Positions 1-64,000 of a stretch of 64,000 bases of DNA are shown here, one piece after another. Numbering within the stretch: position 1 is the stretch's first letter; each line of letters starts with the position of its first letter. Source of the stretch: Poseidonibacter parvus (GTDB lineage Bacteria; Campylobacterota; Campylobacteria; Campylobacterales; Arcobacteraceae); contig NZ_CP019070.1 in the NCBI RefSeq assembly GCF_001956695.1, forward strand, positions 434,001 to 498,000. The letters run 5' to 3'. Both the position numbers and the translations under genes were made by a program. The notes beneath the pieces are model-generated. The model was given only the letters and a program-made list of their open reading frames with translations. It was not told the origin of the DNA and searched no databases.

Positions 1-1
1 T

Positions 2-184
2 GAGAGTATTAAAATTGAGAGTATTTTAGGTACAAGCTTTGATGTCGAAGTAGACTCAACATTAAAGTACTCGGATTTTGATGCTATTATCCCTAAAGTT
101 AGCGGGAATGCAAATATTACAGGTGAACATACATTTTTAATTGATGAAAATGATGAGTTGAAACATGGATTTTTTTTAAGATAA
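2..184 (+). CDS. Proline racemase / 4-hydroxyproline epimerase family, C-terminal fragment (cut by window start)
   Basis: The window opens inside a reading frame that ends with TAA at 184. About 60 residues are visible. They include the segments IIPKVSGNANITGEHTF and DENDELKHGFFL, which match the conserved C-terminal end of the proline racemase superfamily (typically IPEV-G-A-ITG and D-DPL--GF). The family includes proline racemase, 4-hydroxyproline 2-epimerase and trans-3-hydroxyproline dehydratase, and this fragment cannot separate them. The GntR gene starts 12 bp downstream and the window goes on into putA, so a role in proline or hydroxyproline breakdown is likely. The catalytic cysteines lie outside the window. 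Confidence 0.75.
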   Translation, partial: ESIKIESILGTSFDVEVDSTLKYSDFDAIIPKVSGNANITGEHTFLIDENDELKHGFFLR

Positions 185-196
185 CAAGGAAATAAG

Positions 197-835
197 ATGC
201 AAGAGAATAATTTATCAGTAAAAGCATATAAAATATTAGAAGAGTTAATTGTAACTTTAAAATTAGAACCTGGTAAAACCTATTCTGAAAAAGAATTAAT
301 GGCTCTATCTGATATTAGTAGAACACCTCTTCGAGAAGCCTTATTAAAATTATCAAATGAATCTCTACTTAATATTATTCCTAGACGTGGAATTGAAATA
401 TCTGATATTAATATGGCTAATCAATTATCTATTTTAGAAACAAGAAGAGTATTAGATAATCTTCTTATTTCAAAAGCTACTAAGTATGCTACTACATTAG
501 AAAAAAATAAAATACTTGATTTTAAAAAACATATGATTGAAGCTGTTGAAAAAAAAGATGTAATTGAGTATTTACGAAATGATAAACAATTAGATCAAAC
601 AATATTTGAAACGGCAAGAAACGAATATGCAGCAAATGCTACGGCTCCTTTACATATCAGAAGTAGAAGGTTTTGGTATTATTTTAAAGGAAGTGATGAT
701 TTAGAAGCTTCTGCAAAGGTTCATATGGATTTAATAGATGCCATTGTTGCATCTAATGAAGAAAAAGCAATTGAACTTTCTGATAAGATAATAAACAATC
801 TAGTTGAAGTAGTTAAAAAATATATGAATATCTAA
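197..835 (+). CDS. GntR-family transcriptional regulator (FadR/FCD type)
   Basis: The 212-residue protein has an N-terminal winged helix-turn-helix at about residues 5-70. It contains SRTPLREALLKL and the wing IIPRRGIEIS, both hallmarks of GntR proteins. The all-helical C-terminal half (about 80-205) fits an FCD ligand-binding domain. It starts 12 bp after the epimerase-like gene, behind an AAGGAA ribosome site, so the two are probably co-transcribed. By family and context it is likely a repressor that responds to a hydroxyproline- or proline-derived metabolite. The ligand is inference; the family call is firm. Confidence 0.88.
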   Translation: MQENNLSVKAYKILEELIVTLKLEPGKTYSEKELMALSDISRTPLREALLKLSNESLLNIIPRRGIEISDINMANQLSILETRRVLDNLLISKATKYATTLEKNKILDFKKHMIEAVEKKDVIEYLRNDKQLDQTIFETARNEYAANATAPLHIRSRRFWYYFKGSDDLEASAKVHMDLIDAIVASNEEKAIELSDKIINNLVEVVKKYMNI

Positions 836-1123
836 GAACTATTTAACTTAAACTTATAGAATTCTTTTTATATTTATTAATAAGAATTCAACTACTATAT
901 CATTCCCTCAATATTTCATTTATTTTCACTTTAATTTATAACTATTCTACTCTTAACATAGCATTAAAATAGCATTTGCAATTTATTTGTAAAATTGCGT
1001 AATTTTTAGACAATTTAAGCTAATATATTAAGTTTTAATTAAGTTTCACTGTGAAATAATGATTAAAGAAAAAAAGGTACTACTTTAAGTAGTACTAAAA
1101 AATACACATAAAAAGTTATAAAA
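836..1123 (+). promoter_or_regulatory. Leader of RHH cassette 1: AGCAT direct repeat and palindromic operator-like site
   Basis: This 288-bp stretch has no gene. At 960-975 AGCAT is repeated with an 11-bp period (AGCAT-TAAAAT-AGCAT). A 7-bp inverted repeat with a 7-nt spacer spans 978-998 (GCAATTT/AAATTGC). At 1077-1095 there is a perfect 19-bp palindrome with 9-bp arms (GTACTACTT/AAGTAGTAC), followed by CTAAAAAATAC. The AGCAT repeat and a palindrome followed by CTAAAAAATA recur at nearly the same distances before the second cassette at 12.4 kb. The palindrome is a plausible autoregulatory operator for the RHH protein; that role is inference. Confidence 0.55.
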
Positions 1124-1363
1124 ATGGCAAAGCAAAAATATAAAAGAACAGTTATTCAAAAAGTTATAAATAATCATTTAAAAAGTAATAAAAGAGAAGT
1201 TTCTCAACTTACTGTAAAGATTGATAAAAGACTGGATAACGCACTTTTAGTTTTATCTACATCTTTAAATATTTCTAAAAATAAACTAATAGAAGATATT
1301 TTATTTGAAAGTGGTATTTTAGATGAAGTAGATGAAAATTTTGTTGGAGATAACAATGAATAG
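1124..1363 (+). CDS. Small ribbon-helix-helix-like protein (cassette 1)
   Basis: A 79-residue basic protein. Residues about 27-66 (SQLTVKIDKRLDNALLVLS, then SLNISKNKLIEDIL) have the strand-helix-helix pattern of an RHH/MetJ-Arc DNA-binding fold, in which a short strand leads into two helices with an SKNKLI turn. It is paralogous to the protein at 12397-12633; the core SLNISKNKLIEDI is identical. No strong ribosome site precedes its ATG. Its end overlaps the next gene by 8 bp, which implies translational coupling. It is likely a DNA-binding regulator of its own cassette and perhaps of the transporter operon that follows. A toxin-antitoxin role is an alternative. Confidence 0.7.
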   Translation: MAKQKYKRTVIQKVINNHLKSNKREVSQLTVKIDKRLDNALLVLSTSLNISKNKLIEDILFESGILDEVDENFVGDNNE

Positions 1364-2015
1364 TTTCCCATCACAAGATGAAGTAGTAGAAGCAGTTTTA
1401 ACAGGTATTAAAACTGCTAAGTCAAATTATAGTTTTTGGACTGCTGATGATATTTATTTATCATATGCACCTCCAAAATTCTTGACTATACATGTATCTC
1501 AAGAAATAGCAAAACTAAGTCCTGCTCCAGAAATTTTTATTGATGCAACAATTGCTGATATATTAAGATGTTCTCTTCCTAAAAGAGATGCATTTAAGTG
1601 GTTTATGGCAGAGAATAATATTGCTCAAGATGTAATTTGTTTAACACTAGATGAAAGATTTGAACATAAAAGTGATAATGATTCTATTTCAAAAGTTATT
1701 ATGAGTATAAGAAATGGTGTAAGAAACGCACAAGCTGAATATAAAGATGATATAGAGTTAATGTGTAAATTACTTCAAAGAGAACAAAGGGATGAATCTA
1801 CATTAGACTATGGAGTTTTTGCTTTTTACTTAGATATTTCAAATACTGCAAGAAAAAAAAGCGAAAAAAGATTAGAAGAAATTATTGAAGCATTTAATAA
1901 GATTGTAGCTTCACATAAAAATTTAAAATCAAGTTTTAAAGGAGGCGATATTAACAAGATTGATAATGTTGGCGAATGGTGTGTTGGGTGTTATATTATT
2001 GAACCAACGGTTTAA
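1356..2015 (+). CDS. Conserved protein of unknown function paired with RHH protein (cassette 1)
   Basis: I do not recognise this family. The ATG at 1356 is preferred over one at 1332 because GGAGA lies just before it and the paralogue at 12633 starts at the matching residue (MNPFP versus MNSFP). The 219-residue protein appears cytosolic: no signal peptide or membrane segment. Blocks conserved with its paralogue are YLSYAP, SQEI, PEIFIDATIAD, TLDERF, IRNGVRN/VRNGVRN, VFAFYLDISN, GGDIN and GEW-VGCY. Such strong, evenly spread conservation suggests an enzyme or ligand-sensing fold. It overlaps the RHH gene by 8 bp and lies 37 bp before livK, so it may act with the RHH protein to sense an amino-acid signal. 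Confidence 0.75.
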   Translation: MNSFPSQDEVVEAVLTGIKTAKSNYSFWTADDIYLSYAPPKFLTIHVSQEIAKLSPAPEIFIDATIADILRCSLPKRDAFKWFMAENNIAQDVICLTLDERFEHKSDNDSISKVIMSIRNGVRNAQAEYKDDIELMCKLLQREQRDESTLDYGVFAFYLDISNTARKKSEKRLEEIIEAFNKIVASHKNLKSSFKGGDINKIDNVGEWCVGCYIIEPTV

Positions 2016-2052
2016 ATAATATAAGAAATTTAATTCAAACTAAGGAGAAAAT

Positions 2053-3174
2053 ATGAATTTTAAAAAATTAACAGGTGCTTTAGCACTAAGTGCGGTAGTT
2101 GCTAGTTCACTAGTTGCTGCAGATACTGTAAAGATAGGTGTTCAAGCGCCAATTACTGGTAAGTATGCAAATGAAGGTCAAAGTATTGAAAACTTTGTTA
2201 AGTTAATTGTAGATGAAAAAAATGCAGCTGGTGGACTTTTAGGTAAACAAATTGAAGTTGTTACTTGTGATGATGAAGCTAAAGCTCAAAAAGCTGCTGT
2301 TTGTGCTAAGAAATTAGTAAATGAGGGTGTATTTGCTGTAATTGGTTCTTATACTTCAGGAGCAACAGAAGCTGCTCAAACTACATACTATAGAAACAAA
2401 GTTTTACAAACTTCTGATGGTACAAGTGATTCTTTAATTTCTAAAAAATACTGGACTTTCTTTAGAAATTCATTTCCAAACTCATCACAAAGTGATTTTA
2501 CAGCTGATTACTTTGTAAATGTAAAAAAATATCAAAGAATTGTTGTTTTATCTGATTACTCTTCTTATTCTGCTGGACTAGGTGATTCAACTGAAGCATC
2601 TACAAAAGCACTTGGCGGGAATGTAATCTTTAGAGGAAAAGTTAAATCAGGAACTCAAAACTTTACAGCAGTTTTAACAAAAATTAAAGCAATGAAACCA
2701 GATGTTATTTATTACTCAGGTTACTATACTGATGGTGGACTTATCCGTGCACAACAAGAGCAATTAGAAATTGATGCTGACTTTGTTGGTGGAGATTCAA
2801 ATGATAACCCTGATTTTGTTAAATTAGCAGGAAAATCAGCTGAAGGTACAGTTTTAATTAACTTTCCAACTCCAGAAATTTTACCATATCCTGAAGCTAA
2901 AAAATATTTAGCGGCATATAAAGCTAGATTTAAAATGGACCCTCCATCAATTTGGCCTGTTACAAATGCTGATGGATTAAGAGCTGTTATTGAAGGTGTT
3001 GAAAAAACTAACTCTTTTGATACTAAAAAAATCTCTGATTATATTAGATCTACAATGAAAGATTTCCCAGGAATTACAGGACCATTTAACATTAGAGAAG
3101 ATGGTGAAAGAGTAGGTGCTAAATTTGTTGTATATAATATGAAAAATGATGGTACTAAAGAAGTAGTAAAATAA
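2053..3174 (+). CDS. livK: ABC transporter periplasmic amino-acid binding protein (LivK/HAAT type)
   Basis: The 373-residue protein begins with a signal peptide (about residues 1-23, ending near SSLVAA). The mature part starts DTVKIGVQAPITGKYANEGQ, the classic opening of the type I periplasmic binding fold used by Liv-type hydrophobic amino acid transporters. A strong AAGGAG site precedes the ATG. It heads a five-gene operon with two permeases and two ATPases. Because putA follows and arginine/ornithine catabolism lies nearby, the substrate may be proline or another catabolised amino acid rather than leucine. The symbol marks the family only. Confidence 0.85.
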   Translation: MNFKKLTGALALSAVVASSLVAADTVKIGVQAPITGKYANEGQSIENFVKLIVDEKNAAGGLLGKQIEVVTCDDEAKAQKAAVCAKKLVNEGVFAVIGSYTSGATEAAQTTYYRNKVLQTSDGTSDSLISKKYWTFFRNSFPNSSQSDFTADYFVNVKKYQRIVVLSDYSSYSAGLGDSTEASTKALGGNVIFRGKVKSGTQNFTAVLTKIKAMKPDVIYYSGYYTDGGLIRAQQEQLEIDADFVGGDSNDNPDFVKLAGKSAEGTVLINFPTPEILPYPEAKKYLAAYKARFKMDPPSIWPVTNADGLRAVIEGVEKTNSFDTKKISDYIRSTMKDFPGITGPFNIREDGERVGAKFVVYNMKNDGTKEVVK

Positions 3175-3191
3175 GTAAGGGATAGACAAAT

Positions 3192-4094
3192 ATGGATACT
3201 TTTCTTCAACAGTTAATCAATGGTTTAACAGTAGGAAGTTTGTATGCATTAGTAGCCTTAGGTTATACAATGGTTTACGGTGTGATGAAGTTAATCAACT
3301 TCGCACACGGTGACCTTGTTGCCTTTTCTGCTTATGTAGGACTTACTATTTTTACTCAATTTTATGGTTCAAATGCATTGTCTTTAGTGAATATTGTAAT
3401 AGTATTTTCATTAACAGCAATTGTGGTGGCTTTTGTGGGTGTTCTTCTTGAGCGTCTTGCATACAGACCTTTAAGAACGGCACCAAGATTAAGTGCTGTT
3501 GTTTCAGCACTTGGAGCTTCACTTGTTATTCAAAATGGAATTATGTTAATTTGGGGACCAAATATGGAGATTTTCCCTGCTGATGTATTCCCCTCAACAT
3601 CTTGGAACTTTGGTGGAGTAATTATTTCATTTACACAATTAGTGATTTTAGCACTATCTGCTGTTTTAATGGTTTCATTATATATTTTTATTAATAAAAC
3701 AAAAATGGGTACAGCAATTAGAGCAACTGCAATTGATCAAGATGCTGCAAAATTAATGGGAATTAATGTTAATAGAATTATTATGATTATATTTATTGTA
3801 GGTTCTATGTTAGGTGCAATTGGTGGTCTGTTTATTGGTATGTATTACCGAGGTCTAACATTTGATATGGGATGGCTTTATGGTTTAAATGCTTTTATTG
3901 CAGCAATTATAGGTGGTATTGGTTCAATTCCAGGAGCAATGCTAGGTGGGCTTTTACTTGGATTATTTAATGCAATGATTTCAGGTTATATTTCAACAGA
4001 ATGGGCAGAAACATTTACCTTTATTTTACTAATTGTAATTTTAATTGTAAAACCAACTGGACTTCTTGGTGAAAAAACAGCGGAGAAAGTATAA
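3192..4094 (+). CDS. livH: ABC transporter permease, LivH type
   Basis: A 300-residue integral membrane protein with about eight hydrophobic segments. The N-terminal LINGLTVGSLYALVALGYTM and the following GVMKLINFAHGD are hallmark LivH motifs, and IRATAIDQDAAKLMGIN is the cytoplasmic coupling loop that contacts the ATPases. It follows livK after 17 bp, and its stop codon overlaps the start of livM by one base (TAATG), so the genes are translationally coupled. It forms the inner-membrane channel together with the LivM-type permease. Confidence 0.9.
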   Translation: MDTFLQQLINGLTVGSLYALVALGYTMVYGVMKLINFAHGDLVAFSAYVGLTIFTQFYGSNALSLVNIVIVFSLTAIVVAFVGVLLERLAYRPLRTAPRLSAVVSALGASLVIQNGIMLIWGPNMEIFPADVFPSTSWNFGGVIISFTQLVILALSAVLMVSLYIFINKTKMGTAIRATAIDQDAAKLMGINVNRIIMIIFIVGSMLGAIGGLFIGMYYRGLTFDMGWLYGLNAFIAAIIGGIGSIPGAMLGGLLLGLFNAMISGYISTEWAETFTFILLIVILIVKPTGLLGEKTAEKV

Positions 4095-5059
4095 TGAATA
4101 AAACTACAGGAATTGCTACTTTATTTATAGTAGTTATGGCAGTTTTTCCATTTATAGTTGATTCTGCTTGGTTAAGTATTGGTATTACATTTTTAGTATT
4201 TGCAGTAGTTGCTTTTTCTCAAGATATTATTTTAGGTCGTGCTGGTATTTTTAATATGGGTCATGCAATCTTCTTTGGAATGGGAGCATATACAACTGCT
4301 ATTTTAAATGTACATTTTGGTTTAGAAATTATTGCAACTATTCCTTTTGCAATCATAATTCCAGCTATATTTTCAATTTTACTAGCTGGTCCAATTATTC
4401 ATTTAAGAGGTGATTATTTATTAGTTGCAACTATTGGATTTAATATCATATTTGAACAAGTTTTATCAAATGATGTATTTGGTTTAACAGGTGGTCCAAA
4501 TGGTATTTTTGGTATTGATGTAGTTAGAATCTTCGGTTATGAATTATTTTCAGATACAGCAATTTATTATTTAGCATTTGGTTTATTAGTTCTTACATTA
4601 CTAATTATAAGAAACCTAGATACTTCAGCTTATGGAAGAGCTTTATACTATATTCATAAAGATGAAATAGCTGCTAAATCTATGGGAATAAATGTTTCAT
4701 ATTATAAACTATTTGCTTTTGCTTTAGGAGCTGCGATTGCTGGAGCTGCTGGAAGTGTGTTTGCTATTCAGTATTCAGCTGTAAGTCCTGAGTCATTTAA
4801 CTTTATGCAATCAGTTATGTTCTTTGCTATTGTACTTGTAGGTGGATCAGCTTCACTTCCTGGAATTATTATAGGAACATTTGTAATGTTTGTATTGCCT
4901 GAGTTATTTACAGAGTTTAAAGAATCAAGATATTTAATTTTTGGTGCAGCAATGGTATTAACAATGATTTTAAGACCTAATGGTGTATGGCCAGCTAAGT
5001 TTGGAAATATTCCAAAGTTCTTAAAGAAAAAAGTAACTAAAGAAGAAGGGGCAAAATAA
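4094..5059 (+). CDS. livM: ABC transporter permease, LivM type
   Basis: A 321-residue multi-spanning protein. It shows the LivM-type segments DIILGRAGIFNMGHAIFFG near the N terminus and GRALYYIHKDEIAAKSMGIN as the ATPase-contact loop. The C terminus is a short basic cytoplasmic tail (FLKKKVTKEEGAK). It overlaps livH and livG by one base each through TAATG junctions. Together with LivH it forms the heterodimeric permease of the amino-acid importer. Confidence 0.9.
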   Translation: MNKTTGIATLFIVVMAVFPFIVDSAWLSIGITFLVFAVVAFSQDIILGRAGIFNMGHAIFFGMGAYTTAILNVHFGLEIIATIPFAIIIPAIFSILLAGPIIHLRGDYLLVATIGFNIIFEQVLSNDVFGLTGGPNGIFGIDVVRIFGYELFSDTAIYYLAFGLLVLTLLIIRNLDTSAYGRALYYIHKDEIAAKSMGINVSYYKLFAFALGAAIAGAAGSVFAIQYSAVSPESFNFMQSVMFFAIVLVGGSASLPGIIIGTFVMFVLPELFTEFKESRYLIFGAAMVLTMILRPNGVWPAKFGNIPKFLKKKVTKEEGAK

Positions 5060-5844
5060 TGGAATATGTATTAGAGATTGAAAATGTTTCAAAGTTTTTC
5101 CACGGTTTGGTTGCAATTGATGATTTAACTATTAAAGTAAAACCTGGTCAAATTTATGGAATTATTGGTCCCAATGGTGCTGGTAAAACGACACTTTTTA
5201 ACTGTGTTACAGGTATTTATACTCCTGAAAAAGGAAGTATTAAATATAAAGGTGAAAATATTACAGGGATGGAACCTCATAAAATTGCTCAAAGAGGAGT
5301 TTTAAGAACATTCCAAAATATTAGACTATTTAAAGAGATGAGTGTTGCTGAAAATATTATTGCAGGAACACATACAAAATCAACTCAAAAATGGTACCAC
5401 TCAATTGTTCATACTCCAGCATATAAAAAAGATGAATTAAAATCTTGGAAAAAAGTTGAAGAACTAATGGAGTTTTTTGGTTTAAGTACTTTTGCAGATA
5501 CTCCCGCTGGAGATTTGTCTTATGGAAATCAAAGAAAAATTGAAATGGCAAGAGCACTTGCAGCTGATCCTGAAATTTTAATTTTAGATGAACCAGCAGC
5601 TGGACTTAATGAAAATGAAACAATTGAGTTAACAAATATTATCTTAAAGATTAAAGAAATGGGTCTTGGGATTATGATGATTGAACATGATATGGAAATG
5701 GTAATGAAATTAACAGATTACATCACTGTTATTAACTTTGGAAAAGAGATTTCTCAAGGTGAACCTTCATTTGTTCAAGATGATCCAAGAGTTATTGAAG
5801 CATATATTGGAACTGATGATGAAGATGAAGAGGAGGAATCATAA
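5059..5844 (+). CDS. livG: ABC transporter ATPase, LivG type
   Basis: A 261-residue ATPase. Walker A is GPNGAGKTT (about residues 37-45), the signature is LSYGNQRKIEMARAL, Walker B is ILILDEPAAGL and the switch histidine is in MIEHDMEMV. The signature has SYGNQ in place of SGGQ, as is usual for LivG proteins. The C terminus ends in an acidic run (DDEDEEEES), which is slightly unusual. TAATG overlaps join it to livM and livF. It powers amino-acid uptake as a heterodimer with LivF. Confidence 0.9.
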   Translation: MEYVLEIENVSKFFHGLVAIDDLTIKVKPGQIYGIIGPNGAGKTTLFNCVTGIYTPEKGSIKYKGENITGMEPHKIAQRGVLRTFQNIRLFKEMSVAENIIAGTHTKSTQKWYHSIVHTPAYKKDELKSWKKVEELMEFFGLSTFADTPAGDLSYGNQRKIEMARALAADPEILILDEPAAGLNENETIELTNIILKIKEMGLGIMMIEHDMEMVMKLTDYITVINFGKEISQGEPSFVQDDPRVIEAYIGTDDEDEEEES

Positions 5845-6566
5845 TGGTTAATAATGAAGTATTATTAGATATAAAAGACCTTCACGTATCTTATGGAGCA
5901 ATTACTGCTATTAAAGGTATTAATATTCAAGTTAAACGTGGTGAAGTTGTAACAATTCTTGGTGCTAATGGTGCTGGTAAAACGACAACTTTACAAACTA
6001 TATCTGGACTTTTAAAAGCAAAATCTGGATCTATTGTTTTTGATAAAAATGATATAACAAAATGTGAAGCACATGATATCGTATCTTTAGGAATGTCTCA
6101 TTCTCCAGAAGGAAGAAGAGTTTTTGGAATCTTAACAGTAGAAGAAAATCTTATGATGGGTGCATATACATTAAAAGATCATGATAAAGAGACATTAGAA
6201 TGGATTTATGACATTCTTCCAAGACTTAAAGAGCGACGAAAGCAACTTGCAGGAACGCTTTCAGGTGGAGAGCAACAAATGTTAGCAATTGGTAGGGCAA
6301 TTATGTCTAAACCAAAACTATTAATCCTTGATGAACCATCACTTGGATTAGCACCAATTTTAATTAAAGGTATTTTCAAAGCAGTTAAAGAAATCGCGCA
6401 AAGCGGTGTAACTGTTTTATTAGTAGAACAAAATGCAAAGGCTGCTTTAAAATTAGCAGATAGAGCGTATGTACTTGAAGTAGGTAAAATTACTCATGAA
6501 GGTACAGCAGAAGAATTGTTAAATTCTAAGACAATTCAAGAAGCATATTTAGGAAAAAAACATTAG
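5844..6566 (+). CDS. livF: ABC transporter ATPase, LivF type
   Basis: A 240-residue ATPase with Walker A GANGAGKTT, signature LSGGEQQMLAIGRA and Walker B LLILDEPSLGL, followed by LLVEQNAKAAL, which is typical of LivF. It is the last gene of the transporter operon. A structured RNA begins about 20 bp after its stop and precedes putA. No strong terminator was seen between them, so transporter transcripts may read into putA. Confidence 0.9.
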   Translation: MVNNEVLLDIKDLHVSYGAITAIKGINIQVKRGEVVTILGANGAGKTTTLQTISGLLKAKSGSIVFDKNDITKCEAHDIVSLGMSHSPEGRRVFGILTVEENLMMGAYTLKDHDKETLEWIYDILPRLKERRKQLAGTLSGGEQQMLAIGRAIMSKPKLLILDEPSLGLAPILIKGIFKAVKEIAQSGVTVLLVEQNAKAALKLADRAYVLEVGKITHEGTAEELLNSKTIQEAYLGKKH

Positions 6567-6586
6567 ATAACAAAACCATTGAAGAA

Positions 6587-6694
6587 AAGTAGCATAAGGG
6601 GATTTACTTGGCGGCATATCCCCTTAGTTTCTAGACAAAAAAGCCTGTCTGTAAGCTACTTGAAATTTATTTAAAAACAAATTAATTTTAAGGA
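6587..6694 (+). ncRNA. Candidate riboswitch-like structured leader upstream of putA (element A)
   Basis: The sequence folds as a three-way junction. P1 pairs 6587-6593 (AAGTAGC) with 6655-6661 (GCTACTT). P2 pairs 6596-6603 (AAGGGGAT) with 6618-6625 (ATCCCCTT) around a 14-nt loop that contains ACTTGGCGGCAT. P3 pairs 6633-6637 (AGACA) with 6646-6650 (TGTCT), with loop AAAAAGCC. The GGC of loop 2 could pair with the GCC of loop 3. The 3' strand of P1 runs into CTTGAAATT (6659-6667), which can pair with AATTTTAAG (6684-6692) and so mask the AAGGA ribosome site at 6690-6694. P1 formation and ribosome-site masking are therefore mutually exclusive. A related element lies before ctlX. I cannot match it to a known riboswitch class. 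Confidence 0.72.
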
Positions 6695-6700
6695 TTAAAA

Positions 6701-9700
6701 ATGAAAAAAGAACAAGAACTTGTAAATTCTGCTGTAACTCTTGCTTGTAAATGGCAAAATAGAGCAACTGAACTTGTGAGTGATTTTGATAGAGAATTTT
6801 ATGTAAAGATGAATAAGATGCTTGAACAACCAAAAGATAAAGCACTTTTAATTGAGCTTATGGATCAGTGTTTTAGAGCTGAATCAAATGCAAGAATAGC
6901 AGATCAGATTTGTTTTTTATTAGAAAAACATGGAATGGCACATTTTTTTACAACAAAAGATAAAACGCTTTTATACCTATTCCAAAATATAGGTAAATAT
7001 TTACCTAATATTTCTGTTCCATTATTTGTAAATCAAATTAGAGAAGATACTAAAACTGTAGTAATTAAGGGTGAAGAAGAGATCTTTAATGCACATCTTA
7101 AGAAAAGAAAATCTGAAGGAACTAGAGTAAATATCAACCTTATTGGGGAAGTAGTCTTAGGAGAGCAAGAAGCGGGTGAGCGAATGGAAAAATATATAAA
7201 GGCATTAGAGAATCCAAATGTTGATTATATTTCTATTAAAATATCTACTATTTTTTCACAAATTAATCCTTTAAATTTTGAAAATGTTGTTGATGTATTA
7301 GTTGCTAAGCTTACTTTAATTTATGAAGCCGCACAAAAGAATCAATATGTAACAAACTCTGGTGAAAAGAGAGATAAGTTCATTAATCTTGATATGGAAG
7401 AGTACCGAGATTTAGCTATTACTGTTGAAGTATTTAAAAGAACTTTAGAAAAGCCACAATTTCAAAGCCTTTATGCTGGTATTGTATTACAAGCTTATTT
7501 ACCTGATTCCTTTCTTTGGCAAAAAGATTTATGTGATTGGGCAAGAAATAGAGTACAAAATGGTGGATCTCCTATTAAGTTTAGACTTGTTAAGGGTGCT
7601 AATATGGAGATGGAAGAAACAGAAGCCTCTCAAAAACATTGGGAAATGGTTACTTATGTAGATAAAGCTGACACTGATTCAAATTATAAAAGAATGGTTA
7701 GATATGCACTGGATAAAGACAATGCTCCATTTATGCATATAGGAACAGCATCTCACAATTTATTTGAATTAGCATTTGCTACTGTAATGGCAGATGAGAA
7801 TGGAACAAGTGAATATCATACATTAGAAATGTTAGAAGGTATGAGTGAATCTGCAAGATTAGCAATTAAAGAAATTTCTAAAGAAGTGATTTTATATGCA
7901 CCTACTGCATCAAAAGAACAATTTACAAATGCAATTGCATATTTAGTGCGAAGACTTGATGAAAATACTGGTCCAAATAACTTTATTAGATATTCATTTG
8001 GATTAAAAGTTGCTTCAAAAGACTGGAAAATGCAAGAAAATCTTTTTAGAGAATCTTTTGAAGTTGAAAAAACATCTTTTGTAGGTTCTAAAAGAGTTCA
8101 AAATAGATTAGACGAAAAATGGGACAATTATTCAAACTCTTCTTTTGATACAAACTCTTACCATGCAGAAGCTGATACTGATTTTATTTTAGAAAAAAAT
8201 CATGAATGGGCTGCTAATATTGTTAAAAAATGGAAAAACACTAAAGATACTGTTCATACAATTGCCCCTGTTGTTGTAGGTGGAGAAGATTTAGTAGGTG
8301 ATCGTAAAATTTTTGATGCTATTGATAAATGTCAAGTTGAAGATGGTGTATTAGCAGGTAGATTTGCCTTAGCAAATAAAGAAGATATTAATAAAGCTGT
8401 TGCAGTTGCAAAGGCTGATGTTGATGGTTGGAGAGATTTAACTCATGCACAAAGACATGAAATATTAAAAGCAGTTGCAATTAAAATGCGTGAAAGAAGA
8501 GATAATTTAATTGGAGTAGCTTCAGCTGAAGTTGGTAAAGTATTTACTGAAACTGATGTAGAAGTATCTGAAGCAATTGATTTTGTTGAATTCTATACTC
8601 ATGCAATTAGACACTTTGATGATTATGAAAATCTTGAAGTTAGTGCAAAAGGTGTTGGTGTAGTTGTTCCTCCTTGGAATTTCCCTATTGCAATTCCCGT
8701 TGGTGGAGTAGCATCAGCATTAGCAGCTGGTAATACTGTTATTATTAAACCTGCTTCTGTTGCTGCTTTATGTTCTTATGAAATGTGTAAATGTTTCTGG
8801 GATGCTGGGATTTCAAAAAATGTTTTACAATTTCTTCCTTGTCCAGGAGCACTTGCAGGAGAGCATTTAATTCCAAATAAAGATATTGACTTCTTAATCT
8901 TAACAGGTGGTGAAGATACAGCTGCAACAATGTTAGAAACTAGAAATGATTTATTCTTATCGGCTGAAACTGGTGGAAAAGATGCCACAATTGTTACAAA
9001 TATGGCAGATAGAGAACAAGCTGTTAAAAATGTATGTCAAAGTGCATTTGGAAACTCTGGTCAAAAATGTTCAGCAACTTCTTTACTTGTATTAGAAGAT
9101 GAAGTTTATAACGACGCAGGGTTTAAAAAGGCATTAATTGATACGGCAAGCTCAATGAATGTAGGTTCTATTTGGGACATGAAAAATAGAATCGGAACAT
9201 TAGCTAATAAAGTAAGTGGTAACCTAGAACGGGCACTTAATGAGCTTGAAGGTAATGAAACTTGGGCTTTAAAACCAGAATATGTTGATGGTAACCCTTA
9301 TATGTTAAAACCATCAATTAAATGGGGAGTTGAGGAAGGTAACTTTATTCACATGAATGAATTATTTGGACCTGTATTAGCAGTTATTAAAGCAAGTGAT
9401 TTAGAACATGCAGTTAAAATAGTAAATGCAACTGGATATGGATTAACTTCCGGAATTGAATCTTTAGATGAAAGAGAAATAGAATATTGGAAAGAAAATC
9501 TTGAAGCTGGTAACCTTTATATAAATAGAGGAACTACAGGTGCAATAGTTTTACGACAACCATTTGGTGGAATGGGTAAATCTGCAATTGGAGCAGGGAG
9601 AAAAGCTGGTTTCTATAACTATGTTACTCAATTTGTTGATATAAAAGAAACTCAAAATCCAAAAAGTTTAAAAGTATATAATACTGAATTAACTAAATTT

Positions 9701-10270
9701 ATTGATAACTGTGTTAGTACTCATAATAATCAAGAAGATTTCAAGAAATTAAGTATTGCACTACAATCATATTATTCTAACTTTGAAACAGAGTTCTCAC
9801 AAGAGAAAGATTATGCAAAGGTAAGAGGTGAAGATAACCACTTTAGATATTTACCTTTAGATAATGTACTTATTAGAGTATCAAGTGAGGATACATTATT
9901 TGAATCAATCTCAAGAATCTTAGCTGCAAAAGTATCAGGAGTTAGATTTAAAGTTTCTATTGAAGATAATAAATTAATTCAATCATTCCTAGAGAATTCA
10001 AAAGAATTATTTGGTGCACGTGACGGTTTAGTTTCTCAAACAGATGATGAAATGATTAAGTCAATGGATAAATTTGATAGAGTAATTTATTCGGATATTT
10101 CAAAAGTATCAGATGTAGTGTTTAAGAAATCTGCCCAAACATTAACTTTTATAGTAAGACAAAAACCAATGATGGAAGGAAGACTAGAGCTTCTTAATTA
10201 CTTCATTGAACAATCAATCTCACACTCTTTCCATAGATATGGAAATATTGGTGCTAGGGATTTAGCTTAA
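6701..10270 (+). CDS. putA: Bifunctional proline dehydrogenase / 1-pyrroline-5-carboxylate dehydrogenase
   Basis: The protein oxidises proline to glutamate in two steps, with FAD and NAD cofactors, and feeds electrons to the quinone pool. In its 1189 residues the proline dehydrogenase domain is at about 140-440 (YISIKISTIFSQINPL; RLVKGANMEMEE). The aldehyde dehydrogenase domain is at about 530-1010 (VVVPPWNFPIAIP; LSAETGGKDATIV; catalytic Cys790 in GQKCSATS). A C-terminal extension of about 170 residues follows, and the total length matches Helicobacter-type PutA. There is no N-terminal RHH DNA-binding domain, so it is not self-regulating as in enterobacteria. The start is set by AAGGA six bases upstream, inside the RNA switch. 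Confidence 0.95.
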   Translation: MKKEQELVNSAVTLACKWQNRATELVSDFDREFYVKMNKMLEQPKDKALLIELMDQCFRAESNARIADQICFLLEKHGMAHFFTTKDKTLLYLFQNIGKYLPNISVPLFVNQIREDTKTVVIKGEEEIFNAHLKKRKSEGTRVNINLIGEVVLGEQEAGERMEKYIKALENPNVDYISIKISTIFSQINPLNFENVVDVLVAKLTLIYEAAQKNQYVTNSGEKRDKFINLDMEEYRDLAITVEVFKRTLEKPQFQSLYAGIVLQAYLPDSFLWQKDLCDWARNRVQNGGSPIKFRLVKGANMEMEETEASQKHWEMVTYVDKADTDSNYKRMVRYALDKDNAPFMHIGTASHNLFELAFATVMADENGTSEYHTLEMLEGMSESARLAIKEISKEVILYAPTASKEQFTNAIAYLVRRLDENTGPNNFIRYSFGLKVASKDWKMQENLFRESFEVEKTSFVGSKRVQNRLDEKWDNYSNSSFDTNSYHAEADTDFILEKNHEWAANIVKKWKNTKDTVHTIAPVVVGGEDLVGDRKIFDAIDKCQVEDGVLAGRFALANKEDINKAVAVAKADVDGWRDLTHAQRHEILKAVAIKMRERRDNLIGVASAEVGKVFTETDVEVSEAIDFVEFYTHAIRHFDDYENLEVSAKGVGVVVPPWNFPIAIPVGGVASALAAGNTVIIKPASVAALCSYEMCKCFWDAGISKNVLQFLPCPGALAGEHLIPNKDIDFLILTGGEDTAATMLETRNDLFLSAETGGKDATIVTNMADREQAVKNVCQSAFGNSGQKCSATSLLVLEDEVYNDAGFKKALIDTASSMNVGSIWDMKNRIGTLANKVSGNLERALNELEGNETWALKPEYVDGNPYMLKPSIKWGVEEGNFIHMNELFGPVLAVIKASDLEHAVKIVNATGYGLTSGIESLDEREIEYWKENLEAGNLYINRGTTGAIVLRQPFGGMGKSAIGAGRKAGFYNYVTQFVDIKETQNPKSLKVYNTELTKFIDNCVSTHNNQEDFKKLSIALQSYYSNFETEFSQEKDYAKVRGEDNHFRYLPLDNVLIRVSSEDTLFESISRILAAKVSGVRFKVSIEDNKLIQSFLENSKELFGARDGLVSQTDDEMIKSMDKFDRVIYSDISKVSDVVFKKSAQTLTFIVRQKPMMEGRLELLNYFIEQSISHSFHRYGNIGARDLA

Positions 10271-10278
10271 TATCATAA

Positions 10279-10299
10279 AGAGAGAGTCTTTCTCTCTCT
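10279..10299 (+). terminator. Hairpin terminator after putA
   Basis: An 8-bp perfect stem (AGAGAGAG/CTCTCTCT, 10279-10286 with 10292-10299) with a 5-nt loop, followed by AATTATTTAAAT, just after the putA stop. The tail is weak in T, so termination may be partial. Confidence 0.5.
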
Positions 10300-10311
10300 A
10301 ATTATTTAAAT

Positions 10312-10358
10312 CTTGCAGTCTAGGTGTATGCTTCCTAAATTTATGATTAGACTGCAAG
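10312..10358 (+). ncRNA. Conspicuous 10-bp stem-loop in the leader of the glutamate synthase-like gene
   Basis: CTTGCAGTCT (10312-10321) pairs perfectly with AGACTGCAAG (10349-10358) around a 27-nt loop. A smaller AGG/CCT pairing is possible inside the loop. It lies about 65 bp before the ATG at 10423. It has no T-run after it and is GC-richer than its surroundings, so it may be a leader structure rather than a terminator. Function unknown. Confidence 0.4.
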
Positions 10359-10422
10359 CTTTGAATAATAAAACCAAAACCAAAATCAAAAAATAAATCA
10401 ATAAAATTAATTAGGATATTAA

Positions 10423-12138
10423 ATGGGAACAGGAATAACACTATTCTTAAGTCTAGTAATTATAATAATAGCATGGTATATACACGATAAATATGTACAA
10501 AGAACACATCAAATTTTAGTTAATTATCCAATAATTGGAAGATTAAGATTTGTATTTCAGGAATTTAGAGAACCTTTTAGACAATACTTTGGAGATGAGA
10601 AGTTTTATGAATCTATGGACAAATTGGACTGGGTTTATAATGCATCAAGAGATAAAATAAGCTTCTCATCTTTTTCCCCTGCACAACCTTTAGAAAAACC
10701 AAAGTTTATGTTAAGACATACCAATATTGTTTTAAATGATGATGAAGTTGATAATGAATTTAATGTAACACTTGGAGAAAATAGAGAACAACCTTTCTTT
10801 GCAAAATCTGTAATTGCACGTGCACCAATGAGCGACGGATCTATTTCTCCAGAAGGTACACGAGCCTTTGTATATGGTGCAAAAATGGGAGGTTTCCCTA
10901 TTAACTCAGGGGAAGGTGGGCTTACTTCTAACTTTTTTGTAACGCATTATGATTATGATGAAAGATACATGAAAGAAGTAAGAGGTAGTATTTTAGAATA
11001 TAAAATATTTAAGTTAGCAAAAATATTTTTTAATGAACCAGTTGCAGTAGACTTATACAGGAAAAGAGTTTTTAAAAATGATTTAGAAGCTGACACTTAT
11101 ATGTTTAATAAAGATAAAGAGTGTTTTTATAGACCAAATTGGGAAGCTCCTCTTGAGAGTTTTCCAAGTGTTGTTCCTGAAGATATGGCTGATATTATAT
11201 TACAAATAAGTTCAGGCTTTTATGGAGTAAGAACAAAAGAGGGAGAATTTGATATTGAACGTTATAAAAAGCAAATGAGTTTTTGTAAAATGACGGAGAT
11301 AAAAATTGCTCAAGGAGCTAAACAAACAGGTGGAAAATTAGTAGCTAAAAAAGTTACTCCTTCTATTGCATATTATAGAAATATAGAAGCTAATAAAGAT
11401 GCCTTCTCCCCGAATAGATTTCCATATGCAAATACAATAGAGGAATTGTTCAATTTTATTGGGACATTGCAAGTTGCTTCAAAAAAACCAGTTGGAATTA
11501 AAATTGTAATTTCAGATCATGATAATATTGTTCCCCTTGCCCAAGAGATAAAAAGAAGAATAGATTTAAATCTTCCTTATCCTGATTATATTTCGATTGA
11601 TGGAGGAAGTGGTGGAAGTGCAACAGCACCTTTGGACATGATGGAAAGAATTGGTATGGATATTAGGGATGCTTTATATTTAGTAGATAAAGTTCTTAAA
11701 GATTATGGAGTAAGAGATAAAGTGAAAATATCTGCAAGTGGTAAGATTCTTACTCCTGATGATATTGTAATTATTCTTTGTCTAGGTGCAGACTTTGTAC
11801 AAATAGCACGTGGGTTTATGATGAGTGCTGGATGTATACGAGCTAGATTTTGCTCAGGAGCTACAAAACACCAATGTCCAGTAGGACTTGCAACTCAAGA
11901 TATTAAAAAAAGAAAGCATTATTTTGTTAAAAAACATTCGCAAAATGTGAAAAACTATCATAATAATATTTTAAAAAGTATGAAAAGTCTATTAGCGGTA
12001 ATGGGTCTTAAAAATGTAAAAGATTTAAGTAAAGAGAAGTTGATATTCTTAGATAAAGATTCAATTATTCATGATGATATGGATGCTTTATTTGAAAGAA
12101 GAGTTTTAAAGAAGAAAGGGAAATCAGATGAAAGTTAA
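10423..12138 (+). CDS. FMN-binding glutamate synthase-like protein, membrane anchored
   Basis: The 571-residue protein starts with one hydrophobic segment (about residues 4-22). The core matches the FMN-binding glutamate synthase family: APMSDGSISPEGTRAF, GGFPINSGEGGLT, YISIDGGSGGSATAPLD and GADFVQIARGFM. Near residues 468-483, GCIRARFCSGATKHQCPVG carries three cysteines like the 3Fe-4S ligands of glutamate synthase. The glutamine amidotransferase domain is absent, so it is not a complete GltB. It probably handles glutamate or ammonia downstream of PutA, but its reaction is unproven. Its last 11 bases overlap the broken gene that follows. Confidence 0.85.
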   Translation: MGTGITLFLSLVIIIIAWYIHDKYVQRTHQILVNYPIIGRLRFVFQEFREPFRQYFGDEKFYESMDKLDWVYNASRDKISFSSFSPAQPLEKPKFMLRHTNIVLNDDEVDNEFNVTLGENREQPFFAKSVIARAPMSDGSISPEGTRAFVYGAKMGGFPINSGEGGLTSNFFVTHYDYDERYMKEVRGSILEYKIFKLAKIFFNEPVAVDLYRKRVFKNDLEADTYMFNKDKECFYRPNWEAPLESFPSVVPEDMADIILQISSGFYGVRTKEGEFDIERYKKQMSFCKMTEIKIAQGAKQTGGKLVAKKVTPSIAYYRNIEANKDAFSPNRFPYANTIEELFNFIGTLQVASKKPVGIKIVISDHDNIVPLAQEIKRRIDLNLPYPDYISIDGGSGGSATAPLDMMERIGMDIRDALYLVDKVLKDYGVRDKVKISASGKILTPDDIVIILCLGADFVQIARGFMMSAGCIRARFCSGATKHQCPVGLATQDIKKRKHYFVKKHSQNVKNYHNNILKSMKSLLAVMGLKNVKDLSKEKLIFLDKDSIIHDDMDALFERRVLKKKGKSDES

Positions 12139-12223
12139 TGATTTAAAAGATTACTTAGGATTTGCAGTAGCTGGAAACTTTGCTGGACATTTAGGCGAAA
12201 TGAATTTTTTTATAAAAAACTAG
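12128..12223 (+). pseudogene. 5' remnant of a truncated gene (resembles the N terminus of DUF5718-family proteins)
   Basis: A 31-codon frame overlaps the end of the glutamate synthase-like gene. It starts MKVNDLKDYLGFAVAGNFAG and continues HLGE, then changes to MNFFIKN and a stop. The segment LGFAVAGNFAGHLGE looks like a genuine conserved protein start. From memory it resembles DUF5718 proteins of Campylobacterota, which continue for more than 200 residues. The similarity ends only a few bases before the conserved AGCAT leader of the second RHH cassette. The likeliest reading is that insertion or deletion tied to that cassette cut off the gene. Confidence 0.55.
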
Positions 12224-12230
12224 CTTAAAT

Positions 12231-12379
12231 AGCATCAAAATAGCATTCTTAGTTTATTTTCAAAACTTTACCAAATTACATCTCTATATATATAATTAAA
12301 CCTATTTCTTAAGTTTATTTTAATTTTAACTGTGCAAGAATAATCAATCAAAGTTTAGTAATACTTTTGGTATTACTAA
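12231..12379 (+). promoter_or_regulatory. Leader of RHH cassette 2: AGCAT direct repeat, -10 box and operator-like palindrome
   Basis: AGCAT-CAAAAT-AGCAT lies at 12231-12246, about 151 bp before the ATG; in cassette 1 the distance is 149 bp. A TATAAT box follows near 12290. Inverted repeat TTAGTAATAC/GTATTACTAA (12355-12364 with 12370-12379, 5-nt spacer) is followed by AAAAATA, as in cassette 1. The leaders also share AACTGTG-AA--ATAAT-like blocks, so leader and genes were probably duplicated together. Confidence 0.55.
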
Positions 12380-12396
12380 AAAATATTAGGAAAAAA

Positions 12397-12633
12397 ATGG
12401 CATTAAGAAATAATGATAGACTTGTTATTCAACGAGTTATAGATAAAAATTCTGGAACTAAAAAAAAGAAAAAAGTTGTTCAATTAAGTATTAAAATAGA
12501 TGAGAATATTGATGATGCTTTATATACTTTAAGTAAGTCATTAAATATTTCTAAAAATAAATTAATTGAAGATATTTTTCTTGAAAGTGGTATTGTTCAA
12601 GAAGTTGATGAAAACTACACAAAGGTTAGATAA
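12397..12633 (+). CDS. Small ribbon-helix-helix-like protein (cassette 2)
   Basis: A 78-residue paralogue of the protein at 1124-1363. The ATG at 12397 is chosen over 12367 because TTAGGA lies just upstream and the protein start then aligns with the first copy (MALRNN versus MAKQKY). After a lysine-rich linker, VQLSIKIDENIDDALYTLS and SLNISKNKLIEDIF form the strand-helix-helix pattern. Its stop overlaps the start of the partner gene by one base (TAATG). It probably binds the palindrome 20-40 bp upstream. The cassette precedes the ctlX-ocd-arginase operon, as copy 1 precedes the transporter. Confidence 0.7.
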   Translation: MALRNNDRLVIQRVIDKNSGTKKKKKVVQLSIKIDENIDDALYTLSKSLNISKNKLIEDIFLESGIVQEVDENYTKVR

Positions 12634-13274
12634 TGAATCCTTTTCCTGAAAAAAAAGAAGTTTTAGAAAAAGTACAAAAAGGTATTTTAAATGCTAGAGA
12701 AAACTTTTCTCTATGGACAGGGGAAGAATTATATCTTTCTTATGCTCCAGCAAATTTTTTGTCAATTCACATTTCACAAGAAATATCAAAATTAAGTGTT
12801 TTACCTGAAATATTTATCGACGCAACAATTGCAGATACTCTAAAGTACGCGCTAAAGAATACAGATGAGTATAAATCTTTTATGAGAAAAAATGAAATTA
12901 TGGATAGAACTTTTTGCATTACTCTTGATGAAAGGTTTGACCATGAAACAAATAGAGATTCTATAGCCAAAGTTATTATTTCAGTTAGAAATGGTGTACG
13001 AAATGTAAAAGAAGAATATTTAAATGATATAGATGTAATGTGCAAAGTTATTTCAGATTCAAGTTTAGATTATGCAGTTTTTGCTTTTTATCTAGATATT
13101 TCTAATAAAGCTAGAATTAAAGCCAAGGAAAGAATTAATGAATTAATTTCAGCATTTGATGAAGTTTCTGAGAAGTATAAAGAAATAAGTACAAGATTTA
13201 TTGGAGGAGATATAAATACAATTGAAAATATAGGTGAATGGAGTGTTGGATGTTATGTAATTGAAAATAAATAA
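12633..13274 (+). CDS. Conserved protein of unknown function paired with RHH protein (cassette 2)
   Basis: A 213-residue paralogue of the protein at 1356-2015, about half identical by eye. Shared blocks include YLSYAP, PEIFIDATIAD, TLDERF, VRNGVRN, FAFYLDISN, GGDIN and GEW-VGCY. The copy lacks about four residues in the middle, near the segment before LDY. No membrane segment or signal peptide is visible. I cannot name the family. Both copies keep intact frames and the same conserved blocks, so both are probably functional. A structured RNA starts about 45 bp after the stop. Confidence 0.75.
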   Translation: MNPFPEKKEVLEKVQKGILNARENFSLWTGEELYLSYAPANFLSIHISQEISKLSVLPEIFIDATIADTLKYALKNTDEYKSFMRKNEIMDRTFCITLDERFDHETNRDSIAKVIISVRNGVRNVKEEYLNDIDVMCKVISDSSLDYAVFAFYLDISNKARIKAKERINELISAFDEVSEKYKEISTRFIGGDINTIENIGEWSVGCYVIENK

Positions 13275-13321
13275 TTGAAAATAATATTTTCAAAATATTA
13301 AGTATTTATTGGTTAAATTTA

Positions 13322-13431
13322 GTGGCAAAGGAAAAGGAGTTACTTGGCGGTGCATCCTTTCCCTTCTTAACAGTCAAAGCTGTACTGTTACGCTACCTTA
13401 AATTTATTAAAAAACAAATTAATTTTAAGGA
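13322..13431 (+). ncRNA. Candidate riboswitch-like structured leader upstream of the ctlX operon (element B)
   Basis: The same architecture as the putA leader. P1 pairs 13322-13326 (GTGGC) with 13392-13396 (GCTAC). P2 pairs 13328-13338 with 13355-13365 (10 pairs, one mismatch). Loop 2 carries TTACTTGGCGG and GCA. P3 pairs TAACAGT with ACTGTTA (13368-13374 and 13384-13390), with CAAAGC in its loop. CCTTAAA (13396-13402) can pair with TTTAAGG (13424-13430), masking the ribosome site AAGGA of the small frame at 13438. The stems differ in sequence from element A but keep pairing, while loop 2 is conserved. That is the signature of a functional RNA. The last 50 bp before the ATG are nearly identical to the putA leader. 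Confidence 0.7.
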
Positions 13432-13437
13432 TTATAG

Positions 13438-13614
13438 ATGAAAAAAAAATATAAAGTTTCTATAAATAACTTTTATAACTCTTTCTCGCATAAATTTATG
13501 CAAGACAATGATAATTCTTATTATTTAAAATTAAAAATAAGGATAAAAAATAATGTCATTAATACAATCCCCCAATACTATAGTCATGGTAAGGCCGTGG
13601 AAGTTTTGTTCTAA
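13438..13614 (+). CDS. Small upstream frame (58 codons) between the RNA switch and ctlX
   Basis: This ATG is the one that the element B ribosome site serves (AAGGA, then six bases). The encoded peptide starts MKKKYKVSINNFYNSFSHKF and has no recognisable domain. It overlaps the first 62 bases of ctlX in another frame and stops at 13614. Its first codons, ATGAAAAAA, match the start of putA, so the leader and start may have been copied from putA. It may be a leader peptide whose translation controls ctlX, or a decaying remnant. Confidence 0.45.
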   Translation: MKKKYKVSINNFYNSFSHKFMQDNDNSYYLKLKIRIKNNVINTIPQYYSHGKAVEVLF

Positions 13615-14479
13615 TCCTGAAACTTCTGATGATAATGCTTTTCAAAAAATCAGCTCATTAACTAAGTCAAATACAGCTTTTAATGCAAAAGAAGAATTTA
13701 ATGAAGTAGTTAGAGTATTAGAATCAAAAACAATTAAAGTTCATATATTTGATGATTTTGGGGAAAAAGATACTCCTGATTCTGTATTTCCTAATAATTG
13801 GTTTTCAACGCACCCTGGTGGTCATATAGCAATTTATCCAATGTTTTCTTTAAGTAGAAGAAGAGAAAGGAGGCAAGATATTATTGAGATGTTGAAGTCT
13901 GAATATAGAGTTCAAGATGTAATTGATTTTTCTGGTTTAGAATGGGATAATTTATTTCTTGAAGGAACTGGGGCAATGGTTCTTGATCATATAAATAGAA
14001 TTGCATATACAGCTAAATCAAATAGATCAAGTGAAATTATTTTAGAAAGATTTTGCTCTATTTTTCATTATGAACCAATGGCATTTGATACGGAAGATGA
14101 AAATGGTAAAACAGTTTATCATACTAATGTAATGATGAGCATAGGTACTAAGTATGCATTAATTTGTTTAAATATGATAAATGATGATAAAAGAAGAGCA
14201 GAAGTAAAAAGTAGACTTGAAGAATCAGGAAGGGTTGTTATTGATTTGAGCTTTGCTCAGATTAATAATTTTGCAGGTAATACCTTAGAATTAACTGGCT
14301 TAAATGGAAAGAAATACTTAGTAATATCAAAAGTTGCCTATGAATCATTACATAGTTCAGAGATAGAAATATTATCGAAAATGGTTGAAACTATACCTAT
14401 AAGTATCCCAACAATTGAGTTAGCTGGTGGTTCAGTTAGATGTATGATGGCTGGAATCCATCTTAGTAAAAGAAAATAA
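13553..14479 (+). CDS. ctlX: Citrulline-utilisation hydrolase CtlX (guanidino-modifying enzyme fold)
   Basis: The 308-residue protein belongs to the arginine deiminase/DDAH-like superfamily. Matching features are MVRPWKF near the start, the DSVFPNNWFSTH segment, and the C-terminal AGGSVRCMMAGIHL with the likely catalytic Cys297. CtlX enzymes hydrolyse citrulline to ornithine, ammonia and CO2. The next genes convert ornithine to proline, which fits. Other superfamily members act on arginine, so arginine dihydrolase activity is an alternative. It has its own AAGGA ribosome site about nine bases before the ATG, in addition to the RNA switch further upstream. Confidence 0.8.
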   Translation: MSLIQSPNTIVMVRPWKFCSNPETSDDNAFQKISSLTKSNTAFNAKEEFNEVVRVLESKTIKVHIFDDFGEKDTPDSVFPNNWFSTHPGGHIAIYPMFSLSRRRERRQDIIEMLKSEYRVQDVIDFSGLEWDNLFLEGTGAMVLDHINRIAYTAKSNRSSEIILERFCSIFHYEPMAFDTEDENGKTVYHTNVMMSIGTKYALICLNMINDDKRRAEVKSRLEESGRVVIDLSFAQINNFAGNTLELTGLNGKKYLVISKVAYESLHSSEIEILSKMVETIPISIPTIELAGGSVRCMMAGIHLSKRK

Positions 14480-14490
14480 AAGGAAAAAAT

Positions 14491-15504
14491 ATGAAAGTAT
14501 TAGAAATAGAAGATATTAAAAGAATTGTAGAAAAGCTAGGATATAAAGATTTTTATTCAATGTTAATAAGAACATTAGAAGAAGATTATTCAAATTGGGA
14601 GAGTTTTGATAAAACACCAAGAGTAGCAAATCATGTTGATGGTGGAGTGATTGAATTAATGCCAATTTCAAATGATAAATTATATACATTTAAATATGTA
14701 AATGGACATCCTAAAAATCCAGCACAAAATAAAATGACAGTAATGGCAACGGGACAATTATCAGAAGTTTCAACAGGTGAACCTTTGATGTTTACGGAAA
14801 TGACATTGTTAACAGCATTTAGAACAGCAGCAAACTCAGCAATGGCAGCAAAATATTTAGCAAAAAAAGATTCAAAAATATTAACACTTATTGGAACAGG
14901 TGCACAAAGTGAATTTCAATATCTTGCATTTTCACAAATATTTGATCTTGAAGAAATAAGATACTTTGATACAGATCCAAAAGCAATGGATAAATTTGAA
15001 AAAAATATGAAACAATTTGATATAAAAATAACAAGATGTAAAGATTCAAGAGAAGCGGCAATGGGTGCAGATATTATTACAACATGTACTGCTGATAAAA
15101 GGTATCAAACTGTTTTAACAAGAGATATGATTTTAGGAGATGTATATATTAATGGAATAGGTGGAGATTGTCCAGGTAAAACAGAAATTGAAAAAGAATT
15201 AGTTGAGTCATCAACAGTAGTATGTGAATTTTTAGAACAATGTAAAATTGAAGGTGAAATACAACAATTAGATAAAGATTTTACTTGTACGGAATTGTAT
15301 GAAGTTATTCGAGGTGAGAAGAAAATAAATGTAGAAACTCATGGAACAATAGTATTTGATTCAGTAGGGTTTGCAATCGAAGATTATTCTGTATTAAGGT
15401 TAATTTATAAATTAGCGAATGAATTAAACATTGGTAAAGAAATGAATCTTCTTCCTGAATTAGATGATGTTAAAGATTTATTTTCTTTAGTGGAGAAAAA
15501 ATAA
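14491..15504 (+). CDS. ocd: Ornithine cyclodeaminase
   Basis: A 337-residue member of the ornithine cyclodeaminase/mu-crystallin family. Features are MTVMATGQLSEVSTGEPLMF around residue 85, FRTAANSAMAAKYLA, the Rossmann loop TLIGTGAQSEFQ near residue 130, and INGIGGDCPGKTEI. The enzyme uses bound NAD to convert ornithine to proline and ammonia in one step. It lies between ctlX and the arginase gene and overlaps the latter by one base (TAATG). The proline produced would be the substrate of PutA. Related dehydrogenases share the fold, but this context favours ornithine. Confidence 0.88.
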   Translation: MKVLEIEDIKRIVEKLGYKDFYSMLIRTLEEDYSNWESFDKTPRVANHVDGGVIELMPISNDKLYTFKYVNGHPKNPAQNKMTVMATGQLSEVSTGEPLMFTEMTLLTAFRTAANSAMAAKYLAKKDSKILTLIGTGAQSEFQYLAFSQIFDLEEIRYFDTDPKAMDKFEKNMKQFDIKITRCKDSREAAMGADIITTCTADKRYQTVLTRDMILGDVYINGIGGDCPGKTEIEKELVESSTVVCEFLEQCKIEGEIQQLDKDFTCTELYEVIRGEKKINVETHGTIVFDSVGFAIEDYSVLRLIYKLANELNIGKEMNLLPELDDVKDLFSLVEKK

Positions 15505-16454
15505 TGTTAAAAAGAATAAAGGTTATAGAAGTATACTCTGATATTGCAGGACATAGAAAAGGCGCTTCATATGGTATTGAAGCATTAAGAACATCTTCAA
15601 TAGAAGAAAATTCTCAATATTATGAAAAATTAGATGTTGATACGATTGGTGAGAATAACCAGCATTATCCTGATTCTATTTTTAAACATGCAAAACATGC
15701 TGATCGTATACATACTACTATTTTAAATTTGGCTTCTAAAGTAAAAGAAGCTAGAGATGAAAGAAAGTTTCCAATTGTTATAGCAGGAGATCACTCAAGT
15801 TGTGCAGGAACAATGCATGGTTTAAAAATGGCACATCCTGATGCAGAAATTGGTGTAATTTATATTGATGCGCATGCAGATATTCATTCTCCTTATACAA
15901 GTAGTTCAGGAAATATGCATGGTATGCCTTTAGCAATGGCTTGTGCACTTGATAATCTTGAATGTCAAATAAATGAATTGACTTTACCCGAAACTGAATA
16001 TTGGAATAAATTAAAATTTATGGCTTCAAATGAAGCCTCTATAAAACCTGAGAATATAGTTTTTTGTGCAGTAAGAGACTACCAAGAAGAAGAAATGTCT
16101 TTAATCAAAAAACATAAAATTCCTTTATACTCTGTTGAAGAAATTACACATAAAGGAATAGGACCAACAGTAGAAGAAATTTTTAAAAAGCTTGAATATT
16201 GTGATCATATTTATGTTTCATTTGATGTTGATAGTGTCGACCCTTTATATATTCCTGGGACTGGGACTCCTGCTGAAAATGGTCTTTCATATGAACAAGC
16301 AATGCAGTTAAATATAGAACTTATAAAAAATGAAAAAGTATGCTGTTGGGAAATGGCAGAAATTAATCCACTTTATAATAATTCAAAAGACGATTCTACA
16401 AGAATTTTCAAAATTTTAGAAAAAGTGACTCATTCTTTATTAAATAACTACTAA
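15504..16454 (+). CDS. rocF: Arginase
   Basis: A 316-residue ureohydrolase. The binuclear manganese motifs are complete: AGDHSS, DAHADIH, SFDVDSVDP and a late Glu in MAEINP; PGTGTPAENGLS is the usual substrate-site segment. It splits arginine into ornithine and urea. It is translationally coupled to the cyclodeaminase gene, so arginine and citrulline both feed the same ornithine-to-proline step. No urease genes are in the window. Other ureohydrolases such as agmatinase share these motifs, but the operon context favours arginase. Confidence 0.88.
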   Translation: MLKRIKVIEVYSDIAGHRKGASYGIEALRTSSIEENSQYYEKLDVDTIGENNQHYPDSIFKHAKHADRIHTTILNLASKVKEARDERKFPIVIAGDHSSCAGTMHGLKMAHPDAEIGVIYIDAHADIHSPYTSSSGNMHGMPLAMACALDNLECQINELTLPETEYWNKLKFMASNEASIKPENIVFCAVRDYQEEEMSLIKKHKIPLYSVEEITHKGIGPTVEEIFKKLEYCDHIYVSFDVDSVDPLYIPGTGTPAENGLSYEQAMQLNIELIKNEKVCCWEMAEINPLYNNSKDDSTRIFKILEKVTHSLLNNY

Positions 16455-16472
16455 AAAAGCAAAGGATTTAAA

Positions 16473-17879
16473 GTGAAAAATAATAATTTCGTAATAAATA
16501 AGGAAGAAGAAGGTTACAATTTAACCTTAACAGGAATTTTAAAGTTCTTTATTCCTTCGGTAATAGGAATAATGATATTTATGTTCCCTATTCCATACCT
16601 TGATGGTAAGTTTGTAACTTATTTAGAGGGATTTACTATTCCAATCGCGGTAATAAAAGATTATATTCAAGGTTTTTTTGGTGATTTATTGCCTATGTTT
16701 GTTGTAATATCGATTATGATAACTCTTGTTGGTACTTTGTATACAAAGATTATGAAACCATCTTTTATCTTAAAAAATGAGTTTTTAGATAACTTATTTA
16801 ATGTTTCATTTTTTTGGACAATCACTAGAATAATTGGTGCAATTTTTGTTCTTATTACTTATTTTAAATATGGTTATGAAATGATTCATTCTGGAAATAC
16901 AGGTGGCTTACTATTAAATGATTTAATGCCTGTACTTCTAATTGTATTTTTTTTAGCAGGAGTATTATTACCTTTGATTCTTGATTTTGGTTTACTAGAA
17001 TTTGTTGGAGTAATATTAAGTAGAGTTATGAGACCACTATTTGGTTTACCTGGAAGATCATCTGTAGATTGTTTAACTTCATGGCTAGGAGATGGAACAA
17101 TTGGTGTTTTATTAACAAACAAACAACTTGAAAGTGGATTTTATACAAAAAGAGAAGCTGCTGTAATTGCAACAAGTTTTTCTGCAGTATCTATTACTTT
17201 TTGTTTGGTCGTTATCTCACAAGTTAAATTAGAGAGCTACTTTATTCATATGATTGGTGTTGTTGCTGTATGTGGTATTGCTTGTGCTTTTATTGTCCCT
17301 CGGTTAATGCCTTTATCTAAAATTGAAAATGCTTATACTAAAGACAATGAAGACAGAGACCATGAGACAGTTCCAAAAGGAAAAACATTATTCACATATG
17401 GATTGCAAAAGGCTTCACAAAGAGCGGAAAAAAGTCCGAGTCTATTTTCTTTTTTAAATGATGGCTTAAAGAATGTCTTAGATATGTGGATTGGAGTATT
17501 ACCTGTAGTAATGGCAATTGGTACTTTTGGACTTATAATTGCAGAAGAAACACCTCTTTTCAGCTATTTAGGTATGCCATTCATTCCCTTTATAGAATTA
17601 TTAAATATCCCACATGCTGTAGAAATGTCAGAAACAATTATGGTTGGATTTGCAGATATGTTTTTGCCTACGATTATTGGTTCTTCAATAGAATCTGATT
17701 TAACTAGATTTGTAATAGCTTGTTTATCTGTTTCTCAATTAATTTATATGTCAGAAGTTGGTGGATTAATTTTAGCTACTAAAATACCTGTTAACTTTAT
17801 TCAATTGTTAATCATCTTTTTATTAAGAACAATAATTTCCTTACCAATTATTGCGATTTTTGCGCATCTTATATTTTAA
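16473..17879 (+). CDS. YjiH-family membrane protein with gate domain, probable transporter
   Basis: A 468-residue multi-spanning protein starting at GTG behind AAAGGA. It has about ten hydrophobic segments with the nucleoside-recognition/gate pattern of YjiH proteins (PLFGLPGRSSVDCLTSWLGD; ETIMVGFADMFLPTIIGSSI). It ends the arginine operon, 18 bp after the arginase gene. By position it may move arginine, citrulline, ornithine or another product of the pathway, but the YjiH substrate is not established in my knowledge. Confidence 0.75.
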   Translation: MKNNNFVINKEEEGYNLTLTGILKFFIPSVIGIMIFMFPIPYLDGKFVTYLEGFTIPIAVIKDYIQGFFGDLLPMFVVISIMITLVGTLYTKIMKPSFILKNEFLDNLFNVSFFWTITRIIGAIFVLITYFKYGYEMIHSGNTGGLLLNDLMPVLLIVFFLAGVLLPLILDFGLLEFVGVILSRVMRPLFGLPGRSSVDCLTSWLGDGTIGVLLTNKQLESGFYTKREAAVIATSFSAVSITFCLVVISQVKLESYFIHMIGVVAVCGIACAFIVPRLMPLSKIENAYTKDNEDRDHETVPKGKTLFTYGLQKASQRAEKSPSLFSFLNDGLKNVLDMWIGVLPVVMAIGTFGLIIAEETPLFSYLGMPFIPFIELLNIPHAVEMSETIMVGFADMFLPTIIGSSIESDLTRFVIACLSVSQLIYMSEVGGLILATKIPVNFIQLLIIFLLRTIISLPIIAIFAHLIF

Positions 17880-17895
17880 TTAAGATATAAAATAT

Positions 17896-17928
17896 TAGAT
17901 AAATTAATTTTCTAAATTAATTTATCTA
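17896..17928. terminator. Bidirectional terminator between the arginine operon and yjjB
   Basis: AGATAAATTAATTT (17897-17910) pairs perfectly with AAATTAATTTATCT (17914-17927) around a TCT loop, flanked by a further T-A pair. It lies between two convergent genes and is AT-only apart from its ends. Confidence 0.65.
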
Positions 17929-17933
17929 TATTA

Positions 17934-18404
17934 TTAAACTACAGGTCTATTTAATCTCATATAGTATAAAGATGTAAGTGCTAGACCAAAAGTAATAGCA
18001 CCTAAAATTGATAAAGCTTTTAATGCATTCTCAATAAATATTTTAATTAGTTCAGGGCTTACACCATGAGTATTCATATCAACTAAAGATATCATTGCAG
18101 TAAAGGCAAAAGTTCCAGGAATCATAGGAATTATAGAAGCAACGGAATAAACAGGTCTTGGAACTAAAAATTTCTTTGACCATTTTAAAGTAATAATACC
18201 AATACAAGTTGCTGCTATAAATGTTGAAAATTCAATAGAAAGTCCTAATTGCATAGATATATTTCTAATTACATAAGTAATAGCACCACCTAGTGCACAA
18301 AATTTTAACGTTGCTTTTGGAACATTAAAAAGCATTGCAAACCCAGTTGAAGCAATACTTGCAAAAATAGATTTTAATAAGATATTTAAAATAATTGTTA
18401 TCAT
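17934..18404 (-). CDS. yjjB: YjjB-like half of a ThrE-type exporter (DUF3815)
   Basis: A 156-residue membrane protein with about four to five spans and no soluble domain. Its length and pattern match the YjjB/ThrE_2 half of split threonine/serine exporter proteins, including the ILGAITFGLAL segment near the C terminus. It follows yjjP by one base on the same strand, so the two form a complex. In E. coli the YjjPB pair has been linked to succinate export; the substrate here is unknown. Confidence 0.8.
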   Translation of the reverse strand: MITIILNILLKSIFASIASTGFAMLFNVPKATLKFCALGGAITYVIRNISMQLGLSIEFSTFIAATCIGIITLKWSKKFLVPRPVYSVASIIPMIPGTFAFTAMISLVDMNTHGVSPELIKIFIENALKALSILGAITFGLALTSLYYMRLNRPVV

Positions 18405-18405
18405 A

Positions 18406-19179
18406 TTACCAGCCTTTTATATTTAATACTGCCATTGCTAAAACAATACCCATTGAAGATGCAACTGTTAAGAGTGTTGCTTGTAGCCATCTTCCCCATC
18501 CCATGCTCAAATAACCTTTAAAGGCATCTAAAAAAGAGTTTATAAAAGGAACTCCAGGAACTAGTAATAAAACACTTGAAGCTAAAACAATATTAGGTGT
18601 ACTTGTAATATCTAAAAGCATAATCAAACTGGCTAATATTGTGGCAATAAAAGAAGTAACTCCAAAAGTAATAATCATCATGAATCTTTTTTTGTTGAGT
18701 TCTTGTCTAATAAACATTGCAATACTTGCTACAAAGAAAGTAATAAAAAATGAGTTAATATCTCCATCTTGTAAAATGGCAAATGAGGCACAAGCAAGTC
18801 CTACCATAAAAACTATCAGCCATTTGTTATAAAGATTGGGTTGAATATTTCTGATTGTAGTATTTACATATTCTGAGGGATGTTTATATTTTTCTACATC
18901 AATAACCATAGTTTGCACATCACATACAATTGACATATTTATAGGTTTATGATGAACACTCCTTGTAGTAGTAACTGATTGATTGTTATGTAAAGTTGTA
19001 AGTACAATTGCAGCTGGAATTAGTGACATTTGAACTGAATCAACTCCAAGTGCAGCACCAAGTCTTTGAGCTGTTTGTTCTATTAAAATACTTTCAGCAC
19101 CAAATTCTAGCATCAATACAGCAGATTTAATAATAGCACGAGTGATTTTTGTTTGTTTTTCATAAGTAATTTTTGACAT
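18406..19179 (-). CDS. yjjP: YjjP-like half of a ThrE-type exporter (DUF1212)
   Basis: A 257-residue protein, matching the usual YjjP length. The N-terminal soluble part (about residues 1-115) carries LEFGAESILIEQTAQRLGAALG. It is followed by five hydrophobic segments, with PGVPFINSFLDAFKGYL near the end. Together with YjjB it equals one full ThrE exporter. It is the first gene of a two-gene leftward operon facing the arginine operon. Confidence 0.8.
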   Translation of the reverse strand: MSKITYEKQTKITRAIIKSAVLMLEFGAESILIEQTAQRLGAALGVDSVQMSLIPAAIVLTTLHNNQSVTTTRSVHHKPINMSIVCDVQTMVIDVEKYKHPSEYVNTTIRNIQPNLYNKWLIVFMVGLACASFAILQDGDINSFFITFFVASIAMFIRQELNKKRFMMIITFGVTSFIATILASLIMLLDITSTPNIVLASSVLLLVPGVPFINSFLDAFKGYLSMGWGRWLQATLLTVASSMGIVLAMAVLNIKGW

Positions 19180-19335
19180 AATTCTTCATTCATATAGATA
19201 TTTTTTTAAATTATATCAAAAATGGATAATAGTTATATGATAATTGGACTAATTATTTACCTTTTGATATTTTTTGCTTCTATTATAGCAATAAGATTTA
19301 ATTAGATATAATCTTTCAATTTAAAAGGGCTATAA

Positions 19336-19668
19336 GTGAAAGAATTAACAAACTATTTTATGAACAAAGATATTATATTTAAGCAAATTGACTCAATTAC
19401 TCCAAAAGAGATAGGTTCAAGAAAAAAAATAGATATATATCATGCTACTTCTGTTAAAAAAGAGTTTTATGCTATTTTTATTGTTGATACAAAAAGCAGG
19501 TTTTTACGTAAAAATGCAGATGATCTAATGATACTTTGTGAAACTTTATCAACTCATTTAGATCATAACTTTAAAAAAAAGGTATTGTTAATATCAAGCC
19601 CTTTATGTTCAAAAGCAAAAGCATATTTAAAAGAAAATAAATGGAGTGTATATATTGATTTTATGTGA
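19336..19668 (+). CDS. Small hypothetical protein upstream of coaX
   Basis: A 110-residue lysine-rich protein starting at GTG behind AAAGGG, with a TATAAT box about 25 bp before the start. It has no signal peptide or membrane span and I recognise no domain. The alternating strand-helix look (KEFYAIFIVDTKSRFLRKNA; KKVLLISSPLCSKAKAYL) suggests a small alpha/beta fold. Its end overlaps the coaX frame by up to 23 bp, so it is the first gene of a coaX-hisG-methyltransferase operon. Confidence 0.6.
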   Translation: MKELTNYFMNKDIIFKQIDSITPKEIGSRKKIDIYHATSVKKEFYAIFIVDTKSRFLRKNADDLMILCETLSTHLDHNFKKKVLLISSPLCSKAKAYLKENKWSVYIDFM

Positions 19669-20281
19669 TATTGGAAATACAACTTTTCATTTCTTACTTG
19701 GGAAAAACCATAAAAAGTATTCTATTGAGGAAAAGCTTCCAAAATTTGATGAAAAAATATATTTTGTGTCTGTAAATAAAAAAGCAACAAAAAAACTAAT
19801 GAAAGCTAATCCCGATGCTGTAAATATGAAAAAATACTTAGATTTTAAAACAGAATATAAGGGACAAGGTATAGATAGAGTACTTGCTTGTATGTTTACA
19901 AAAAATGCAGTTATTGTAGATGCAGGAAGTGCAATTACAGTTGATATTATGAAAAAAGGTGTTCATAAAGGTGGATTTATTTTACTTGGATTGAGCTCTT
20001 TTATTAAAGCTTATCCAAAAATATCCAAAAAACTAAAATTTGATTTTGAAAAAAAAATAAATTTAGATAAAATACCGCTTCAAACAAAAGATGCCATACA
20101 ATATGCCATGATGAAATCAATCATTTTACCCATCAAAGACGTGAGCAAAAATAAGAATATTATATTTACAGGTGGAGATGGAAAGTTGTTAAGCACTTAC
20201 TTTGAAAATAGTGTATATAAAAAAGATTTAATATTTGAAAATATGAAAAGGATTATTGATGCTAACAATTGCATTGCCTAA
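19646..20281 (+). CDS. coaX: Type III pantothenate kinase
   Basis: The first step of coenzyme A synthesis: ATP-dependent phosphorylation of pantothenate. The 211-residue protein shows the type III signatures in order: the phosphate loop CDIGNTTFHF at the start, GQGIDR (pantothenate site), and DAGSAITVD. It is shorter than the usual 240-260 residues, as in other Campylobacterota. The start is uncertain: GTG at 19646 or TTG at 19655, which gives MILCDIGNT. It overlaps the next gene by 23 bp. Confidence 0.85.
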   Translation: MYILILCDIGNTTFHFLLGKNHKKYSIEEKLPKFDEKIYFVSVNKKATKKLMKANPDAVNMKKYLDFKTEYKGQGIDRVLACMFTKNAVIVDAGSAITVDIMKKGVHKGGFILLGLSSFIKAYPKISKKLKFDFEKKINLDKIPLQTKDAIQYAMMKSIILPIKDVSKNKNIIFTGGDGKLLSTYFENSVYKKDLIFENMKRIIDANNCIA

Positions 20282-20867
20282 GGGAAGAATTGCCAAAGAA
20301 ACGTTAGAAAAATTTGAAGCAGCTTTTGGTGAAAAGTTTATTTTTGAAGATAGGAAACTGATACTTGAAAAAGCTGGGTTTAGATTTTTAAATGTAAGAA
20401 ATCAAGATGTACCAACGTACGTAATGCATGGAGCTGCTGATTTAGGTGTTGTTGGACTTGATGTATTAGAAGAAAAAGAGTATGACTTAATCAAGTTACT
20501 TGATTTAGAACTTGGACGTTGTAAAGTTGCTTTTGGACTTAAGCGTGGGGAAGAGTTAGATTTTAATAAAAGTAAAATTACAATTGCAACAAAACATGAA
20601 AAAATAGCAAAAAGATATTTTGAAGAAAAAGCAATGGCTGTTGATATTATAAAACTTTATGGCTCTATTGAACTAGCTCCTCTTGTGGATCTTGCTGATT
20701 GTATTGTTGATATTGTAGAAACTGGTGAAACTATGAAGCAAAATGGTCTTGAAGTTGGTCCTACAATTATGGAAAGTAGCGCACATTTAATTGTAAATAA
20801 AAACTCATTTTATGCTAAAAAAGATTTAATACTAGATTTAAAAGAAAAGATTGAAGCTCAATTATAA
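20259..20867 (+). CDS. hisG: ATP phosphoribosyltransferase catalytic subunit, short form
   Basis: The first enzyme of histidine synthesis, joining ATP and PRPP. The protein of about 202 residues starts MLTIALPKGRIAKETLE and contains GAADLGVVGLDVLEE and the PRPP-binding segment DIVETGETMKQNGLE. The C-terminal regulatory domain is absent, so it should need HisZ as partner; no hisZ is in the window. The ATG at 20259 is preferred over TTG at 20256. Confidence 0.93.
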   Translation: MLTIALPKGRIAKETLEKFEAAFGEKFIFEDRKLILEKAGFRFLNVRNQDVPTYVMHGAADLGVVGLDVLEEKEYDLIKLLDLELGRCKVAFGLKRGEELDFNKSKITIATKHEKIAKRYFEEKAMAVDIIKLYGSIELAPLVDLADCIVDIVETGETMKQNGLEVGPTIMESSAHLIVNKNSFYAKKDLILDLKEKIEAQL

Positions 20868-21565
20868 TGGGTTTAGAATTATATTCAAAGATTGAACCTT
20901 TCTTAGATTTTGAAGATGAGGTTTACTCTTTACATAAACAGTTTATGGAGTTTGTTATGCTTAATGAACTTGACAATATTATTGATATTGGATGTGGTCA
21001 AGGATACTTTCTAGATAATCTTAGAATTAATAAAAAAACTGCTTTTGGTATTGATTTAAGCCTTGAGCAAATAAAAGTTTGTGAGGCAAAAAACTTAAAT
21101 GCTAAAGCAATTGCTTTAGATGAAGTAAAAGAAAAATATGATTGCGCAACTGCTATATTTGATGTGTTAAACTATATTCCAAGTCAAAATTTAGAGCAGT
21201 TTATAAAAGAGACAAATCTTGTCTTAAATCAAGGCGGATATTTTGTATTTGATGTAAACTCGCACTTTGGATTTGAATATATTGCACAAGGGTGTATTAC
21301 AATAGATTTAGAAGATAGATTTATTGGAATTGATGCAGTTTTTGAAAATGAAAAACTTCAAACAGATTTAACACTTTTTGAGAAAAATCAAGAAAACTTA
21401 TATACAAAAATAAGTGACTCAATAATACAGCAATACCATTCAAAAGAGTTTTTAACTAAACTATTGAAGAAATGTAATTTTGAAATTCAAGAAATAAAAG
21501 AATTTAATTTACATAGCGATGAAGATGCTGATAAATTAATTTTTATTTGTAAAAAGACTAACTAA
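20867..21565 (+). CDS. Class I SAM-dependent methyltransferase
   Basis: A 232-residue protein with the class I methyltransferase core: motif I IIDIGCGQGYFLDNL at about residues 40-54, the acidic end of strand 2 in FGIDLS, and CATAIFDVLNYIP as motif IV. The substrate cannot be told from sequence. It overlaps hisG by one base (TAATG) and is followed by a terminator-like hairpin, so it ends this operon. Confidence 0.82.
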   Translation: MGLELYSKIEPFLDFEDEVYSLHKQFMEFVMLNELDNIIDIGCGQGYFLDNLRINKKTAFGIDLSLEQIKVCEAKNLNAKAIALDEVKEKYDCATAIFDVLNYIPSQNLEQFIKETNLVLNQGGYFVFDVNSHFGFEYIAQGCITIDLEDRFIGIDAVFENEKLQTDLTLFEKNQENLYTKISDSIIQQYHSKEFLTKLLKKCNFEIQEIKEFNLHSDEDADKLIFICKKTN

Positions 21566-21590
21566 CACAAAATATTTATACTTTGTGTTA
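21563..21590 (+). terminator. Terminator-like hairpin after the methyltransferase gene
   Basis: TAACACAAA (21563-21571) pairs with TTTGTGTTA (21582-21590), a 9-bp perfect stem with a 10-nt loop, followed by AATTTAATAC. It overlaps the stop codon. Confidence 0.5.
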
Positions 21591-21612
21591 AATTTAATAC
21601 AAGGTACAAAAT

Positions 21613-22209
21613 ATGACTTACCCAGAATTTTATAATAAAATAGAAACAATTAAAGTACAAGATGAATTATCATCATTTTTAGGTGCATTTGAAGATGGAA
21701 TATATGAAATCTCATATTTAGATGTTGTAAAAGGTGCAGGGCATTCTTGTCCTACAGTTTTAGGCGCTTATCTTATGACTTTAGAATCTTTAAAAGCTTT
21801 ATATCCAAATGAGCCTGCAAAAAGAGGTGAAATAGAAGTTTCATTTTCTCAAAGACAAAGTGAAGCGGTTGCTGGTGTTATTGGAAATGTTGCTATGAAT
21901 ATTACAGGTGCTTGTACAACAAATGGCTTTAAAGGAATCGGTGGTAAATTCGACCGTAATTATCTTTTAAAATTTGAACAAGATATAAATGAAGCAAGTG
22001 CAAGATTTACAAGAGTAGATACAAAACAAAGTGTTGATGTTATTTATGACCCAAGTTCAATACAGTTTAATCCATCAATGCAAGCTTTGATGCAAAAATG
22101 TGTTCAAGGAAATGCAAATGAAACTGAGAAACTAGAGTTTGGAAGACTTTGGCAAGAAAGAGTCGAAAAAATTTCTAAAAATATTTCAAATGTTATAACA
22201 ATTTCTTAA
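21613..22209 (+). CDS. FmdE-domain protein
   Basis: A 198-residue protein containing GAGHSCPTVLGAYLMTLESL at about residues 40-60, the metal-binding-type motif of the FmdE family (named after formylmethanofuran dehydrogenase subunit E). The only other cysteines are in GACTTNGF and QKCVQG. The protein is cytosolic by sequence. FmdE-domain proteins of non-methanogens have no settled function; a metal- or molybdenum-related role is often suggested. It stands alone between a terminator and the adhesin locus. Confidence 0.75.
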   Translation: MTYPEFYNKIETIKVQDELSSFLGAFEDGIYEISYLDVVKGAGHSCPTVLGAYLMTLESLKALYPNEPAKRGEIEVSFSQRQSEAVAGVIGNVAMNITGACTTNGFKGIGGKFDRNYLLKFEQDINEASARFTRVDTKQSVDVIYDPSSIQFNPSMQALMQKCVQGNANETEKLEFGRLWQERVEKISKNISNVITIS

Positions 22210-22241
22210 TTAAGTTTCTAAATTTAAAAATACTTTACTGC

Positions 22242-22317
22242 TATTGTACTATAGTACAATAAAATAATTTTATTATTTCGGTACTATATAGATATAAAAT
22301 TTACTCAGGAGTAAAGT
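22242..22317 (+). promoter_or_regulatory. Promoter region of the giant adhesin with a perfect 20-bp palindrome
   Basis: TATTGTACTATAGTACAATA at 22242-22261 is its own reverse complement. A smaller AATAAT/ATTATT repeat follows, then GATATAAAAT as a possible -10 box near 22290, and AGGAG before the ATG at 22318. The palindrome sits upstream of or near the -35 zone and is a good candidate regulator site. Confidence 0.5.
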
Positions 22318-25300
22318 ATGGCTACAGTAATAGGACAAATAATAGAAGTAAATGGTGAATTCGAAATTGTAAATGAGAATGGAGAAATAGTTCAACTTCA
22401 AGAAGGTCAAGAACTTCAAGTTGGAGACCAAATACAAGGTATAGTTCAAGAAATTAATGGAGAACTTCAACTTGTAAATGAAGGAGGAGAATTAATTGAA
22501 TTATCTAATGGCTTAGTTTTGGAAACAATTGATTCTTTACCTAATAATACACAACAAGAAACTTCTAATACCACTGCATTATTAAATAATGGAGAACAAG
22601 TTACAGTTAGTACTCAAAATCCTTTAGTATTAGATCCTACAGTAACTAATAATCAAGCAAATACTTTTGAAGAAACTCAGATTGATAATGAAACTTTAGA
22701 TAATTTAGAAAGTGATTTAATAGATGAAACAAATTTAGTAGTTGAAAATAACAATGATAATGACACTGATACAGAAGAAGAGGATGAAGTTCAATCTGAT
22801 GACTCAAAAGCAAGAGAATTAGATAGAAATGGTGATATTGCAGATGTTGTTGCTGATTTAAGAGAACCAGTTATTGACTATAGAGAACCAGAAGAGAATG
22901 TTCTTGGAGAAGAAGAAACTAGGTTTAACGAAGCAAAACTTTCAATAAATGGTGTAAGTAGTGTAATTGAAGGTAATAAAGCTCTGTATACGTTAAATGT
23001 AAGTGAAGTACCTTCTTCTAATGTACATGTTACAATTAGTTATTCTGGTGTTGCTATAGATGGGTTAGACTATACTGGAATTAAAAATATTGTTATTCCT
23101 TCAGGATCAAAAGAAGTATCTTTTTTAATTGATACTATTGATGATTATTATGCAGAGGGTACAGAACCGTATACATTAGAAATTATCTCTGCTTTAGGTG
23201 GAGGATATGATCAATTAAAAATAAACCCAACAGAAAATAGTGTAACTACAAAAATATTAGATTCAAATAGTCCTGATCCAGATAAAGAAAATCCTTCAGA
23301 TGAAGATATTGTATATGTAAAAATATCTAATGATGATGAAACAACTGAAGCTGATGGAAGTACATTAACTCATAAAGTTTCATTAATTGATAATAATGGT
23401 AATCCTGTAATTGTACCATCAGGATCAAGTATAAAAATTAAGCTTATTTATTCAAATGATACTACAGAAAATGAAGATTATATTACGAAAGTTTTTGAAG
23501 TTGATATCCCTTCAGGAAGTAGTAGTACAGATATTATTAATATAATTGCGAATGATGATATTTATGAAATAGAAGAAGGGTATACTTTAAGTATTGATAA
23601 AGTAATAGATATAAATAATACTTTTGAAAAGATGGAGATTGATTCTTCGAATAACTCAACTACTGGAAAAATAGATGATGAAGATAAAGATGGAGATACA
23701 CCACCAGATGATAAAGAAGGTGATAAACCAACATTAAATTTAACAGCAACAGATGCACTAGCAATAGAAGGTGTAGCAAATGATGTAGTAATCTTCCAAG
23801 TAGCACAAACAAATGAAAGTAATAGTGATACTGTTGCTAACTTTAAACTAACTCTTAATGAATTAGAAGTAGCAGATATTACATCTGTAAAAATAACAGA
23901 TGGAGATGGAACAGTAACTACTCTTACAACAGCTGCAGAAATACAAGCTTTAGTAGATACAGGAGTAAGTTTAACAATAGATGCAAATAGTTCACAAACA
24001 CCAACAGTAGAAATTACACCAGTTGATGATTCAATATATGAAATCAGTGAAGCCTTTGGATCAGTAATAACAACTTCTTCAGATGTAAACTTAGGAACAG
24101 ATACAGCAGTAGCAGCAATAGATGATGAAGATAAAGATGGAGATACACCACCAGATGATAAAGAAGGTGATAAACCAACATTAAATTTAACAGCAACAGA
24201 TGCACTAGCAATAGAAGGTGTAGCAAATGATGTAGTAATCTTCCAAGTAGCACAAACAAATGAAAGTAATAGTGATACTGTTGCTAACTTTAAACTAACT
24301 CTTAATGAATTAGAAGTAGCAGATATTACATCTGTAAAAATAACAGATGGAGATGGAACAGTAACTACTCTTACAACAGCTGCAGAAATACAAGCTTTAG
24401 TAGATACAGGAGTAAGTTTAACAATAGATGCAAATAGTTCACAAACACCAACAGTAGAAATTACACCAGTTGATGATTCAATATATGAAATCAGTGAAGC
24501 CTTTGGATCAGTAATAACAACTTCTTCAGATGTAAACTTAGGAACAGATACAGCAGTAGCAGCAATAGATGATGAAGATAAAGATGGAGATACACCACCA
24601 GATGATAAAGAAGGTGATAAACCAACATTAAATTTAACAGCAACAGATGCACTAGCAATAGAAGGTGTAGCAAATGATGTAGTAATCTTCCAAGTAGCAC
24701 AAACAAATGAAAGTAATAGTGATACTGTTGCTAACTTTAAACTAACTCTTAATGAATTAGAAGTAGCAGATATTACATCTGTAAAAATAACAGATGGAGA
24801 TGGAACAGTAACTACTCTTACAACAGCTGCAGAAATACAAGCTTTAGTAGATACAGGAGTAAGTTTAACAATAGATGCAAATAGTTCACAAACACCAACA
24901 GTAGAAATTACACCAGTTGATGATTCAATATATGAAATCAGTGAAGCCTTTGGATCAGTAATAACAACTTCTTCAGATGTAAACTTAGGAACAGATACAG
25001 CAGTAGCAGCAATAGATGATGAAGATAAAGATGGAGATACACCACCAGATGATAAAGAAGGTGATAAACCAACATTAAATTTAACAGCAACAGATGCACT
25101 AGCAATAGAAGGTGTAGCAAATGATGTAGTAATCTTCCAAGTAGCACAAACAAATGAAAGTAATAGTGATACTGTTGCTAACTTTAAACTAACTCTTAAT
25201 GAATTAGAAGTAGCAGATATTACATCTGTAAAAATAACAGATGGAGATGGAACAGTAACTACTCTTACAACAGCTGCAGAAATACAAGCTTTAGTAGATA

Positions 25301-28300
25301 CAGGAGTAAGTTTAACAATAGATGCAAATAGTTCACAAACACCAACAGTAGAAATTACACCAGTTGATGATTCAATATATGAAATCAGTGAAGCCTTTGG
25401 ATCAGTAATAACAACTTCTTCAGATGTAAACTTAGGAACAGATACAGCAGTAGCAGCAATAGATGATGAAGATAAAGATGGAGATACACCACCAGATGAT
25501 AAAGAAGGTGATAAACCAACATTAAATTTAACAGCAACAGATGCACTAGCAATAGAAGGTGTAGCAAATGATGTAGTAATCTTCCAAGTAGCACAAACAA
25601 ATGAAAGTAATAGTGATACTGTTGCTAACTTTAAACTAACTCTTAATGAATTAGAAGTAGCAGATATTACATCTGTAAAAATAACAGATGGAGATGGAAC
25701 AGTAACTACTCTTACAACAGCTGCAGAAATACAAGCTTTAGTAGATACAGGAGTAAGTTTAACAATAGATGCAAATAGTTCACAAACACCAACAGTAGAA
25801 ATTACACCAGTTGATGATTCAATATATGAAATCAGTGAAGCCTTTGGATCAGTAATAACAACTTCTTCAGATGTAAACTTAGGAACAGATACAGCAGTAG
25901 CAGCAATAGATGATGAAGATAAAGATGGAGATACACCACCAGATGATAAAGAAGGTGATAAACCAACATTAAATTTAACAGCAACAGATGCACTAGCAAT
26001 AGAAGGTGTAGCAAATGATGTAGTAATCTTCCAAGTAGCACAAACAAATGAAAGTAATAGTGATACTGTTGCTAACTTTAAACTAACTCTTAATGAATTA
26101 GAAGTAGCAGATATTACATCTGTAAAAATAACAGATGGAGATGGAACAGTAACTACTCTTACAACAGCTGCAGAAATACAAGCTTTAGTAGATACAGGAG
26201 TAAGTTTAACAATAGATGCAAATAGTTCACAAACACCAACAGTAGAAATTACACCAGTTGATGATTCAATATATGAAATCAGTGAAGCCTTTGGATCAGT
26301 AATAACAACTTCTTCAGATGTAAACTTAGGAACAGATACAGCAGTAGCAGCAATAGATGATGAAGATAAAGATGGAGATACACCACCAGATGATAAAGAA
26401 GGTGATAAACCAACATTAAATTTAACAGCAACAGATGCACTAGCAATAGAAGGTGTAGCAAATGATGTAGTAATCTTCCAAGTAGCACAAACAAATGAAA
26501 GTAATAGTGATACTGTTGCTAACTTTAAACTAACTCTTAATGAATTAGAAGTAGCAGATATTACATCTGTAAAAATAACAGATGGAGATGGAACAGTAAC
26601 TACTCTTACAACAGCTGCAGAAATACAAGCTTTAGTAGATACAGGAGTAAGTTTAACAATAGATGCAAATAGTTCACAAACACCAACAGTAGAAATTACA
26701 CCAGTTGATGATTCAATATATGAAATCAGTGAAGCCTTTGGATCAGTAATAACAACTTCTTCAGATGTAAACTTAGGAACAGATACAGCAGTAGCAGCAA
26801 TAGATGATGAAGATAAAGATGGAGATACACCACCAGATGATAAAGAAGGTGATAAACCAACATTAAATTTAACAGCAACAGATGCACTAGCAATAGAAGG
26901 TGTAGCAAATGATGTAGTAATCTTCCAAGTAGCACAAACAAATGAAAGTAATAGTGATACTGTTGCTAACTTTAAACTAACTCTTAATGAATTAGAAGTA
27001 GCAGATATTACATCTGTAAAAATAACAGATGGAGATGGAACAGTAACTACTCTTACAACAGCTGCAGAAATACAAGCTTTAGTAGATACAGGAGTAAGTT
27101 TAACAATAGATGCAAATAGTTCACAAACACCAACAGTAGAAATTACACCAGTTGATGATTCAATATATGAAATCAGTGAAGCCTTTGGATCAGTAATAAC
27201 AACTTCTTCAGATGTAAACTTAGGAACAGATACAGCAGTAGCAGCAATAGATGATGAAGATAAAGATGGAGATACACCACCAGATGATAAAGAAGGTGAT
27301 AAACCAACATTAAATTTAACAGCAACAGATGCACTAGCAATAGAAGGTGTAGCAAATGATGTAGTAATCTTCCAAGTAGCACAAACAAATGAAAGTAATA
27401 GTGATACTGTTGCTAACTTTAAACTAACTCTTAATGAATTAGAAGTAGCAGATATTACATCTGTAAAAATAACAGATGGAGATGGAACAGTAACTACTCT
27501 TACAACAGCTGCAGAAATACAAGCTTTAGTAGATACAGGAGTAAGTTTAACAATAGATGCAAATAGTTCACAAACACCAACAGTAGAAATTACACCAGTT
27601 GATGATTCAATATATGAAATCAGTGAAGCCTTTGGATCAGTAATAACAACTTCTTCAGATGTAAACTTAGGAACAGATACAGCAGTAGCAGCAATAGATG
27701 ATGAAGATAAAGATGGAGATACACCACCAGATGATAAAGAAGGTGATAAACCAACATTAAATTTAACAGCAACAGATGCACTAGCAATAGAAGGTGTAGC
27801 AAATGATGTAGTAATCTTCCAAGTAGCACAAACAAATGAAAGTAATAGTGATACTGTTGCTAACTTTAAACTAACTCTTAATGAATTAGAAGTAGCAGAT
27901 ATTACATCTGTAAAAATAACAGATGGAGATGGAACAGTAACTACTCTTACAACAGCTGCAGAAATACAAGCTTTAGTAGATACAGGAGTAAGTTTAACAA
28001 TAGATGCAAATAGTTCACAAACACCAACAGTAGAAATTACACCAGTTGATGATTCAATATATGAAATCAGTGAAGCCTTTGGATCAGTAATAACAACTTC
28101 TTCAGATGTAAACTTAGGAACAGATACAGCAGTAGCAGCAATAGATGATGAAGATAAAGATGGAGATACACCACCAGATGATAAAGAAGGTGATAAACCA
28201 ACATTAAATTTAACAGCAACAGATGCACTAGCAATAGAAGGTGTAGCAAATGATGTAGTAATCTTCCAAGTAGCACAAACAAATGAAAGTAATAGTGATA

Positions 28301-31300
28301 CTGTTGCTAACTTTAAACTAACTCTTAATGAATTAGAAGTAGCAGATATTACATCTGTAAAAATAACAGATGGAGATGGAACAGTAACTACTCTTACAAC
28401 AGCTGCAGAAATACAAGCTTTAGTAGATACAGGAGTAAGTTTAACAATAGATGCAAATAGTTCACAAACACCAACAGTAGAAATTACACCAGTTGATGAT
28501 TCAATATATGAAATCAGTGAAGCCTTTGGATCAGTAATAACAACTTCTTCAGATGTAAACTTAGGAACAGATACAGCAGTAGCAGCAATAGATGATGAAG
28601 ATAAAGATGGAGATACACCACCAGATGATAAAGAAGGTGATAAACCAACATTAAATTTAACAGCAACAGATGCACTAGCAATAGAAGGTGTAGCAAATGA
28701 TGTAGTAATCTTCCAAGTAGCACAAACAAATGAAAGTAATAGTGATACTGTTGCTAACTTTAAACTAACTCTTAATGAATTAGAAGTAGCAGATATTACA
28801 TCTGTAAAAATAACAGATGGAGATGGAACAGTAACTACTCTTACAACAGCTGCAGAAATACAAGCTTTAGTAGATACAGGAGTAAGTTTAACAATAGATG
28901 CAAATAGTTCACAAACACCAACAGTAGAAATTACACCAGTTGATGATTCAATATATGAAATCAGTGAAGCCTTTGGATCAGTAATAACAACTTCTTCAGA
29001 TGTAAACTTAGGAACAGATACAGCAGTAGCAGCAATAGATGATGAAGATAAAGATGGAGATACACCACCAGATGATAAAGAAGGTGATAAACCAACATTA
29101 AATTTAACAGCAACAGATGCACTAGCAATAGAAGGTGTAGCAAATGATGTAGTAATCTTCCAAGTAGCACAAACAAATGAAAGTAATAGTGATACTGTTG
29201 CTAACTTTAAACTAACTCTTAATGAATTAGAAGTAGCAGATATTACATCTGTAAAAATAACAGATGGAGATGGAACAGTAACTACTCTTACAACAGCTGC
29301 AGAAATACAAGCTTTAGTAGATACAGGAGTAAGTTTAACAATAGATGCAAATAGTTCACAAACACCAACAGTAGAAATTACACCAGTTGATGATTCAATA
29401 TATGAAATCAGTGAAGCCTTTGGATCAGTAATAACAACTTCTTCAGATGTAAACTTAGGAACAGATACAGCAGTAGCAGCAATAGATGATGAAGATAAAG
29501 ATGGAGATACACCACCAGATGATAAAGAAGGTGATAAACCAACATTAAATTTAACAGCAACAGATGCACTAGCAATAGAAGGTGTAGCAAATGATGTAGT
29601 AATCTTCCAAGTAGCACAAACAAATGAAAGTAATAGTGATACTGTTGCTAACTTTAAACTAACTCTTAATGAATTAGAAGTAGCAGATATTACATCTGTA
29701 AAAATAACAGATGGAGATGGAACAGTAACTACTCTTACAACAGCTGCAGAAATACAAGCTTTAGTAGATACAGGAGTAAGTTTAACAATAGATGCAAATA
29801 GTTCACAAACACCAACAGTAGAAATTACACCAGTTGATGATTCAATATATGAAATCAGTGAAGCCTTTGGATCAGTAATAACAACTTCTTCAGATGTAAA
29901 CTTAGGAACAGATACAGCAGTAGCAGCAATAGATGATGAAGATAAAGATGGAGATACACCACCAGATGATAAAGAAGGTGATAAACCAACATTAAATTTA
30001 ACAGCAACAGATGCACTAGCAATAGAAGGTGTAGCAAATGATGTAGTAATCTTCCAAGTAGCACAAACAAATGAAAGTAATAGTGATACTGTTGCTAACT
30101 TTAAACTAACTCTTAATGAATTAGAAGTAGCAGATATTACATCTGTAAAAATAACAGATGGAGATGGAACAGTAACTACTCTTACAACAGCTGCAGAAAT
30201 ACAAGCTTTAGTAGATACAGGAGTAAGTTTAACAATAGATGCAAATAGTTCACAAACACCAACAGTAGAAATTACACCAGTTGATGATTCAATATATGAA
30301 ATCAGTGAAGCCTTTGGATCAGTAATAACAACTTCTTCAGATGTAAACTTAGGAACAGATACAGCAGTAGCAGCAATAGATGATGAAGATAAAGATGGAG
30401 ATACACCACCAGATGATAAAGAAGGTGATAAACCAACATTAAATTTAACAGCAACAGATGCACTAGCAATAGAAGGTGTAGCAAATGATGTAGTAATCTT
30501 CCAAGTAGCACAAACAAATGAAAGTAATAGTGATACTGTTGCTAACTTTAAACTAACTCTTAATGAATTAGAAGTAGCAGATATTACATCTGTAAAAATA
30601 ACAGATGGAGATGGAACAGTAACTACTCTTACAACAGCTGCAGAAATACAAGCTTTAGTAGATACAGGAGTAAGTTTAACAATAGATGCAAATAGTTCAC
30701 AAACACCAACAGTAGAAATTACACCAGTTGATGATTCAATATATGAAATCAGTGAAGCCTTTGGATCAGTAATAACAACTTCTTCAGATGTAAACTTAGG
30801 AACAGATACAGCAGTAGCAGCAATAGATGATGAAGATAAAGATGGAGATACACCACCAGATGATAAAGAAGGTGATAAACCAACATTAAATTTAACAGCA
30901 ACAGATGCACTAGCAATAGAAGGTGTAGCAAATGATGTAGTAATCTTCCAAGTAGCACAAACAAATGAAAGTAATAGTGATACTGTTGCTAACTTTAAAC
31001 TAACTCTTAATGAATTAGAAGTAGCAGATATTACATCTGTAAAAATAACAGATGGAGATGGAACAGTAACTACTCTTACAACAGCTGCAGAAATACAAGC
31101 TTTAGTAGATACAGGAGTAAGTTTAACAATAGATGCAAATAGTTCACAAACACCAACAGTAGAAATTACACCAGTTGATGATTCAATATATGAAATCAGT
31201 GAAGCCTTTGGATCAGTAATAACAACTTCTTCAGATGTAAACTTAGGAACAGATACAGCAGTAGCAGCAATAGATGATGAAGATAAAGATGGAGATACAC

Positions 31301-33669
31301 CACCAGATGATAAAGAAGGTGATAAACCAACATTAAGCGTTAGCAGTATAACTGTAACAGAAGGCACAGATGCATTTGCTCAATTTACAGTTAGTTTATC
31401 TAATAAATCAACACAAGATGTTGGATTTAATTTGTCATTATCTAATATTCAAGCTTTAGGTTTAGGGGTAGATTATGGGAATAATAGTGCAAGTAATTTA
31501 CAAGTGTCTACTGATAATGGTGGAACTTGGATAAATGCGACAAGTGCAATTATTCCTTCTGGATCTTCTTCCGTATTGGTTAGAACACCAATTACAAATG
31601 ATCTTACGACAGAATCTGATGAAACATTTAAATTAACTGCTACTGTTACTTCAGGTTCTGTTACAAATACAACTGATGCTTTTGGAATAGGTACTATTTT
31701 AGATAATGATACTAATGTAGTAATAGGAACACCACTTGATGCAGCTGTTGATGAAGATGATTTAAGTGATGGTAATGATACTGGAAAAGAGCCATTGCTT
31801 ATTACTAAGTCTTTAGATATTACAGCTGGTACTGATTCTTTTGATATAACATTTAATGGAATTACTGATGGACAAGATAGTGGATTAACGCAAAATGGTA
31901 ATACTATTTATTACTATTTAGACAATAATAGTCATATTTTAACTGCATCCACTTCAAATAGTGAAGGTGGAATAAGTTCATCAAATACAATTTTTACTAA
32001 TACTATTAATAATCCAACAAGTGCTAATTCTAGTTATACTTTTGAGTTAAAAGATTCAATTGATCATGCGAGCGCAAATGGAGAAAATATAAAAGCTTTA
32101 GATTTCAATATAGTTGCTACTGAGGATAATGGATATACAACTACAGATAGTTTTACAGTAAGTGTAACAGATGATGTACCAACTATTTTTGACGTAGAAG
32201 ACTCTGTATTTATTGGACCAAAGACGACAAATTTAATATTAGTTTTAGATGCTTCTGGAAGTATGCAATGGGATTTCTCACAAAATAGTGGTTCTTCAAA
32301 TGTGAGAATGAATGCTATGAAAGATGCTGCAAAAGCAATGATTGATGGTTATGAAGAATTAGGTAAGGTAAATGTAATGATCACTTCTTTTGGTGGGGCT
32401 AATATTATAACATATACAGCAAATGGTTCAATGACAAATACTCAAAATTCATGGGATGGAACAGGGGAAAGTATTTGGTTAGATTCGGATACAGCAAAAA
32501 ACAAAATTGGTGATAATTCAAATGGTATTCAAGCAGGTGGAGGAACACAGTATAAAGAAGCTATGGATAATACATCTGATGCATATATTAGTTCTGCAAA
32601 TGCAGGGAATAATCCTGATTCAGATTTTACATATGTTTATTTTATGTCAGATGGTGAACCTAATGAAGGACATGAACCACAGTTATCAACTAAATGGGAT
32701 GATTTAATAAATAGAGCTGAAATAGATGCTGTTGATGGTGTAGCAATTTCTCAAGCAGTTAATGTTGATAATTTAGAAATAGTTGCAGGAACTGACGATT
32801 CTAATGTATTAGGAATAAATTCAGGTAAAGGGGAAGCTTATTCTGTTACAACTGCAGCTGAAATGCAAGTAAAACTTCTTTCTGAGACAACTATTACTAT
32901 AACAGGAAGTGTTTTCTCTGATGGGACGCTACCTGGAATTGGAGCAGGGGCTGATGAAGCATATGTAACATCAATAGTTATAGGAAATAAAACTTATAGC
33001 TATGATGGAAATTTAATAATTGATGAGTCAAATAATACTATTGGATCAGGTTCAATTATGACTGATATTAATACTACTTTAACAGATGGTACTAATGGAA
33101 TTGGTTCAAAAATAACTTTAGATTTTAAAACAGGAGAATATTCGTATACAGTTAATTCTAGTCTTTCTGGTAAAGAGTATAGTGAATCATTGTCAACATC
33201 GGTAATCGATAGAGATGGAGATAGCATAACTAAGGATATTATTTTAAAGGTAAATACATCTAAAACAGGAACAGGTGGTAATGACACTATGTTATTTGAT
33301 GATACTCAAGCTCTAGATTTCTTAGCTGGAAATGATTCTTTGGTATTAGATAATGGAATAAATTTAGATTTTGATACAAAAAATGCAACAATTAATAATG
33401 TAGAAAAAATAGATTTAAATTCAAATGGTAATCATAATATTACTAATCTAGGAATTCAAGATGTTATTGATATGACAGATTCAAATAATATTTTACAAAT
33501 ATTAGGTAATTCACAAGATAGTGTAAATCTAAAAAATGGAGATGGTGGTAATTGGGTTGATACAGGAAATAATGATACAATAGATGGACAAGATTACGAT
33601 ATTTATAGTAAATCAGGTGATAACACAGCAGTAACATTAAAAATAGACCAAGATATAACAATAATATAA
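22318..33669 (+). CDS. Giant type I secreted, Lap-type repetitive adhesin
   Basis: A 3783-residue acidic protein. Residues 1-75 resemble the retention module that holds LapA-type adhesins in the outer membrane pore (GELQLVNEGGELIELSNG). A low-complexity acidic linker follows, then two Calx-beta-like domains (about 205-455). Seventeen identical 149-residue repeats cover about 470-3005, each with a DEDKDGDTPPDDKEGD calcium-type linker. Next are one more Calx-beta-like domain, a von Willebrand A domain (MIDAS LVLDASGSM, Asp3311) and a C-terminal RTX/type I secretion region (TGTGGNDTMLFDD onward). The downstream genes encode its secretion and control. It lacks the usual di-alanine LapG cleavage site. 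Expected role: cell-surface adhesion and biofilm. Confidence 0.9.
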   Translation: MATVIGQIIEVNGEFEIVNENGEIVQLQEGQELQVGDQIQGIVQEINGELQLVNEGGELIELSNGLVLETIDSLPNNTQQETSNTTALLNNGEQVTVSTQNPLVLDPTVTNNQANTFEETQIDNETLDNLESDLIDETNLVVENNNDNDTDTEEEDEVQSDDSKARELDRNGDIADVVADLREPVIDYREPEENVLGEEETRFNEAKLSINGVSSVIEGNKALYTLNVSEVPSSNVHVTISYSGVAIDGLDYTGIKNIVIPSGSKEVSFLIDTIDDYYAEGTEPYTLEIISALGGGYDQLKINPTENSVTTKILDSNSPDPDKENPSDEDIVYVKISNDDETTEADGSTLTHKVSLIDNNGNPVIVPSGSSIKIKLIYSNDTTENEDYITKVFEVDIPSGSSSTDIINIIANDDIYEIEEGYTLSIDKVIDINNTFEKMEIDSSNNSTTGKIDDEDKDGDTPPDDKEGDKPTLNLTATDALAIEGVANDVVIFQVAQTNESNSDTVANFKLTLNELEVADITSVKITDGDGTVTTLTTAAEIQALVDTGVSLTIDANSSQTPTVEITPVDDSIYEISEAFGSVITTSSDVNLGTDTAVAAIDDEDKDGDTPPDDKEGDKPTLNLTATDALAIEGVANDVVIFQVAQTNESNSDTVANFKLTLNELEVADITSVKITDGDGTVTTLTTAAEIQALVDTGVSLTIDANSSQTPTVEITPVDDSIYEISEAFGSVITTSSDVNLGTDTAVAAIDDEDKDGDTPPDDKEGDKPTLNLTATDALAIEGVANDVVIFQVAQTNESNSDTVANFKLTLNELEVADITSVKITDGDGTVTTLTTAAEIQALVDTGVSLTIDANSSQTPTVEITPVDDSIYEISEAFGSVITTSSDVNLGTDTAVAAIDDEDKDGDTPPDDKEGDKPTLNLTATDALAIEGVANDVVIFQVAQTNESNSDTVANFKLTLNELEVADITSVKITDGDGTVTTLTTAAEIQALVDTGVSLTIDANSSQTPTVEITPVDDSIYEISEAFGSVITTSSDVNLGTDTAVAAIDDEDKDGDTPPDDKEGDKPTLNLTATDALAIEGVANDVVIFQVAQTNESNSDTVANFKLTLNELEVADITSVKITDGDGTVTTLTTAAEIQALVDTGVSLTIDANSSQTPTVEITPVDDSIYEISEAFGSVITTSSDVNLGTDTAVAAIDDEDKDGDTPPDDKEGDKPTLNLTATDALAIEGVANDVVIFQVAQTNESNSDTVANFKLTLNELEVADITSVKITDGDGTVTTLTTAAEIQALVDTGVSLTIDANSSQTPTVEITPVDDSIYEISEAFGSVITTSSDVNLGTDTAVAAIDDEDKDGDTPPDDKEGDKPTLNLTATDALAIEGVANDVVIFQVAQTNESNSDTVANFKLTLNELEVADITSVKITDGDGTVTTLTTAAEIQALVDTGVSLTIDANSSQTPTVEITPVDDSIYEISEAFGSVITTSSDVNLGTDTAVAAIDDEDKDGDTPPDDKEGDKPTLNLTATDALAIEGVANDVVIFQVAQTNESNSDTVANFKLTLNELEVADITSVKITDGDGTVTTLTTAAEIQALVDTGVSLTIDANSSQTPTVEITPVDDSIYEISEAFGSVITTSSDVNLGTDTAVAAIDDEDKDGDTPPDDKEGDKPTLNLTATDALAIEGVANDVVIFQVAQTNESNSDTVANFKLTLNELEVADITSVKITDGDGTVTTLTTAAEIQALVDTGVSLTIDANSSQTPTVEITPVDDSIYEISEAFGSVITTSSDVNLGTDTAVAAIDDEDKDGDTPPDDKEGDKPTLNLTATDALAIEGVANDVVIFQVAQTNESNSDTVANFKLTLNELEVADITSVKITDGDGTVTTLTTAAEIQALVDTGVSLTIDANSSQTPTVEITPVDDSIYEISEAFGSVITTSSDVNLGTDTAVAAIDDEDKDGDTPPDDKEGDKPTLNLTATDALAIEGVANDVVIFQVAQTNESNSDTVANFKLTLNELEVADITSVKITDGDGTVTTLTTAAEIQALVDTGVSLTIDANSSQTPTVEITPVDDSIYEISEAFGSVITTSSDVNLGTDTAVAAIDDEDKDGDTPPDDKEGDKPTLNLTATDALAIEGVANDVVIFQVAQTNESNSDTVANFKLTLNELEVADITSVKITDGDGTVTTLTTAAEIQALVDTGVSLTIDANSSQTPTVEITPVDDSIYEISEAFGSVITTSSDVNLGTDTAVAAIDDEDKDGDTPPDDKEGDKPTLNLTATDALAIEGVANDVVIFQVAQTNESNSDTVANFKLTLNELEVADITSVKITDGDGTVTTLTTAAEIQALVDTGVSLTIDANSSQTPTVEITPVDDSIYEISEAFGSVITTSSDVNLGTDTAVAAIDDEDKDGDTPPDDKEGDKPTLNLTATDALAIEGVANDVVIFQVAQTNESNSDTVANFKLTLNELEVADITSVKITDGDGTVTTLTTAAEIQALVDTGVSLTIDANSSQTPTVEITPVDDSIYEISEAFGSVITTSSDVNLGTDTAVAAIDDEDKDGDTPPDDKEGDKPTLNLTATDALAIEGVANDVVIFQVAQTNESNSDTVANFKLTLNELEVADITSVKITDGDGTVTTLTTAAEIQALVDTGVSLTIDANSSQTPTVEITPVDDSIYEISEAFGSVITTSSDVNLGTDTAVAAIDDEDKDGDTPPDDKEGDKPTLNLTATDALAIEGVANDVVIFQVAQTNESNSDTVANFKLTLNELEVADITSVKITDGDGTVTTLTTAAEIQALVDTGVSLTIDANSSQTPTVEITPVDDSIYEISEAFGSVITTSSDVNLGTDTAVAAIDDEDKDGDTPPDDKEGDKPTLNLTATDALAIEGVANDVVIFQVAQTNESNSDTVANFKLTLNELEVADITSVKITDGDGTVTTLTTAAEIQALVDTGVSLTIDANSSQTPTVEITPVDDSIYEISEAFGSVITTSSDVNLGTDTAVAAIDDEDKDGDTPPDDKEGDKPTLSVSSITVTEGTDAFAQFTVSLSNKSTQDVGFNLSLSNIQALGLGVDYGNNSASNLQVSTDNGGTWINATSAIIPSGSSSVLVRTPITNDLTTESDETFKLTATVTSGSVTNTTDAFGIGTILDNDTNVVIGTPLDAAVDEDDLSDGNDTGKEPLLITKSLDITAGTDSFDITFNGITDGQDSGLTQNGNTIYYYLDNNSHILTASTSNSEGGISSSNTIFTNTINNPTSANSSYTFELKDSIDHASANGENIKALDFNIVATEDNGYTTTDSFTVSVTDDVPTIFDVEDSVFIGPKTTNLILVLDASGSMQWDFSQNSGSSNVRMNAMKDAAKAMIDGYEELGKVNVMITSFGGANIITYTANGSMTNTQNSWDGTGESIWLDSDTAKNKIGDNSNGIQAGGGTQYKEAMDNTSDAYISSANAGNNPDSDFTYVYFMSDGEPNEGHEPQLSTKWDDLINRAEIDAVDGVAISQAVNVDNLEIVAGTDDSNVLGINSGKGEAYSVTTAAEMQVKLLSETTITITGSVFSDGTLPGIGAGADEAYVTSIVIGNKTYSYDGNLIIDESNNTIGSGSIMTDINTTLTDGTNGIGSKITLDFKTGEYSYTVNSSLSGKEYSESLSTSVIDRDGDSITKDIILKVNTSKTGTGGNDTMLFDDTQALDFLAGNDSLVLDNGINLDFDTKNATINNVEKIDLNSNGNHNITNLGIQDVIDMTDSNNILQILGNSQDSVNLKNGDGGNWVDTGNNDTIDGQDYDIYSKSGDNTAVTLKIDQDITII
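23671..31334 (+). repeat. Tandem array of 17 apparently perfect 447-bp repeats
   Basis: The unit starting at 23731 recurs every 447 bp, and 17 units end exactly at 31330 (7599 bp = 17 x 447). A further partial copy of about 60 bp frames the array. I saw no base difference between copies at the points compared, and the encoded 149-residue units are all identical. The length is a multiple of three, so copy number can change without a frameshift. The repeat also lacks stop codons in one antisense frame. Confidence 0.95.
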
Positions 33670-33684
33670 AAATAGGGAAGAAAA

Positions 33685-34353
33685 ATGCAAATTAAAAAAG
33701 TAGTAGGATTAGTATTATTAAGTGCAACATTAAGTTTTGGAAGTATGGCATCAATATTCACTGGTGAAAATGTAACAAAGAGTGAATATAAAAATGGGGA
33801 AAGAGGAATAATAGTAAAACAAGATATTGATGCTGATGGAATAATAGATAGTAAAGATGATTGTTTAGAAACAATTCCATGTAAAGAAGAGGGATGTAAA
33901 GAACCTGAACCAAAACCAGTAGTAATAGGTGATGATGATAAAGATGGAGTTTTAAATAATATTGATGAATGTCCAAATACACCAAAAGGTTTTGAAGTTG
34001 ATGAAGTAGGGTGTAGTAAATTAGTAAATTTAGAAGTTCTTTTTGATAGAAATAAATATAACATAAAAGAAAACTTTACTCAAAAATTAGATATTTTTGT
34101 AGATTTTATGAAAAAACACATAGAATATAAAGCAGAAATACAAGGACATACAGATAGTAGAGCTACAGAGAAATATAATGAAGTATTATCTGAAAATAGA
34201 GCAAGTACTATAAAAACATATTTAATCGAAAGTGGAATTGAAGAAGAAAGATTAACTTCAATAGGTTATGGGGAATTAAGTCCCATTGATACTAATAAAA
34301 CAAAAGAGGGAAGAGCAAATAATAGACGAGTTATTGCAGTTCTTAAAAAATAG
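33685..34353 (+). CDS. OmpA-family protein with thrombospondin type 3 calcium repeats
   Basis: A 222-residue exported protein. It has a signal peptide (about residues 1-22), a calcium-binding repeat region (DIDADGIIDSKDDC; DDDKDGVLNNIDECPNTPKG) at about 48-110, and an OmpA C-terminal peptidoglycan-binding domain (EIQGHTDSRATEKYNEVLSENRA; IGYGELSPI; GRANNRRV). It lies 15 bp after the adhesin gene and before the channel gene, so it is probably a periplasmic or outer membrane partner that anchors the export machinery to the cell wall. Confidence 0.88.
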   Translation: MQIKKVVGLVLLSATLSFGSMASIFTGENVTKSEYKNGERGIIVKQDIDADGIIDSKDDCLETIPCKEEGCKEPEPKPVVIGDDDKDGVLNNIDECPNTPKGFEVDEVGCSKLVNLEVLFDRNKYNIKENFTQKLDIFVDFMKKHIEYKAEIQGHTDSRATEKYNEVLSENRASTIKTYLIESGIEEERLTSIGYGELSPIDTNKTKEGRANNRRVIAVLKK

Positions 34354-34435
34354 TTATTTATAATATTTTACTTTTTTTGTTATAGAATTAAAATATAGAA
34401 TTAATTAGACAAAATTCATTCTTTTACTCACATTT

Positions 34436-34478
34436 ATAGGGTATAATGATGCTAGAAAGTTAAAATAAGGAAAAATGA
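34436..34478 (+). promoter_or_regulatory. Internal promoter for the Lap secretion genes
   Basis: GGGTATAATGATG near 34439-34451 holds a consensus TATAAT box about 30 bp before the GTG start at 34479, with AAGGA as ribosome site. It would allow the secretion operon to be transcribed apart from the adhesin. Confidence 0.5.
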
Positions 34479-36404
34479 GTGGAAAATAATTTTTTTATAA
34501 AAAAAGTAATATTATTATGTTTACTTTTAAGCCAAATGAACGCTGCAGAGTATTATAAAAAAGTAGTATTAGCAAGTTTTGTAAATGAAACAAGAGCAGA
34601 AGCTAAATTTTCAAAGCTTCAAAATATAATTGAGTCAAAAATTCAAAAACAAAAAGAAGAATATCCCTTTAGTGTAGTTGTAAGACCTTCTGGAAATAAA
34701 TATATAATTGCAGTAGAACCTTTTAAGAGTTATGAAGAAGCAAAAAAAGTTTTATCAGCATTAAAATCTTCTTTTCCTACAGCATTTATAAATAATAATG
34801 CTCAAGTAGTTGATAATAATATAGAAGTTATTCAAGATATGACTATACTGAAAGTTAAAGAAGAGGTTAAAGAAGTTGATAAAACAGTAGTTGTTAAAGA
34901 AAAACCTGAACTTAAAAGTGAAGTAAATAAGGTATCTAACCCTTATTCATTAGAACGAATGCTAAATGAACTTATTTATACTGACCCTGAAATTAAAGAG
35001 AGACTATTTCAATATAACTCAATAGTAGAAGAAATTGATATTTCAGATGCTGGATATTATCCAACAGTTGATTTTATAGGAAAACTTGGTGAAAAACGAA
35101 GTGAAAAAGAGCAACCAGATGACTCGATTACAAAAGATACTTATGGTACATCAGAATTAACACTTAGAGTAGTTCAAAATTTATTTAATGGCTTTGGAAC
35201 ACAAGCTGCTGTTAATAGAGATGAAGCCAGAGCAAAAGCTGCATTTAATAAATATATTGAAGTTGCACAAGATAAAATGTATAGAGCAATTGAAGCATAT
35301 ATAAAAGTAATAAGATATAAAGAAGTTTTAGAAATTGCAAAGAGTAATGTAAAAATACATGAAGAGACACTTGTAAAAATTGAAGATAGATATGAAAAAG
35401 GTTTTAGTACATTAAGTGAAGTAGAAAGAGTAAAAGGTAGACTAGCCTTATCTAAATCAAACTATGTATCAGAAACAAATAATCTAATTGATGCAAAGTT
35501 TAATTTCCATAAAGCACTAGGAAGAAATGTAGATGAAACAAGATTAGTAATGCCTGAGTTTAATGGTAATATACCAAAATCATTAGAACATGCAACAGAT
35601 ATTGCTATACATAAAAACCCATCAATTTTAGTAGCAAATCATGATATTAAAGTACTACAAGAATCATTACAATATTCAAGAAAAAATGATTATCCTACTT
35701 TAGATTTGGAACTTGAGGGTTCAAGATATAATAACCTTAATGGTTCATCAGATGCTAATGAAGATGATTTAAGTGCAATGTTAGTTTTAAACTATAATTT
35801 ATATAGTGGCGGAGCACATAGAGCAGAGAAACAAAAGTATATAAGTTTGCTAAATTATGAATATGCACATAAAAATAAATTAAAAAGAGATGTAATAGAA
35901 GCTTTAGGTTTATCTTGGAGTGCTAATAAAATGATTGAAGAGCAATATAAATATCAATTAGAATACCGAGATTTAACAGCAAAAACAAAAGCAGCTTATG
36001 ATGAAGAGTTCCAATTAGGAAGAAGAACTTTAATTGACTTACTAGATGTTCAAGATGAAGTTAATAATATAAAAATAAAAGTTATTCATAATAGTTATGA
36101 TTTATTATTCTCAAAATATAGAATTATTGATGCAATGGGTGAACTATATCAATCATTTGGTCATGAATTTAAAGAAGATTATAAAAAAGATGCAGTTCTT
36201 GCTTATGTAGATCAAGATGGAGATAAGATTTTAAATACTGAAGATCAATGTGATAACTCAGCAACTCCAGAAACAAATATTTATGGTTGTGAAGGAATTA
36301 ACTGTATACAAGTTAATGAAATCAAATTTAATACAGAACTTAAAGATCAAGAAAATCAATTAGATACCACAGGGATTCAAAACTTATGGGGTGTTAAAAA
36401 CTAA
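34479..36404 (+). CDS. TolC-family outer membrane channel with added SPOR and calcium-repeat domains (LapE-like)
   Basis: A 641-residue protein from a GTG start; ATG in a nearby frame closes at once. After a signal peptide (to about residue 23), residues 24-105 look like a SPOR peptidoglycan-binding domain (YYKKVVLASFVNETRAEAKF; NKYIIAVEPFKSYEEAKKVL). The TolC/outer membrane efflux fold follows at about 150-560, with paired coiled-coil segments (EVERVKGRLALSKSNYV; LGRRTLIDLLDVQDEV). The tail (about 580-641) carries YVDQDGDKILNTEDQCD, a thrombospondin type 3-like repeat as in the OmpA-like neighbour. It would form the outer membrane pore for the adhesin. The SPOR-TolC-repeat fusion is unusual. 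Confidence 0.85.
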   Translation: MENNFFIKKVILLCLLLSQMNAAEYYKKVVLASFVNETRAEAKFSKLQNIIESKIQKQKEEYPFSVVVRPSGNKYIIAVEPFKSYEEAKKVLSALKSSFPTAFINNNAQVVDNNIEVIQDMTILKVKEEVKEVDKTVVVKEKPELKSEVNKVSNPYSLERMLNELIYTDPEIKERLFQYNSIVEEIDISDAGYYPTVDFIGKLGEKRSEKEQPDDSITKDTYGTSELTLRVVQNLFNGFGTQAAVNRDEARAKAAFNKYIEVAQDKMYRAIEAYIKVIRYKEVLEIAKSNVKIHEETLVKIEDRYEKGFSTLSEVERVKGRLALSKSNYVSETNNLIDAKFNFHKALGRNVDETRLVMPEFNGNIPKSLEHATDIAIHKNPSILVANHDIKVLQESLQYSRKNDYPTLDLELEGSRYNNLNGSSDANEDDLSAMLVLNYNLYSGGAHRAEKQKYISLLNYEYAHKNKLKRDVIEALGLSWSANKMIEEQYKYQLEYRDLTAKTKAAYDEEFQLGRRTLIDLLDVQDEVNNIKIKVIHNSYDLLFSKYRIIDAMGELYQSFGHEFKEDYKKDAVLAYVDQDGDKILNTEDQCDNSATPETNIYGCEGINCIQVNEIKFNTELKDQENQLDTTGIQNLWGVKN

Positions 36405-36414
36405 AAGAATTTAA

Positions 36415-37044
36415 ATGAAAAAATATTTAGCTTTTATCTTTTTATCCTTACTCACAGCTCTTTTTTCAAAAGAGCTGTATACTAATAATCTATTAAAGAA
36501 AATAAATCAGAAATATGGTAAATATACTGAAAATAGATTTATTTTATTGAAAAAGAAAATAAATAGTGTAAGAAATAAAAGTGATATTGAGAAAATAGAA
36601 ACAATAAATAATTTTTTTAATAAAGTAAAATATTCATCTGACTTAAAAGTATGGAATAAAAAAGATTACTGGGCGACTCCTTACGAATTTTTAGCAAAAG
36701 ACAAAGGTGATAGTGAAGATTTTGTTTTTGCTAAGTATTTTACTTTAGTAAATGATTTAAAAATGGATAGTAATAAGTTATCATTCACTTATGTTAAATC
36801 AAAGAAAAAAAAAGTTTCATACATGGTGTTAACATATTATAAAAGTAAAAAATCCATACCTATAATCTTAGACTCAATAAATTATAAGGCATTGCCTGCT
36901 TCCAAAAGGCAGGATATTGTGCCAATTTATAGTTTTAGTGCAAAAAGTGCAGGATTAAATAGAAAAAGTAATAGTAAATTTAAAGCTTCACAGAGTTTAA
37001 AATTTAGAAGACTTTTAGAGAATATCAGACAGGAAAAAATATGA
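36415..37044 (+). CDS. LapG-like transglutaminase-fold protein, catalytically degenerate
   Basis: A 209-residue secreted protein (signal peptide to about residue 18) with the LapG layout. YWATPYEFLAKDKGDSEDFVFAKYF aligns with the LapG active-site segment, in which the Ser100 position is normally Cys (GDCED). VSYMVLTYY has Tyr136 where LapG has the catalytic His (AHMVL). Only the third residue, Asp153 in IILDSI, is kept. The protein therefore should not cleave the adhesin as LapG does. The frame is intact and overlaps the LapD-like gene by four bases, so it is probably still made and may keep its LapD-binding role. Confidence 0.85.
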   Translation: MKKYLAFIFLSLLTALFSKELYTNNLLKKINQKYGKYTENRFILLKKKINSVRNKSDIEKIETINNFFNKVKYSSDLKVWNKKDYWATPYEFLAKDKGDSEDFVFAKYFTLVNDLKMDSNKLSFTYVKSKKKKVSYMVLTYYKSKKSIPIILDSINYKALPASKRQDIVPIYSFSAKSAGLNRKSNSKFKASQSLKFRRLLENIRQEKI

Positions 37045-38957
37045 GTTTATTTAAACAATTAACAATTTTAATTACAACTTTTTTAGTATTTATGCTTACT
37101 ATTTTACTTTGGTTCATATTAAGTTATGATAAGAGTCTAATAGAAAATCAATTAAATTCTAATGCAAAAAATAGTGCTTCTTTTTTAGGTTTATCTATAA
37201 GTAAAGCAGTAGATTTTGAAGATATAGCAACTATTGAGGGTATGCTAAGTGCTACTGTTGATAATGGTTTTTATGAATATATTGCTATTTATGATATAGA
37301 TGAAAATGTAAAAGTGAAACTTTCAAGTCCAAGAGAAGTAGTAAATACACCAAAATGGTTTGCTAAGATATTTGAAATAAATGCACCAAGTTCAACTGCA
37401 AATATTATGAAAGGTTGGATAAATGTAGGAACAATAGAAGTAAAAATTCATCAAGATTATGCAAATAATCAGATGTGGGATACTTTTAAATCTATTTCTA
37501 ATATATTTTTAATTTTAACAATTGTTTTACTTGTGCTATTTTACTTCTTTATTGATAAATTGTTAAAACCTTTAAAAAGGTTAAGCCTTCAAGCTAAAGC
37601 AATTGATAATAATGAATTTATAGTTGAAAAAACTCTACCTAATACTATAGAATTTAAAAATGTTGTACATGCTATGAATAAAACAATTTCTAAAATGGAA
37701 ACAATATTTAATAAAGAAGTTGAAACATTAAATAAATATAATAATTTATTGTATAAAGATAGTGATACAAATTTAGGGAATAAGAACTATTTAATTGTAA
37801 AACTAAACTCTTATTTAAAAAATTCTCATGGATTATTAACTTTTATTGAAATAAAAGATGAAATTTCATTTAAGAAAAAAGTAGGCTTTAAAAACTATTT
37901 TGCTTTTAAATCTTTTATCATTGATGAAATTAATAACAACTTTTCTTCTAATAAAAATATAGTCTTTTCGGTATTAACTGAAGGTAGTTTTGGAATACTT
38001 CTTCCTAATACCTTATATGAAGATGTAAATGAAAAATGGAATGAAATATACTCTAAAGTTCAAAAGTATATAAAAGATACAAAGTTAAATGAGTTATTTG
38101 ATGTAAAAATTGCATTTGGTATTTCAAATTATGTACAAAATACTTCAGTTGAAGCTATTTTGTCAAAAACAGATCAATCTTTATCTATTGCTATGCAAAA
38201 TAAAACTTTAAAATTAAACTACCTAGAGGAAGATGTAAAGTTTACAAAACAAGAATGGATTGAACTTTTACAATGGGCCTTTAAAAATGATGGTTTAGTA
38301 TTTGATACTCAAAATGTTGTAGATATTTTATCTAATAAAACATATATGAAAGAGTATTATACTAGATTAAAAGATGATACAGGAGCAGTATATTTCCCAG
38401 GTGATTTTTTATCTATTATTCATTCAATGGGTTGGACTTGTCAGCTAGAAAAACAAATTATTGAAAAAATATTTAAAGATAAAATAGAAAATAAGAATAA
38501 AGATAATGCAGTTCTGAACTTAACATCTGATTTTATATCAAATAAAGAAAGTGTTGATTGGTTAATTAATGAGTTAAAATCAAAATTTACTAACTCTAAC
38601 ACAATATTTTACTTCGAATGTTTAAATTCTGAGATTTTAGAATACCTAGAAGATTATAAATATTTTACAAAAGAGATATCTAAAACTAAACATAAGTTTG
38701 CAATTGAAAGTTTTACGTTTGATAATGATAATTTAGATTATTTAAAGATTCTTAAGCCTGAATATCTAAAAATCTCTAAATCATATTTAGTAGATAAGAA
38801 TAGAATCACTGATAGTATTTTATTAAATATTACTTCTACGATTGGTGCTTACTTGATTGTGAAACATGTAGAAAGTAAAGAAGAATTTGAATTTTTAAAA
38901 GATATTGGTATTAAATATTTACAAGGTAGATATATTGATAAATTAGAGGTTCGTTAA
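37041..38957 (+). CDS. LapD-like inner membrane receptor with degenerate GGDEF and EAL domains
   Basis: A 638-residue protein. Its parts are a first membrane span (about 8-28), a periplasmic LapD/MoxY-type domain (about 30-150) with GWINVG (Trp126, near the LapG-contact Trp of LapD), a second span (about 153-175), a HAMP-like linker, a GGDEF-like domain and a C-terminal EAL-like domain. The GGDEF position reads LTEGSFGILLP and the EAL position EYYTRL, so both enzymes should be inactive, as in LapD, which binds c-di-GMP instead. It normally holds LapG when c-di-GMP is high. With LapG degenerate here, its output is unclear. Confidence 0.85.
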   Translation: MSLFKQLTILITTFLVFMLTILLWFILSYDKSLIENQLNSNAKNSASFLGLSISKAVDFEDIATIEGMLSATVDNGFYEYIAIYDIDENVKVKLSSPREVVNTPKWFAKIFEINAPSSTANIMKGWINVGTIEVKIHQDYANNQMWDTFKSISNIFLILTIVLLVLFYFFIDKLLKPLKRLSLQAKAIDNNEFIVEKTLPNTIEFKNVVHAMNKTISKMETIFNKEVETLNKYNNLLYKDSDTNLGNKNYLIVKLNSYLKNSHGLLTFIEIKDEISFKKKVGFKNYFAFKSFIIDEINNNFSSNKNIVFSVLTEGSFGILLPNTLYEDVNEKWNEIYSKVQKYIKDTKLNELFDVKIAFGISNYVQNTSVEAILSKTDQSLSIAMQNKTLKLNYLEEDVKFTKQEWIELLQWAFKNDGLVFDTQNVVDILSNKTYMKEYYTRLKDDTGAVYFPGDFLSIIHSMGWTCQLEKQIIEKIFKDKIENKNKDNAVLNLTSDFISNKESVDWLINELKSKFTNSNTIFYFECLNSEILEYLEDYKYFTKEISKTKHKFAIESFTFDNDNLDYLKILKPEYLKISKSYLVDKNRITDSILLNITSTIGAYLIVKHVESKEEFEFLKDIGIKYLQGRYIDKLEVR

Positions 38958-41110
38958 TGTTTAAGAATCTAGAACATAATAAACTATCTTCTTCTTTATT
39001 TGATAACTTAATTTACTTTTTAAAGTATTATCATAAGTCAATAAGTGCAAATACACTTATTGAAGGCTTCCCTTTAAAACAAGAAGAGAAAATTCCTGAT
39101 ATGTTAAGCTCTTATGATGGGAAACCTTTATTTGTATCTCTTGCAAGAAAGGCAGGTTTTAAGTCAAAGTATGCAAAAAAAGAGTTTAAAGATATCTCTG
39201 CATTAATACTACCCGCAATTATTATTCTAAAAGATAGCTCTTCTTGTATCTTAGAAAAAATTGATAGAAAAAAGCAAACTGCAATCGTTCATGTAAACGA
39301 TTTTGCAGAAGTCCAAGAAGAAATTGATTTAAATAAACTTGAAGAATTATATTCAGGAGAGATGTTTTTACTAAAAAAAGATCATTTCGAAAGTGAAGTA
39401 AAACCATCCCTATTAGAAAAAAATGATAGTCATTGGTTCTGGGGTACAATAAAAAAGAATTTTTCTATATATAAAGATGTGATAATAGCATCAATACTAA
39501 TTAATATATTTGTATTAACTACACCATTTTTTGTGATGAATGTATATGATAGAGTTGTTCCTAACTTTGCATTAGAAACATTGTGGGCCTTGGCTATAGG
39601 TATTTGTATTATATATATATTTGATTTAGTTACAAAATTTATTAGGGCTTATTATATAGATATTAGTTCAAAAAAAGTTGATATTATAGTATCTTCCAAA
39701 TTATTTGATAAAATACTAAATATTAAACTAGAACATAAACCTAAATCAATCGGATCTTTTGCAAATAATATTAAAGACTTTGAACTTATTAAAAACTTCT
39801 TTTCTAGTTCAACAATGGCTGTTTTAGTCGATTTGCCTTTTGCTATTTTATTCTTAGTTGCTATTTTTTATATTTCAGGCTCTATTGTGATAATTCCTTT
39901 AATTTTTATTACACTTATTCTAATATATTCCTTACTTATTAGAAATCCATTACAAAAAAGTATAGAAGCATCAAATGAAGCAGTATCTTATAAAAATGGT
40001 ATTCTTATTGAAAGTTTAAGTGGACTTGAAACAATTAAAAGCTTAGGTGCTTCAGGGCATCTTAGATGGAAGTGGGAAGAGAGTACTGCTGATATTTCAA
40101 CTAAGTCATTATTTACTAAAATGATAACAACATCAATTACAAATGTAAATGCTTTCTTTGTACAACTTACAACAATTTTCATAGTAATTTATGGAGTATA
40201 TGCAATTTCTGAAAATGAATTAACACTAGGAGGCTTAATAGCAGCTGTAATTTTAGGCTCACGTGCAATTGGTCCTATGGGACAGTTTGCCTCACTTATA
40301 AGTAATTATGAACAAGCAAAAACTTCATATAATATGATTGATAATATTATGAATCTTCCAGAAGAAAGATCTAAAAATAAAGCAGCAATTCATAAAGAAT
40401 ATATTTCAGGTTCTTTTGAATTTAAAGATGTTTCATTCTTTTATAATGAAAATAAAAAAGTATTAGACTCTTTAAATTTTACGGTTAAACATGGAGAAAA
40501 GATAGGAATAATAGGAAAAATAGGTTCAGGTAAATCTACAATTATGAAACTTTTAATGAAACTTTATGATGCAAATGAAGGTGAAATAATTGTTGATGGT
40601 ATTGAAATAAAACAAATAGAACCCTCTGATGTTAGAAAAAATATTGCTTATGTTTCCCAAGATACCTTACTATTTAATGGAACATTAAAAGAGAATATTT
40701 TATATAAATACCCTTATGAAAGTGATAAAACCTTAATTACAGCTACAAAAACAGCACAATTATTAGATTTTGTTAATGCACATCCTGAAGGCTTTGACTT
40801 GCGTGTAGGGGAGAGAGGTGATACTTTATCTGGTGGACAGAAAAAAGCTATTTCATTAGCTCGAGCATTAGTTGGTAATTATTCTACTTTACTATTAGAT
40901 GAACCAACAGATAGTATGGATATTTCTACTGAAAAAAATCTAATAAGTGCTTTAAAAAATGAGATTAAAGATAAAACAGTAATTCTTACTACTCATAAAA
41001 ATTCAATGCTAGAATTAGTTGATAGATTAATTGTTGTTGATAATGGAAAAATAGTTTTAGATGGTGAAAAATCGTATGTATTAAATGCACTATCAAATAA
41101 GGTTAAATAA
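38957..41110 (+). CDS. Type I secretion permease/ATPase (LapB-like)
   Basis: A 717-residue inner membrane ABC exporter. Residues about 1-140 form a C39-peptidase-like domain without a catalytic Cys, usual for exporters of large adhesins. Membrane spans lie at about 170-450. The ATPase follows, with Walker A GKIGSGKST (about residue 520), signature LSGGQKKAISLARAL and Walker B LLLDEPTDSMD. It overlaps both neighbours by one base (TAATG). With the HlyD-like and TolC-like proteins it exports the adhesin encoded upstream. Confidence 0.92.
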   Translation: MFKNLEHNKLSSSLFDNLIYFLKYYHKSISANTLIEGFPLKQEEKIPDMLSSYDGKPLFVSLARKAGFKSKYAKKEFKDISALILPAIIILKDSSSCILEKIDRKKQTAIVHVNDFAEVQEEIDLNKLEELYSGEMFLLKKDHFESEVKPSLLEKNDSHWFWGTIKKNFSIYKDVIIASILINIFVLTTPFFVMNVYDRVVPNFALETLWALAIGICIIYIFDLVTKFIRAYYIDISSKKVDIIVSSKLFDKILNIKLEHKPKSIGSFANNIKDFELIKNFFSSSTMAVLVDLPFAILFLVAIFYISGSIVIIPLIFITLILIYSLLIRNPLQKSIEASNEAVSYKNGILIESLSGLETIKSLGASGHLRWKWEESTADISTKSLFTKMITTSITNVNAFFVQLTTIFIVIYGVYAISENELTLGGLIAAVILGSRAIGPMGQFASLISNYEQAKTSYNMIDNIMNLPEERSKNKAAIHKEYISGSFEFKDVSFFYNENKKVLDSLNFTVKHGEKIGIIGKIGSGKSTIMKLLMKLYDANEGEIIVDGIEIKQIEPSDVRKNIAYVSQDTLLFNGTLKENILYKYPYESDKTLITATKTAQLLDFVNAHPEGFDLRVGERGDTLSGGQKKAISLARALVGNYSTLLLDEPTDSMDISTEKNLISALKNEIKDKTVILTTHKNSMLELVDRLIVVDNGKIVLDGEKSYVLNALSNKVK

Positions 41111-42420
41111 TGAAAGAACAAGATAAAACAAATGATTACGAATATATAAATTCCGTATCTAAAGCCTTAGTTGAAAAAGTACCAAATAGTACAAAAGTTC
41201 TTTTATATCTAATTTTTTTATTAATAACGTGCTTCTTTATCTGGGCATATTTTGCAAATATTGATCAGTTAGTAAGAGGTGAAAGTAAAGTTATACCTTA
41301 TGGTCAAAATCAAGTTGTTCAAAATTTTGAGGGTGGTATTATTACTAAGATTCTAGTAGAAGAGGGTGACTTAGTAAATAAAGGTGATATCTTATTAAAA
41401 CTAAAAAATAAACAATCTTCATCTACTTATGAAAAAAATATATTAGAAATAGATGTCTTGAAAGCACAAAAAAATAGATTATACGCAGAAGCAAATGATA
41501 AAGAATTTGTATTTGATGAGAAAAATGATATTTATCAAGAAGAGTATGATTTATATAAAAGTAATATTTCTCAACTTGATTCAAAACTTAGAGTATTAAA
41601 AGATCAAATTTCTCAAAAAGAGAAAGAAAAAAATGAAATAAGATCTAGAGTAAGACATTTAAATCAAAATTTCAAACTTATTAGAGAAGAACAAAAAGTT
41701 ATGGATCCTTTAGTAAAAAGAGGAATCGTTTCTAAAGTTGAATACTTAAAACTACTAAGAGAAGCAAATAGTATTAAAGATGAATTAGAATCTTCTAGAT
41801 TATCATTAAAAAGAGTTTCATCTTCTGTAAATGAAGCTAAAAATAGATATAAAGAAGCGAAGATAGAATTTAAAAATAATGCGCAAAAAGAATATAATGA
41901 AGTTATAGGAAAGATAAATCAGTTTTCAAAACAAAATCAGGGGTTAGCAGATCAAGTTGATAGAACATCAGTCCTTTCTCCTGTAACAGGTTATATAAAG
42001 AAAATGCATGTAAATACAATAGGTGGAAGTGTACAACCTGGTATGGATTTAATAGAAATAGTTCCTAAAAATAAAAAGCTTTTAATTGAAGCAAAAATAA
42101 AACCAGAAGATATTGCTTTTTTACATCACAAGCAAAATGTAACATTGAAATTTACAGCTTATGATTTTACAATCTATGGATCATTAGATGGAACAATTGA
42201 AAAGATATCTCCTGATTCAACAACAGATCAAGAAAATCATACATATTATTTAGTCTATATTCGTGCTGATAAAGATCACTTAGGTACTGATAAAAAACCT
42301 TTAATGATTATGCCTGGGATGAGAGGAAGTGCTGATATCTTAACAGGAAAAAAGACGGTTCTAACATATCTTTTAAAACCACTTATTAAAACAAAACAAT
42401 ATGCATTTACGGAAAATTAG
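41110..42420 (+). CDS. HlyD-family membrane fusion protein (LapC-like)
   Basis: A 436-residue periplasmic adaptor. It has one membrane span (about 34-54), a lipoyl-like half (GQNQVVQNFEGGIITKILVEEGD), a long coiled coil (about 115-285) and the second lipoyl/beta-barrel half (VLSPVTGYIKKMHVNTIGG), ending with the conserved MPGMRGSADILTGKKTVLTYLLKPL. The last segment is the HlyD C-terminal signature. It bridges the LapB-like exporter and the TolC-like channel. Confidence 0.92.
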   Translation: MKEQDKTNDYEYINSVSKALVEKVPNSTKVLLYLIFLLITCFFIWAYFANIDQLVRGESKVIPYGQNQVVQNFEGGIITKILVEEGDLVNKGDILLKLKNKQSSSTYEKNILEIDVLKAQKNRLYAEANDKEFVFDEKNDIYQEEYDLYKSNISQLDSKLRVLKDQISQKEKEKNEIRSRVRHLNQNFKLIREEQKVMDPLVKRGIVSKVEYLKLLREANSIKDELESSRLSLKRVSSSVNEAKNRYKEAKIEFKNNAQKEYNEVIGKINQFSKQNQGLADQVDRTSVLSPVTGYIKKMHVNTIGGSVQPGMDLIEIVPKNKKLLIEAKIKPEDIAFLHHKQNVTLKFTAYDFTIYGSLDGTIEKISPDSTTDQENHTYYLVYIRADKDHLGTDKKPLMIMPGMRGSADILTGKKTVLTYLLKPLIKTKQYAFTEN

Positions 42421-42421
42421 A

Positions 42422-43021
42422 ATGCGAATAATTTTTATTTCCCCTAATAGATTATTGCATGAACAATGGAGCAAAGCTATTGAACATCAGATAAAGGTTT
42501 CTAATTTATACTTTGAAAAAGAGATAAAAGATTTTGTTTTTTTTAAAGAAGATATAGTCTTGTTTGATTATGATAATTTAAAAGAATATTTATCTTTTAC
42601 TTTAATAAGTAAAGTTTTATGTTTAAGTTCAAAGTTAGATAATATAAAGGGGTTTAAGCTTTTAAAACAAGGGGTAAAAGGTTATGGTAATAATTATATG
42701 ACTCCAATGAATTTAAAAGAAGCTATTAAAGTTATCAAAAGTGATAAGGTTTGGGTAAATCCAGATTTAATGAGTTTTATTATTGAGAATTCTACACTAT
42801 CAAACTTAGTAAAATATGATGATAAAATAGATGAATTAAGTCAAAGAGAATTAGATGTTTCAAAGTTTGTTTCAAAGGGGTTTACAAATAAAGAAATAGC
42901 ACATGAGCTTAATATTACCGAGAGAACTATTAAAGCTCATATCTCAACTGTATTCCAAAAGTTACAAATAAAAGATAGAGTAACTTTAGGAATTATGATG
43001 AAAGAGTATTTAAATTCTTAA
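42422..43021 (+). CDS. LuxR-type transcriptional regulator at the end of the Lap operon
   Basis: A 199-residue protein. The ATG at 42422, two bases after the lapC-like stop, is preferred over 42401 inside that gene. The C-terminal part (about 130-195) is a LuxR helix-turn-helix: LSQRELDVSKFVSKGFTNKE, then IAHELNITERTIKAHISTVF. The N-terminal half resembles a receiver domain in length but lacks a clear phospho-acceptor Asp setting, so it may be a pseudo-receiver like CsgD. By position it probably regulates the adhesin operon; the palindrome before the adhesin gene is a candidate target. Confidence 0.8.
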   Translation: MRIIFISPNRLLHEQWSKAIEHQIKVSNLYFEKEIKDFVFFKEDIVLFDYDNLKEYLSFTLISKVLCLSSKLDNIKGFKLLKQGVKGYGNNYMTPMNLKEAIKVIKSDKVWVNPDLMSFIIENSTLSNLVKYDDKIDELSQRELDVSKFVSKGFTNKEIAHELNITERTIKAHISTVFQKLQIKDRVTLGIMMKEYLNS

Positions 43022-43027
43022 GTAAAA

Positions 43028-43049
43028 AATACTCTTACTCAAAAGTATT
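43028..43049 (-). terminator. Terminator downstream of trpS
   Basis: On the minus strand AATACT (43049-43044) pairs with AGTATT (43033-43028) and is followed by a T run (TTTT), a small intrinsic terminator for trpS. A wider inverted repeat, TAAATTCTTAA/TTAAGAATTTA, brackets it and includes the end of the convergent LuxR gene. Confidence 0.5.
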
Positions 43050-43055
43050 AAGAAT

Positions 43056-44021
43056 TTATATTAAACCTACAACATCTCTTAATACTCTCATTTTTTCTAC
43101 AGCTACTTTAGAAGCTTTTGAAGCCCCGTAAGCTAATATCTCATGTACTTCTTTTGGATTTGCTAAAAGATGTTCTCTTCTTTCTTGATATGGTGCAAAG
43201 TATTCAGTCATTTTATCTAATAAAGTTAATTTAAAATGTCCATAACCTTCACCTGGTGTTTCATATCTAGTTTGTAATTCTTTTAACTCTTCATCATTCA
43301 TAAATAATTCACATAATTTGTAAATATTACAGTTTTCCCACTCTTTAGCTTCCTCAAGTTCTCTTGAATCAGTTACAATTCCCATAACTTGTTTTTTGAT
43401 TTTCTTTTTTGTATTAAACATATCAATCGTATTTCCATAAGATTTAGACATTTTAGCTCCATCAGTTCCTGGAACTGTAGCTAGTACTTCATCAACTTTT
43501 GATTGAGGTAATACAAATAAATCTTGTTTATATGTATGGTTAATTGAAGTTGCAATATCTCTTGCTATTTCAACGTGTTGTATTTGGTCTTTTCCTACTG
43601 GAACTATTTGAGAATCAAATAATAAAATATCTGCAGCCATTAATACAGGATATGAGAATAAACCATGGTTTGCTTGAATTCCTCTGGCAGTTTTATCTTT
43701 GTAAGAGTGAGCACGCTCAAGTAATCCCATAGATGTATGGTTTGAAAGTAACCAATACAACTCTAAAACCTCTTTTACATGATGCTGTACCCAAAAAGTT
43801 GCTTTCTGGGGATCCATTCCTAATGCTAAAAAGTTTACTGTTGCTTCAAAGGTATTTTGCTCTAAAACTTCTTTGTCTTTTACTGATGTTAATGCATGAT
43901 AAGATGCAATAAAAGCAAATAGTTCTCCCTGATTTTGTGATTCAATAATTCTTTTAATTGCACCAAAGTAATTTCCTATGTGCAGTGTTCCAGAAGGTTG
44001 AATACCTGATAAAATTCTCAA
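43056..44021 (-). CDS. trpS: Tryptophanyl-tRNA synthetase
   Basis: Charges tRNA-Trp. The 321-residue class I synthetase shows the HIGH-type motif SGTLHIGNYFGA at the start, VGKDQIQHVEIARDIA in the middle and the KMSKS loop AKMSKSYGN at about residue 195. Length is typical for the short bacterial form. It is transcribed leftwards, opposite to the Lap operon. Confidence 0.96.
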   Translation of the reverse strand: MRILSGIQPSGTLHIGNYFGAIKRIIESQNQGELFAFIASYHALTSVKDKEVLEQNTFEATVNFLALGMDPQKATFWVQHHVKEVLELYWLLSNHTSMGLLERAHSYKDKTARGIQANHGLFSYPVLMAADILLFDSQIVPVGKDQIQHVEIARDIATSINHTYKQDLFVLPQSKVDEVLATVPGTDGAKMSKSYGNTIDMFNTKKKIKKQVMGIVTDSRELEEAKEWENCNIYKLCELFMNDEELKELQTRYETPGEGYGHFKLTLLDKMTEYFAPYQERREHLLANPKEVHEILAYGASKASKVAVEKMRVLRDVVGLI

Positions 44022-44070
44022 AATATATTTCCTTGTAATTTTTTTGTAATTATAGCAAAAGTAGCTAAAA

Positions 44071-45354
44071 TTAATTATTGTTTATTTTACTTTGTATTTT
44101 TGAAATTATAAGTTCTAAATGCATTATTAAATCATAATATTCACCCATATAGGATAAAGGTACTTTTGTTTCTGCTTTTATCTCTTTTTTTAATTCTTCA
44201 ACTTCTAAAAGTTTACTTCTTAATTCCTCAATTTTGAGGCCTTCTAAAGCTAGATCAAGTGCTTGAAGTTCATCATACCATCTATATATTTTTGAACGAA
44301 CACTCCATTTATAAAGTGGAAAACCACCTTTTATTAAGGGTATTAAAAGTGTTAGTAAAGGTATGATAAGAATTTTTAATCTATCAAGATTTGAAGCAAT
44401 CCAATAAGGAAAAATTTTCTCAAGCCATGTGTCCCCATAAACAAAATATCTTTGAGCTTCTTCACTTGCAGGAATTGTTATATTTTCAATACTTGGAAAT
44501 TGATTTTCTACTTCAAATAGACTTTTTTTATTGTGAATAGTTTTAATACTTTTTAAAACTAATCTTGTTAACTCTTCAGAGAAATCATCTCTTACTACAA
44601 TTGTTGCAGTTGTAGAAAGTAGATTTACATCATGAAAAGGAAGATTTTTATATAAATTTATTGTTCCTTCATAGAGTTCAATTGATTCAAGAAAGTTATA
44701 TTGTCTACTATATGCCTTTGCTCTTTTAAAACTAAAAAGATTTATATCAGGATTTTCTAGTAACTCTTTAATGGCAGGAGAATGAGGAGAACCTACAAGA
44801 AATATTGCATCAAGCTTTCCACTTAAAAGTTTTTCTTTTCCTTCTTTACTTGAGTCGTTAAAGATATTAGAGTTTGTATTATTTATTTTGTTATCACTTA
44901 ATATCTTTGATGCTAAATCAAATGTACCACTACCTTTTTTACCAATTGATATCTTTTTTGATGTTAATTCAACAATATAATTCATTGTATATTTTTCATT
45001 TTTATAAAATATCCATAAGGGCTCATAGTATATAGAAGCAAGTGATTTTATTTGAACATCTTTTTTGTCATAATCGATACCATTTTGAACAAAAGCCATA
45101 TCAACTTTTTTATTTTTTAATAAATTAAGATTATCAACAGAACCATTTGAAGTAATAATATTAACTTTAACTTTTTGCTTTTCTAAAACTTCTTTATATA
45201 ATAAAGCAGTTTTATAATATTGACCATTTTTTGAACCAGTTGCAATTACAAACTCTTTTTTAGAAGCAGGTTGTATAAATTGAGAAGTTATGTAAAATGA
45301 AGTAACTACTAGTATTAAAGTTAGAAAAGAGACAGTTAAAAATTTATTTTTCAT
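44071..45354 (-). CDS. TAXI-family solute-binding protein with C-terminal membrane anchor
   Basis: A 427-residue protein. After an N-terminal hydrophobic segment (about 7-27), EFVIATGSKNGQYYKTALLY begins a TAXI-type TRAP binding domain, with VNIITSNGSVDNLNLLKNKKVDMAFVQNG typical of the family. A second hydrophobic segment (about 325-345) and a charged cytoplasmic-looking helix tail follow. No TRAP permease genes are next to it, so it may be a sensor or an orphan binding protein rather than part of a transporter. Confidence 0.78.
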   Translation of the reverse strand: MKNKFLTVSFLTLILVVTSFYITSQFIQPASKKEFVIATGSKNGQYYKTALLYKEVLEKQKVKVNIITSNGSVDNLNLLKNKKVDMAFVQNGIDYDKKDVQIKSLASIYYEPLWIFYKNEKYTMNYIVELTSKKISIGKKGSGTFDLASKILSDNKINNTNSNIFNDSSKEGKEKLLSGKLDAIFLVGSPHSPAIKELLENPDINLFSFKRAKAYSRQYNFLESIELYEGTINLYKNLPFHDVNLLSTTATIVVRDDFSEELTRLVLKSIKTIHNKKSLFEVENQFPSIENITIPASEEAQRYFVYGDTWLEKIFPYWIASNLDRLKILIIPLLTLLIPLIKGGFPLYKWSVRSKIYRWYDELQALDLALEGLKIEELRSKLLEVEELKKEIKAETKVPLSYMGEYYDLIMHLELIISKIQSKINNN

Positions 45355-45469
45355 ATAAAATCTTTTTTATACATATCTTATACAAAACTTTATAAAAATA
45401 TATATAAGAAAGTAATAAAAGCTAATTAAAATATGTTTATGATACAATTCGCAAAAATTTAAAGGAAAT

Positions 45470-45679
45470 ATGATGGCAATTGTAAGAGTTGAAAGAGCAT
45501 GTGGTTGTTTTAGAAATTCAGACTTTGAACAAGTTACTGAATGTGAAACAATTGATGCTGCATTAGAAAAAGCAAATGAAATGTGTACAATTATGAACGA
45601 AGATTTTTGTGAAAAACATAGATTTAAAACTCAATATGTTGAGGGTGAAGTTCTAATTAAAATGGAAATGAACGGATAA
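45470..45679 (+). CDS. Small conserved hypothetical protein upstream of serS
   Basis: A 69-residue cytosolic protein with four cysteines (ACGCF; TECET; EMCTIM; DFCEKH). AAAGGAA precedes tandem ATG codons (45470, 45473), and a TGATACAAT -10 box lies about 25 bp upstream. The even spread of charged residues and clear translation signals suggest a real gene. I recognise no domain; a metal-binding role is only a guess from the cysteines. Confidence 0.65.
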   Translation: MMAIVRVERACGCFRNSDFEQVTECETIDAALEKANEMCTIMNEDFCEKHRFKTQYVEGEVLIKMEMNG

Positions 45680-45754
45680 TACTTATTTCATCTAATCTCT
45701 TTGTAGCAATTTTTAGATATAATCTCAAAAAAATATTAAATACAAAGAGAAAAG

Positions 45755-46999
45755 ATGATTGATATAAAACTACTACAAAAAGATTTTGACAATGTTGCAA
45801 GTGCCTTAAAAAGAAAAGGTGTAGCACAAGAAATTTTAGACAACTTAAACTCTATCTCACAGAATGCAAAGCAAAAAAGACAAGACATGGAAAATGTTAC
45901 AGCTGAGCAAAATAAACTATCAAAAGAATTCGGAAGATATAAAAAAGAAGGGCTAGATATTGCTCCTTTGCAAGCTAATATTAATGAATTAAAAGCAAAA
46001 AAACAAGTATTAGAAGATGAAGTTAGAGTAATTGAAGAAGAACTTACTTCTATTATTTTAGGTGTTCCAAATATGCCAGATGATTGTGTGCCAGATGGAG
46101 CAGATGAAAATGAAAATGTAGTTTTAGAAACAATTGGTGAAAAACCAGAGTTTTCATTTGAGCCAAAAGAACATTGGGATTTAGGTGAAAAAGATGGTTC
46201 ATTAGATTTTCCAAGAGGTGTTAAATTAGCAAAATCTAGATTTGTAGCTATGCGAGGGCAAGCTGCTAAAATGGAGAGAGCACTTATAAATTATATGCTT
46301 GATTTTAATGCTAAAAGAGGTTTTGAAGAGTGGTATGTTCCTTTTATGGCAAATACTAATACACTTCAAGGAACAGGTCAACTTCCAAAATTTGAAGATG
46401 ATTTATTTAAAATTGAGGACGAGGATTTATACTTAATTCCTACAGCAGAAGTTGTTTTAACAAACCTTTATAATGATGAAATTATTCCAAGTGAAGAATT
46501 ACCAATGTTAATGACTTCTTATACTCCTTGTTTTAGAAAAGAAGCAGGAAGTGCAGGACGTGATACAAGAGGTTTAATTAGACAACATCAATTTGATAAA
46601 GTTGAAATGGTTGCTATTACTACACCAGAACAAAGTGAAAAAGTATTTGAAGATATGGTTTCTTGTGCAAGTGATTTATTAACTTCTTTAGGTTTATCTC
46701 ATCAAAAAGTGCAGCTTTGTACTGGTGATTTAGGTTTTTCTGCAGCCACAACAATTGACTTAGAAGTTTGGTTACCAGGTCAGAATAAATATAGAGAAAT
46801 TTCATCTATTTCTAATACAAAAGAATTCCAAAGTAGACGTGCAAAAATCAGATATAAAGATGGAAAGAAAAACATTTTAACTCATACTTTAAATGGTTCA
46901 AGTTTAGCAGTTGGTAGAACACTTGTTGCTATTATGGAAAACTATCAAAATGAAGATGGAAGTATCACTATCCCAGACGTTCTTAAAAAATATATGTAA
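45755..46999 (+). CDS. serS: Seryl-tRNA synthetase
   Basis: Charges tRNA-Ser and tRNA-Sec. In 414 residues it has the N-terminal coiled-coil arm (about 25-105) and the class II core: [23 protein letters not shown], motif 2 [21 protein letters not shown] (shown in part) and motif 3 [29 protein letters not shown] -10 box lies about 35 bp upstream, and a terminator hairpin follows the stop. Confidence 0.96.
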
Positions 47000-47027
47000 A
47001 AGAATTAAGCTTAAGCTTAGTTCTTTT
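46998..47027 (+). terminator. Terminator after serS
   Basis: AAAAGAA (46998-47004) pairs with TTCTTTT (47021-47027), and an inner TAAGCT/AGCTTA pairing extends the stem. It overlaps the serS stop codon and ends in a T-rich stretch. Confidence 0.6.
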
Positions 47028-47110
47028 ATCTCTCTTCTAAACTCCTAAAAATTATTACTAAATTGATTAATCGTTAAAATAAAGATATACTATTGTTATA
47101 AGGGTATAAA

Positions 47111-49564
47111 ATGAAAATAATAATATTATTTATGATGTTTTTCTCAAGTGTAATAGCACAAATAAATATAGAAAAAAATGAATCTTTCTCAGATATTGAA
47201 AAAGAGTATATAAAAACAAATACAGTAACAATTGGAATGATAGAAGATTACTATCCTTTTGCATTTAAAAATAATGGAAAACCAAATGGATATTCATATG
47301 ATTATTTAAATTTGATTATTAAAAAAAGTGGTTTAAAAATAGATATCAAAATGGATACATGGAGTAATATATTAAAAAAATTCAAAAATAAAGAACTTAA
47401 TTTAATTGATACTATTTCATATAAAAAAGACAGAGAAAGTTTTACAAACTTTACAGAGCCTTATTTTCAAATTGCAAATGTAATTTTTGCCCGTAAAGGT
47501 GAGTTCCTTGATTATGAAAACTTTGAATCTTTAAAAGGAATGAAAATTGGTATAACAAAAGATATCTATTATTACGATACGGTAAAAGATTTAAATCTTT
47601 TTGAGCTAGTAACTTATAAGAATTCTAAGGAAAATATGAAAGCATTAGCATTTGGAGATGTTGATGCTGCATTTAATAATCATATGAGTGGACAAAGATA
47701 TGTTAGTGAAGCTGGATATACAAATATAAAAATTCTTGATGAGTTAAATAGTAATACAATAAAAAAAGAAGATTTGAGAATTGGAGTAGAAAAAGAGAAT
47801 GATATTTTATATTCAATTATAAATAAGTCTATAAAATTAATCTCAAGAAAAGAACTGGAGAAACTAAATAATAAATGGTTTAGTACACGTATAATACCTG
47901 ATAATCAAGTTAATGATATTGGTTTAACCAAAGAAGAAAAAAAATATTTAGATGAAAAAGAGTTTATAAATATGTGTATTGATCCTCATTGGATGCCTTT
48001 TGAAAAACTTGATGAAAAGGGTAATCATATAGGAATTACGGCAGATTATTATAAAGTTTTAAGTAAGATGATAAATCAAAATATAAGAGTAATAAAAACA
48101 ACTAGTTGGAATCAATCTATAGAATATGCAAAGAGTAGAAAATGTGATATTTTATCTTTAGCAATGCAAACACCAGAACGAAAACAATATATGGATTTTA
48201 CAACTCCGTATTTAAAAATACCAATAGTTATTGCTACAAAACTAGATGTTCCTTTTATTGATAATATTGCAAGTTTAAAAAATAAAAGTGTTGGAATTCC
48301 TAAAGGATATGCTTTTGTTGAATTATTAAAGAAAAAATATAAAAATATAAATATTATTGAAGTTGATGATATTAAAGATGGATTAAAAAAAGTTAATCAA
48401 GGTGAATTATATGGCTATATAGGAACACTAGCTAGTATTAGTTATCAATTCCAAAATGGTTTAGGCACAGCTCTTAAGATAACTGGAAAGTTTGATGAGA
48501 AATGGGAACTTGCAATTGCTGTTAGGAATGATGATAAGATATTATTTAATATTTTAGAAAAACTAGTTGAAAAGATGGATGTTTTAGAACATCAAAGGAT
48601 ATTAAGTAATTGGATATCTATAAAATATGAAAAAGAAATTAATTATACAATTATAATATATTTATTAGTTGCAGTATTTGTAATAGCTTTATTATTTTTA
48701 TATAGACAATATAGCTTAAAAAAATCTAATAGAGATTTAAAAATTGCTGTGGAAAAGAAAACAAAAGATTTACAAGCATTAAATGAAAGTTTAGAATCAA
48801 GAATTAAAGAAGAGGTAGAAAAGAACTTAGATATACAAGAAAAGCTTTTTAAATCAGAGAAAATGGCATCTATGGGAGAAATGATAGGAAATATTGCCCA
48901 TCAATGGAGACAGCCTTTATCTATGATATCTATGGGAGCAACAGGTATGCAATTACAGAAGAGTCATGGCTTACTTAGTGATGAATTCTTTGAGCAAACT
49001 TGTATTGATATAAATGAAAATGCTCAATATCTTTCTAAAACAATTGATGATTTTAGAAACTTTATTCTAGGTGATAGAACTAAAGTTGTATTCACTTTAA
49101 GTAATGAAATCAATAGGTTCCTAAGTTTAGTAAAAGGTTCTATTACTAATAATAATATTAACATGATTGTTAATATAGAAAAAGAACTTGAATTATTTGG
49201 CTATCCTAATGAACTTCTTCAATGTGTGATTAATATTTTTAATAACTCTAGAGATATATTATTAGAAAGAGAAATTAAAAACAAATATATTTTCATTACA
49301 TCGTATACTGAAAACAACAATATAATCATAAAAATAAAAGATAATGCAAGAGGAATAAATAAGGATATTCTTCCTAAAGTTTTTGATTTATATTTTACTA
49401 CAAAACATCAATCTAAAGGGACAGGTATTGGACTTCATATGACATATAACTTAATTGTAAAAGGTATGAATGGAAGTATTGAAGTTCATAATGCAAAATA
49501 TACTTATGAAAATAATGAGTATAGTGGGGCTGAATTTGTGATTAAAATTCCTAAGGAAACTTAG
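47111..49564 (+). CDS. Sensor histidine kinase with two periplasmic solute-binding domains
   Basis: The 817-residue protein has a signal peptide or first span (1-16) and two SBP_bac_3-type domains in tandem (about 30-260 and 275-500; the second has DFTTPYLKIPIVIA). A membrane span (about 513-535) and a coiled coil follow. The kinase core has its phospho-acceptor in GNIAHQWRQP (His597) and an ATPase domain ending GTGIGLHMTYNLIVKG. There is no HAMP or receiver domain and no response regulator next to it. It probably senses amino acids or other small molecules. Its stop overlaps the stop of the convergent flavoprotein gene by a few bases. Confidence 0.88.
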   Translation: MKIIILFMMFFSSVIAQINIEKNESFSDIEKEYIKTNTVTIGMIEDYYPFAFKNNGKPNGYSYDYLNLIIKKSGLKIDIKMDTWSNILKKFKNKELNLIDTISYKKDRESFTNFTEPYFQIANVIFARKGEFLDYENFESLKGMKIGITKDIYYYDTVKDLNLFELVTYKNSKENMKALAFGDVDAAFNNHMSGQRYVSEAGYTNIKILDELNSNTIKKEDLRIGVEKENDILYSIINKSIKLISRKELEKLNNKWFSTRIIPDNQVNDIGLTKEEKKYLDEKEFINMCIDPHWMPFEKLDEKGNHIGITADYYKVLSKMINQNIRVIKTTSWNQSIEYAKSRKCDILSLAMQTPERKQYMDFTTPYLKIPIVIATKLDVPFIDNIASLKNKSVGIPKGYAFVELLKKKYKNINIIEVDDIKDGLKKVNQGELYGYIGTLASISYQFQNGLGTALKITGKFDEKWELAIAVRNDDKILFNILEKLVEKMDVLEHQRILSNWISIKYEKEINYTIIIYLLVAVFVIALLFLYRQYSLKKSNRDLKIAVEKKTKDLQALNESLESRIKEEVEKNLDIQEKLFKSEKMASMGEMIGNIAHQWRQPLSMISMGATGMQLQKSHGLLSDEFFEQTCIDINENAQYLSKTIDDFRNFILGDRTKVVFTLSNEINRFLSLVKGSITNNNINMIVNIEKELELFGYPNELLQCVINIFNNSRDILLEREIKNKYIFITSYTENNNIIIKIKDNARGINKDILPKVFDLYFTTKHQSKGTGIGLHMTYNLIVKGMNGSIEVHNAKYTYENNEYSGAEFVIKIPKET

Positions 49565-51306
49565 GAAATATTAGATTTAGCCCAAGTCCCAAAAGCTTGT
49601 TTTTCAAACTTCATTTTTCCTTTTTTGCTTTTATAAATATTTATCCATGCTTGCCAGTTTTTATTATCAAGATTAGGATAATCTAACCTAAAATGACTAC
49701 AACGACTCTCTTTTCTCATTAATGATGCTTTTAATTTCATTTTTGCACTTATTATCATATTGATAGTTTCATGTGCAAGTCTTAATTCATGAAAATCTTC
49801 TGCTTTTAAATATGGAAGATGAGATTGTTCAAGCTCTTCTACATAAGCTAAAGCACCTTTTAGCATATTTTCTTTTTTTATATATAAAACAAAATTTGGA
49901 ATCATTATTCCTTGCAGTGTTTGAGTTACCCAAGCAGGAGAATATCCAGCTTTTTTATTTAAAGGTTCTAAGATTTCTTTTTTTATTGTTGCTATTCTTT
50001 TATCTGAAATCTTTGTCATTTTTATATTTTTTGCATACTCAGCACTTGCTTTTCCTGCTATATCTCCTTGAACAGCTGATCCTGCCAAAGATGAACCAAT
50101 TTGAGTATATATACCACCTGACATATAAGAGCCAAGAGCATCTCCAGCAGCATATAAGCCTTTAATTGTAGACTCACAAAATTCATTTATAGGAACTAGT
50201 CCCTCTGATTTATGTATTGCTAATCCAGCACTAGAACCTCCAACAGGAGTTCCATTCATACCTGGAGGTAAACCTTCTTTTTTGCCATTTCTTGGAGGAG
50301 GAGGTCCTTTTCTGTGTTTATGATCACCTCTTGGGTCTTCAGTCATTTTAAATTCACTAGGAGTATAAGGCCCACCTTTTATATCACTTGTAATCATCCC
50401 TGGAGGTCCCATTTTCACATCATTACCACTTGTATATGCCATATAATTAATATCTACTCCTAAATGATGATTTACTTGAACTTGTGTAGTTTCAGGTTTT
50501 TTCTCAAACATTCCATGCCAATTACCAAAAGCATCTGCAGGGTTTTTTGAATTCCCAACATGACCATCATTCCACTCTTTCCCTGTAACTTTTGCACCTA
50601 TATTATAAGCCATAATTGTTCCATCATGAGTTAAATCTCTTAATGGAAAACCGTTAGGTTTAAAGCCTCCTGCTCCTGTACATAAAATCACACTTTTTGC
50701 AGTAAAAGTATATATCTTTTCATCATCTAAACTAAATCCTGCTGCACCAGCAATCTTACCATCTTGTTTAATCAAGTGAGTTATCATTACACGTTCTAAA
50801 AGTGGAATATTTCTTTCTTCAATAGGTTTAGAAAAAGATTTATTATATAAAGCTGATTCAAAAAAACCCCAATCTTTTAATTCTTTAACTCTTTGTTTTG
50901 AATTTTGTGCCATTTGTTTTGTATAAGTTTTATTATTTGTACCTAAAGCTGATCTTGAAACTTTTTCAACAAATTCATCAATAGATAGTTTTTCTTTTTC
51001 TTCATCATAAGAGAATATTCCTTTTGCAAATGGAGTTTGACCAGAAGTTCCAAGTCCTCCTTTTGATACCATCATGACTTTTGCACCTGCATCATGAGCT
51101 TTTACACTTGCAAAGAGTCCAGCCATTCCACTACCAATTACTAGAACATCAACTTCATAGTTACTCTCTTCTAGGTTTTCTAGATTAATCTTTACTTCAT
51201 TATTAGCCCATCCAAGTGTAGAACTTAAGCTTGTTAACCAAAGCATACTAATTGCATTACTTGTAATATTTAAAAATTCTCTTCTTGAAGTATTATTTTC
51301 TTTCAT
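49561..51306 (-). CDS. Tat-exported FAD-dependent oxidoreductase (fumarate reductase/succinate dehydrogenase flavoprotein-like)
   Basis: A 581-residue protein with a twin-arginine signal (SRREFLNI) at the N terminus. VDVLVIGSGMAGLFASVKAH is the FAD-binding loop (about residue 50). GLYAAGDALGSYMSGGIYTQ and SLAGSAVQGDIAGK form the second FAD contact, and the C-terminal helical domain resembles fumarate reductase flavoproteins. A proline/glycine-rich insert (about 325-355) is unusual. It is the last gene of a ferredoxin-cytochrome-flavoprotein operon, so it probably reduces or oxidises an organic substrate in the periplasm. The substrate is unknown. Confidence 0.82.
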   Translation of the reverse strand: MKENNTSRREFLNITSNAISMLWLTSLSSTLGWANNEVKINLENLEESNYEVDVLVIGSGMAGLFASVKAHDAGAKVMMVSKGGLGTSGQTPFAKGIFSYDEEKEKLSIDEFVEKVSRSALGTNNKTYTKQMAQNSKQRVKELKDWGFFESALYNKSFSKPIEERNIPLLERVMITHLIKQDGKIAGAAGFSLDDEKIYTFTAKSVILCTGAGGFKPNGFPLRDLTHDGTIMAYNIGAKVTGKEWNDGHVGNSKNPADAFGNWHGMFEKKPETTQVQVNHHLGVDINYMAYTSGNDVKMGPPGMITSDIKGGPYTPSEFKMTEDPRGDHKHRKGPPPPRNGKKEGLPPGMNGTPVGGSSAGLAIHKSEGLVPINEFCESTIKGLYAAGDALGSYMSGGIYTQIGSSLAGSAVQGDIAGKASAEYAKNIKMTKISDKRIATIKKEILEPLNKKAGYSPAWVTQTLQGIMIPNFVLYIKKENMLKGALAYVEELEQSHLPYLKAEDFHELRLAHETINMIISAKMKLKASLMRKESRCSHFRLDYPNLDNKNWQAWINIYKSKKGKMKFEKQAFGTWAKSNIS

Positions 51307-51310
51307 GATT

Positions 51311-51943
51311 CTATCCTTTGTTTTTATTTGTTGTAAAATACGATTTAAATAGAAGTATAGAAGCTGCTAAGCTAATTAAAATTACTAAGATACTCATGCT
51401 GAGATTCATATGTCTACCTGTTTCAATTGAATGCCAAGAAGCAAAAATTATAAAGACTAAAGCTAAACTTCCATGGAATATTTTCCATGCTTTATAACTC
51501 ATTTTTAATTTATCTTTTAATATTGAAGTAAGTCCAAGAAGTAATATTAAACACCAGCCAATAATACCTATTATAATTGCTAAGCTATCAAAAGTTGTAA
51601 TCATTTTTATAAATGAATCTAGAGGTCTTGGTCCAACTTCAAAGAATCTAGGAACAACAATTAAAAAAGGATGAAATAATAGTATAGGTATAGCTGTATA
51701 TCCAAGAATTTTATGTATTTTTATAATTTTTGAAGATTGAAAAATGCTCTTTAATCCAATATTTAAATTTGATAAAAAGAATTGTAAGAGTACTACAAAA
51801 AAAGCAAGGATTGTAATAATTGAAATAGTATCTTTTAAAATGCTTCTTTGTGGTATTTGTGTTAATATAAAAAAAACCATAGGTAAAAAGACAAAAAATA
51901 TTAATAGCAATACCATATATAAGGATTTAAGATTTAAGTTCAT
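51311..51943 (-). CDS. Membrane cytochrome, ferric reductase-like transmembrane protein
   Basis: A protein of about 210 residues with six hydrophobic segments. The start at 51943 (MNLNLKSLYM) is chosen because a longer frame would overlap the ferredoxin gene, and this ATG follows the ferredoxin stop by two bases. Histidines in predicted spans (KIHKILGYTAIPILLFHPF; KIFHGSLALVFIIFASWHSI) fit haem b ligation as in ferric reductase/YedZ-type proteins. It would pass electrons between the membrane and the exported flavoprotein. Confidence 0.78.
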   Translation of the reverse strand: MNLNLKSLYMVLLLIFFVFLPMVFFILTQIPQRSILKDTISIITILAFFVVLLQFFLSNLNIGLKSIFQSSKIIKIHKILGYTAIPILLFHPFLIVVPRFFEVGPRPLDSFIKMITTFDSLAIIIGIIGWCLILLLGLTSILKDKLKMSYKAWKIFHGSLALVFIIFASWHSIETGRHMNLSMSILVILISLAASILLFKSYFTTNKNKG

Positions 51944-51945
51944 TT

Positions 51946-52161
51946 CTAACCCCAAGACACTATTACTGGAATTGATTTTTCTGATGTTATTGTTATTGCA
52001 TCTACAGGACAATAGAGTCTGCATAAATGACAAATCTGGCAATCTTCAACATATTTTATTTCTGCTTTATTTGATTTTCTGTTCATTCTAATTACATCAG
52101 TTGGACATACTTTAACACATGTTTCACACCCAATACAACCGCTAATATCTGATATAGCCAT
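51946..52161 (-). CDS. Small 2[4Fe-4S] ferredoxin
   Basis: A 71-residue protein with two full cluster motifs, CIGCETCVKVCPTDV and CQICHLCRLYCPVDAI. The ATG at 52161 (MAISDISG) is preferred because GGAG lies eight bases upstream; a GTG at 52170 overlaps that site. It is the first gene of the operon with the cytochrome and flavoprotein genes and is the likely cytoplasmic electron carrier. Confidence 0.85.
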   Translation of the reverse strand: MAISDISGCIGCETCVKVCPTDVIRMNRKSNKAEIKYVEDCQICHLCRLYCPVDAITITSEKSIPVIVSWG

Positions 52162-52304
52162 AATAATCACTCCATATTTTTATAAAGTAATTATAGGCTT
52201 GTTGTTTAAACAAGTTATAAATATTAAGTAAATAAAGGTAAATGAGTAATTATTAAAAATTTTGGATTGTAATTATTTTGATTTTTATATTGAAAGTTTA
52301 AAAG

Positions 52305-52380
52305 AGAAGTCTTATCCTGAAAAAAATTTTACAGCTACGTAATTTCTTTACTAAGGAGAGATAATAGATAAAACTTCTAT
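52305..52380 (-). ncRNA. Candidate small RNA 1 (long hairpin with pyrimidine-rich loop)
   Basis: On the minus strand AGAAGTTTTATC (52378-52367) pairs with GATAAGACTTCT (52316-52305); all 12 positions pair if one U-G wobble is counted. On the plus strand the same position would be a C-A mismatch, so the minus strand is the likely transcript. TATAAT at 52393-52388 places the start at about 52380, right at the stem. The loop carries ATCTCTCCTT, complementary to ribosome-binding sites. CTTTTAAACTTT follows the stem as a weak terminator tail. Confidence 0.55.
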
Positions 52381-52402
52381 TTCAAAAATTATATCATAAA
52401 AA

Positions 52403-52418
52403 ATGCTATTTTAATGCT
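52403..52418 (-). promoter_or_regulatory. AGCAT direct repeat upstream of small RNA 1
   Basis: On the minus strand this reads AGCAT-TAAAAT-AGCAT, identical to the repeat at 960-975 and one base from that at 12231-12246, all pointing toward their downstream genes. Here it ends nine bases before a TATAAT box, in the -35 zone. It may bind a shared regulator. Confidence 0.5.
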
Positions 52419-52532
52419 ACGTTAGTATTTTTTTTTGAAATTTGTATATTAGAATATAAATTTAAGTAAATTTTAATTTTTGTAAAAAGAAAATGAACAT
52501 AAGTAATGGATGATTTTTTAAGAAAGGTATAA

Positions 52533-52607
52533 AAGAAGTTTTATCATGAAAAATCTTATATTGACTTTTTATTTTAAAAGGAGGGGAGAGATAAAACTTC
52601 TTATTAT
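52533..52607 (-). ncRNA. Candidate small RNA 2 (paralogue of small RNA 1)
   Basis: On the minus strand AAGAAGTTTTATC (52602-52590) pairs perfectly over 13 bp with GATAAAACTTCTT (52545-52533). The loop starts TCTCCCCTCCTT, an anti-Shine-Dalgarno-like tract shared with RNA 1, and ends TTTTTCAT as in RNA 1 (TTTTTCAG). A TGATACAAT -10 box at 52619-52614 puts the start a few bases before the stem. The T-rich tail after the stem is weak. Confidence 0.55.
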
Positions 52608-52662
52608 GGTGTAATTGTATCAGTATCAAAATCTTAAGTTAATGACATAAATCAATAAAATG

Positions 52663-53052
52663 CTATTTTACAAAAACTTTTGAATCATATAGTTTTTTAT
52701 TAATTCTTACTTCAAGATAACCTTTTGTCACCTTTTTATGTATAAAGGTTTGTTCTTGCGCTATTTTTATTTTTTGCTTGTTATAAATTGAAATTGACTT
52801 AGTTAAAACTCCAGTAGAATTTCCTATTCTTACATCTGCTTTATCTTTATTCATATTTCCAAAAATTACAATTTTTGAATAACAAGTTCCATTGTAATTA
52901 TCTTTTGTTTCTTTTAGATGTTGAACATTTTCACCTTTGCCATTTTCATGAAAAATTCCAATAGCATGTACTTTTTTAATTTTTGAAGAGTAAGCATTTA
53001 AACCGCTTATTGAAAGTAATAGTAAAGTTAAAATTATAAATATTTTTTTCAT
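52663..53052 (-). CDS. Small secreted hypothetical protein
   Basis: A 129-residue protein with a clear signal peptide (about residues 1-20, ending GLNAYS). The mature part is lysine-rich and predicted mainly beta (KADVRIGNSTGVLTKSISIY; KGYLEVRINKKLYDSKVFVK) with a single cysteine. I recognise no family. It lies 38 bp after the PAS gene on the same strand and could be co-transcribed with the nap operon or have its own promoter. Its TAG stop falls within an AAAATAGCATTTT element. Confidence 0.65.
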   Translation of the reverse strand: MKKIFIILTLLLLSISGLNAYSSKIKKVHAIGIFHENGKGENVQHLKETKDNYNGTCYSKIVIFGNMNKDKADVRIGNSTGVLTKSISIYNKQKIKIAQEQTFIHKKVTKGYLEVRINKKLYDSKVFVK

Positions 53053-53090
53053 AAGATAACTTTACTATATTTTTGTGAAATATTTGTAAA

Positions 53091-53546
53091 TTATTTTTTA
53101 TAAGGTGAATAACTTACATGACGAATTAATTCACCAGAAGTTAATTTTAGTTGGTCATATTTAACTTGATATTCAACTTTTTTTTCAAAACTCATTGGTG
53201 TTCTAATAGATTTATATTCAATTAATTTATCATCTTTATATACACCAGAAATTTCAGCATATACCCAGTAATAACCTTGGTCTTTTCGTAAATTTTTTAC
53301 ATAACCTGACCACTTACCTTTTGTTTGTAATTCATTCCATAAGTCTTGAAATACAGCTTTTGGCATATCAGGGTGTCTTACAACATTATGAGATTGACCC
53401 AATAACTCATTTGCTTCATATCCTGAAATTTGTGCAAATGTATCATTTACATAAGTAATAACACCTTTTAAATCTGTTCTTGATACGATTAACTCTTCAC
53501 TTGGTACAATTGTTTCTAATAAAAAATTACTTGAATTATATTCCAT
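53091..53546 (-). CDS. PAS-domain redox sensor, CetB/Aer-type
   Basis: A 151-residue protein that is almost entirely one PAS domain (about residues 15-125). VSRTDLKGVITYVNDTFAQI and SHNVVRHPDMPKAVFQDLW are the FAD-binding Aer/CetB-type segments. In Campylobacter, CetB is a PAS-only protein that works with a separate membrane receptor (CetA) in energy taxis. The gene starts two bases after the napD stop, so it is translated as part of the nap operon, suggesting that taxis or redox sensing is tied to nitrate respiration. Confidence 0.82.
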   Translation of the reverse strand: MEYNSSNFLLETIVPSEELIVSRTDLKGVITYVNDTFAQISGYEANELLGQSHNVVRHPDMPKAVFQDLWNELQTKGKWSGYVKNLRKDQGYYWVYAEISGVYKDDKLIEYKSIRTPMSFEKKVEYQVKYDQLKLTSGELIRHVSYSPYKK

Positions 53547-53548
53547 GA

Positions 53549-53935
53549 TTATTTTCCTGTATTATCAAATGTTCTTGCAAAACCTTCTAAATCTTTCTTT
53601 TTTAAATCCCCATTATAAACTATATCTTTAGGATCTATATCTTCGTCATTTAAAACTTTTGGTACAACTTCCGCATTATCTAAAACTTCCATATGTGCAC
53701 TTAACTCATCTTCACTATATGCCATTTGCATATCAGCTGATGCTACATGTGGAATTGCTTCTATTACTCTTAATTTCTTTAGCTCTTCTTCAACTCCAGC
53801 ACCTTCAATAGTAATAATAATTCTTCCTAATTCATCATGCATATGATAATCACATACATCACATTTTTTTAAAGACTCTACTACTTCATCTAGATACTTT
53901 GGTAATGTTTGCACTACAATACTTGAAACGTTCAT
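53549..53935 (-). CDS. napD: NapD, chaperone for NapA maturation
   Basis: A 128-residue protein. The first about 85 residues have the NapD ferredoxin-like fold (MNVSSIVVQTLPKYLDEVVE; GRIIITIEGAG; VIEAIPHVASADMQMAY). NapD binds the Tat signal of NapA and delays export until the cofactor is inserted. The C-terminal acidic extension of about 40 residues is longer than in E. coli NapD. It follows napL in the nap operon and precedes the PAS gene. Confidence 0.9.
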   Translation of the reverse strand: MNVSSIVVQTLPKYLDEVVESLKKCDVCDYHMHDELGRIIITIEGAGVEEELKKLRVIEAIPHVASADMQMAYSEDELSAHMEVLDNAEVVPKVLNDEDIDPKDIVYNGDLKKKDLEGFARTFDNTGK

Positions 53936-53966
53936 TTTATAATCCTTTTGTTTTAATCAATTAATC

Positions 53967-54923
53967 TTAATCAATTTTATAGTAATTTATTCTTTCATCA
54001 TCACTTGTGACAAAAACTTCTTTCTCATTTATAAATACAATATTTGTAAGAGTTGTATTATTACCTTTTAGCATAGATAAATCTCTTTGTGTTTTAGTAT
54101 TAAAAACTTTTACTTCATTTTGTTCATTACTTGCAATTCCTGCAATTTTTCCACTTGGACTTAATCCTGCACTATAAATTAAAAAAGATGTGTTTTTATG
54201 ATAAGCACTATTAGCTTTTATATCATAAACAGCAGCACGTCTATCTTGACCTGCTGTTAAAATGATATTGTTTTTTATATCTACTTGAAAAACATTATCT
54301 AAGTTTTGTTTTGCAAATGTTTTTATTAAATCAGAACTAGCAACATCTACAAGTTTTAAAATACCACTTTCATCAGCTACTACAACTTGTTTTCTATCTT
54401 CGTTTAAAGAAAAGTTAGAAAACTTTGATTGTGATAATTGTATATCATATATTTTTTTATTTGTTTTTAAATCATATAAATATAATTCATTTGATAAAAG
54501 TGCAAATAATATTTTATCTTCTGATACAAATTTTGCACGTGCAATATACATTTTTTCTTTTGCTGAAATTATTTCTTTTAGCTTTGAATCTTTATAAATA
54601 TTTATAGCTCTTCCACCTTTGTTTCCTTGTGAAAGTATTAGTATTGAGTCTTTTAAAACATCAACACTATATATTTTAGAATTAATTTCATCACCCATAA
54701 AATCTTTTATTTTAGGTAATGTAATTGAAGATATCTTTTCTTTTGTGTTTATATCAAAAATATCTACTTTTGATGCTTTTGTTGCTACATATAACTTACC
54801 ATTTTTTATTACAAGATCTGTAATACCACCACTTGCTAAATATGTGTAGCTTGGATTTATATCTTTTGCATTTAATGTAAAAAGAAATAAAACTAGAAAA
54901 ATAGCTGCTTTGATAAAAGTCAT
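53967..54923 (-). CDS. napL: NapL, periplasmic WD40-like protein of the nap operon
   Basis: A 318-residue exported protein (signal peptide to about residue 19) with repeated beta-propeller segments such as LYVATKASKVDIFDINTKEK and KEVFVTSDDERINYY. NapL is found in nap clusters of Campylobacterota between napF and napD. Its exact function is unsettled. Order and length match Wolinella/Campylobacter NapL. Confidence 0.85.
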   Translation of the reverse strand: MTFIKAAIFLVLFLFTLNAKDINPSYTYLASGGITDLVIKNGKLYVATKASKVDIFDINTKEKISSITLPKIKDFMGDEINSKIYSVDVLKDSILILSQGNKGGRAINIYKDSKLKEIISAKEKMYIARAKFVSEDKILFALLSNELYLYDLKTNKKIYDIQLSQSKFSNFSLNEDRKQVVVADESGILKLVDVASSDLIKTFAKQNLDNVFQVDIKNNIILTAGQDRRAAVYDIKANSAYHKNTSFLIYSAGLSPSGKIAGIASNEQNEVKVFNTKTQRDLSMLKGNNTTLTNIVFINEKEVFVTSDDERINYYKID

Positions 54924-54935
54924 AGTTTTCCTTTA

Positions 54936-55412
54936 TTAGATTATTTTTATAGCTTGTGTTGGACATACTTTTATGCAAAATCCACATGATGTACAGTTAT
55001 CATTTATTTCAGGTCTAAACATACCTAAAAAATCGATAGCTTCATCAAAACAAGGATCTTTACAAGAAAAACACATAGTATCATTCCATGCTAAACAAGT
55101 ACTTATATCTATTTGTATTTTAGCATTTATATTCTTTTTATCTTCAATAGATAAAACTTCATTTGGACAAGCAATTGCACATTCATCACAATATGTACAT
55201 CCATTTAAGGAAAAGTCAATTATTGGAGTTTTATCATCTTTTATAACGATAATATTTTCTTCACAAACAGTACTACAAATTCCATCACACTCTATACAGT
55301 TTGTTAAAAAAACTTCTTCATCTTTATAATAAGGTGGTCTTAAAATAATCTCTTGCTTTTCTTTTGTTTTAAAAGAAGAAGCAAGAGAGCTAAATAGCTC
55401 TCTTCTTTCCAT
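54936..55412 (-). CDS. napF: NapF, iron-sulfur protein
   Basis: A 158-residue ferredoxin-type protein with several cysteine clusters: CIECDGICSTVC, CTYCDECAIACP, CLAWNDTMCFSCKDPC and CTSCGFCIKVCPTQAI. NapF is cytoplasmic and is thought to help NapA iron-sulfur assembly or electron supply. The N-terminal MERRELFSSLASSF has an RR pair, as is usual in NapF, but no export signal. It lies nine bases after napB. Confidence 0.9.
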   Translation of the reverse strand: MERRELFSSLASSFKTKEKQEIILRPPYYKDEEVFLTNCIECDGICSTVCEENIIVIKDDKTPIIDFSLNGCTYCDECAIACPNEVLSIEDKKNINAKIQIDISTCLAWNDTMCFSCKDPCFDEAIDFLGMFRPEINDNCTSCGFCIKVCPTQAIKII

Positions 55413-55421
55413 AACTAATAC

Positions 55422-56024
55422 TTATTTTTTTAATGTATCTAAGTCATCAAGGATTACTTCATCCCAGCTTGATTTAAATTCACCATCTTTTTTAGTAAAA
55501 GCTGCTTCAAAATTATTTTTAACTGCTAATTTACCAGTTGTTTGAGGTGCATGACATTGAGTACAATTAAATCTTGCTCCTGCTAATTGCTCAATTGGTT
55601 TTACTGAAACTTCATTTTTCATATTATCAATTGATTTTGTAAATTGTTTCCCATCAAATTTATGTTTTGGTCTAAAATCCATAAAGTGTGATTTAGGAAT
55701 TGGTGTTGCGCCCATTGATTCTGCAACTGCAGGTTCATGACACATTGTACATTGGTTATTATTAATAGTAATTGGTAACATACCATCTACATCATGAGGA
55801 ATCATTGGTGGAGCATCTTGAAATGCTCTTTTGATTTTCTTAGATGTACCTGCTGCATCTGTTCCATACATTACTTTATCAGCAGTAGTATCTTTTTCAC
55901 TATAAATAGTTGTTTTTCTTAATCCTAAAGATTCTTCACTAACAGTCTTTTCTGCAGCACTCATTGTTGTAGCGTATAAAGTTGCTACTGCAGCAATTGC
56001 TAAAGTTAATTTACCTAACTTCAT
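55422..56024 (-). CDS. napB: NapB, dihaem cytochrome c subunit of periplasmic nitrate reductase
   Basis: A 200-residue periplasmic protein with a signal peptide (about 1-23) and two CXXCH haem sites, QCTMCHEPA and NCTQCHAPQ. Axial His candidates lie in IPKSHFMDFRPKHKF. It passes electrons from NapH/NapG to NapA. Its start overlaps the end of napH by 14 bp. Confidence 0.95.
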   Translation of the reverse strand: MKLGKLTLAIAAVATLYATTMSAAEKTVSEESLGLRKTTIYSEKDTTADKVMYGTDAAGTSKKIKRAFQDAPPMIPHDVDGMLPITINNNQCTMCHEPAVAESMGATPIPKSHFMDFRPKHKFDGKQFTKSIDNMKNEVSVKPIEQLAGARFNCTQCHAPQTTGKLAVKNNFEAAFTKKDGEFKSSWDEVILDDLDTLKK

Positions 56025-56841
56025 TATCTTTTCCTTTTTTTAAATTCTTAATTGAAAAATTAAGAGCATCATCATCACACACTTCAATACATCTTCCACA
56101 ATTTGTACATTCTCCGCTTAATACGGGAATTGATTCTTTTGTAACCATATGAAGAACTTGTACTTCAGGACAAACTTCTTTACATTTCATACAAGCTGTA
56201 CAATTTGGTGCATTATGATGAACTCTAATTAGACTAGTTTTCCCTATTAGTGAATAAGCTCCACCAAGAGGACAAACATGTCCACACCAGCCATTTTTTA
56301 AAACAAATAAATCAAAAAGAAATATTACTAGTATTGCAGCCCAACCAAAACCTAAACCGAATATAATTCCTCTATGAACCATAGAGATTGGTGAAATAAA
56401 CTCAAATGCAGCTAATCCCATAAAAAATGAAATAACTAAACTAATAGCAAGTACCCAATATCTTATATTTCGTGAAGCTGGTTGCTTTTTTTGGATTTGA
56501 TTAAATCCAAGTTTTCTTCTTAAATAGTTTGCTAAATCTGTAATCATATTTACAGGACAAACCCAAGAACAAAAAGCACGACCACCAACAGTCATATAAA
56601 AAATTGTAATGATTAAAGCTCCAACAATAATATCAATTGATATTACTGCACCTGCAACAAACATTTGTAATACTGCATATGGATCACTAAGAGGAATAAT
56701 TCCTGCTAATAATGATGAAGATAAATTTCCTGTTAGAAAATTTATTCCATATACATTCGCAATTACATATAAAACCATAATTAAAACTTGTGAGATTCTT
56801 CTTGCTATTAAAAATCTATATTTATCTAATAGTGTTTTCAT
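56011..56841 (-). CDS. napH: NapH, membrane quinol-oxidising iron-sulfur protein
   Basis: A 276-residue protein with four membrane spans, cytoplasmic CSWVCPVN and CGHVCPLGG motifs, and two C-terminal 4Fe-4S sites (CTACMKCKEVCP; CTNCGRCIEVC). NapH takes electrons from menaquinol and, with NapG, feeds NapB/NapA; this organism type uses NapGH instead of NapC. It is coupled to napG by a TAATG junction. Confidence 0.94.
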   Translation of the reverse strand: MKTLLDKYRFLIARRISQVLIMVLYVIANVYGINFLTGNLSSSLLAGIIPLSDPYAVLQMFVAGAVISIDIIVGALIITIFYMTVGGRAFCSWVCPVNMITDLANYLRRKLGFNQIQKKQPASRNIRYWVLAISLVISFFMGLAAFEFISPISMVHRGIIFGLGFGWAAILVIFLFDLFVLKNGWCGHVCPLGGAYSLIGKTSLIRVHHNAPNCTACMKCKEVCPEVQVLHMVTKESIPVLSGECTNCGRCIEVCDDDALNFSIKNLKKGKDNEVR

Positions 56842-57680
56842 TAGTATAAGTCTCCTGAGTCATTTAAAGAATCTAATGCAGAATCTTTACTAATTTCAGT
56901 TCTTGTTTCTTTACTTGTTGCATTTTCAAGTCTTTTTTCATCTGTTTTATCCCAGCCTTTGATATAATAATCACCTGCTTTTCCTTCTGCAACTTCTCTA
57001 GGAAGTACAAAAATCGCTGCTTTATCAGTTACACAAGCTTTTTCACACATTCCACAACCAGTACATACGTCCGCGTGAACGATTGGTTTCATAAATGCGT
57101 GTTTACCTGTTCTTTCATTCTTTGTGTATTCAATGCTAATAGCTTCTCCTAAAAGAGGACAAGCTCTATAACATGCATCACATTGAATTCCCCAAAAAGC
57201 AATACAAGAATTATCATCAATAACTGCAACACCCATATCTGCTTTAGCTATATCTAGTTCTTTTTTGTCATTTTGCACCGAGAAAATATCAAGTGCATCT
57301 GTAGGACATACAGGAACACAAGGAATATCAGGACACATATAACAAGGAACATCTCTTGGCTCAAAAAATGGAGTACCAAGAGGTTTATTATCACCTGGTT
57401 TTGCTAATTTTAATGTATCAAATGGACATGCTTCAACACACATACCACATTTAATACATGTTGCTAAAAAGTCCTCTTCTTCAAGAGCACCAGGAGGTCT
57501 TAATATTAGTCTATTTGCTGTAACTTCACTAACATATGCACTCCATGTAAGACCTCCTAAAACTGCAAGACCAATAGCTCTTGCAATTGTTAGGAAAAAT
57601 CTTCTTCTATCATTAATAGGACTTTTTTTACCAGTATTCATTTTTGACTCTTTTTTAATTGAAGGATTAATATTGCTCAA
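56841..57680 (-). CDS. napG: NapG, periplasmic iron-sulfur protein
   Basis: A 279-residue protein with a Tat signal (NDRRRFFLTIARAIG at about 23-37) and four ferredoxin-type clusters, among them CIKCGMCVEACP, CYMCPDIPCVPVCP, CDACYRACP and CTGCGMCEKAC. The start appears to be TTG at 57680, about nine bases after AAGGAGGG; an ATG at 57641 is an alternative. NapG carries electrons from NapH to NapB. Confidence 0.93.
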   Translation of the reverse strand: MSNINPSIKKESKMNTGKKSPINDRRRFFLTIARAIGLAVLGGLTWSAYVSEVTANRLILRPPGALEEEDFLATCIKCGMCVEACPFDTLKLAKPGDNKPLGTPFFEPRDVPCYMCPDIPCVPVCPTDALDIFSVQNDKKELDIAKADMGVAVIDDNSCIAFWGIQCDACYRACPLLGEAISIEYTKNERTGKHAFMKPIVHADVCTGCGMCEKACVTDKAAIFVLPREVAEGKAGDYYIKGWDKTDEKRLENATSKETRTEISKDSALDSLNDSGDLY

Positions 57681-57699
57681 AACAATACACCCTCCTTAT

Positions 57700-60504
57700 T
57701 TACGCTTTATAAATTTTAACTGCACACTTTTTAAAGTCTGTTTGTTTTGACTGAGGACAAGTATAATCAGCACATACTTTGTTAATGAAAACTTTCTCAT
57801 CAAACCAAGGTACAAATACTAAACCTTTTGAAGGTCTATTTCTTCCTCTTGTCTCAACTCTAGCTTTAACTTTTCCACGTCTAGATTCAACCCATGCTAA
57901 ACCACCTTGTTTAACACCATATTTCTTAGCATCTTCAGGGTGCATGTAACATAATGCTTCTGGTACTGCTCTATATAATTCAGGTACTCTCATAGTCATA
58001 GTTCCTGAATGCCAGTGTTCTAAAACTCTACCTGTACTTAACCATACTGGGTAAGTTTCATCTGGAACTTCTGGAGGATCCATATATGGTCTTGCAAATA
58101 TTTTAGCTTTATTTTTTAATGATTTTTTAGCTTTTTCTTTAACACCTAATAAATCACCTTGAGATAATGCTTTTGCTAATGTACCATAGAATGCAAAATC
58201 AGTTCCATCTTTACCATATTTTTTAGCGTATGGATCGTATTTAGTATTAAATCTCCATTGAGTTTCTTTACCATCAACAACTGGCCATTTAAGTCCTCTT
58301 ACTTTGTGGTAAGTATCAAAATCAGCTAAATCGTGAGCATGTCCACGTCCGAAATCTGCGTATTCTTCAAATAAGTATTTTTGAATAAAGAATCCGTATC
58401 CTTTAAATACTTTACCATCTGAACCAATCACATTTCTTGAATCACCTAGTGCTTCAGAGTTATCATAACCAGCTTGAATTGGATCTTCTAAATCAACTTT
58501 ATAAGATTTTGCTTTTTCATTTGCAAAAAGAATTTCATACATAGTTGTATCTTCTGTATATCCCATTGCTTTTGCTGCTGCTATTACGTCTGGTAATTTT
58601 TTTCCACCTCTTAGTGGTTGTTCACCCCATACGTCTTTTACAGTAAATCTTTTTGAAAGTTCAACCCATTGCCATGTATCAGACATTGAATCACCTACTG
58701 GTAATACTTGTTGTCTCCAATGTTGTGTTCTTCTTTCAGCATTTCCGTAAGCTCCCCATTTTTCATAAATCATAGCAGATGGTAAGATAAGGTCAGAAAC
58801 TTTTGCTGAAATACCAGGGTATCCATCAGAAGTTACAATAAAGTTATCCATTTCTCTTGCTGCTTTAATCCAGTGAGTAGCAGATGCTGTATCTTGGTAA
58901 GGATTACAAACATTAACCCATGCAAATTTAACAACACCATCTTCAATATCTCTGTGGATTTTCATAATATGTTGGTTTCCAACAGGATTTAAAGTTCCAG
59001 CAGGTACTTGCCATGCTTTTTCTGTAATTGCTCTGTGTTTAGGATTTGCTACCATCATATCAGCAGGTAATCTGTGACAGAAAGTTCCAACTTCTCTTGC
59101 AGTTCCACAAGCAGATGGTTGACCTGTTAATGAGAATGCTCCAGAACCTGGCTTAGCTTGTTTATTTAATAAGAAGTGAACATTGTATGCTAAAGTATTA
59201 ACCCAAGTTCCTCTTGTATGTTGATTCATTCCCATAGTCCAGAAAGATACAACTTTTCTATTTTTTTCAATATAAAGGTTTGCTAATTCTTGTAATTTAG
59301 CTTTAAATTTATTGATATCTTCATCAGGATTACCTTTAGAAATTTTTGCAACATAATCTAAAGTATATGGCTCTAAGAATTTTTTGTACTCTTCAAAAGA
59401 AATTTCCCAGTGTTTAAGACCAGCTGGTTTATTTTCCATTTTATCGCCAGCTTTATATCCATAAGGAGCTAATGCAGGTGCTTCAGTTTCAGAAACAACT
59501 TTAACCATTTCTTTATCAATAGTTTCCATTTCTAATTTAGAATATTTACCATCAACAATAGATTTTTCACCAGCTCTTCTCATACCATAACCCATATTAA
59601 CAGGAGATGCTGCAAATACGATATGTTCTTTAACGAAATCCCAATCAATTGATTCAGGTGCGTTATATACGATTTCTCTTGCAATATAATTCCATAAAGC
59701 AAGGTCTGTATTTGGAGTGAAAATGATTTCACTATCAGCTAAGTCAGAAGTTCTATGTCTATAAGTTGAAATATTAATTACTTTAACTTTATCAGGAGCA
59801 GATAATTTTCTATCAGTAACTCTTGACCATAAAATAGGGTGCATTTCTGCCATATTAGAACCCCAAGATACAATAGTATCAGTAAGCTCAATATCATCAT
59901 AACAACCAGATGGTTCATCAATTCCAAAAGTTTGGTAGAAACCAACAACAGCAGATGCCATACAGTGTCTAGCATTTGGATCAATTGCATTTGATCTAAA
60001 TCCACCTTTCATCATCTTTTGAGCTGCGTATCCTTCCATAACAGTGTATTGCCCAGAAGCAAATACACCAACACCTTCAGGTCCACTTTCTTTTAAAGCT
60101 TTTTTGATATTAAGTTCCATCTCATCAAAAGCTCTTTCCCAAGAAACTGGTGCGAAGTTACCTTTTTTATCAAAGTTACCTTTTGCATTTACTCTTAATA
60201 ATGGTTGTTTTAATCTGTCAGCTCCATACATAATCTTAGCATTAAAGTAACCTTTAATACAGTTAAGACCTCTGTTTACTGGTGCTGCTGGATCACCTTT
60301 AACTGCAACAATCTTACCACCTTTAGTAGCAAGCATAATTCCACATCCAGTTCCACAGAAACGACAAGCTGCTTTATCCCATCTCCAACCACCTTCGGCT
60401 GCAGTTGCTTTTGCTGCTAATTCTGTTGGTACATTCATACCAATTGCTGCTGCTGCTGAAGCTGCTGCTGAGCTTTTAAGAAAATCTCTTCTTGATAGCG
60501 ACAT
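57700..60504 (-). CDS. napA: NapA, catalytic subunit of periplasmic nitrate reductase
   Basis: A molybdopterin enzyme that reduces nitrate to nitrite in the periplasm. It is about 934 residues from the ATG at 60504 ([14 protein letters not shown]), chosen because AAAGGAGA lies just upstream. The Tat signal is SRRDFLK; the 4Fe-4S site is CRFCGTGCG; the molybdenum ligand Cys is in [11 protein letters not shown]. The length suits the long NapA form of Campylobacterota. It is the first gene of napAGHBFLD, under an FNR-type promoter. Confidence 0.97.
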
Positions 60505-60534
60505 ACTTTCTCCTTTAATCAAGTTAATTTTTTA

Positions 60535-60583
60535 CTTAAGAATTATAGCAATTAATTACTATCTATCAATTGACTAATGTCAA
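60535..60583 (-). promoter_or_regulatory. nap promoter with FNR/CRP-type site at the class II position
   Basis: TTGACTAATGTCAA at 60570-60583 is a perfect TTGAC-N4-GTCAA inverted repeat of the CRP/FNR kind. On the minus strand a consensus TATAAT (60547-60542, in TGCTATAAT) puts the start at about 60535. The site centre (60576.5) is then near -41.5, the classic class II activation position. The same site could also act on the divergent gene at 60641. Confidence 0.65.
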
Positions 60584-60640
60584 GCAAATTAAGTTTAAAT
60601 TAAGATAGAATTTGTCCTATATTAAGTAACAGGGGAAACT

Positions 60641-61534
60641 ATGGCCTTTCATGAATATATTAGAGCAGTTGGAACTGGTCCAAAATCTAACAGAGAATTA
60701 AAAAAAGAAGAAATGATAGATGCAATGGAGTCGATTTTAAATCAAAATGTACATTCTGAACAAATTGCTGCGTTTTTATTAGGATGGAGAGTTCGTCTTG
60801 AAACAATAGAAGAACTAAAAATAACTTTTAATGTATGTGATAAATATATAAAAAGAAAAACTGTTGAAAACTCAATCGAGTTAGGTTATCCATTTGATGG
60901 AAAAGCAGATAATCCATATATATTACCTTTAGTTTCAAAACATTTAAAGAAGTTTGATTTGAATTTGGTTATTAGTGGTGACGAATTACAACCTGCTAAA
61001 AAAGGTCTAACCTTAAAAGAATTAAATGCAAACATTAAATTAGATAATAATATCCATTATTTCGATAGAGCAGACTATTTTAAAGAGTTAAGTGATTTAA
61101 CTAAAATTAGAAATATCTTAGGATTAAGAACTGCTTTTAATACAGTAGAGAAGTTGCTAAATCCAGGAAATTCTAAATATGCAATCAATGCAGCTTTTCA
61201 TAAACCTTATGTTGTAAAGTATAATGAACTATTTGGAAAAAATTATGAACATTTGGTAATTATTAAAGGAAATGAAGGAACACCAGAGATTTTTTCTAAG
61301 TGTAAATATTGGTTAAATAATGATGGAGATATAAGTGAACATTTAATAGACCCTGAATACTTTGGTATTAATTATAAAAAATCTACTACTATAATAAGTA
61401 AAGAAGAATCTTTAAATATGACAAGAAATCCAAGTGATGAATTAGAAAAACTAGCTAAGTTAAATGCGGCAATGTTTTTAATAGCTGCAAAAAAAACTAA
61501 AGATATAAAAAAAGCATACGAAATGATTAATTAG
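60641..61534 (+). CDS. TrpD2/YbiB-like glycosyltransferase family 3 protein
   Basis: A 297-residue protein whose N-terminal helical domain (FHEYIRAVGTGPKSNRELKK; AFLLGWRVRLETIEEL) and later LRTAFNTVEKLLNPGNSKYAINAAFH match the nucleoside phosphorylase/anthranilate phosphoribosyltransferase fold. The glycine-rich phosphate loop of true TrpD is not evident, so it is probably a TrpD2-type protein rather than a tryptophan enzyme. It is transcribed away from napA from a shared 118-bp region. Its function is unknown. Confidence 0.72.
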   Translation: MAFHEYIRAVGTGPKSNRELKKEEMIDAMESILNQNVHSEQIAAFLLGWRVRLETIEELKITFNVCDKYIKRKTVENSIELGYPFDGKADNPYILPLVSKHLKKFDLNLVISGDELQPAKKGLTLKELNANIKLDNNIHYFDRADYFKELSDLTKIRNILGLRTAFNTVEKLLNPGNSKYAINAAFHKPYVVKYNELFGKNYEHLVIIKGNEGTPEIFSKCKYWLNNDGDISEHLIDPEYFGINYKKSTTIISKEESLNMTRNPSDELEKLAKLNAAMFLIAAKKTKDIKKAYEMIN

Positions 61535-61579
61535 TATCTTATTTTTTTGTGTATAATCCTTTTTTAATTAAGGATTATT

Positions 61580-62206
61580 ATGGATTTTATAAACTTAGCT
61601 TTACTTGCTGTATTCATTCCTACATTTTTTGTAGTATCAATTACTCCAGGAATGTGTATGACATTATCTTTAAGTATGGGAATGAGCATTGGCTTAAAGA
61701 AAACATTTTATATGATGTATGGAGAATTACTTGGAGTTGCTTTAGTTGCAACTTCCTCTGTTATTGGTGTTGCTACAATTATGCTTAAATATCCTACAAT
61801 TTTTTTAGTTTTAAAATATGGTGGTGGAGCTTATTTGATTTATCTGGGAGTTCAAATGTGGCTTTCACGCGGGAAGATGGCAATTAACCTTGATGAGTGT
61901 AATTACAATATTTCAAAGAAAAGTTTAGCTATTCAAGGTTTTATAACAGCAATTGCAAATCCAAAAGGTTGGGCATTTTTTATAGCACTTTTACCACCTT
62001 TTATTGATGATTCTTTGCCTATGACTTCACAACTAGTTGTACTAATAATTATGATTTTACTTTTAGAATTTTTATGTTTAATTATTTATGCAAGTGGAGG
62101 TAAAACTTTACGAAAACTACTTCAAGATAGCTCAAACGTTAGATTAGTAAATAAAGTTGCAGGTACCTTAATGATGATTATTGGAGTTTGGTTAGCTAGT
62201 AGTTGA
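61580..62206 (+). CDS. LysE-family amino-acid exporter
   Basis: A 208-residue membrane protein with about six spans. VSITPGMCMTLSLSMGMSIG near the start, KYGGGAYLIYLGVQMWLS and FITAIANPKGWAFFIALLPPFI are the RhtB/LysE translocator landmarks. Such proteins export amino acids or related small molecules; the substrate is not deducible. TTAAGGA precedes the ATG and a strong bidirectional terminator follows. Confidence 0.88.
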   Translation: MDFINLALLAVFIPTFFVVSITPGMCMTLSLSMGMSIGLKKTFYMMYGELLGVALVATSSVIGVATIMLKYPTIFLVLKYGGGAYLIYLGVQMWLSRGKMAINLDECNYNISKKSLAIQGFITAIANPKGWAFFIALLPPFIDDSLPMTSQLVVLIIMILLLEFLCLIIYASGGKTLRKLLQDSSNVRLVNKVAGTLMMIIGVWLASS

Positions 62207-62209
62207 TGA

Positions 62210-62243
62210 TATTAAAAAGTAGAAATATTGCTACTTTTTAATA
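62210..62243. terminator. Bidirectional terminator between the lysE-like and chemoreceptor genes
   Basis: TATTAAAAAGTAG (62210-62222) pairs perfectly over 13 bp with CTACTTTTTAATA (62231-62243) around an 8-nt loop, and T/A runs on each side serve both strands of the convergent genes. Confidence 0.75.
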
Positions 62244-62260
62244 TGGTTAAGATTTATATT

Positions 62261-64000
62261 TTAAAAGCTTTCCCATTCGTCTGTATCAACTTTTTCAGTG
62301 ATTTCTTTTTTAATTGGACTTGTTTTCTTAGTAACTTTTTCTTTTGTAACTTCTCTTATTACTTCTTTTTGTACAAAATCTTGTTTTTCTTCTATTTTAC
62401 GTTTAGTATCTTTCCCTTCAAAACTGTTTTTATCAACATTTTGAACAACTCTTGATGCTATTGTATTTGTCTCAATTGCAATCTCTTTTGTTTTGTCTGC
62501 AATAGCAGCATTTTGTTGTGTAAAGCTATCTAGTTGATTAATTGCATCAGATATTTGTGTCATACCAATACTTTGCTCTTTCGCAGCATTTGTTACATCA
62601 TCTATTAATGCATTTGTATTAGAAATTTTTGCTTCTAAGTGAGTAAAGCCATCAATCATTTTAGTACTTATTTGTTTACCATTATTGGCTTTAGCTGTTG
62701 CATTTTCTACTAAATTCTTAATTTCTTTTGCTGCTTCAGCTGATCTTGTAGCAAGATTTCTTACTTCTTGTGCAACAACTGCAAAACCTTTTCCAGCTTC
62801 ACCTGCTGTTGCTGCTTCTACTGCGGCATTTAAAGAAAGAATATTAGTTTGGAATGCAATTTGATCAATTACTGAAATTGATTCATTAATATTTATAACA
62901 GTATCATTAATTTCATCCATAGCCTTTGCTGTATCATCAGCTAGTTTTTGACCTTCATTTGCAGATGATTTTGTGTCATTAGAAATTGTTGACATCTCTT
63001 GTGCTTTTTGATTAGTTTGTTGGATATTACTTGTAATTTCATCAATTGAAGCAGCTGTTTCTTCTAATGATGCTGCTTGACTTGTTGCATTGTTAGAAAG
63101 TGTACTTACATTTTCAGTAAGTTGGATTGAACTATTTTGTAAAGTGATACCATCTTCTTGATTTGTTTGTAGTATTTCTGTAATCATATCATGCATTTCA
63201 ATAATTTTATTTCCAACTTCACCTGAAGTTTTAGAATCAAGTTTAGCAAGAAAATCTCGTTGTGAATACTTACTTAATACATCACTTAATTTATTTAAAT
63301 CTTCACCTAAAAGTTTTTCTAGATTTTCAAGCATTTCATTTAGAAGATTTTTTAATGAATTAACGCTTTCATTTGAAGTTGAACCTTCAATTCTTCTTGT
63401 CATAATCCCAGCTTTTACTTCAGTAACAACACTTAGTGTTGAATTAATAATTACTTCATTTTCTTTTTGTTCTTGAGTGATTTTATTTAAAGTTTCATCA
63501 GATTGAATTTTTAATCTTTCAGCAAGAATAAATTGTGCAATTGAAGAGTAAATAATAAATGTTAGTAAAATTGCTTCAAGTGCAAACATTACAATATGAA
63601 GTAGTGTAATTTCCCATGAACAACCATAAGAAAAATACATTATAACTTCACCATTCATTTGAACATTGCTTAACTGTAAATATGTAAATAATACGTGATT
63701 TATAACAGCTGCTAAAGTTGCAGATAATAATGCTGTTAAGTCTTTGTATCTAGCAAGTGTAGCAGCAAGAATAAAGTAAGCAAAGTGCATTTCAATCATT
63801 CCAGAATTTTGAATAATCATAATTGAAGGATAACTCATAAGAACAATACCAAAAATTATTCTTGATATCATTGTTCCTTTAAAAAACTTATAAGCAATAA
63901 AACTAAGTGCAAATAGTATTCCCCCAGTAATTAAGCCAAATAAATACATACTATTTGGTATAGAAGAAATACCAACTGTAATTAATAATAACACTGATGA
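62261..64000 (-). CDS. Methyl-accepting chemotaxis protein with multi-span membrane sensor (cut by window end)
   Basis: At least 577 residues are visible; the frame stays open to the window edge, so the true start is probably outside. The N-terminal part has about five membrane spans (to about residue 165) and no periplasmic ligand domain, so it may sense within the membrane or through energy state. The C-terminal signalling domain has the conserved hairpin tip [20 protein letters not shown], then [20 protein letters not shown] lysine/glutamate-rich tail ends in DTDEWESF, possibly a tether for CheR/CheB. No tumble-type HAMP domain was clear. Confidence 0.88.

Follow-up and report, generated by a model that had tools for sequence, protein, structure and literature searches.

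A candidate orphan riboswitch tied to proline metabolism in the leaders of putA and related genes of one Campylobacterota family

The leader that precedes putA in the window (the whole stretch of 64,000 nucleotides analysed here) is a member of a real, family-restricted and undescribed cis-regulatory RNA tied to proline metabolism; in other words, it is an orphan riboswitch candidate. By sequence comparison, the three-way junction, the near-invariant ACUUGGCGG in the loop of P2 and the fixed position before putA are established, and so are the copies before an ornithine cyclodeaminase-arginase operon and the core hairpins before genes of hydroxyproline clusters. It is about an even call that this leader RNA family, most likely acting as a riboswitch, ties the translation of proline-metabolism genes to proline. 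The reading favoured here is an L-proline riboswitch that turns translation on; the ligand, its direct binding and the ON direction are what we infer, and we hold this reading with evenly divided confidence. More tentative, a little short of even, is the fuller proposal that the leaders represent the first natural L-proline riboswitch class, in which the ACUUGGCGG-loop hairpin core would work alone or within a three-way junction to give translational ON control, in one Campylobacterota family, of genes making or consuming proline.

Fold and covariation of the leader

Two leaders are present in the window, at 6587-6701 (copy 1, before putA) and at 13322-13440 (copy 2). Both form a three-way junction around an identical ACUUGGCGG, and the stems P1, P2 and P3 are found in both. 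The stretch TTACTTGGCGG occurs exactly at 6604-6614 and 13340-13350 of the window, one in each leader. The shared loop 2 and junction proposed in the sequence-only reading are borne out. The only further ACTTGGCGG in the 2.87-Mb genome lies within the coding sequence of an ABC substrate-binding gene. The elements of the two leaders are as follows.

6587-6593, + strand: 5' strand of P1 in copy 1 (putA), AAGTAGC; paired in 93% of cells over 30 leaders, with two pairs changed on both sides
6596-6625, + strand: P2 hairpin of copy 1, AAGGGGAT ... ATCCCCTT
6606-6614, + strand: core ACTTGGCGG in loop 2 of copy 1
6632-6651, + strand: P3 hairpin of copy 1, TAGACA AAAAAGCC TGTCTG
6655-6661, + strand: 3' strand of P1 in copy 1, GCTACTT; its last 3 nt are common to P1 and the masking helix
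6659-6667, + strand: arm CTTGAAATT of copy 1, able to pair with the ribosome site in a 9-bp helix with 6684-6692
6684-6694, + strand: ribosome-site arm AATTTTAAGGA of copy 1, with AAGGA at 6690-6694
13322-13326, + strand: 5' strand of P1 in copy 2, GTGGC
13328-13365, + strand: P2 hairpin of copy 2, with the inner stem AAAGGA/TCCTTT
13342-13350, + strand: core ACTTGGCGG in loop 2 of copy 2
13369-13390, + strand: P3 hairpin of copy 2
13392-13396, + strand: 3' strand of P1 in copy 2, GCTAC
13397-13431, + strand: masking segment of copy 2, CTTAAATTTATT...AATTTTAAGGA, with AAGGA at 13427-13431

The junction of copy 1 alone (6585-6670) folds at -25.1 kcal/mol with a z value of -3.2, and none of 200 shuffled sequences was as stable. 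Copy 2 has the same layout with weaker folding (z = -1.9). Conservation between the two copies is highest downstream of the junction, in AAATTTATTxAAAAAACAAATTAATTTTAAGGATTA.

The comparison covered 104 genomes of the window's family, taken to be Arcobacteraceae, and 397 of the phylum. A nucleotide search of the family genomes found homologues, the full-length ones of which sit before putA. With the covariance model R1 and inspection, 28 intact putA leaders were recognized among 49 putA-positive family genomes. Five more putA leaders are degenerate: four have no P2 and core, and one retains the stems with the core lost. The search for covarying relatives proposed in the earlier reading did find them before putA. 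R1 gave no match outside the window's family in the 397 phylum genomes. For the hairpin model R2, 16 out-of-family phylum matches were examined and rejected: they coincide with coding frames, and their surroundings have no link to proline. They are therefore treated as chance, and they also show that E-values of R2 around 0.001 are too optimistic.

The 30 leaders that were structurally aligned have a mean pairwise identity of 72% (minimum 47%). Pairing of P1 is AAGUAGC/GCUACUU. P2 is usually GAGGGG/CCCCUC, with AAAGGA/UCCUUU in the second copies, CAGGGGA/UCCCCUG in G019 and GAGGGC/GCCCUC in G082 and G083. The sequence of P3 varies widely and its pairing is largely kept. Changes on both sides were seen in 5 of the 6 modelled pairs of P2 and in all 6 of P3, in agreement with the earlier view that these stems differ in sequence and remain paired. 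ACUUGGCGG is intact in the P2 loop of 26 of the 30 leaders, and the core is also intact in both hydroxyproline-cluster hairpins described below. Loop 3 (L3) is A-rich and not constant. The AAAGC noted there from the two copies is common in the sense that AAGC occurs in 22 of 30 leaders, but it is not general. The kissing of GGC and GCC between loops 2 and 3, which had also been proposed, is not supported, GCC being present in L3 of only 5 of 30 leaders.

In an alignment that was not fitted to the structure, changes on both sides were seen in 9 of 19 pairs and the covariation was 0.229, compared with 0.120 +/- 0.013 for shuffles and at most 0.133 for slid partners. In the structural alignment, which leans towards the model by construction, the corresponding values were 13 of 19 pairs and 0.315, with controls of 0.120 +/- 0.012 and at most 0.108; the effect is large in both alignments. 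Since the covariation is well above the shuffled and slid controls, the structure of the leader is more than chance. The leaders thus hold a conserved, covariation-supported structure at the 5' side of the gene, as is expected of a riboswitch.

It should be mentioned that natural loss forms exist upstream of putA in four genomes (L098, L102, L104 and L115, from G032, G033, G060 and G034, respectively). P2 and the core are gone, and a P1-P3-like hairpin still precedes the conserved ribosome-site segment. These forms might resemble a constitutively ON remnant.

Gene contexts and the common metabolite

The genes behind the two leaders are as follows.

6701-10270, + strand: putA, proline dehydrogenase and aldehyde dehydrogenase (PF01619 and PF00171 only)
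13438-13614, + strand: 58-codon ORF overlapping the start of ctlX, served by the ribosome site of copy 2
13553-16454, + strand: genes behind copy 2, namely the next three
13553-14479, + strand: ctlX
14491-15504, + strand: ornithine cyclodeaminase
15504-16454, + strand: arginase-family gene (PF00491, TIGR01229 just below cutoff)

No DNA-binding domain was found in the putA product. Among the genes behind copy 2, NF046062 and NF005762 were matched above cutoff.

The sequence-only reading had taken ctlX as the partner gene of copy 2. The AAGGA of this copy precedes the AUG at 13438 of the 58-codon ORF, not that of ctlX at 13553; therefore, any effect on ctlX would be through coupling, and direct action on the start codons of ctlX or ornithine cyclodeaminase is not seen. 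The orthologous leader of the sister genome G091 stands before the ornithine cyclodeaminase-arginase operon, from which ctlX is absent. As a conserved partner ctlX was rejected: it occurs in 3 of the 104 genomes, and the other two have no leader before it. Copy 2 thus belongs to the ornithine cyclodeaminase/arginase operon, and ctlX is there in this genome only.

In addition, the core hairpin occurs in two hydroxyproline clusters. In G066, a core hairpin with neither P1 nor P3 directly precedes the gene for cis-3-hydroxy-L-proline dehydratase (602 bits, cutoff 500), in a cluster that also contains 4-hydroxyproline epimerase and pyrroline-2-carboxylate reductase. The stretch ATACTTGGCGGTTGCTCCC of this hairpin is identical to that in the putA leader of the same genome. 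In G092, the core hairpin is located between the dehydratase gene and an EamA transporter, which is followed by a proline-racemase-family gene. The dehydratase is found in only four family genomes: the two with a putA leader have the hairpin, and the two with no leader lack it. A scan for the dehydratase across genome contigs gave mostly alphaproteobacterial relatives and was uninformative for the RNA.

L-proline is the substrate of PutA and the product of both ornithine cyclodeaminase and the route from hydroxyproline to pyrroline carboxylate. It is therefore the single metabolite common to all contexts: 28 putA leaders, two leaders of the ornithine cyclodeaminase operon and two hairpins of hydroxyproline clusters. 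The genes are those of one metabolite, as would be expected for a riboswitch, and the link to proline/ornithine metabolism suggested earlier is upheld and made stronger. Proline, ornithine, citrulline and arginine had been listed as possible ligands, and the new contexts favour L-proline as the putative ligand over the other three.

Predicted expression platform and alternative explanations

After P1, CUUAAAAUU is complementary to the ribosome site AAUUUUAAG(GA). When the two states were forced in ViennaRNA, the median energy of ON minus OFF was -0.55 kcal/mol, that is, they are near-isoenergetic; the values in this genome are +0.4 for the putA leader and +0.1 for copy 2. The mean accessibility of the ribosome site was calculated by the same program to be 0.70 in the ON and 0.40 in the OFF state. 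The longest masking helix overlaps P1 by 1-3 nt in about 21 of the 30 leaders. In about 9, the longest helix has no such overlap and the geometry is less clear. The mutually exclusive pairing described in the earlier reading is accordingly plausible for the former, in view of the near-equal energies, but less clear for the rest. Competition between P1 and the predicted masking helix for the 3' strand of P1, the two states being nearly equal in calculated energy, is supported by the modelling, and it would fit a translational ON switch. Calculated without ligand, most leaders already favour P1. In the proposed mechanism, L-proline would bind to the P2/L2 core and stabilize P1; the stabilized P1 would free AAGGA, and translation would be turned on.

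No intrinsic terminator was found on the + strand in either leader, and no promoter match around the putA leader. Copy 1 starts about 21 nt downstream of the livF stop codon. Taken together, these observations suggest that copy 1 most likely acts on translation within a transporter-putA transcript; it would control putA alone within this longer transcript.

Tandem GTAnTAC-N5-GTAnTAC repeats with a 12-bp period are found at window positions 1077-1095 and 12358-12376, each just before a ribbon-helix-helix-like gene (1124-1363 and about 12397-12633, respectively) that opens a leader-bearing unit. Both units begin with the repeat, this small gene and a gene for a protein assigned to no family. The repeat precedes the homologous operon in all 13 genomes checked (in one of them as a single repeat unit), and it is also found immediately upstream of putA in genomes where this gene lacks the RNA leader. 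It therefore looks like an operator. Because the same repeat precedes leaderless putA, the RNA probably adds a second layer, at translation, to control of transcription, judging from this arrangement.

The family-less proteins are two paralogues, encoded at window positions 1332-2015 and 12633-13274, with no Pfam or NCBIfam family. Such a protein is encoded in 43 of the 104 family genomes, linked to putA, ctlX or ornithine cyclodeaminase. Its AlphaFold model is confident (pLDDT 89) and shows no clear known fold; the matches found by structure comparison were all weak (best Z of 7.0 over 118 residues, rmsd 4.4). As a reader of the RNA it was considered and rejected on its distribution, since it occurs also where no leader exists.

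The occurrence of the core hairpin alone makes recognition by a protein a serious rival, although we consider it less likely, at roughly half the weight given to the L-proline riboswitch. An RNA-binding protein would recognize the ACUUGGCGG hairpin and shift the balance between P1 and the ribosome-site helix in trans, so that the P1/P3 junction serves as a local expression platform only. A loop that stays constant while its stem changes in sequence, and that is found also where P1 and P3 are missing, is what such a protein site would look like. The poorly conserved P3 loop and the restriction of the hydroxyproline-cluster hairpins to genomes that also keep a putA leader point in the same direction. 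On the other hand, a candidate protein was not found: the family-less protein of both operons occurs also where the leader is missing, and its predicted fold gave weak, uninformative matches. Several points count against the riboswitch itself. For an aptamer that binds an amino acid the lone core hairpin is small, and it would suit a protein site just as well. The overlap of P1 with the longest masking helix is missing in about 9 of the 30 leaders, and most leaders are calculated to favour P1 even when no ligand is present. Inovirus-like elements carry similar core hairpins with no evident proline link, and copy 2 does not act directly on the start codons of ctlX or ornithine cyclodeaminase.

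The TTTTACTTGGCGGTT core of these elements lies in intergenic hairpins at L166:5370-5398 (G005) and L167:8296-8324 (G023). Both elements encode a Phage_GPA-type Rep and one encodes Zot. The hairpins are possibly a rolling-circle origin that resembles the core by chance, or they may be related to it. No relatives of the inovirus-type Rep were confirmed in viral contigs. A scan of viral contigs for the core gave exact matches in at least 120 stretches, the majority of which have no stem. One near-perfect 10-bp hairpin with the loop TTTACTTGGCGGTTT, at L242:5724-5751, lies in a large viral contig, within a tRNA array, and has no proline context.

A leader-peptide attenuator would read the core in a different way: its UUG would start a short ORF (LAVxP...), and stalling at an early proline codon, governed by prolyl-tRNA charging, would select the helix. 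The 5' strand of P2 is indeed purine-rich and ribosome-site-like, 4-9 nt upstream of the UUG. An in-frame LAVxP is present in nearly all leaders, and 28 of the 30 have proline as their fourth or fifth codon, but the CCCC run would give a proline codon in any frame, and a proline codon is missing from L085 and L087. Of the four core variants, two (the G066-type changes of the alanine codon in L007 and L009) are synonymous when read in this frame. However, the alanine is encoded by GCG in 26 of 28 cases, yet GCG makes up 4% of the alanine codons of the genome. The start codon is never AUG or GUG and is CUG once, the position of the stop floats from codon 7 to codon 29, and the hydroxyproline-cluster hairpins have no clear ribosome site upstream of the UUG. 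The codon bias, the start type and the floating stop speak against a constraint on coding, and together with the frame-independent proline codon they make the attenuator improbable.

A riboswitch of the same design could respond to another metabolite of the pathway, namely hydroxyproline, P5C or pyrroline-2-carboxylate, ornithine, or glutamate, all of which are one or two steps from the regulated enzymes. Most leaders, however, precede putA alone, the substrate of which is L-proline; ornithine does not suit the putA and hydroxyproline contexts, and hydroxyproline does not suit that of ornithine cyclodeaminase. We regard this possibility as quite remote. Least probable of all, and with only slight weight, is that an antisense small RNA or a tRNA pairs with the exposed, near-invariant 9-nt loop. 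Outside coding sequence, this genome has no other complement of the core 9-mer, and the 17 further TTGGCGG sites include a single one that is not within a coding frame, and none in a tRNA.

Relation to known RNAs

No match to Rfam 15 was obtained in the window at the gathering thresholds. At permissive thresholds, nothing meaningful was found for either leader at E up to 10, and nothing for six relatives at E up to 1; the earlier statement that no known class has such a sequence is thus confirmed within Rfam. Among the papers searched, neither a named putA-leader RNA nor the phrase "proline riboswitch" was found. Intergenic regions of Arcobacter sp. L were scanned by Stav et al. 2019, where motifs confined to Arcobacter were left unnamed (PMC6429828). 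The text of that paper names no putA or proline motif (PMC6429828); an earlier, unnamed sighting of the leader is possible. The Gd4v motif, a guanidine-IV variant and an orphan candidate itself, sometimes occurs in operons with genes of the ornithine cyclodeaminase family and in this respect is similar to our leaders; it is described from gut bacteria and with a terminator of the Rho-independent type (PMC9788692), whereas the leaders in this genome have no terminator.

To our knowledge, few natural classes of amino-acid riboswitches are known. If the L-proline riboswitch is confirmed, the new class would be a small, testable proline sensor, and it would show how proline catabolism is controlled in bacteria in which no DNA-binding domain was detected in PutA. 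Should the reader be a protein, the core hairpin would define a new RNA-binding regulator.

The glycine, lysine and glutamine/glnA riboswitches are structured leaders before metabolism or transport genes, with an expression platform that competes for a P1 strand. Our leaders are similar to them in standing directly before such genes, in having an unpaired conserved core within covarying helices and in a predicted platform that would compete for one strand of P1. They differ in the core and in the gene contexts, which are those of proline and not of glycine, lysine or glutamine; Rfam holds these classes, yet the leaders match none of them. The purine-type riboswitches are three-way junctions of P1, P2 and P3 that switch via P1 and are defined by the kissing of L2 and L3. 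The junction and, as proposed, the switch through P1 are shared by our leaders. However, the GCC partner required for kissing is present in 5 of 30 leaders, P3 is dispensable in the hairpin-only copies, and Rfam gives no match. Although it belongs to none of the described classes tested, the leader resembles the three-way-junction ON riboswitches.

Follow-up and report, generated by a model that had tools for sequence, protein, structure and literature searches.

What is encoded by two related hairpins on the minus strand of Poseidonibacter parvus, between the p129 gene and a ferredoxin gene (51946-52161)? A preliminary description of the window, the whole stretch of 64,000 nucleotides analysed here, had proposed tandem sibling small RNAs whose C/U-rich loops repress translation by pairing with Shine-Dalgarno (SD) sequences, and alternatively leader elements of the ferredoxin operon. 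The upstream hairpin is named sRNA A and the downstream hairpin sRNA B. According to our analysis, sRNA B is likely to repress a carbon-utilisation regulon by SD masking, independently of Hfq, and sRNA A would be its re-tuned duplicate.

Organisation of the locus

Both hairpins were found on the minus strand with similar arms, as previously described, their starts lying 223 bp apart, close to the distance of about 225 bp given before. A joint pattern of the AGAAGTTTTATC and GATAARACTTCT arms enclosing a loop of 40-70 nt occurs in these two places only, in the window and in the 2.87-Mb genome alike, and no occurrence is expected in shuffles of the window. Compared with shuffled sequences, the hairpin of sRNA A folds far better (z -4.2), and that of sRNA B moderately better (z -1.9). 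The -10 boxes set the predicted starts at the foot of each stem, which bears out the earlier placement. Tandem paralogues, organised as an adjacent homologous sRNA pair, are present in the genome of the window and in four more members of Poseidonibacter. The features of the locus are listed in Table 1. For p129, the usual upstream neighbour, no Pfam match was obtained.

Elsewhere in the window, a 447-bp unit is repeated 17.2 times at 100% identity (23670-31336) inside an ORF of 3783 aa (22318-33669, plus strand), which probably encodes a giant repetitive, adhesin-like protein.

Table 1. Predicted features of the sRNA locus and related sites in the window
Feature	Positions	Strand	Basis
sRNA B, predicted transcript (hairpin 52305-52378 and U-rich tail)	52298..52381	-	ends placed from -10 box and tail
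Stem P1 closing sRNA B, 5' arm, paired to 52305-52317	52366..52378	-	two-sided changes in 10/13 P1 pairs; GU excess
Stem P1 closing sRNA B, 3' arm	52305..52317	-	covariation; GU/AC asymmetry
sRNA B single-stranded seed UUAUCUCUCCUUAGUA, near-invariant putative anti-SD loop	52349..52364	-	complement is a recurrent RBS motif
sRNA B inner hairpin P2 (pairing kept, sequence and length variable)	52321..52348	-	helices 2 and 3 of the covariation analysis
sRNA B -10 box TATAAT, extended TATGATATAAT; predicted start ~52381	52388..52393	-	sequence; conserved position
sRNA B promoter box TAGCATTAAAATAGCATT, direct repeat with 11-bp period, OmpR/PhoB-like layout	52402..52419	-	all 40 loci
sRNA A, predicted transcript (hairpin 52534-52601)	52528..52607	-	5 genus members show compensatory changes in the stem
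sRNA A C/U-rich loop CUCUCCCCUCCUUUUAAA	52572..52589	-	TCCCCTCCTTTTAAA identical in 5 copies
sRNA A -10 box TACAAT; predicted start ~52607	52614..52619	-	sequence; equal spacing in relatives
FNR-like site TTGATTTATGTCAT, centre 41.5 bp upstream of predicted sRNA A start	52642..52655	-	TTGATTTATATCAT at equal spacing in 4 relatives
p129, exported 129-aa protein, end of nap operon	52663..53052	-	usual upstream neighbour of sRNA B
Candidate target RBS AACTAAGGAGAAAATATG of LivK-type ABC substrate-binding protein (ORF 2053-3174)	2038..2055	+	complements sRNA B seed
Second exact copy of sRNA B promoter box, upstream of LivK-type gene cluster	959..976	+	sequence match

Distribution and structure of sRNA B

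With covariance model R2, sRNA B was detected in 39 of 104 Arcobacteraceae genomes, including all ten Poseidonibacter genomes, most of Aliarcobacter (g10), and one genome each of two further genera. One more carrier, G034, was missed by the model, and the alignment comprises the 40 loci. In an order-level sample of 298 genomes, the model gave no match beyond the Arcobacteraceae, and the 381-bp region had no covariance-model match in Rfam 15, either at the gathering score or at E up to 1. sRNA A is found in five copies in the genus. The comparison with relatives strengthens the case for both hairpins and confirms them, on sequence grounds, as genuine small-RNA genes. sRNA B appears to be a previously uncatalogued small-RNA family of the Arcobacter family. 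Stav et al. 2019 (PMC6429828) analysed intergenic regions of Arcobacter sp. L and left several Arcobacter-only regions unnamed in the supplement; therefore, an earlier sighting of sRNA B without a name is possible.

In sRNA B, a single closing stem surrounds an inner hairpin, and the core of the loop is the near-invariant, single-stranded AUCUCUCCUUAGU(U)AAA. All 40 aligned loci contain CTCTCCTTAG; the flanks are fixed, and the stem and the inner hairpin drift. In a pattern search of Poseidonibacter, the loop was nearly unchanged. Two-sided pairing changes were observed in 15 of the 22 pairs, a value reached by none of 500 shuffles, in a family alignment that was fitted to the model, so that the count leans towards it; slid controls fall to 2-7 pairs. 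With its own promoter, as judged by sequence conservation, and a conserved RNA structure, sRNA B fits an independent gene.

Both strands of the hairpins can fold. On the plus strand, the loops carry AAGGAGAG and AAGGAGGGG, and a functional RNA with GGA (AAGGAG) in its loop could sequester CsrA in the manner of a CsrB-type sponge. However, with each distinct row of the family alignment counted once, the closing stem contains 64 G-U cells versus 1 A-C cell, which indicates that pairing was selected on the minus strand only and that this strand is the functional RNA. The preliminary description had noted a single U-G pair that holds only on the minus strand; this proved correct and general. In addition, the promoter boxes and the -10 face the minus strand in 40/40 loci. 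The candidate sponge was rejected as very improbable, since GGA lies only on the strand disfavoured by the G-U asymmetry and the promoters.

In many Aliarcobacter genomes (e.g. L081, L096, and L103), AAAGGTCGTTCT is conserved 3' of the sRNA B hairpin.

Neighbouring genes

In the genome of the window, sRNA B is followed, at a distance of about 140 bp, by the start of the ferredoxin gene, a position that would suit cis control of the ferredoxin-flavocytochrome operon by a leader or an attenuator (51946-52161 onward). The synteny of the relatives contradicts this earlier proposal. In none of those examined is a ferredoxin gene next after sRNA B, and in G002, G005, and G006 the ferredoxin operon is located on other contigs, which suggests that the operon moved within the genus. 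A conserved stretch, followed by a terminator-like hairpin with a U-run, is found 3' of sRNA B in G002, G003, G005, and others; the ferredoxin operon appears to have displaced both in the genome of the window. As the position upstream of a regulated gene is not conserved, the leader was rejected and is hardly credible, and an independent RNA gene is the preferred reading. Most of the loci examined have the gene p129 upstream of sRNA B, and nap genes are often near.

The genes adjoining sRNA B in the window (49561-52161) encode a ferredoxin, a ferric-reductase-like protein, and a flavoprotein.

Promoters and predicted regulators

The box TAGCATTAAAATAGCATT or a close variant was present in 40/40 sRNA B loci. 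Its distance to the -10 is 9-10 bp in most of Poseidonibacter and 18-20 bp in the remaining loci, a difference of roughly one turn of the helix. The regulator of sRNA B is predicted to be a direct-repeat binder, perhaps of the OmpR type. No literature was found on the TAGCAT box. Boxes of the TAGCATTAAAATAGCATT type are present at three places in the window (959-976, 12230-12247, and 52402-52419). Genes of this genome that are preceded by the box include a lactate-permease-like gene, a gene for a sugar-type binding protein, and the LivK-type cluster of the window, names that come from reading the translations. These boxes make up an apparent regulon in the genome of the window.

The promoter of sRNA A carries a different regulator site. 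The sequence TTGATTTATRTCAT, close to the FNR consensus TTGATNNNNATCAA, is centred 41.5 bp before the predicted start in five genomes, which corresponds to the position of a putative class II activator site. The motif TAAAATAGCATTTT is found near both copies, and was rejected as a common regulator site; only the downstream one lies within the conserved double box, and the copy at 52657-52670 is not conserved in relatives and is therefore taken as chance.

A 147-aa Cache-domain-like protein (L178, L202, L204, L215, L222, and L231) resembles the sensor part of MctS. Its gene combines the promoter box with the target motif of sRNA B, which suggests a feed-forward loop.

Candidate targets of sRNA B

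Target sites were surveyed by pattern search and in selected stretches; about 130 AACTAAGGAGA-ATG sites were fetched and translated, and target identities were taken from NCBIfam. The pattern AACTAAGGAGA-N0-12-ATG gave 117 matches in the 41 genomes of two sRNA genera (reversed control 20) and 47 matches in the 63 other genomes of the family (reversed control 26), counts that take in a few antisense matches on the sRNA itself and overlapping ATGs. Before ATG, AACTAAGGAGA is 4-fold commoner in the sRNA-bearing genera. The matches form clusters of citrate/2-methylcitrate synthase (28 in sRNA genera versus 0 in the others), ackA (4 versus 0), LivK (4 versus 0), and TAXI-type binding proteins of TRAP systems (12 versus 1; the single match comes from G011, itself an sRNA carrier). 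Six more sites in the sRNA genera precede the gene of a box-controlled Cache-domain protein, and two precede a DUF485 gene. Outside these genera, the sites belong to mixed genes, with no synthase, ackA, or LivK among them.

At the prpC RBS, the mean length of the longest stretch matching the seed complement is 10.3 nt in 39 genomes that carry the sRNA and 6.9 nt in 42 that lack it (Mann-Whitney p 4e-8, which overstates the case, as the matches are phylogenetically non-independent and mostly from Aliarcobacter). The seed match is common to two unlike forms of prpC, and reaches 16 nt in G008/G009. Duplexes at the best sites are predicted at about -20 to -24 kcal/mol; a prpC site lacking the extension, or a generic SD, gives about -10 to -11 kcal/mol. 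The sites at prpC, gltA, and ackA combine complementarity to the seed with co-occurrence with sRNA B, and the LivK-type target motif is kept at the orthologue in four genus members. The conserved seed is predicted, by complementarity, to pair with mRNAs in several species. In the g19 genus, which is without sRNA B, CTAGGGAAAA is conserved just upstream of the prpC RBS (L251, L262, L263, L270-L272, L298, L303-L305, and L307-L312), and could be a site of another regulator or sRNA.

The genome of the window possesses prpC and gltA genes without a full seed match. The strongest matches there are at soxA, two ABC systems, and a sugar SBP; amino-acid and sugar ABC genes and a DctP protein are among its leading candidates, and the regulon may thus have shifted between genera. 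The soxA match is also present in one genome without the sRNA; given how widespread SD motifs are, some of the matches are generic.

This raises the alternative that the SD match is a generic C/U-rich tract, that sRNA B acts otherwise (e.g. by protein binding), and that the targets merely have strong RBSs. AAGGAGA is an ordinary SD, the genera free of the sRNA also possess AACTAAGGAGA sites, and matches with up to 3 mismatches in the genome of the window (91) show no excess over the reversed control (96). Nonetheless, the AACT upstream of it is not part of the SD consensus, yet it is tied to the presence of the sRNA and to one metabolic class, and this extension is common to the two prpC forms. 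Contiguous matches of 13-16 nt exist, and the loop of sRNA B is unchanging beyond CUCC. We regard the generic tract as an unlikely explanation, and SD masking by sRNA B as the preferred one.

sRNA A

sRNA A is confined to Poseidonibacter, with five copies and a half-deleted remnant in L039. Its stem has compensatory changes across the five genus members. Conservation and sequence suggest that it is a genus-level paralogue of sRNA B with its own conserved loop. The covariance models of sRNA A and sRNA B each detect the other copy, and the stem arms and loop ends are common to both. Hence the two could act on one common set of targets, with the redundancy that the Neisseria siblings largely show. 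However, the core loops CCCCUCCUUUUAAAAU and AUCUCUCCUUAGUAAA are unlike, each being conserved within its own copies, and the two promoters carry different sites; we consider redundancy quite improbable, and favour a diverged duplicate.

The search for targets of sRNA A with AAAAGGAGGG-N-ATG gave one match in ten genomes, and in the window nothing convincing was detected apart from its own locus. The anti-SD function attributed to both loops is thus upheld for sRNA B, through conservation, covariation, strand asymmetry, and comparative targets; for sRNA A the RNA stands and the targets do not. Likewise, prediction from the loop sequence yielded recurrent RBSs of prpC, gltA, ackA, TAXI, and LivK genes only for sRNA B.

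Proposed mechanism

The sequence comparison shows the structure, the strand, the conservation, the promoter sites, and a target complementarity that goes along with the presence of the sRNA. We infer the expression of sRNA B, its direction of regulation, its mechanism, and its inducing signal as follows. sRNA B would be a trans-acting RNA of about 75-85 nt with one closed hairpin, in which a 13-bp stem closes a large loop presenting the invariant AUCUCUCCUUAGUUAAA seed. The seed would pair with the SD region, often reaching the start codon, of mRNAs of prpC, gltA, ackA, the acetate-permease-linked DUF485 gene, and TRAP-TAXI and ABC substrate-binding proteins, and would block ribosome binding. 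Most likely, sRNA B turns off the translation of genes for carbon uptake and for citrate, propionate, and acetate metabolism. An active regulator of sRNA B would then lead to less uptake and catabolism of organic acids and amino acids. Hfq would play no part; it was found in none of ten Poseidonibacter genomes, and the five control genomes were all positive. sRNA A would have arisen as a duplicate of sRNA B in the Poseidonibacter lineage, and would have been put under an FNR-like oxygen/nitrate regulator with an altered C/U-rich loop; therefore, its target set is probably different.

Comparison with known small RNAs

The closest functional parallel is NgncR_162/163 of Neisseria gonorrhoeae (NmsR/RcoF in N. 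meningitidis), also two adjacent sibling sRNAs. They repress by a loop covering the RBS, and prpC, gltA, ack, and genes for amino-acid uptake are among their targets; the two share 78% identity, fold into three stem-loops, and bind Hfq (PMC9973317). In contrast, sRNA A and sRNA B have one closed hairpin each, belong to a genus in which no Hfq was found, and diverge in loops and promoters. No sequence kinship to the Neisseria siblings was seen. The different architecture, together with the lack of Hfq, of kinship, and of an Rfam match, points to a separate new sRNA family.

A second parallel is formed by RepG of Helicobacter pylori and other Hfq-less sRNAs of the Campylobacterota, the same phylum; RepG base-pairs with mRNA leaders (PMC8295292), as is proposed for sRNA B. 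RepG is reported to target a G-repeat in the tlpB leader, and is set apart from sRNA B, which has an SD-type seed, many metabolic candidate targets, and another structure. A further parallel is the LhrC family, the seeds of which are C/U-rich. In Listeria monocytogenes, its multicopy siblings are under the response regulator LisR (PMC5880928). Phylum, structure, and targets differ from those of sRNA A and sRNA B.

For a wider evolutionary reading, the balance is even. An sRNA found across the Arcobacteraceae would have convergently gained the regulon of the Neisseria siblings without Hfq, with methylcitrate synthase, citrate synthase, acetate kinase, and carboxylate and amino-acid uptake as the core, and a Poseidonibacter copy, its loop re-tuned, would have exchanged a direct-repeat nutrient regulator for control of the FNR type.

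Knowledge of regulation by small RNAs in the Arcobacteraceae is scarce. sRNA B provides a structured, family-wide sRNA with a testable list of candidate targets, and the pair of sRNA A and sRNA B represents a natural duplication with diverged promoter and seed. If true, SD-masking control of central carbon metabolism by sRNAs with C/U-rich loops would have arisen independently in the Campylobacterota without Hfq.
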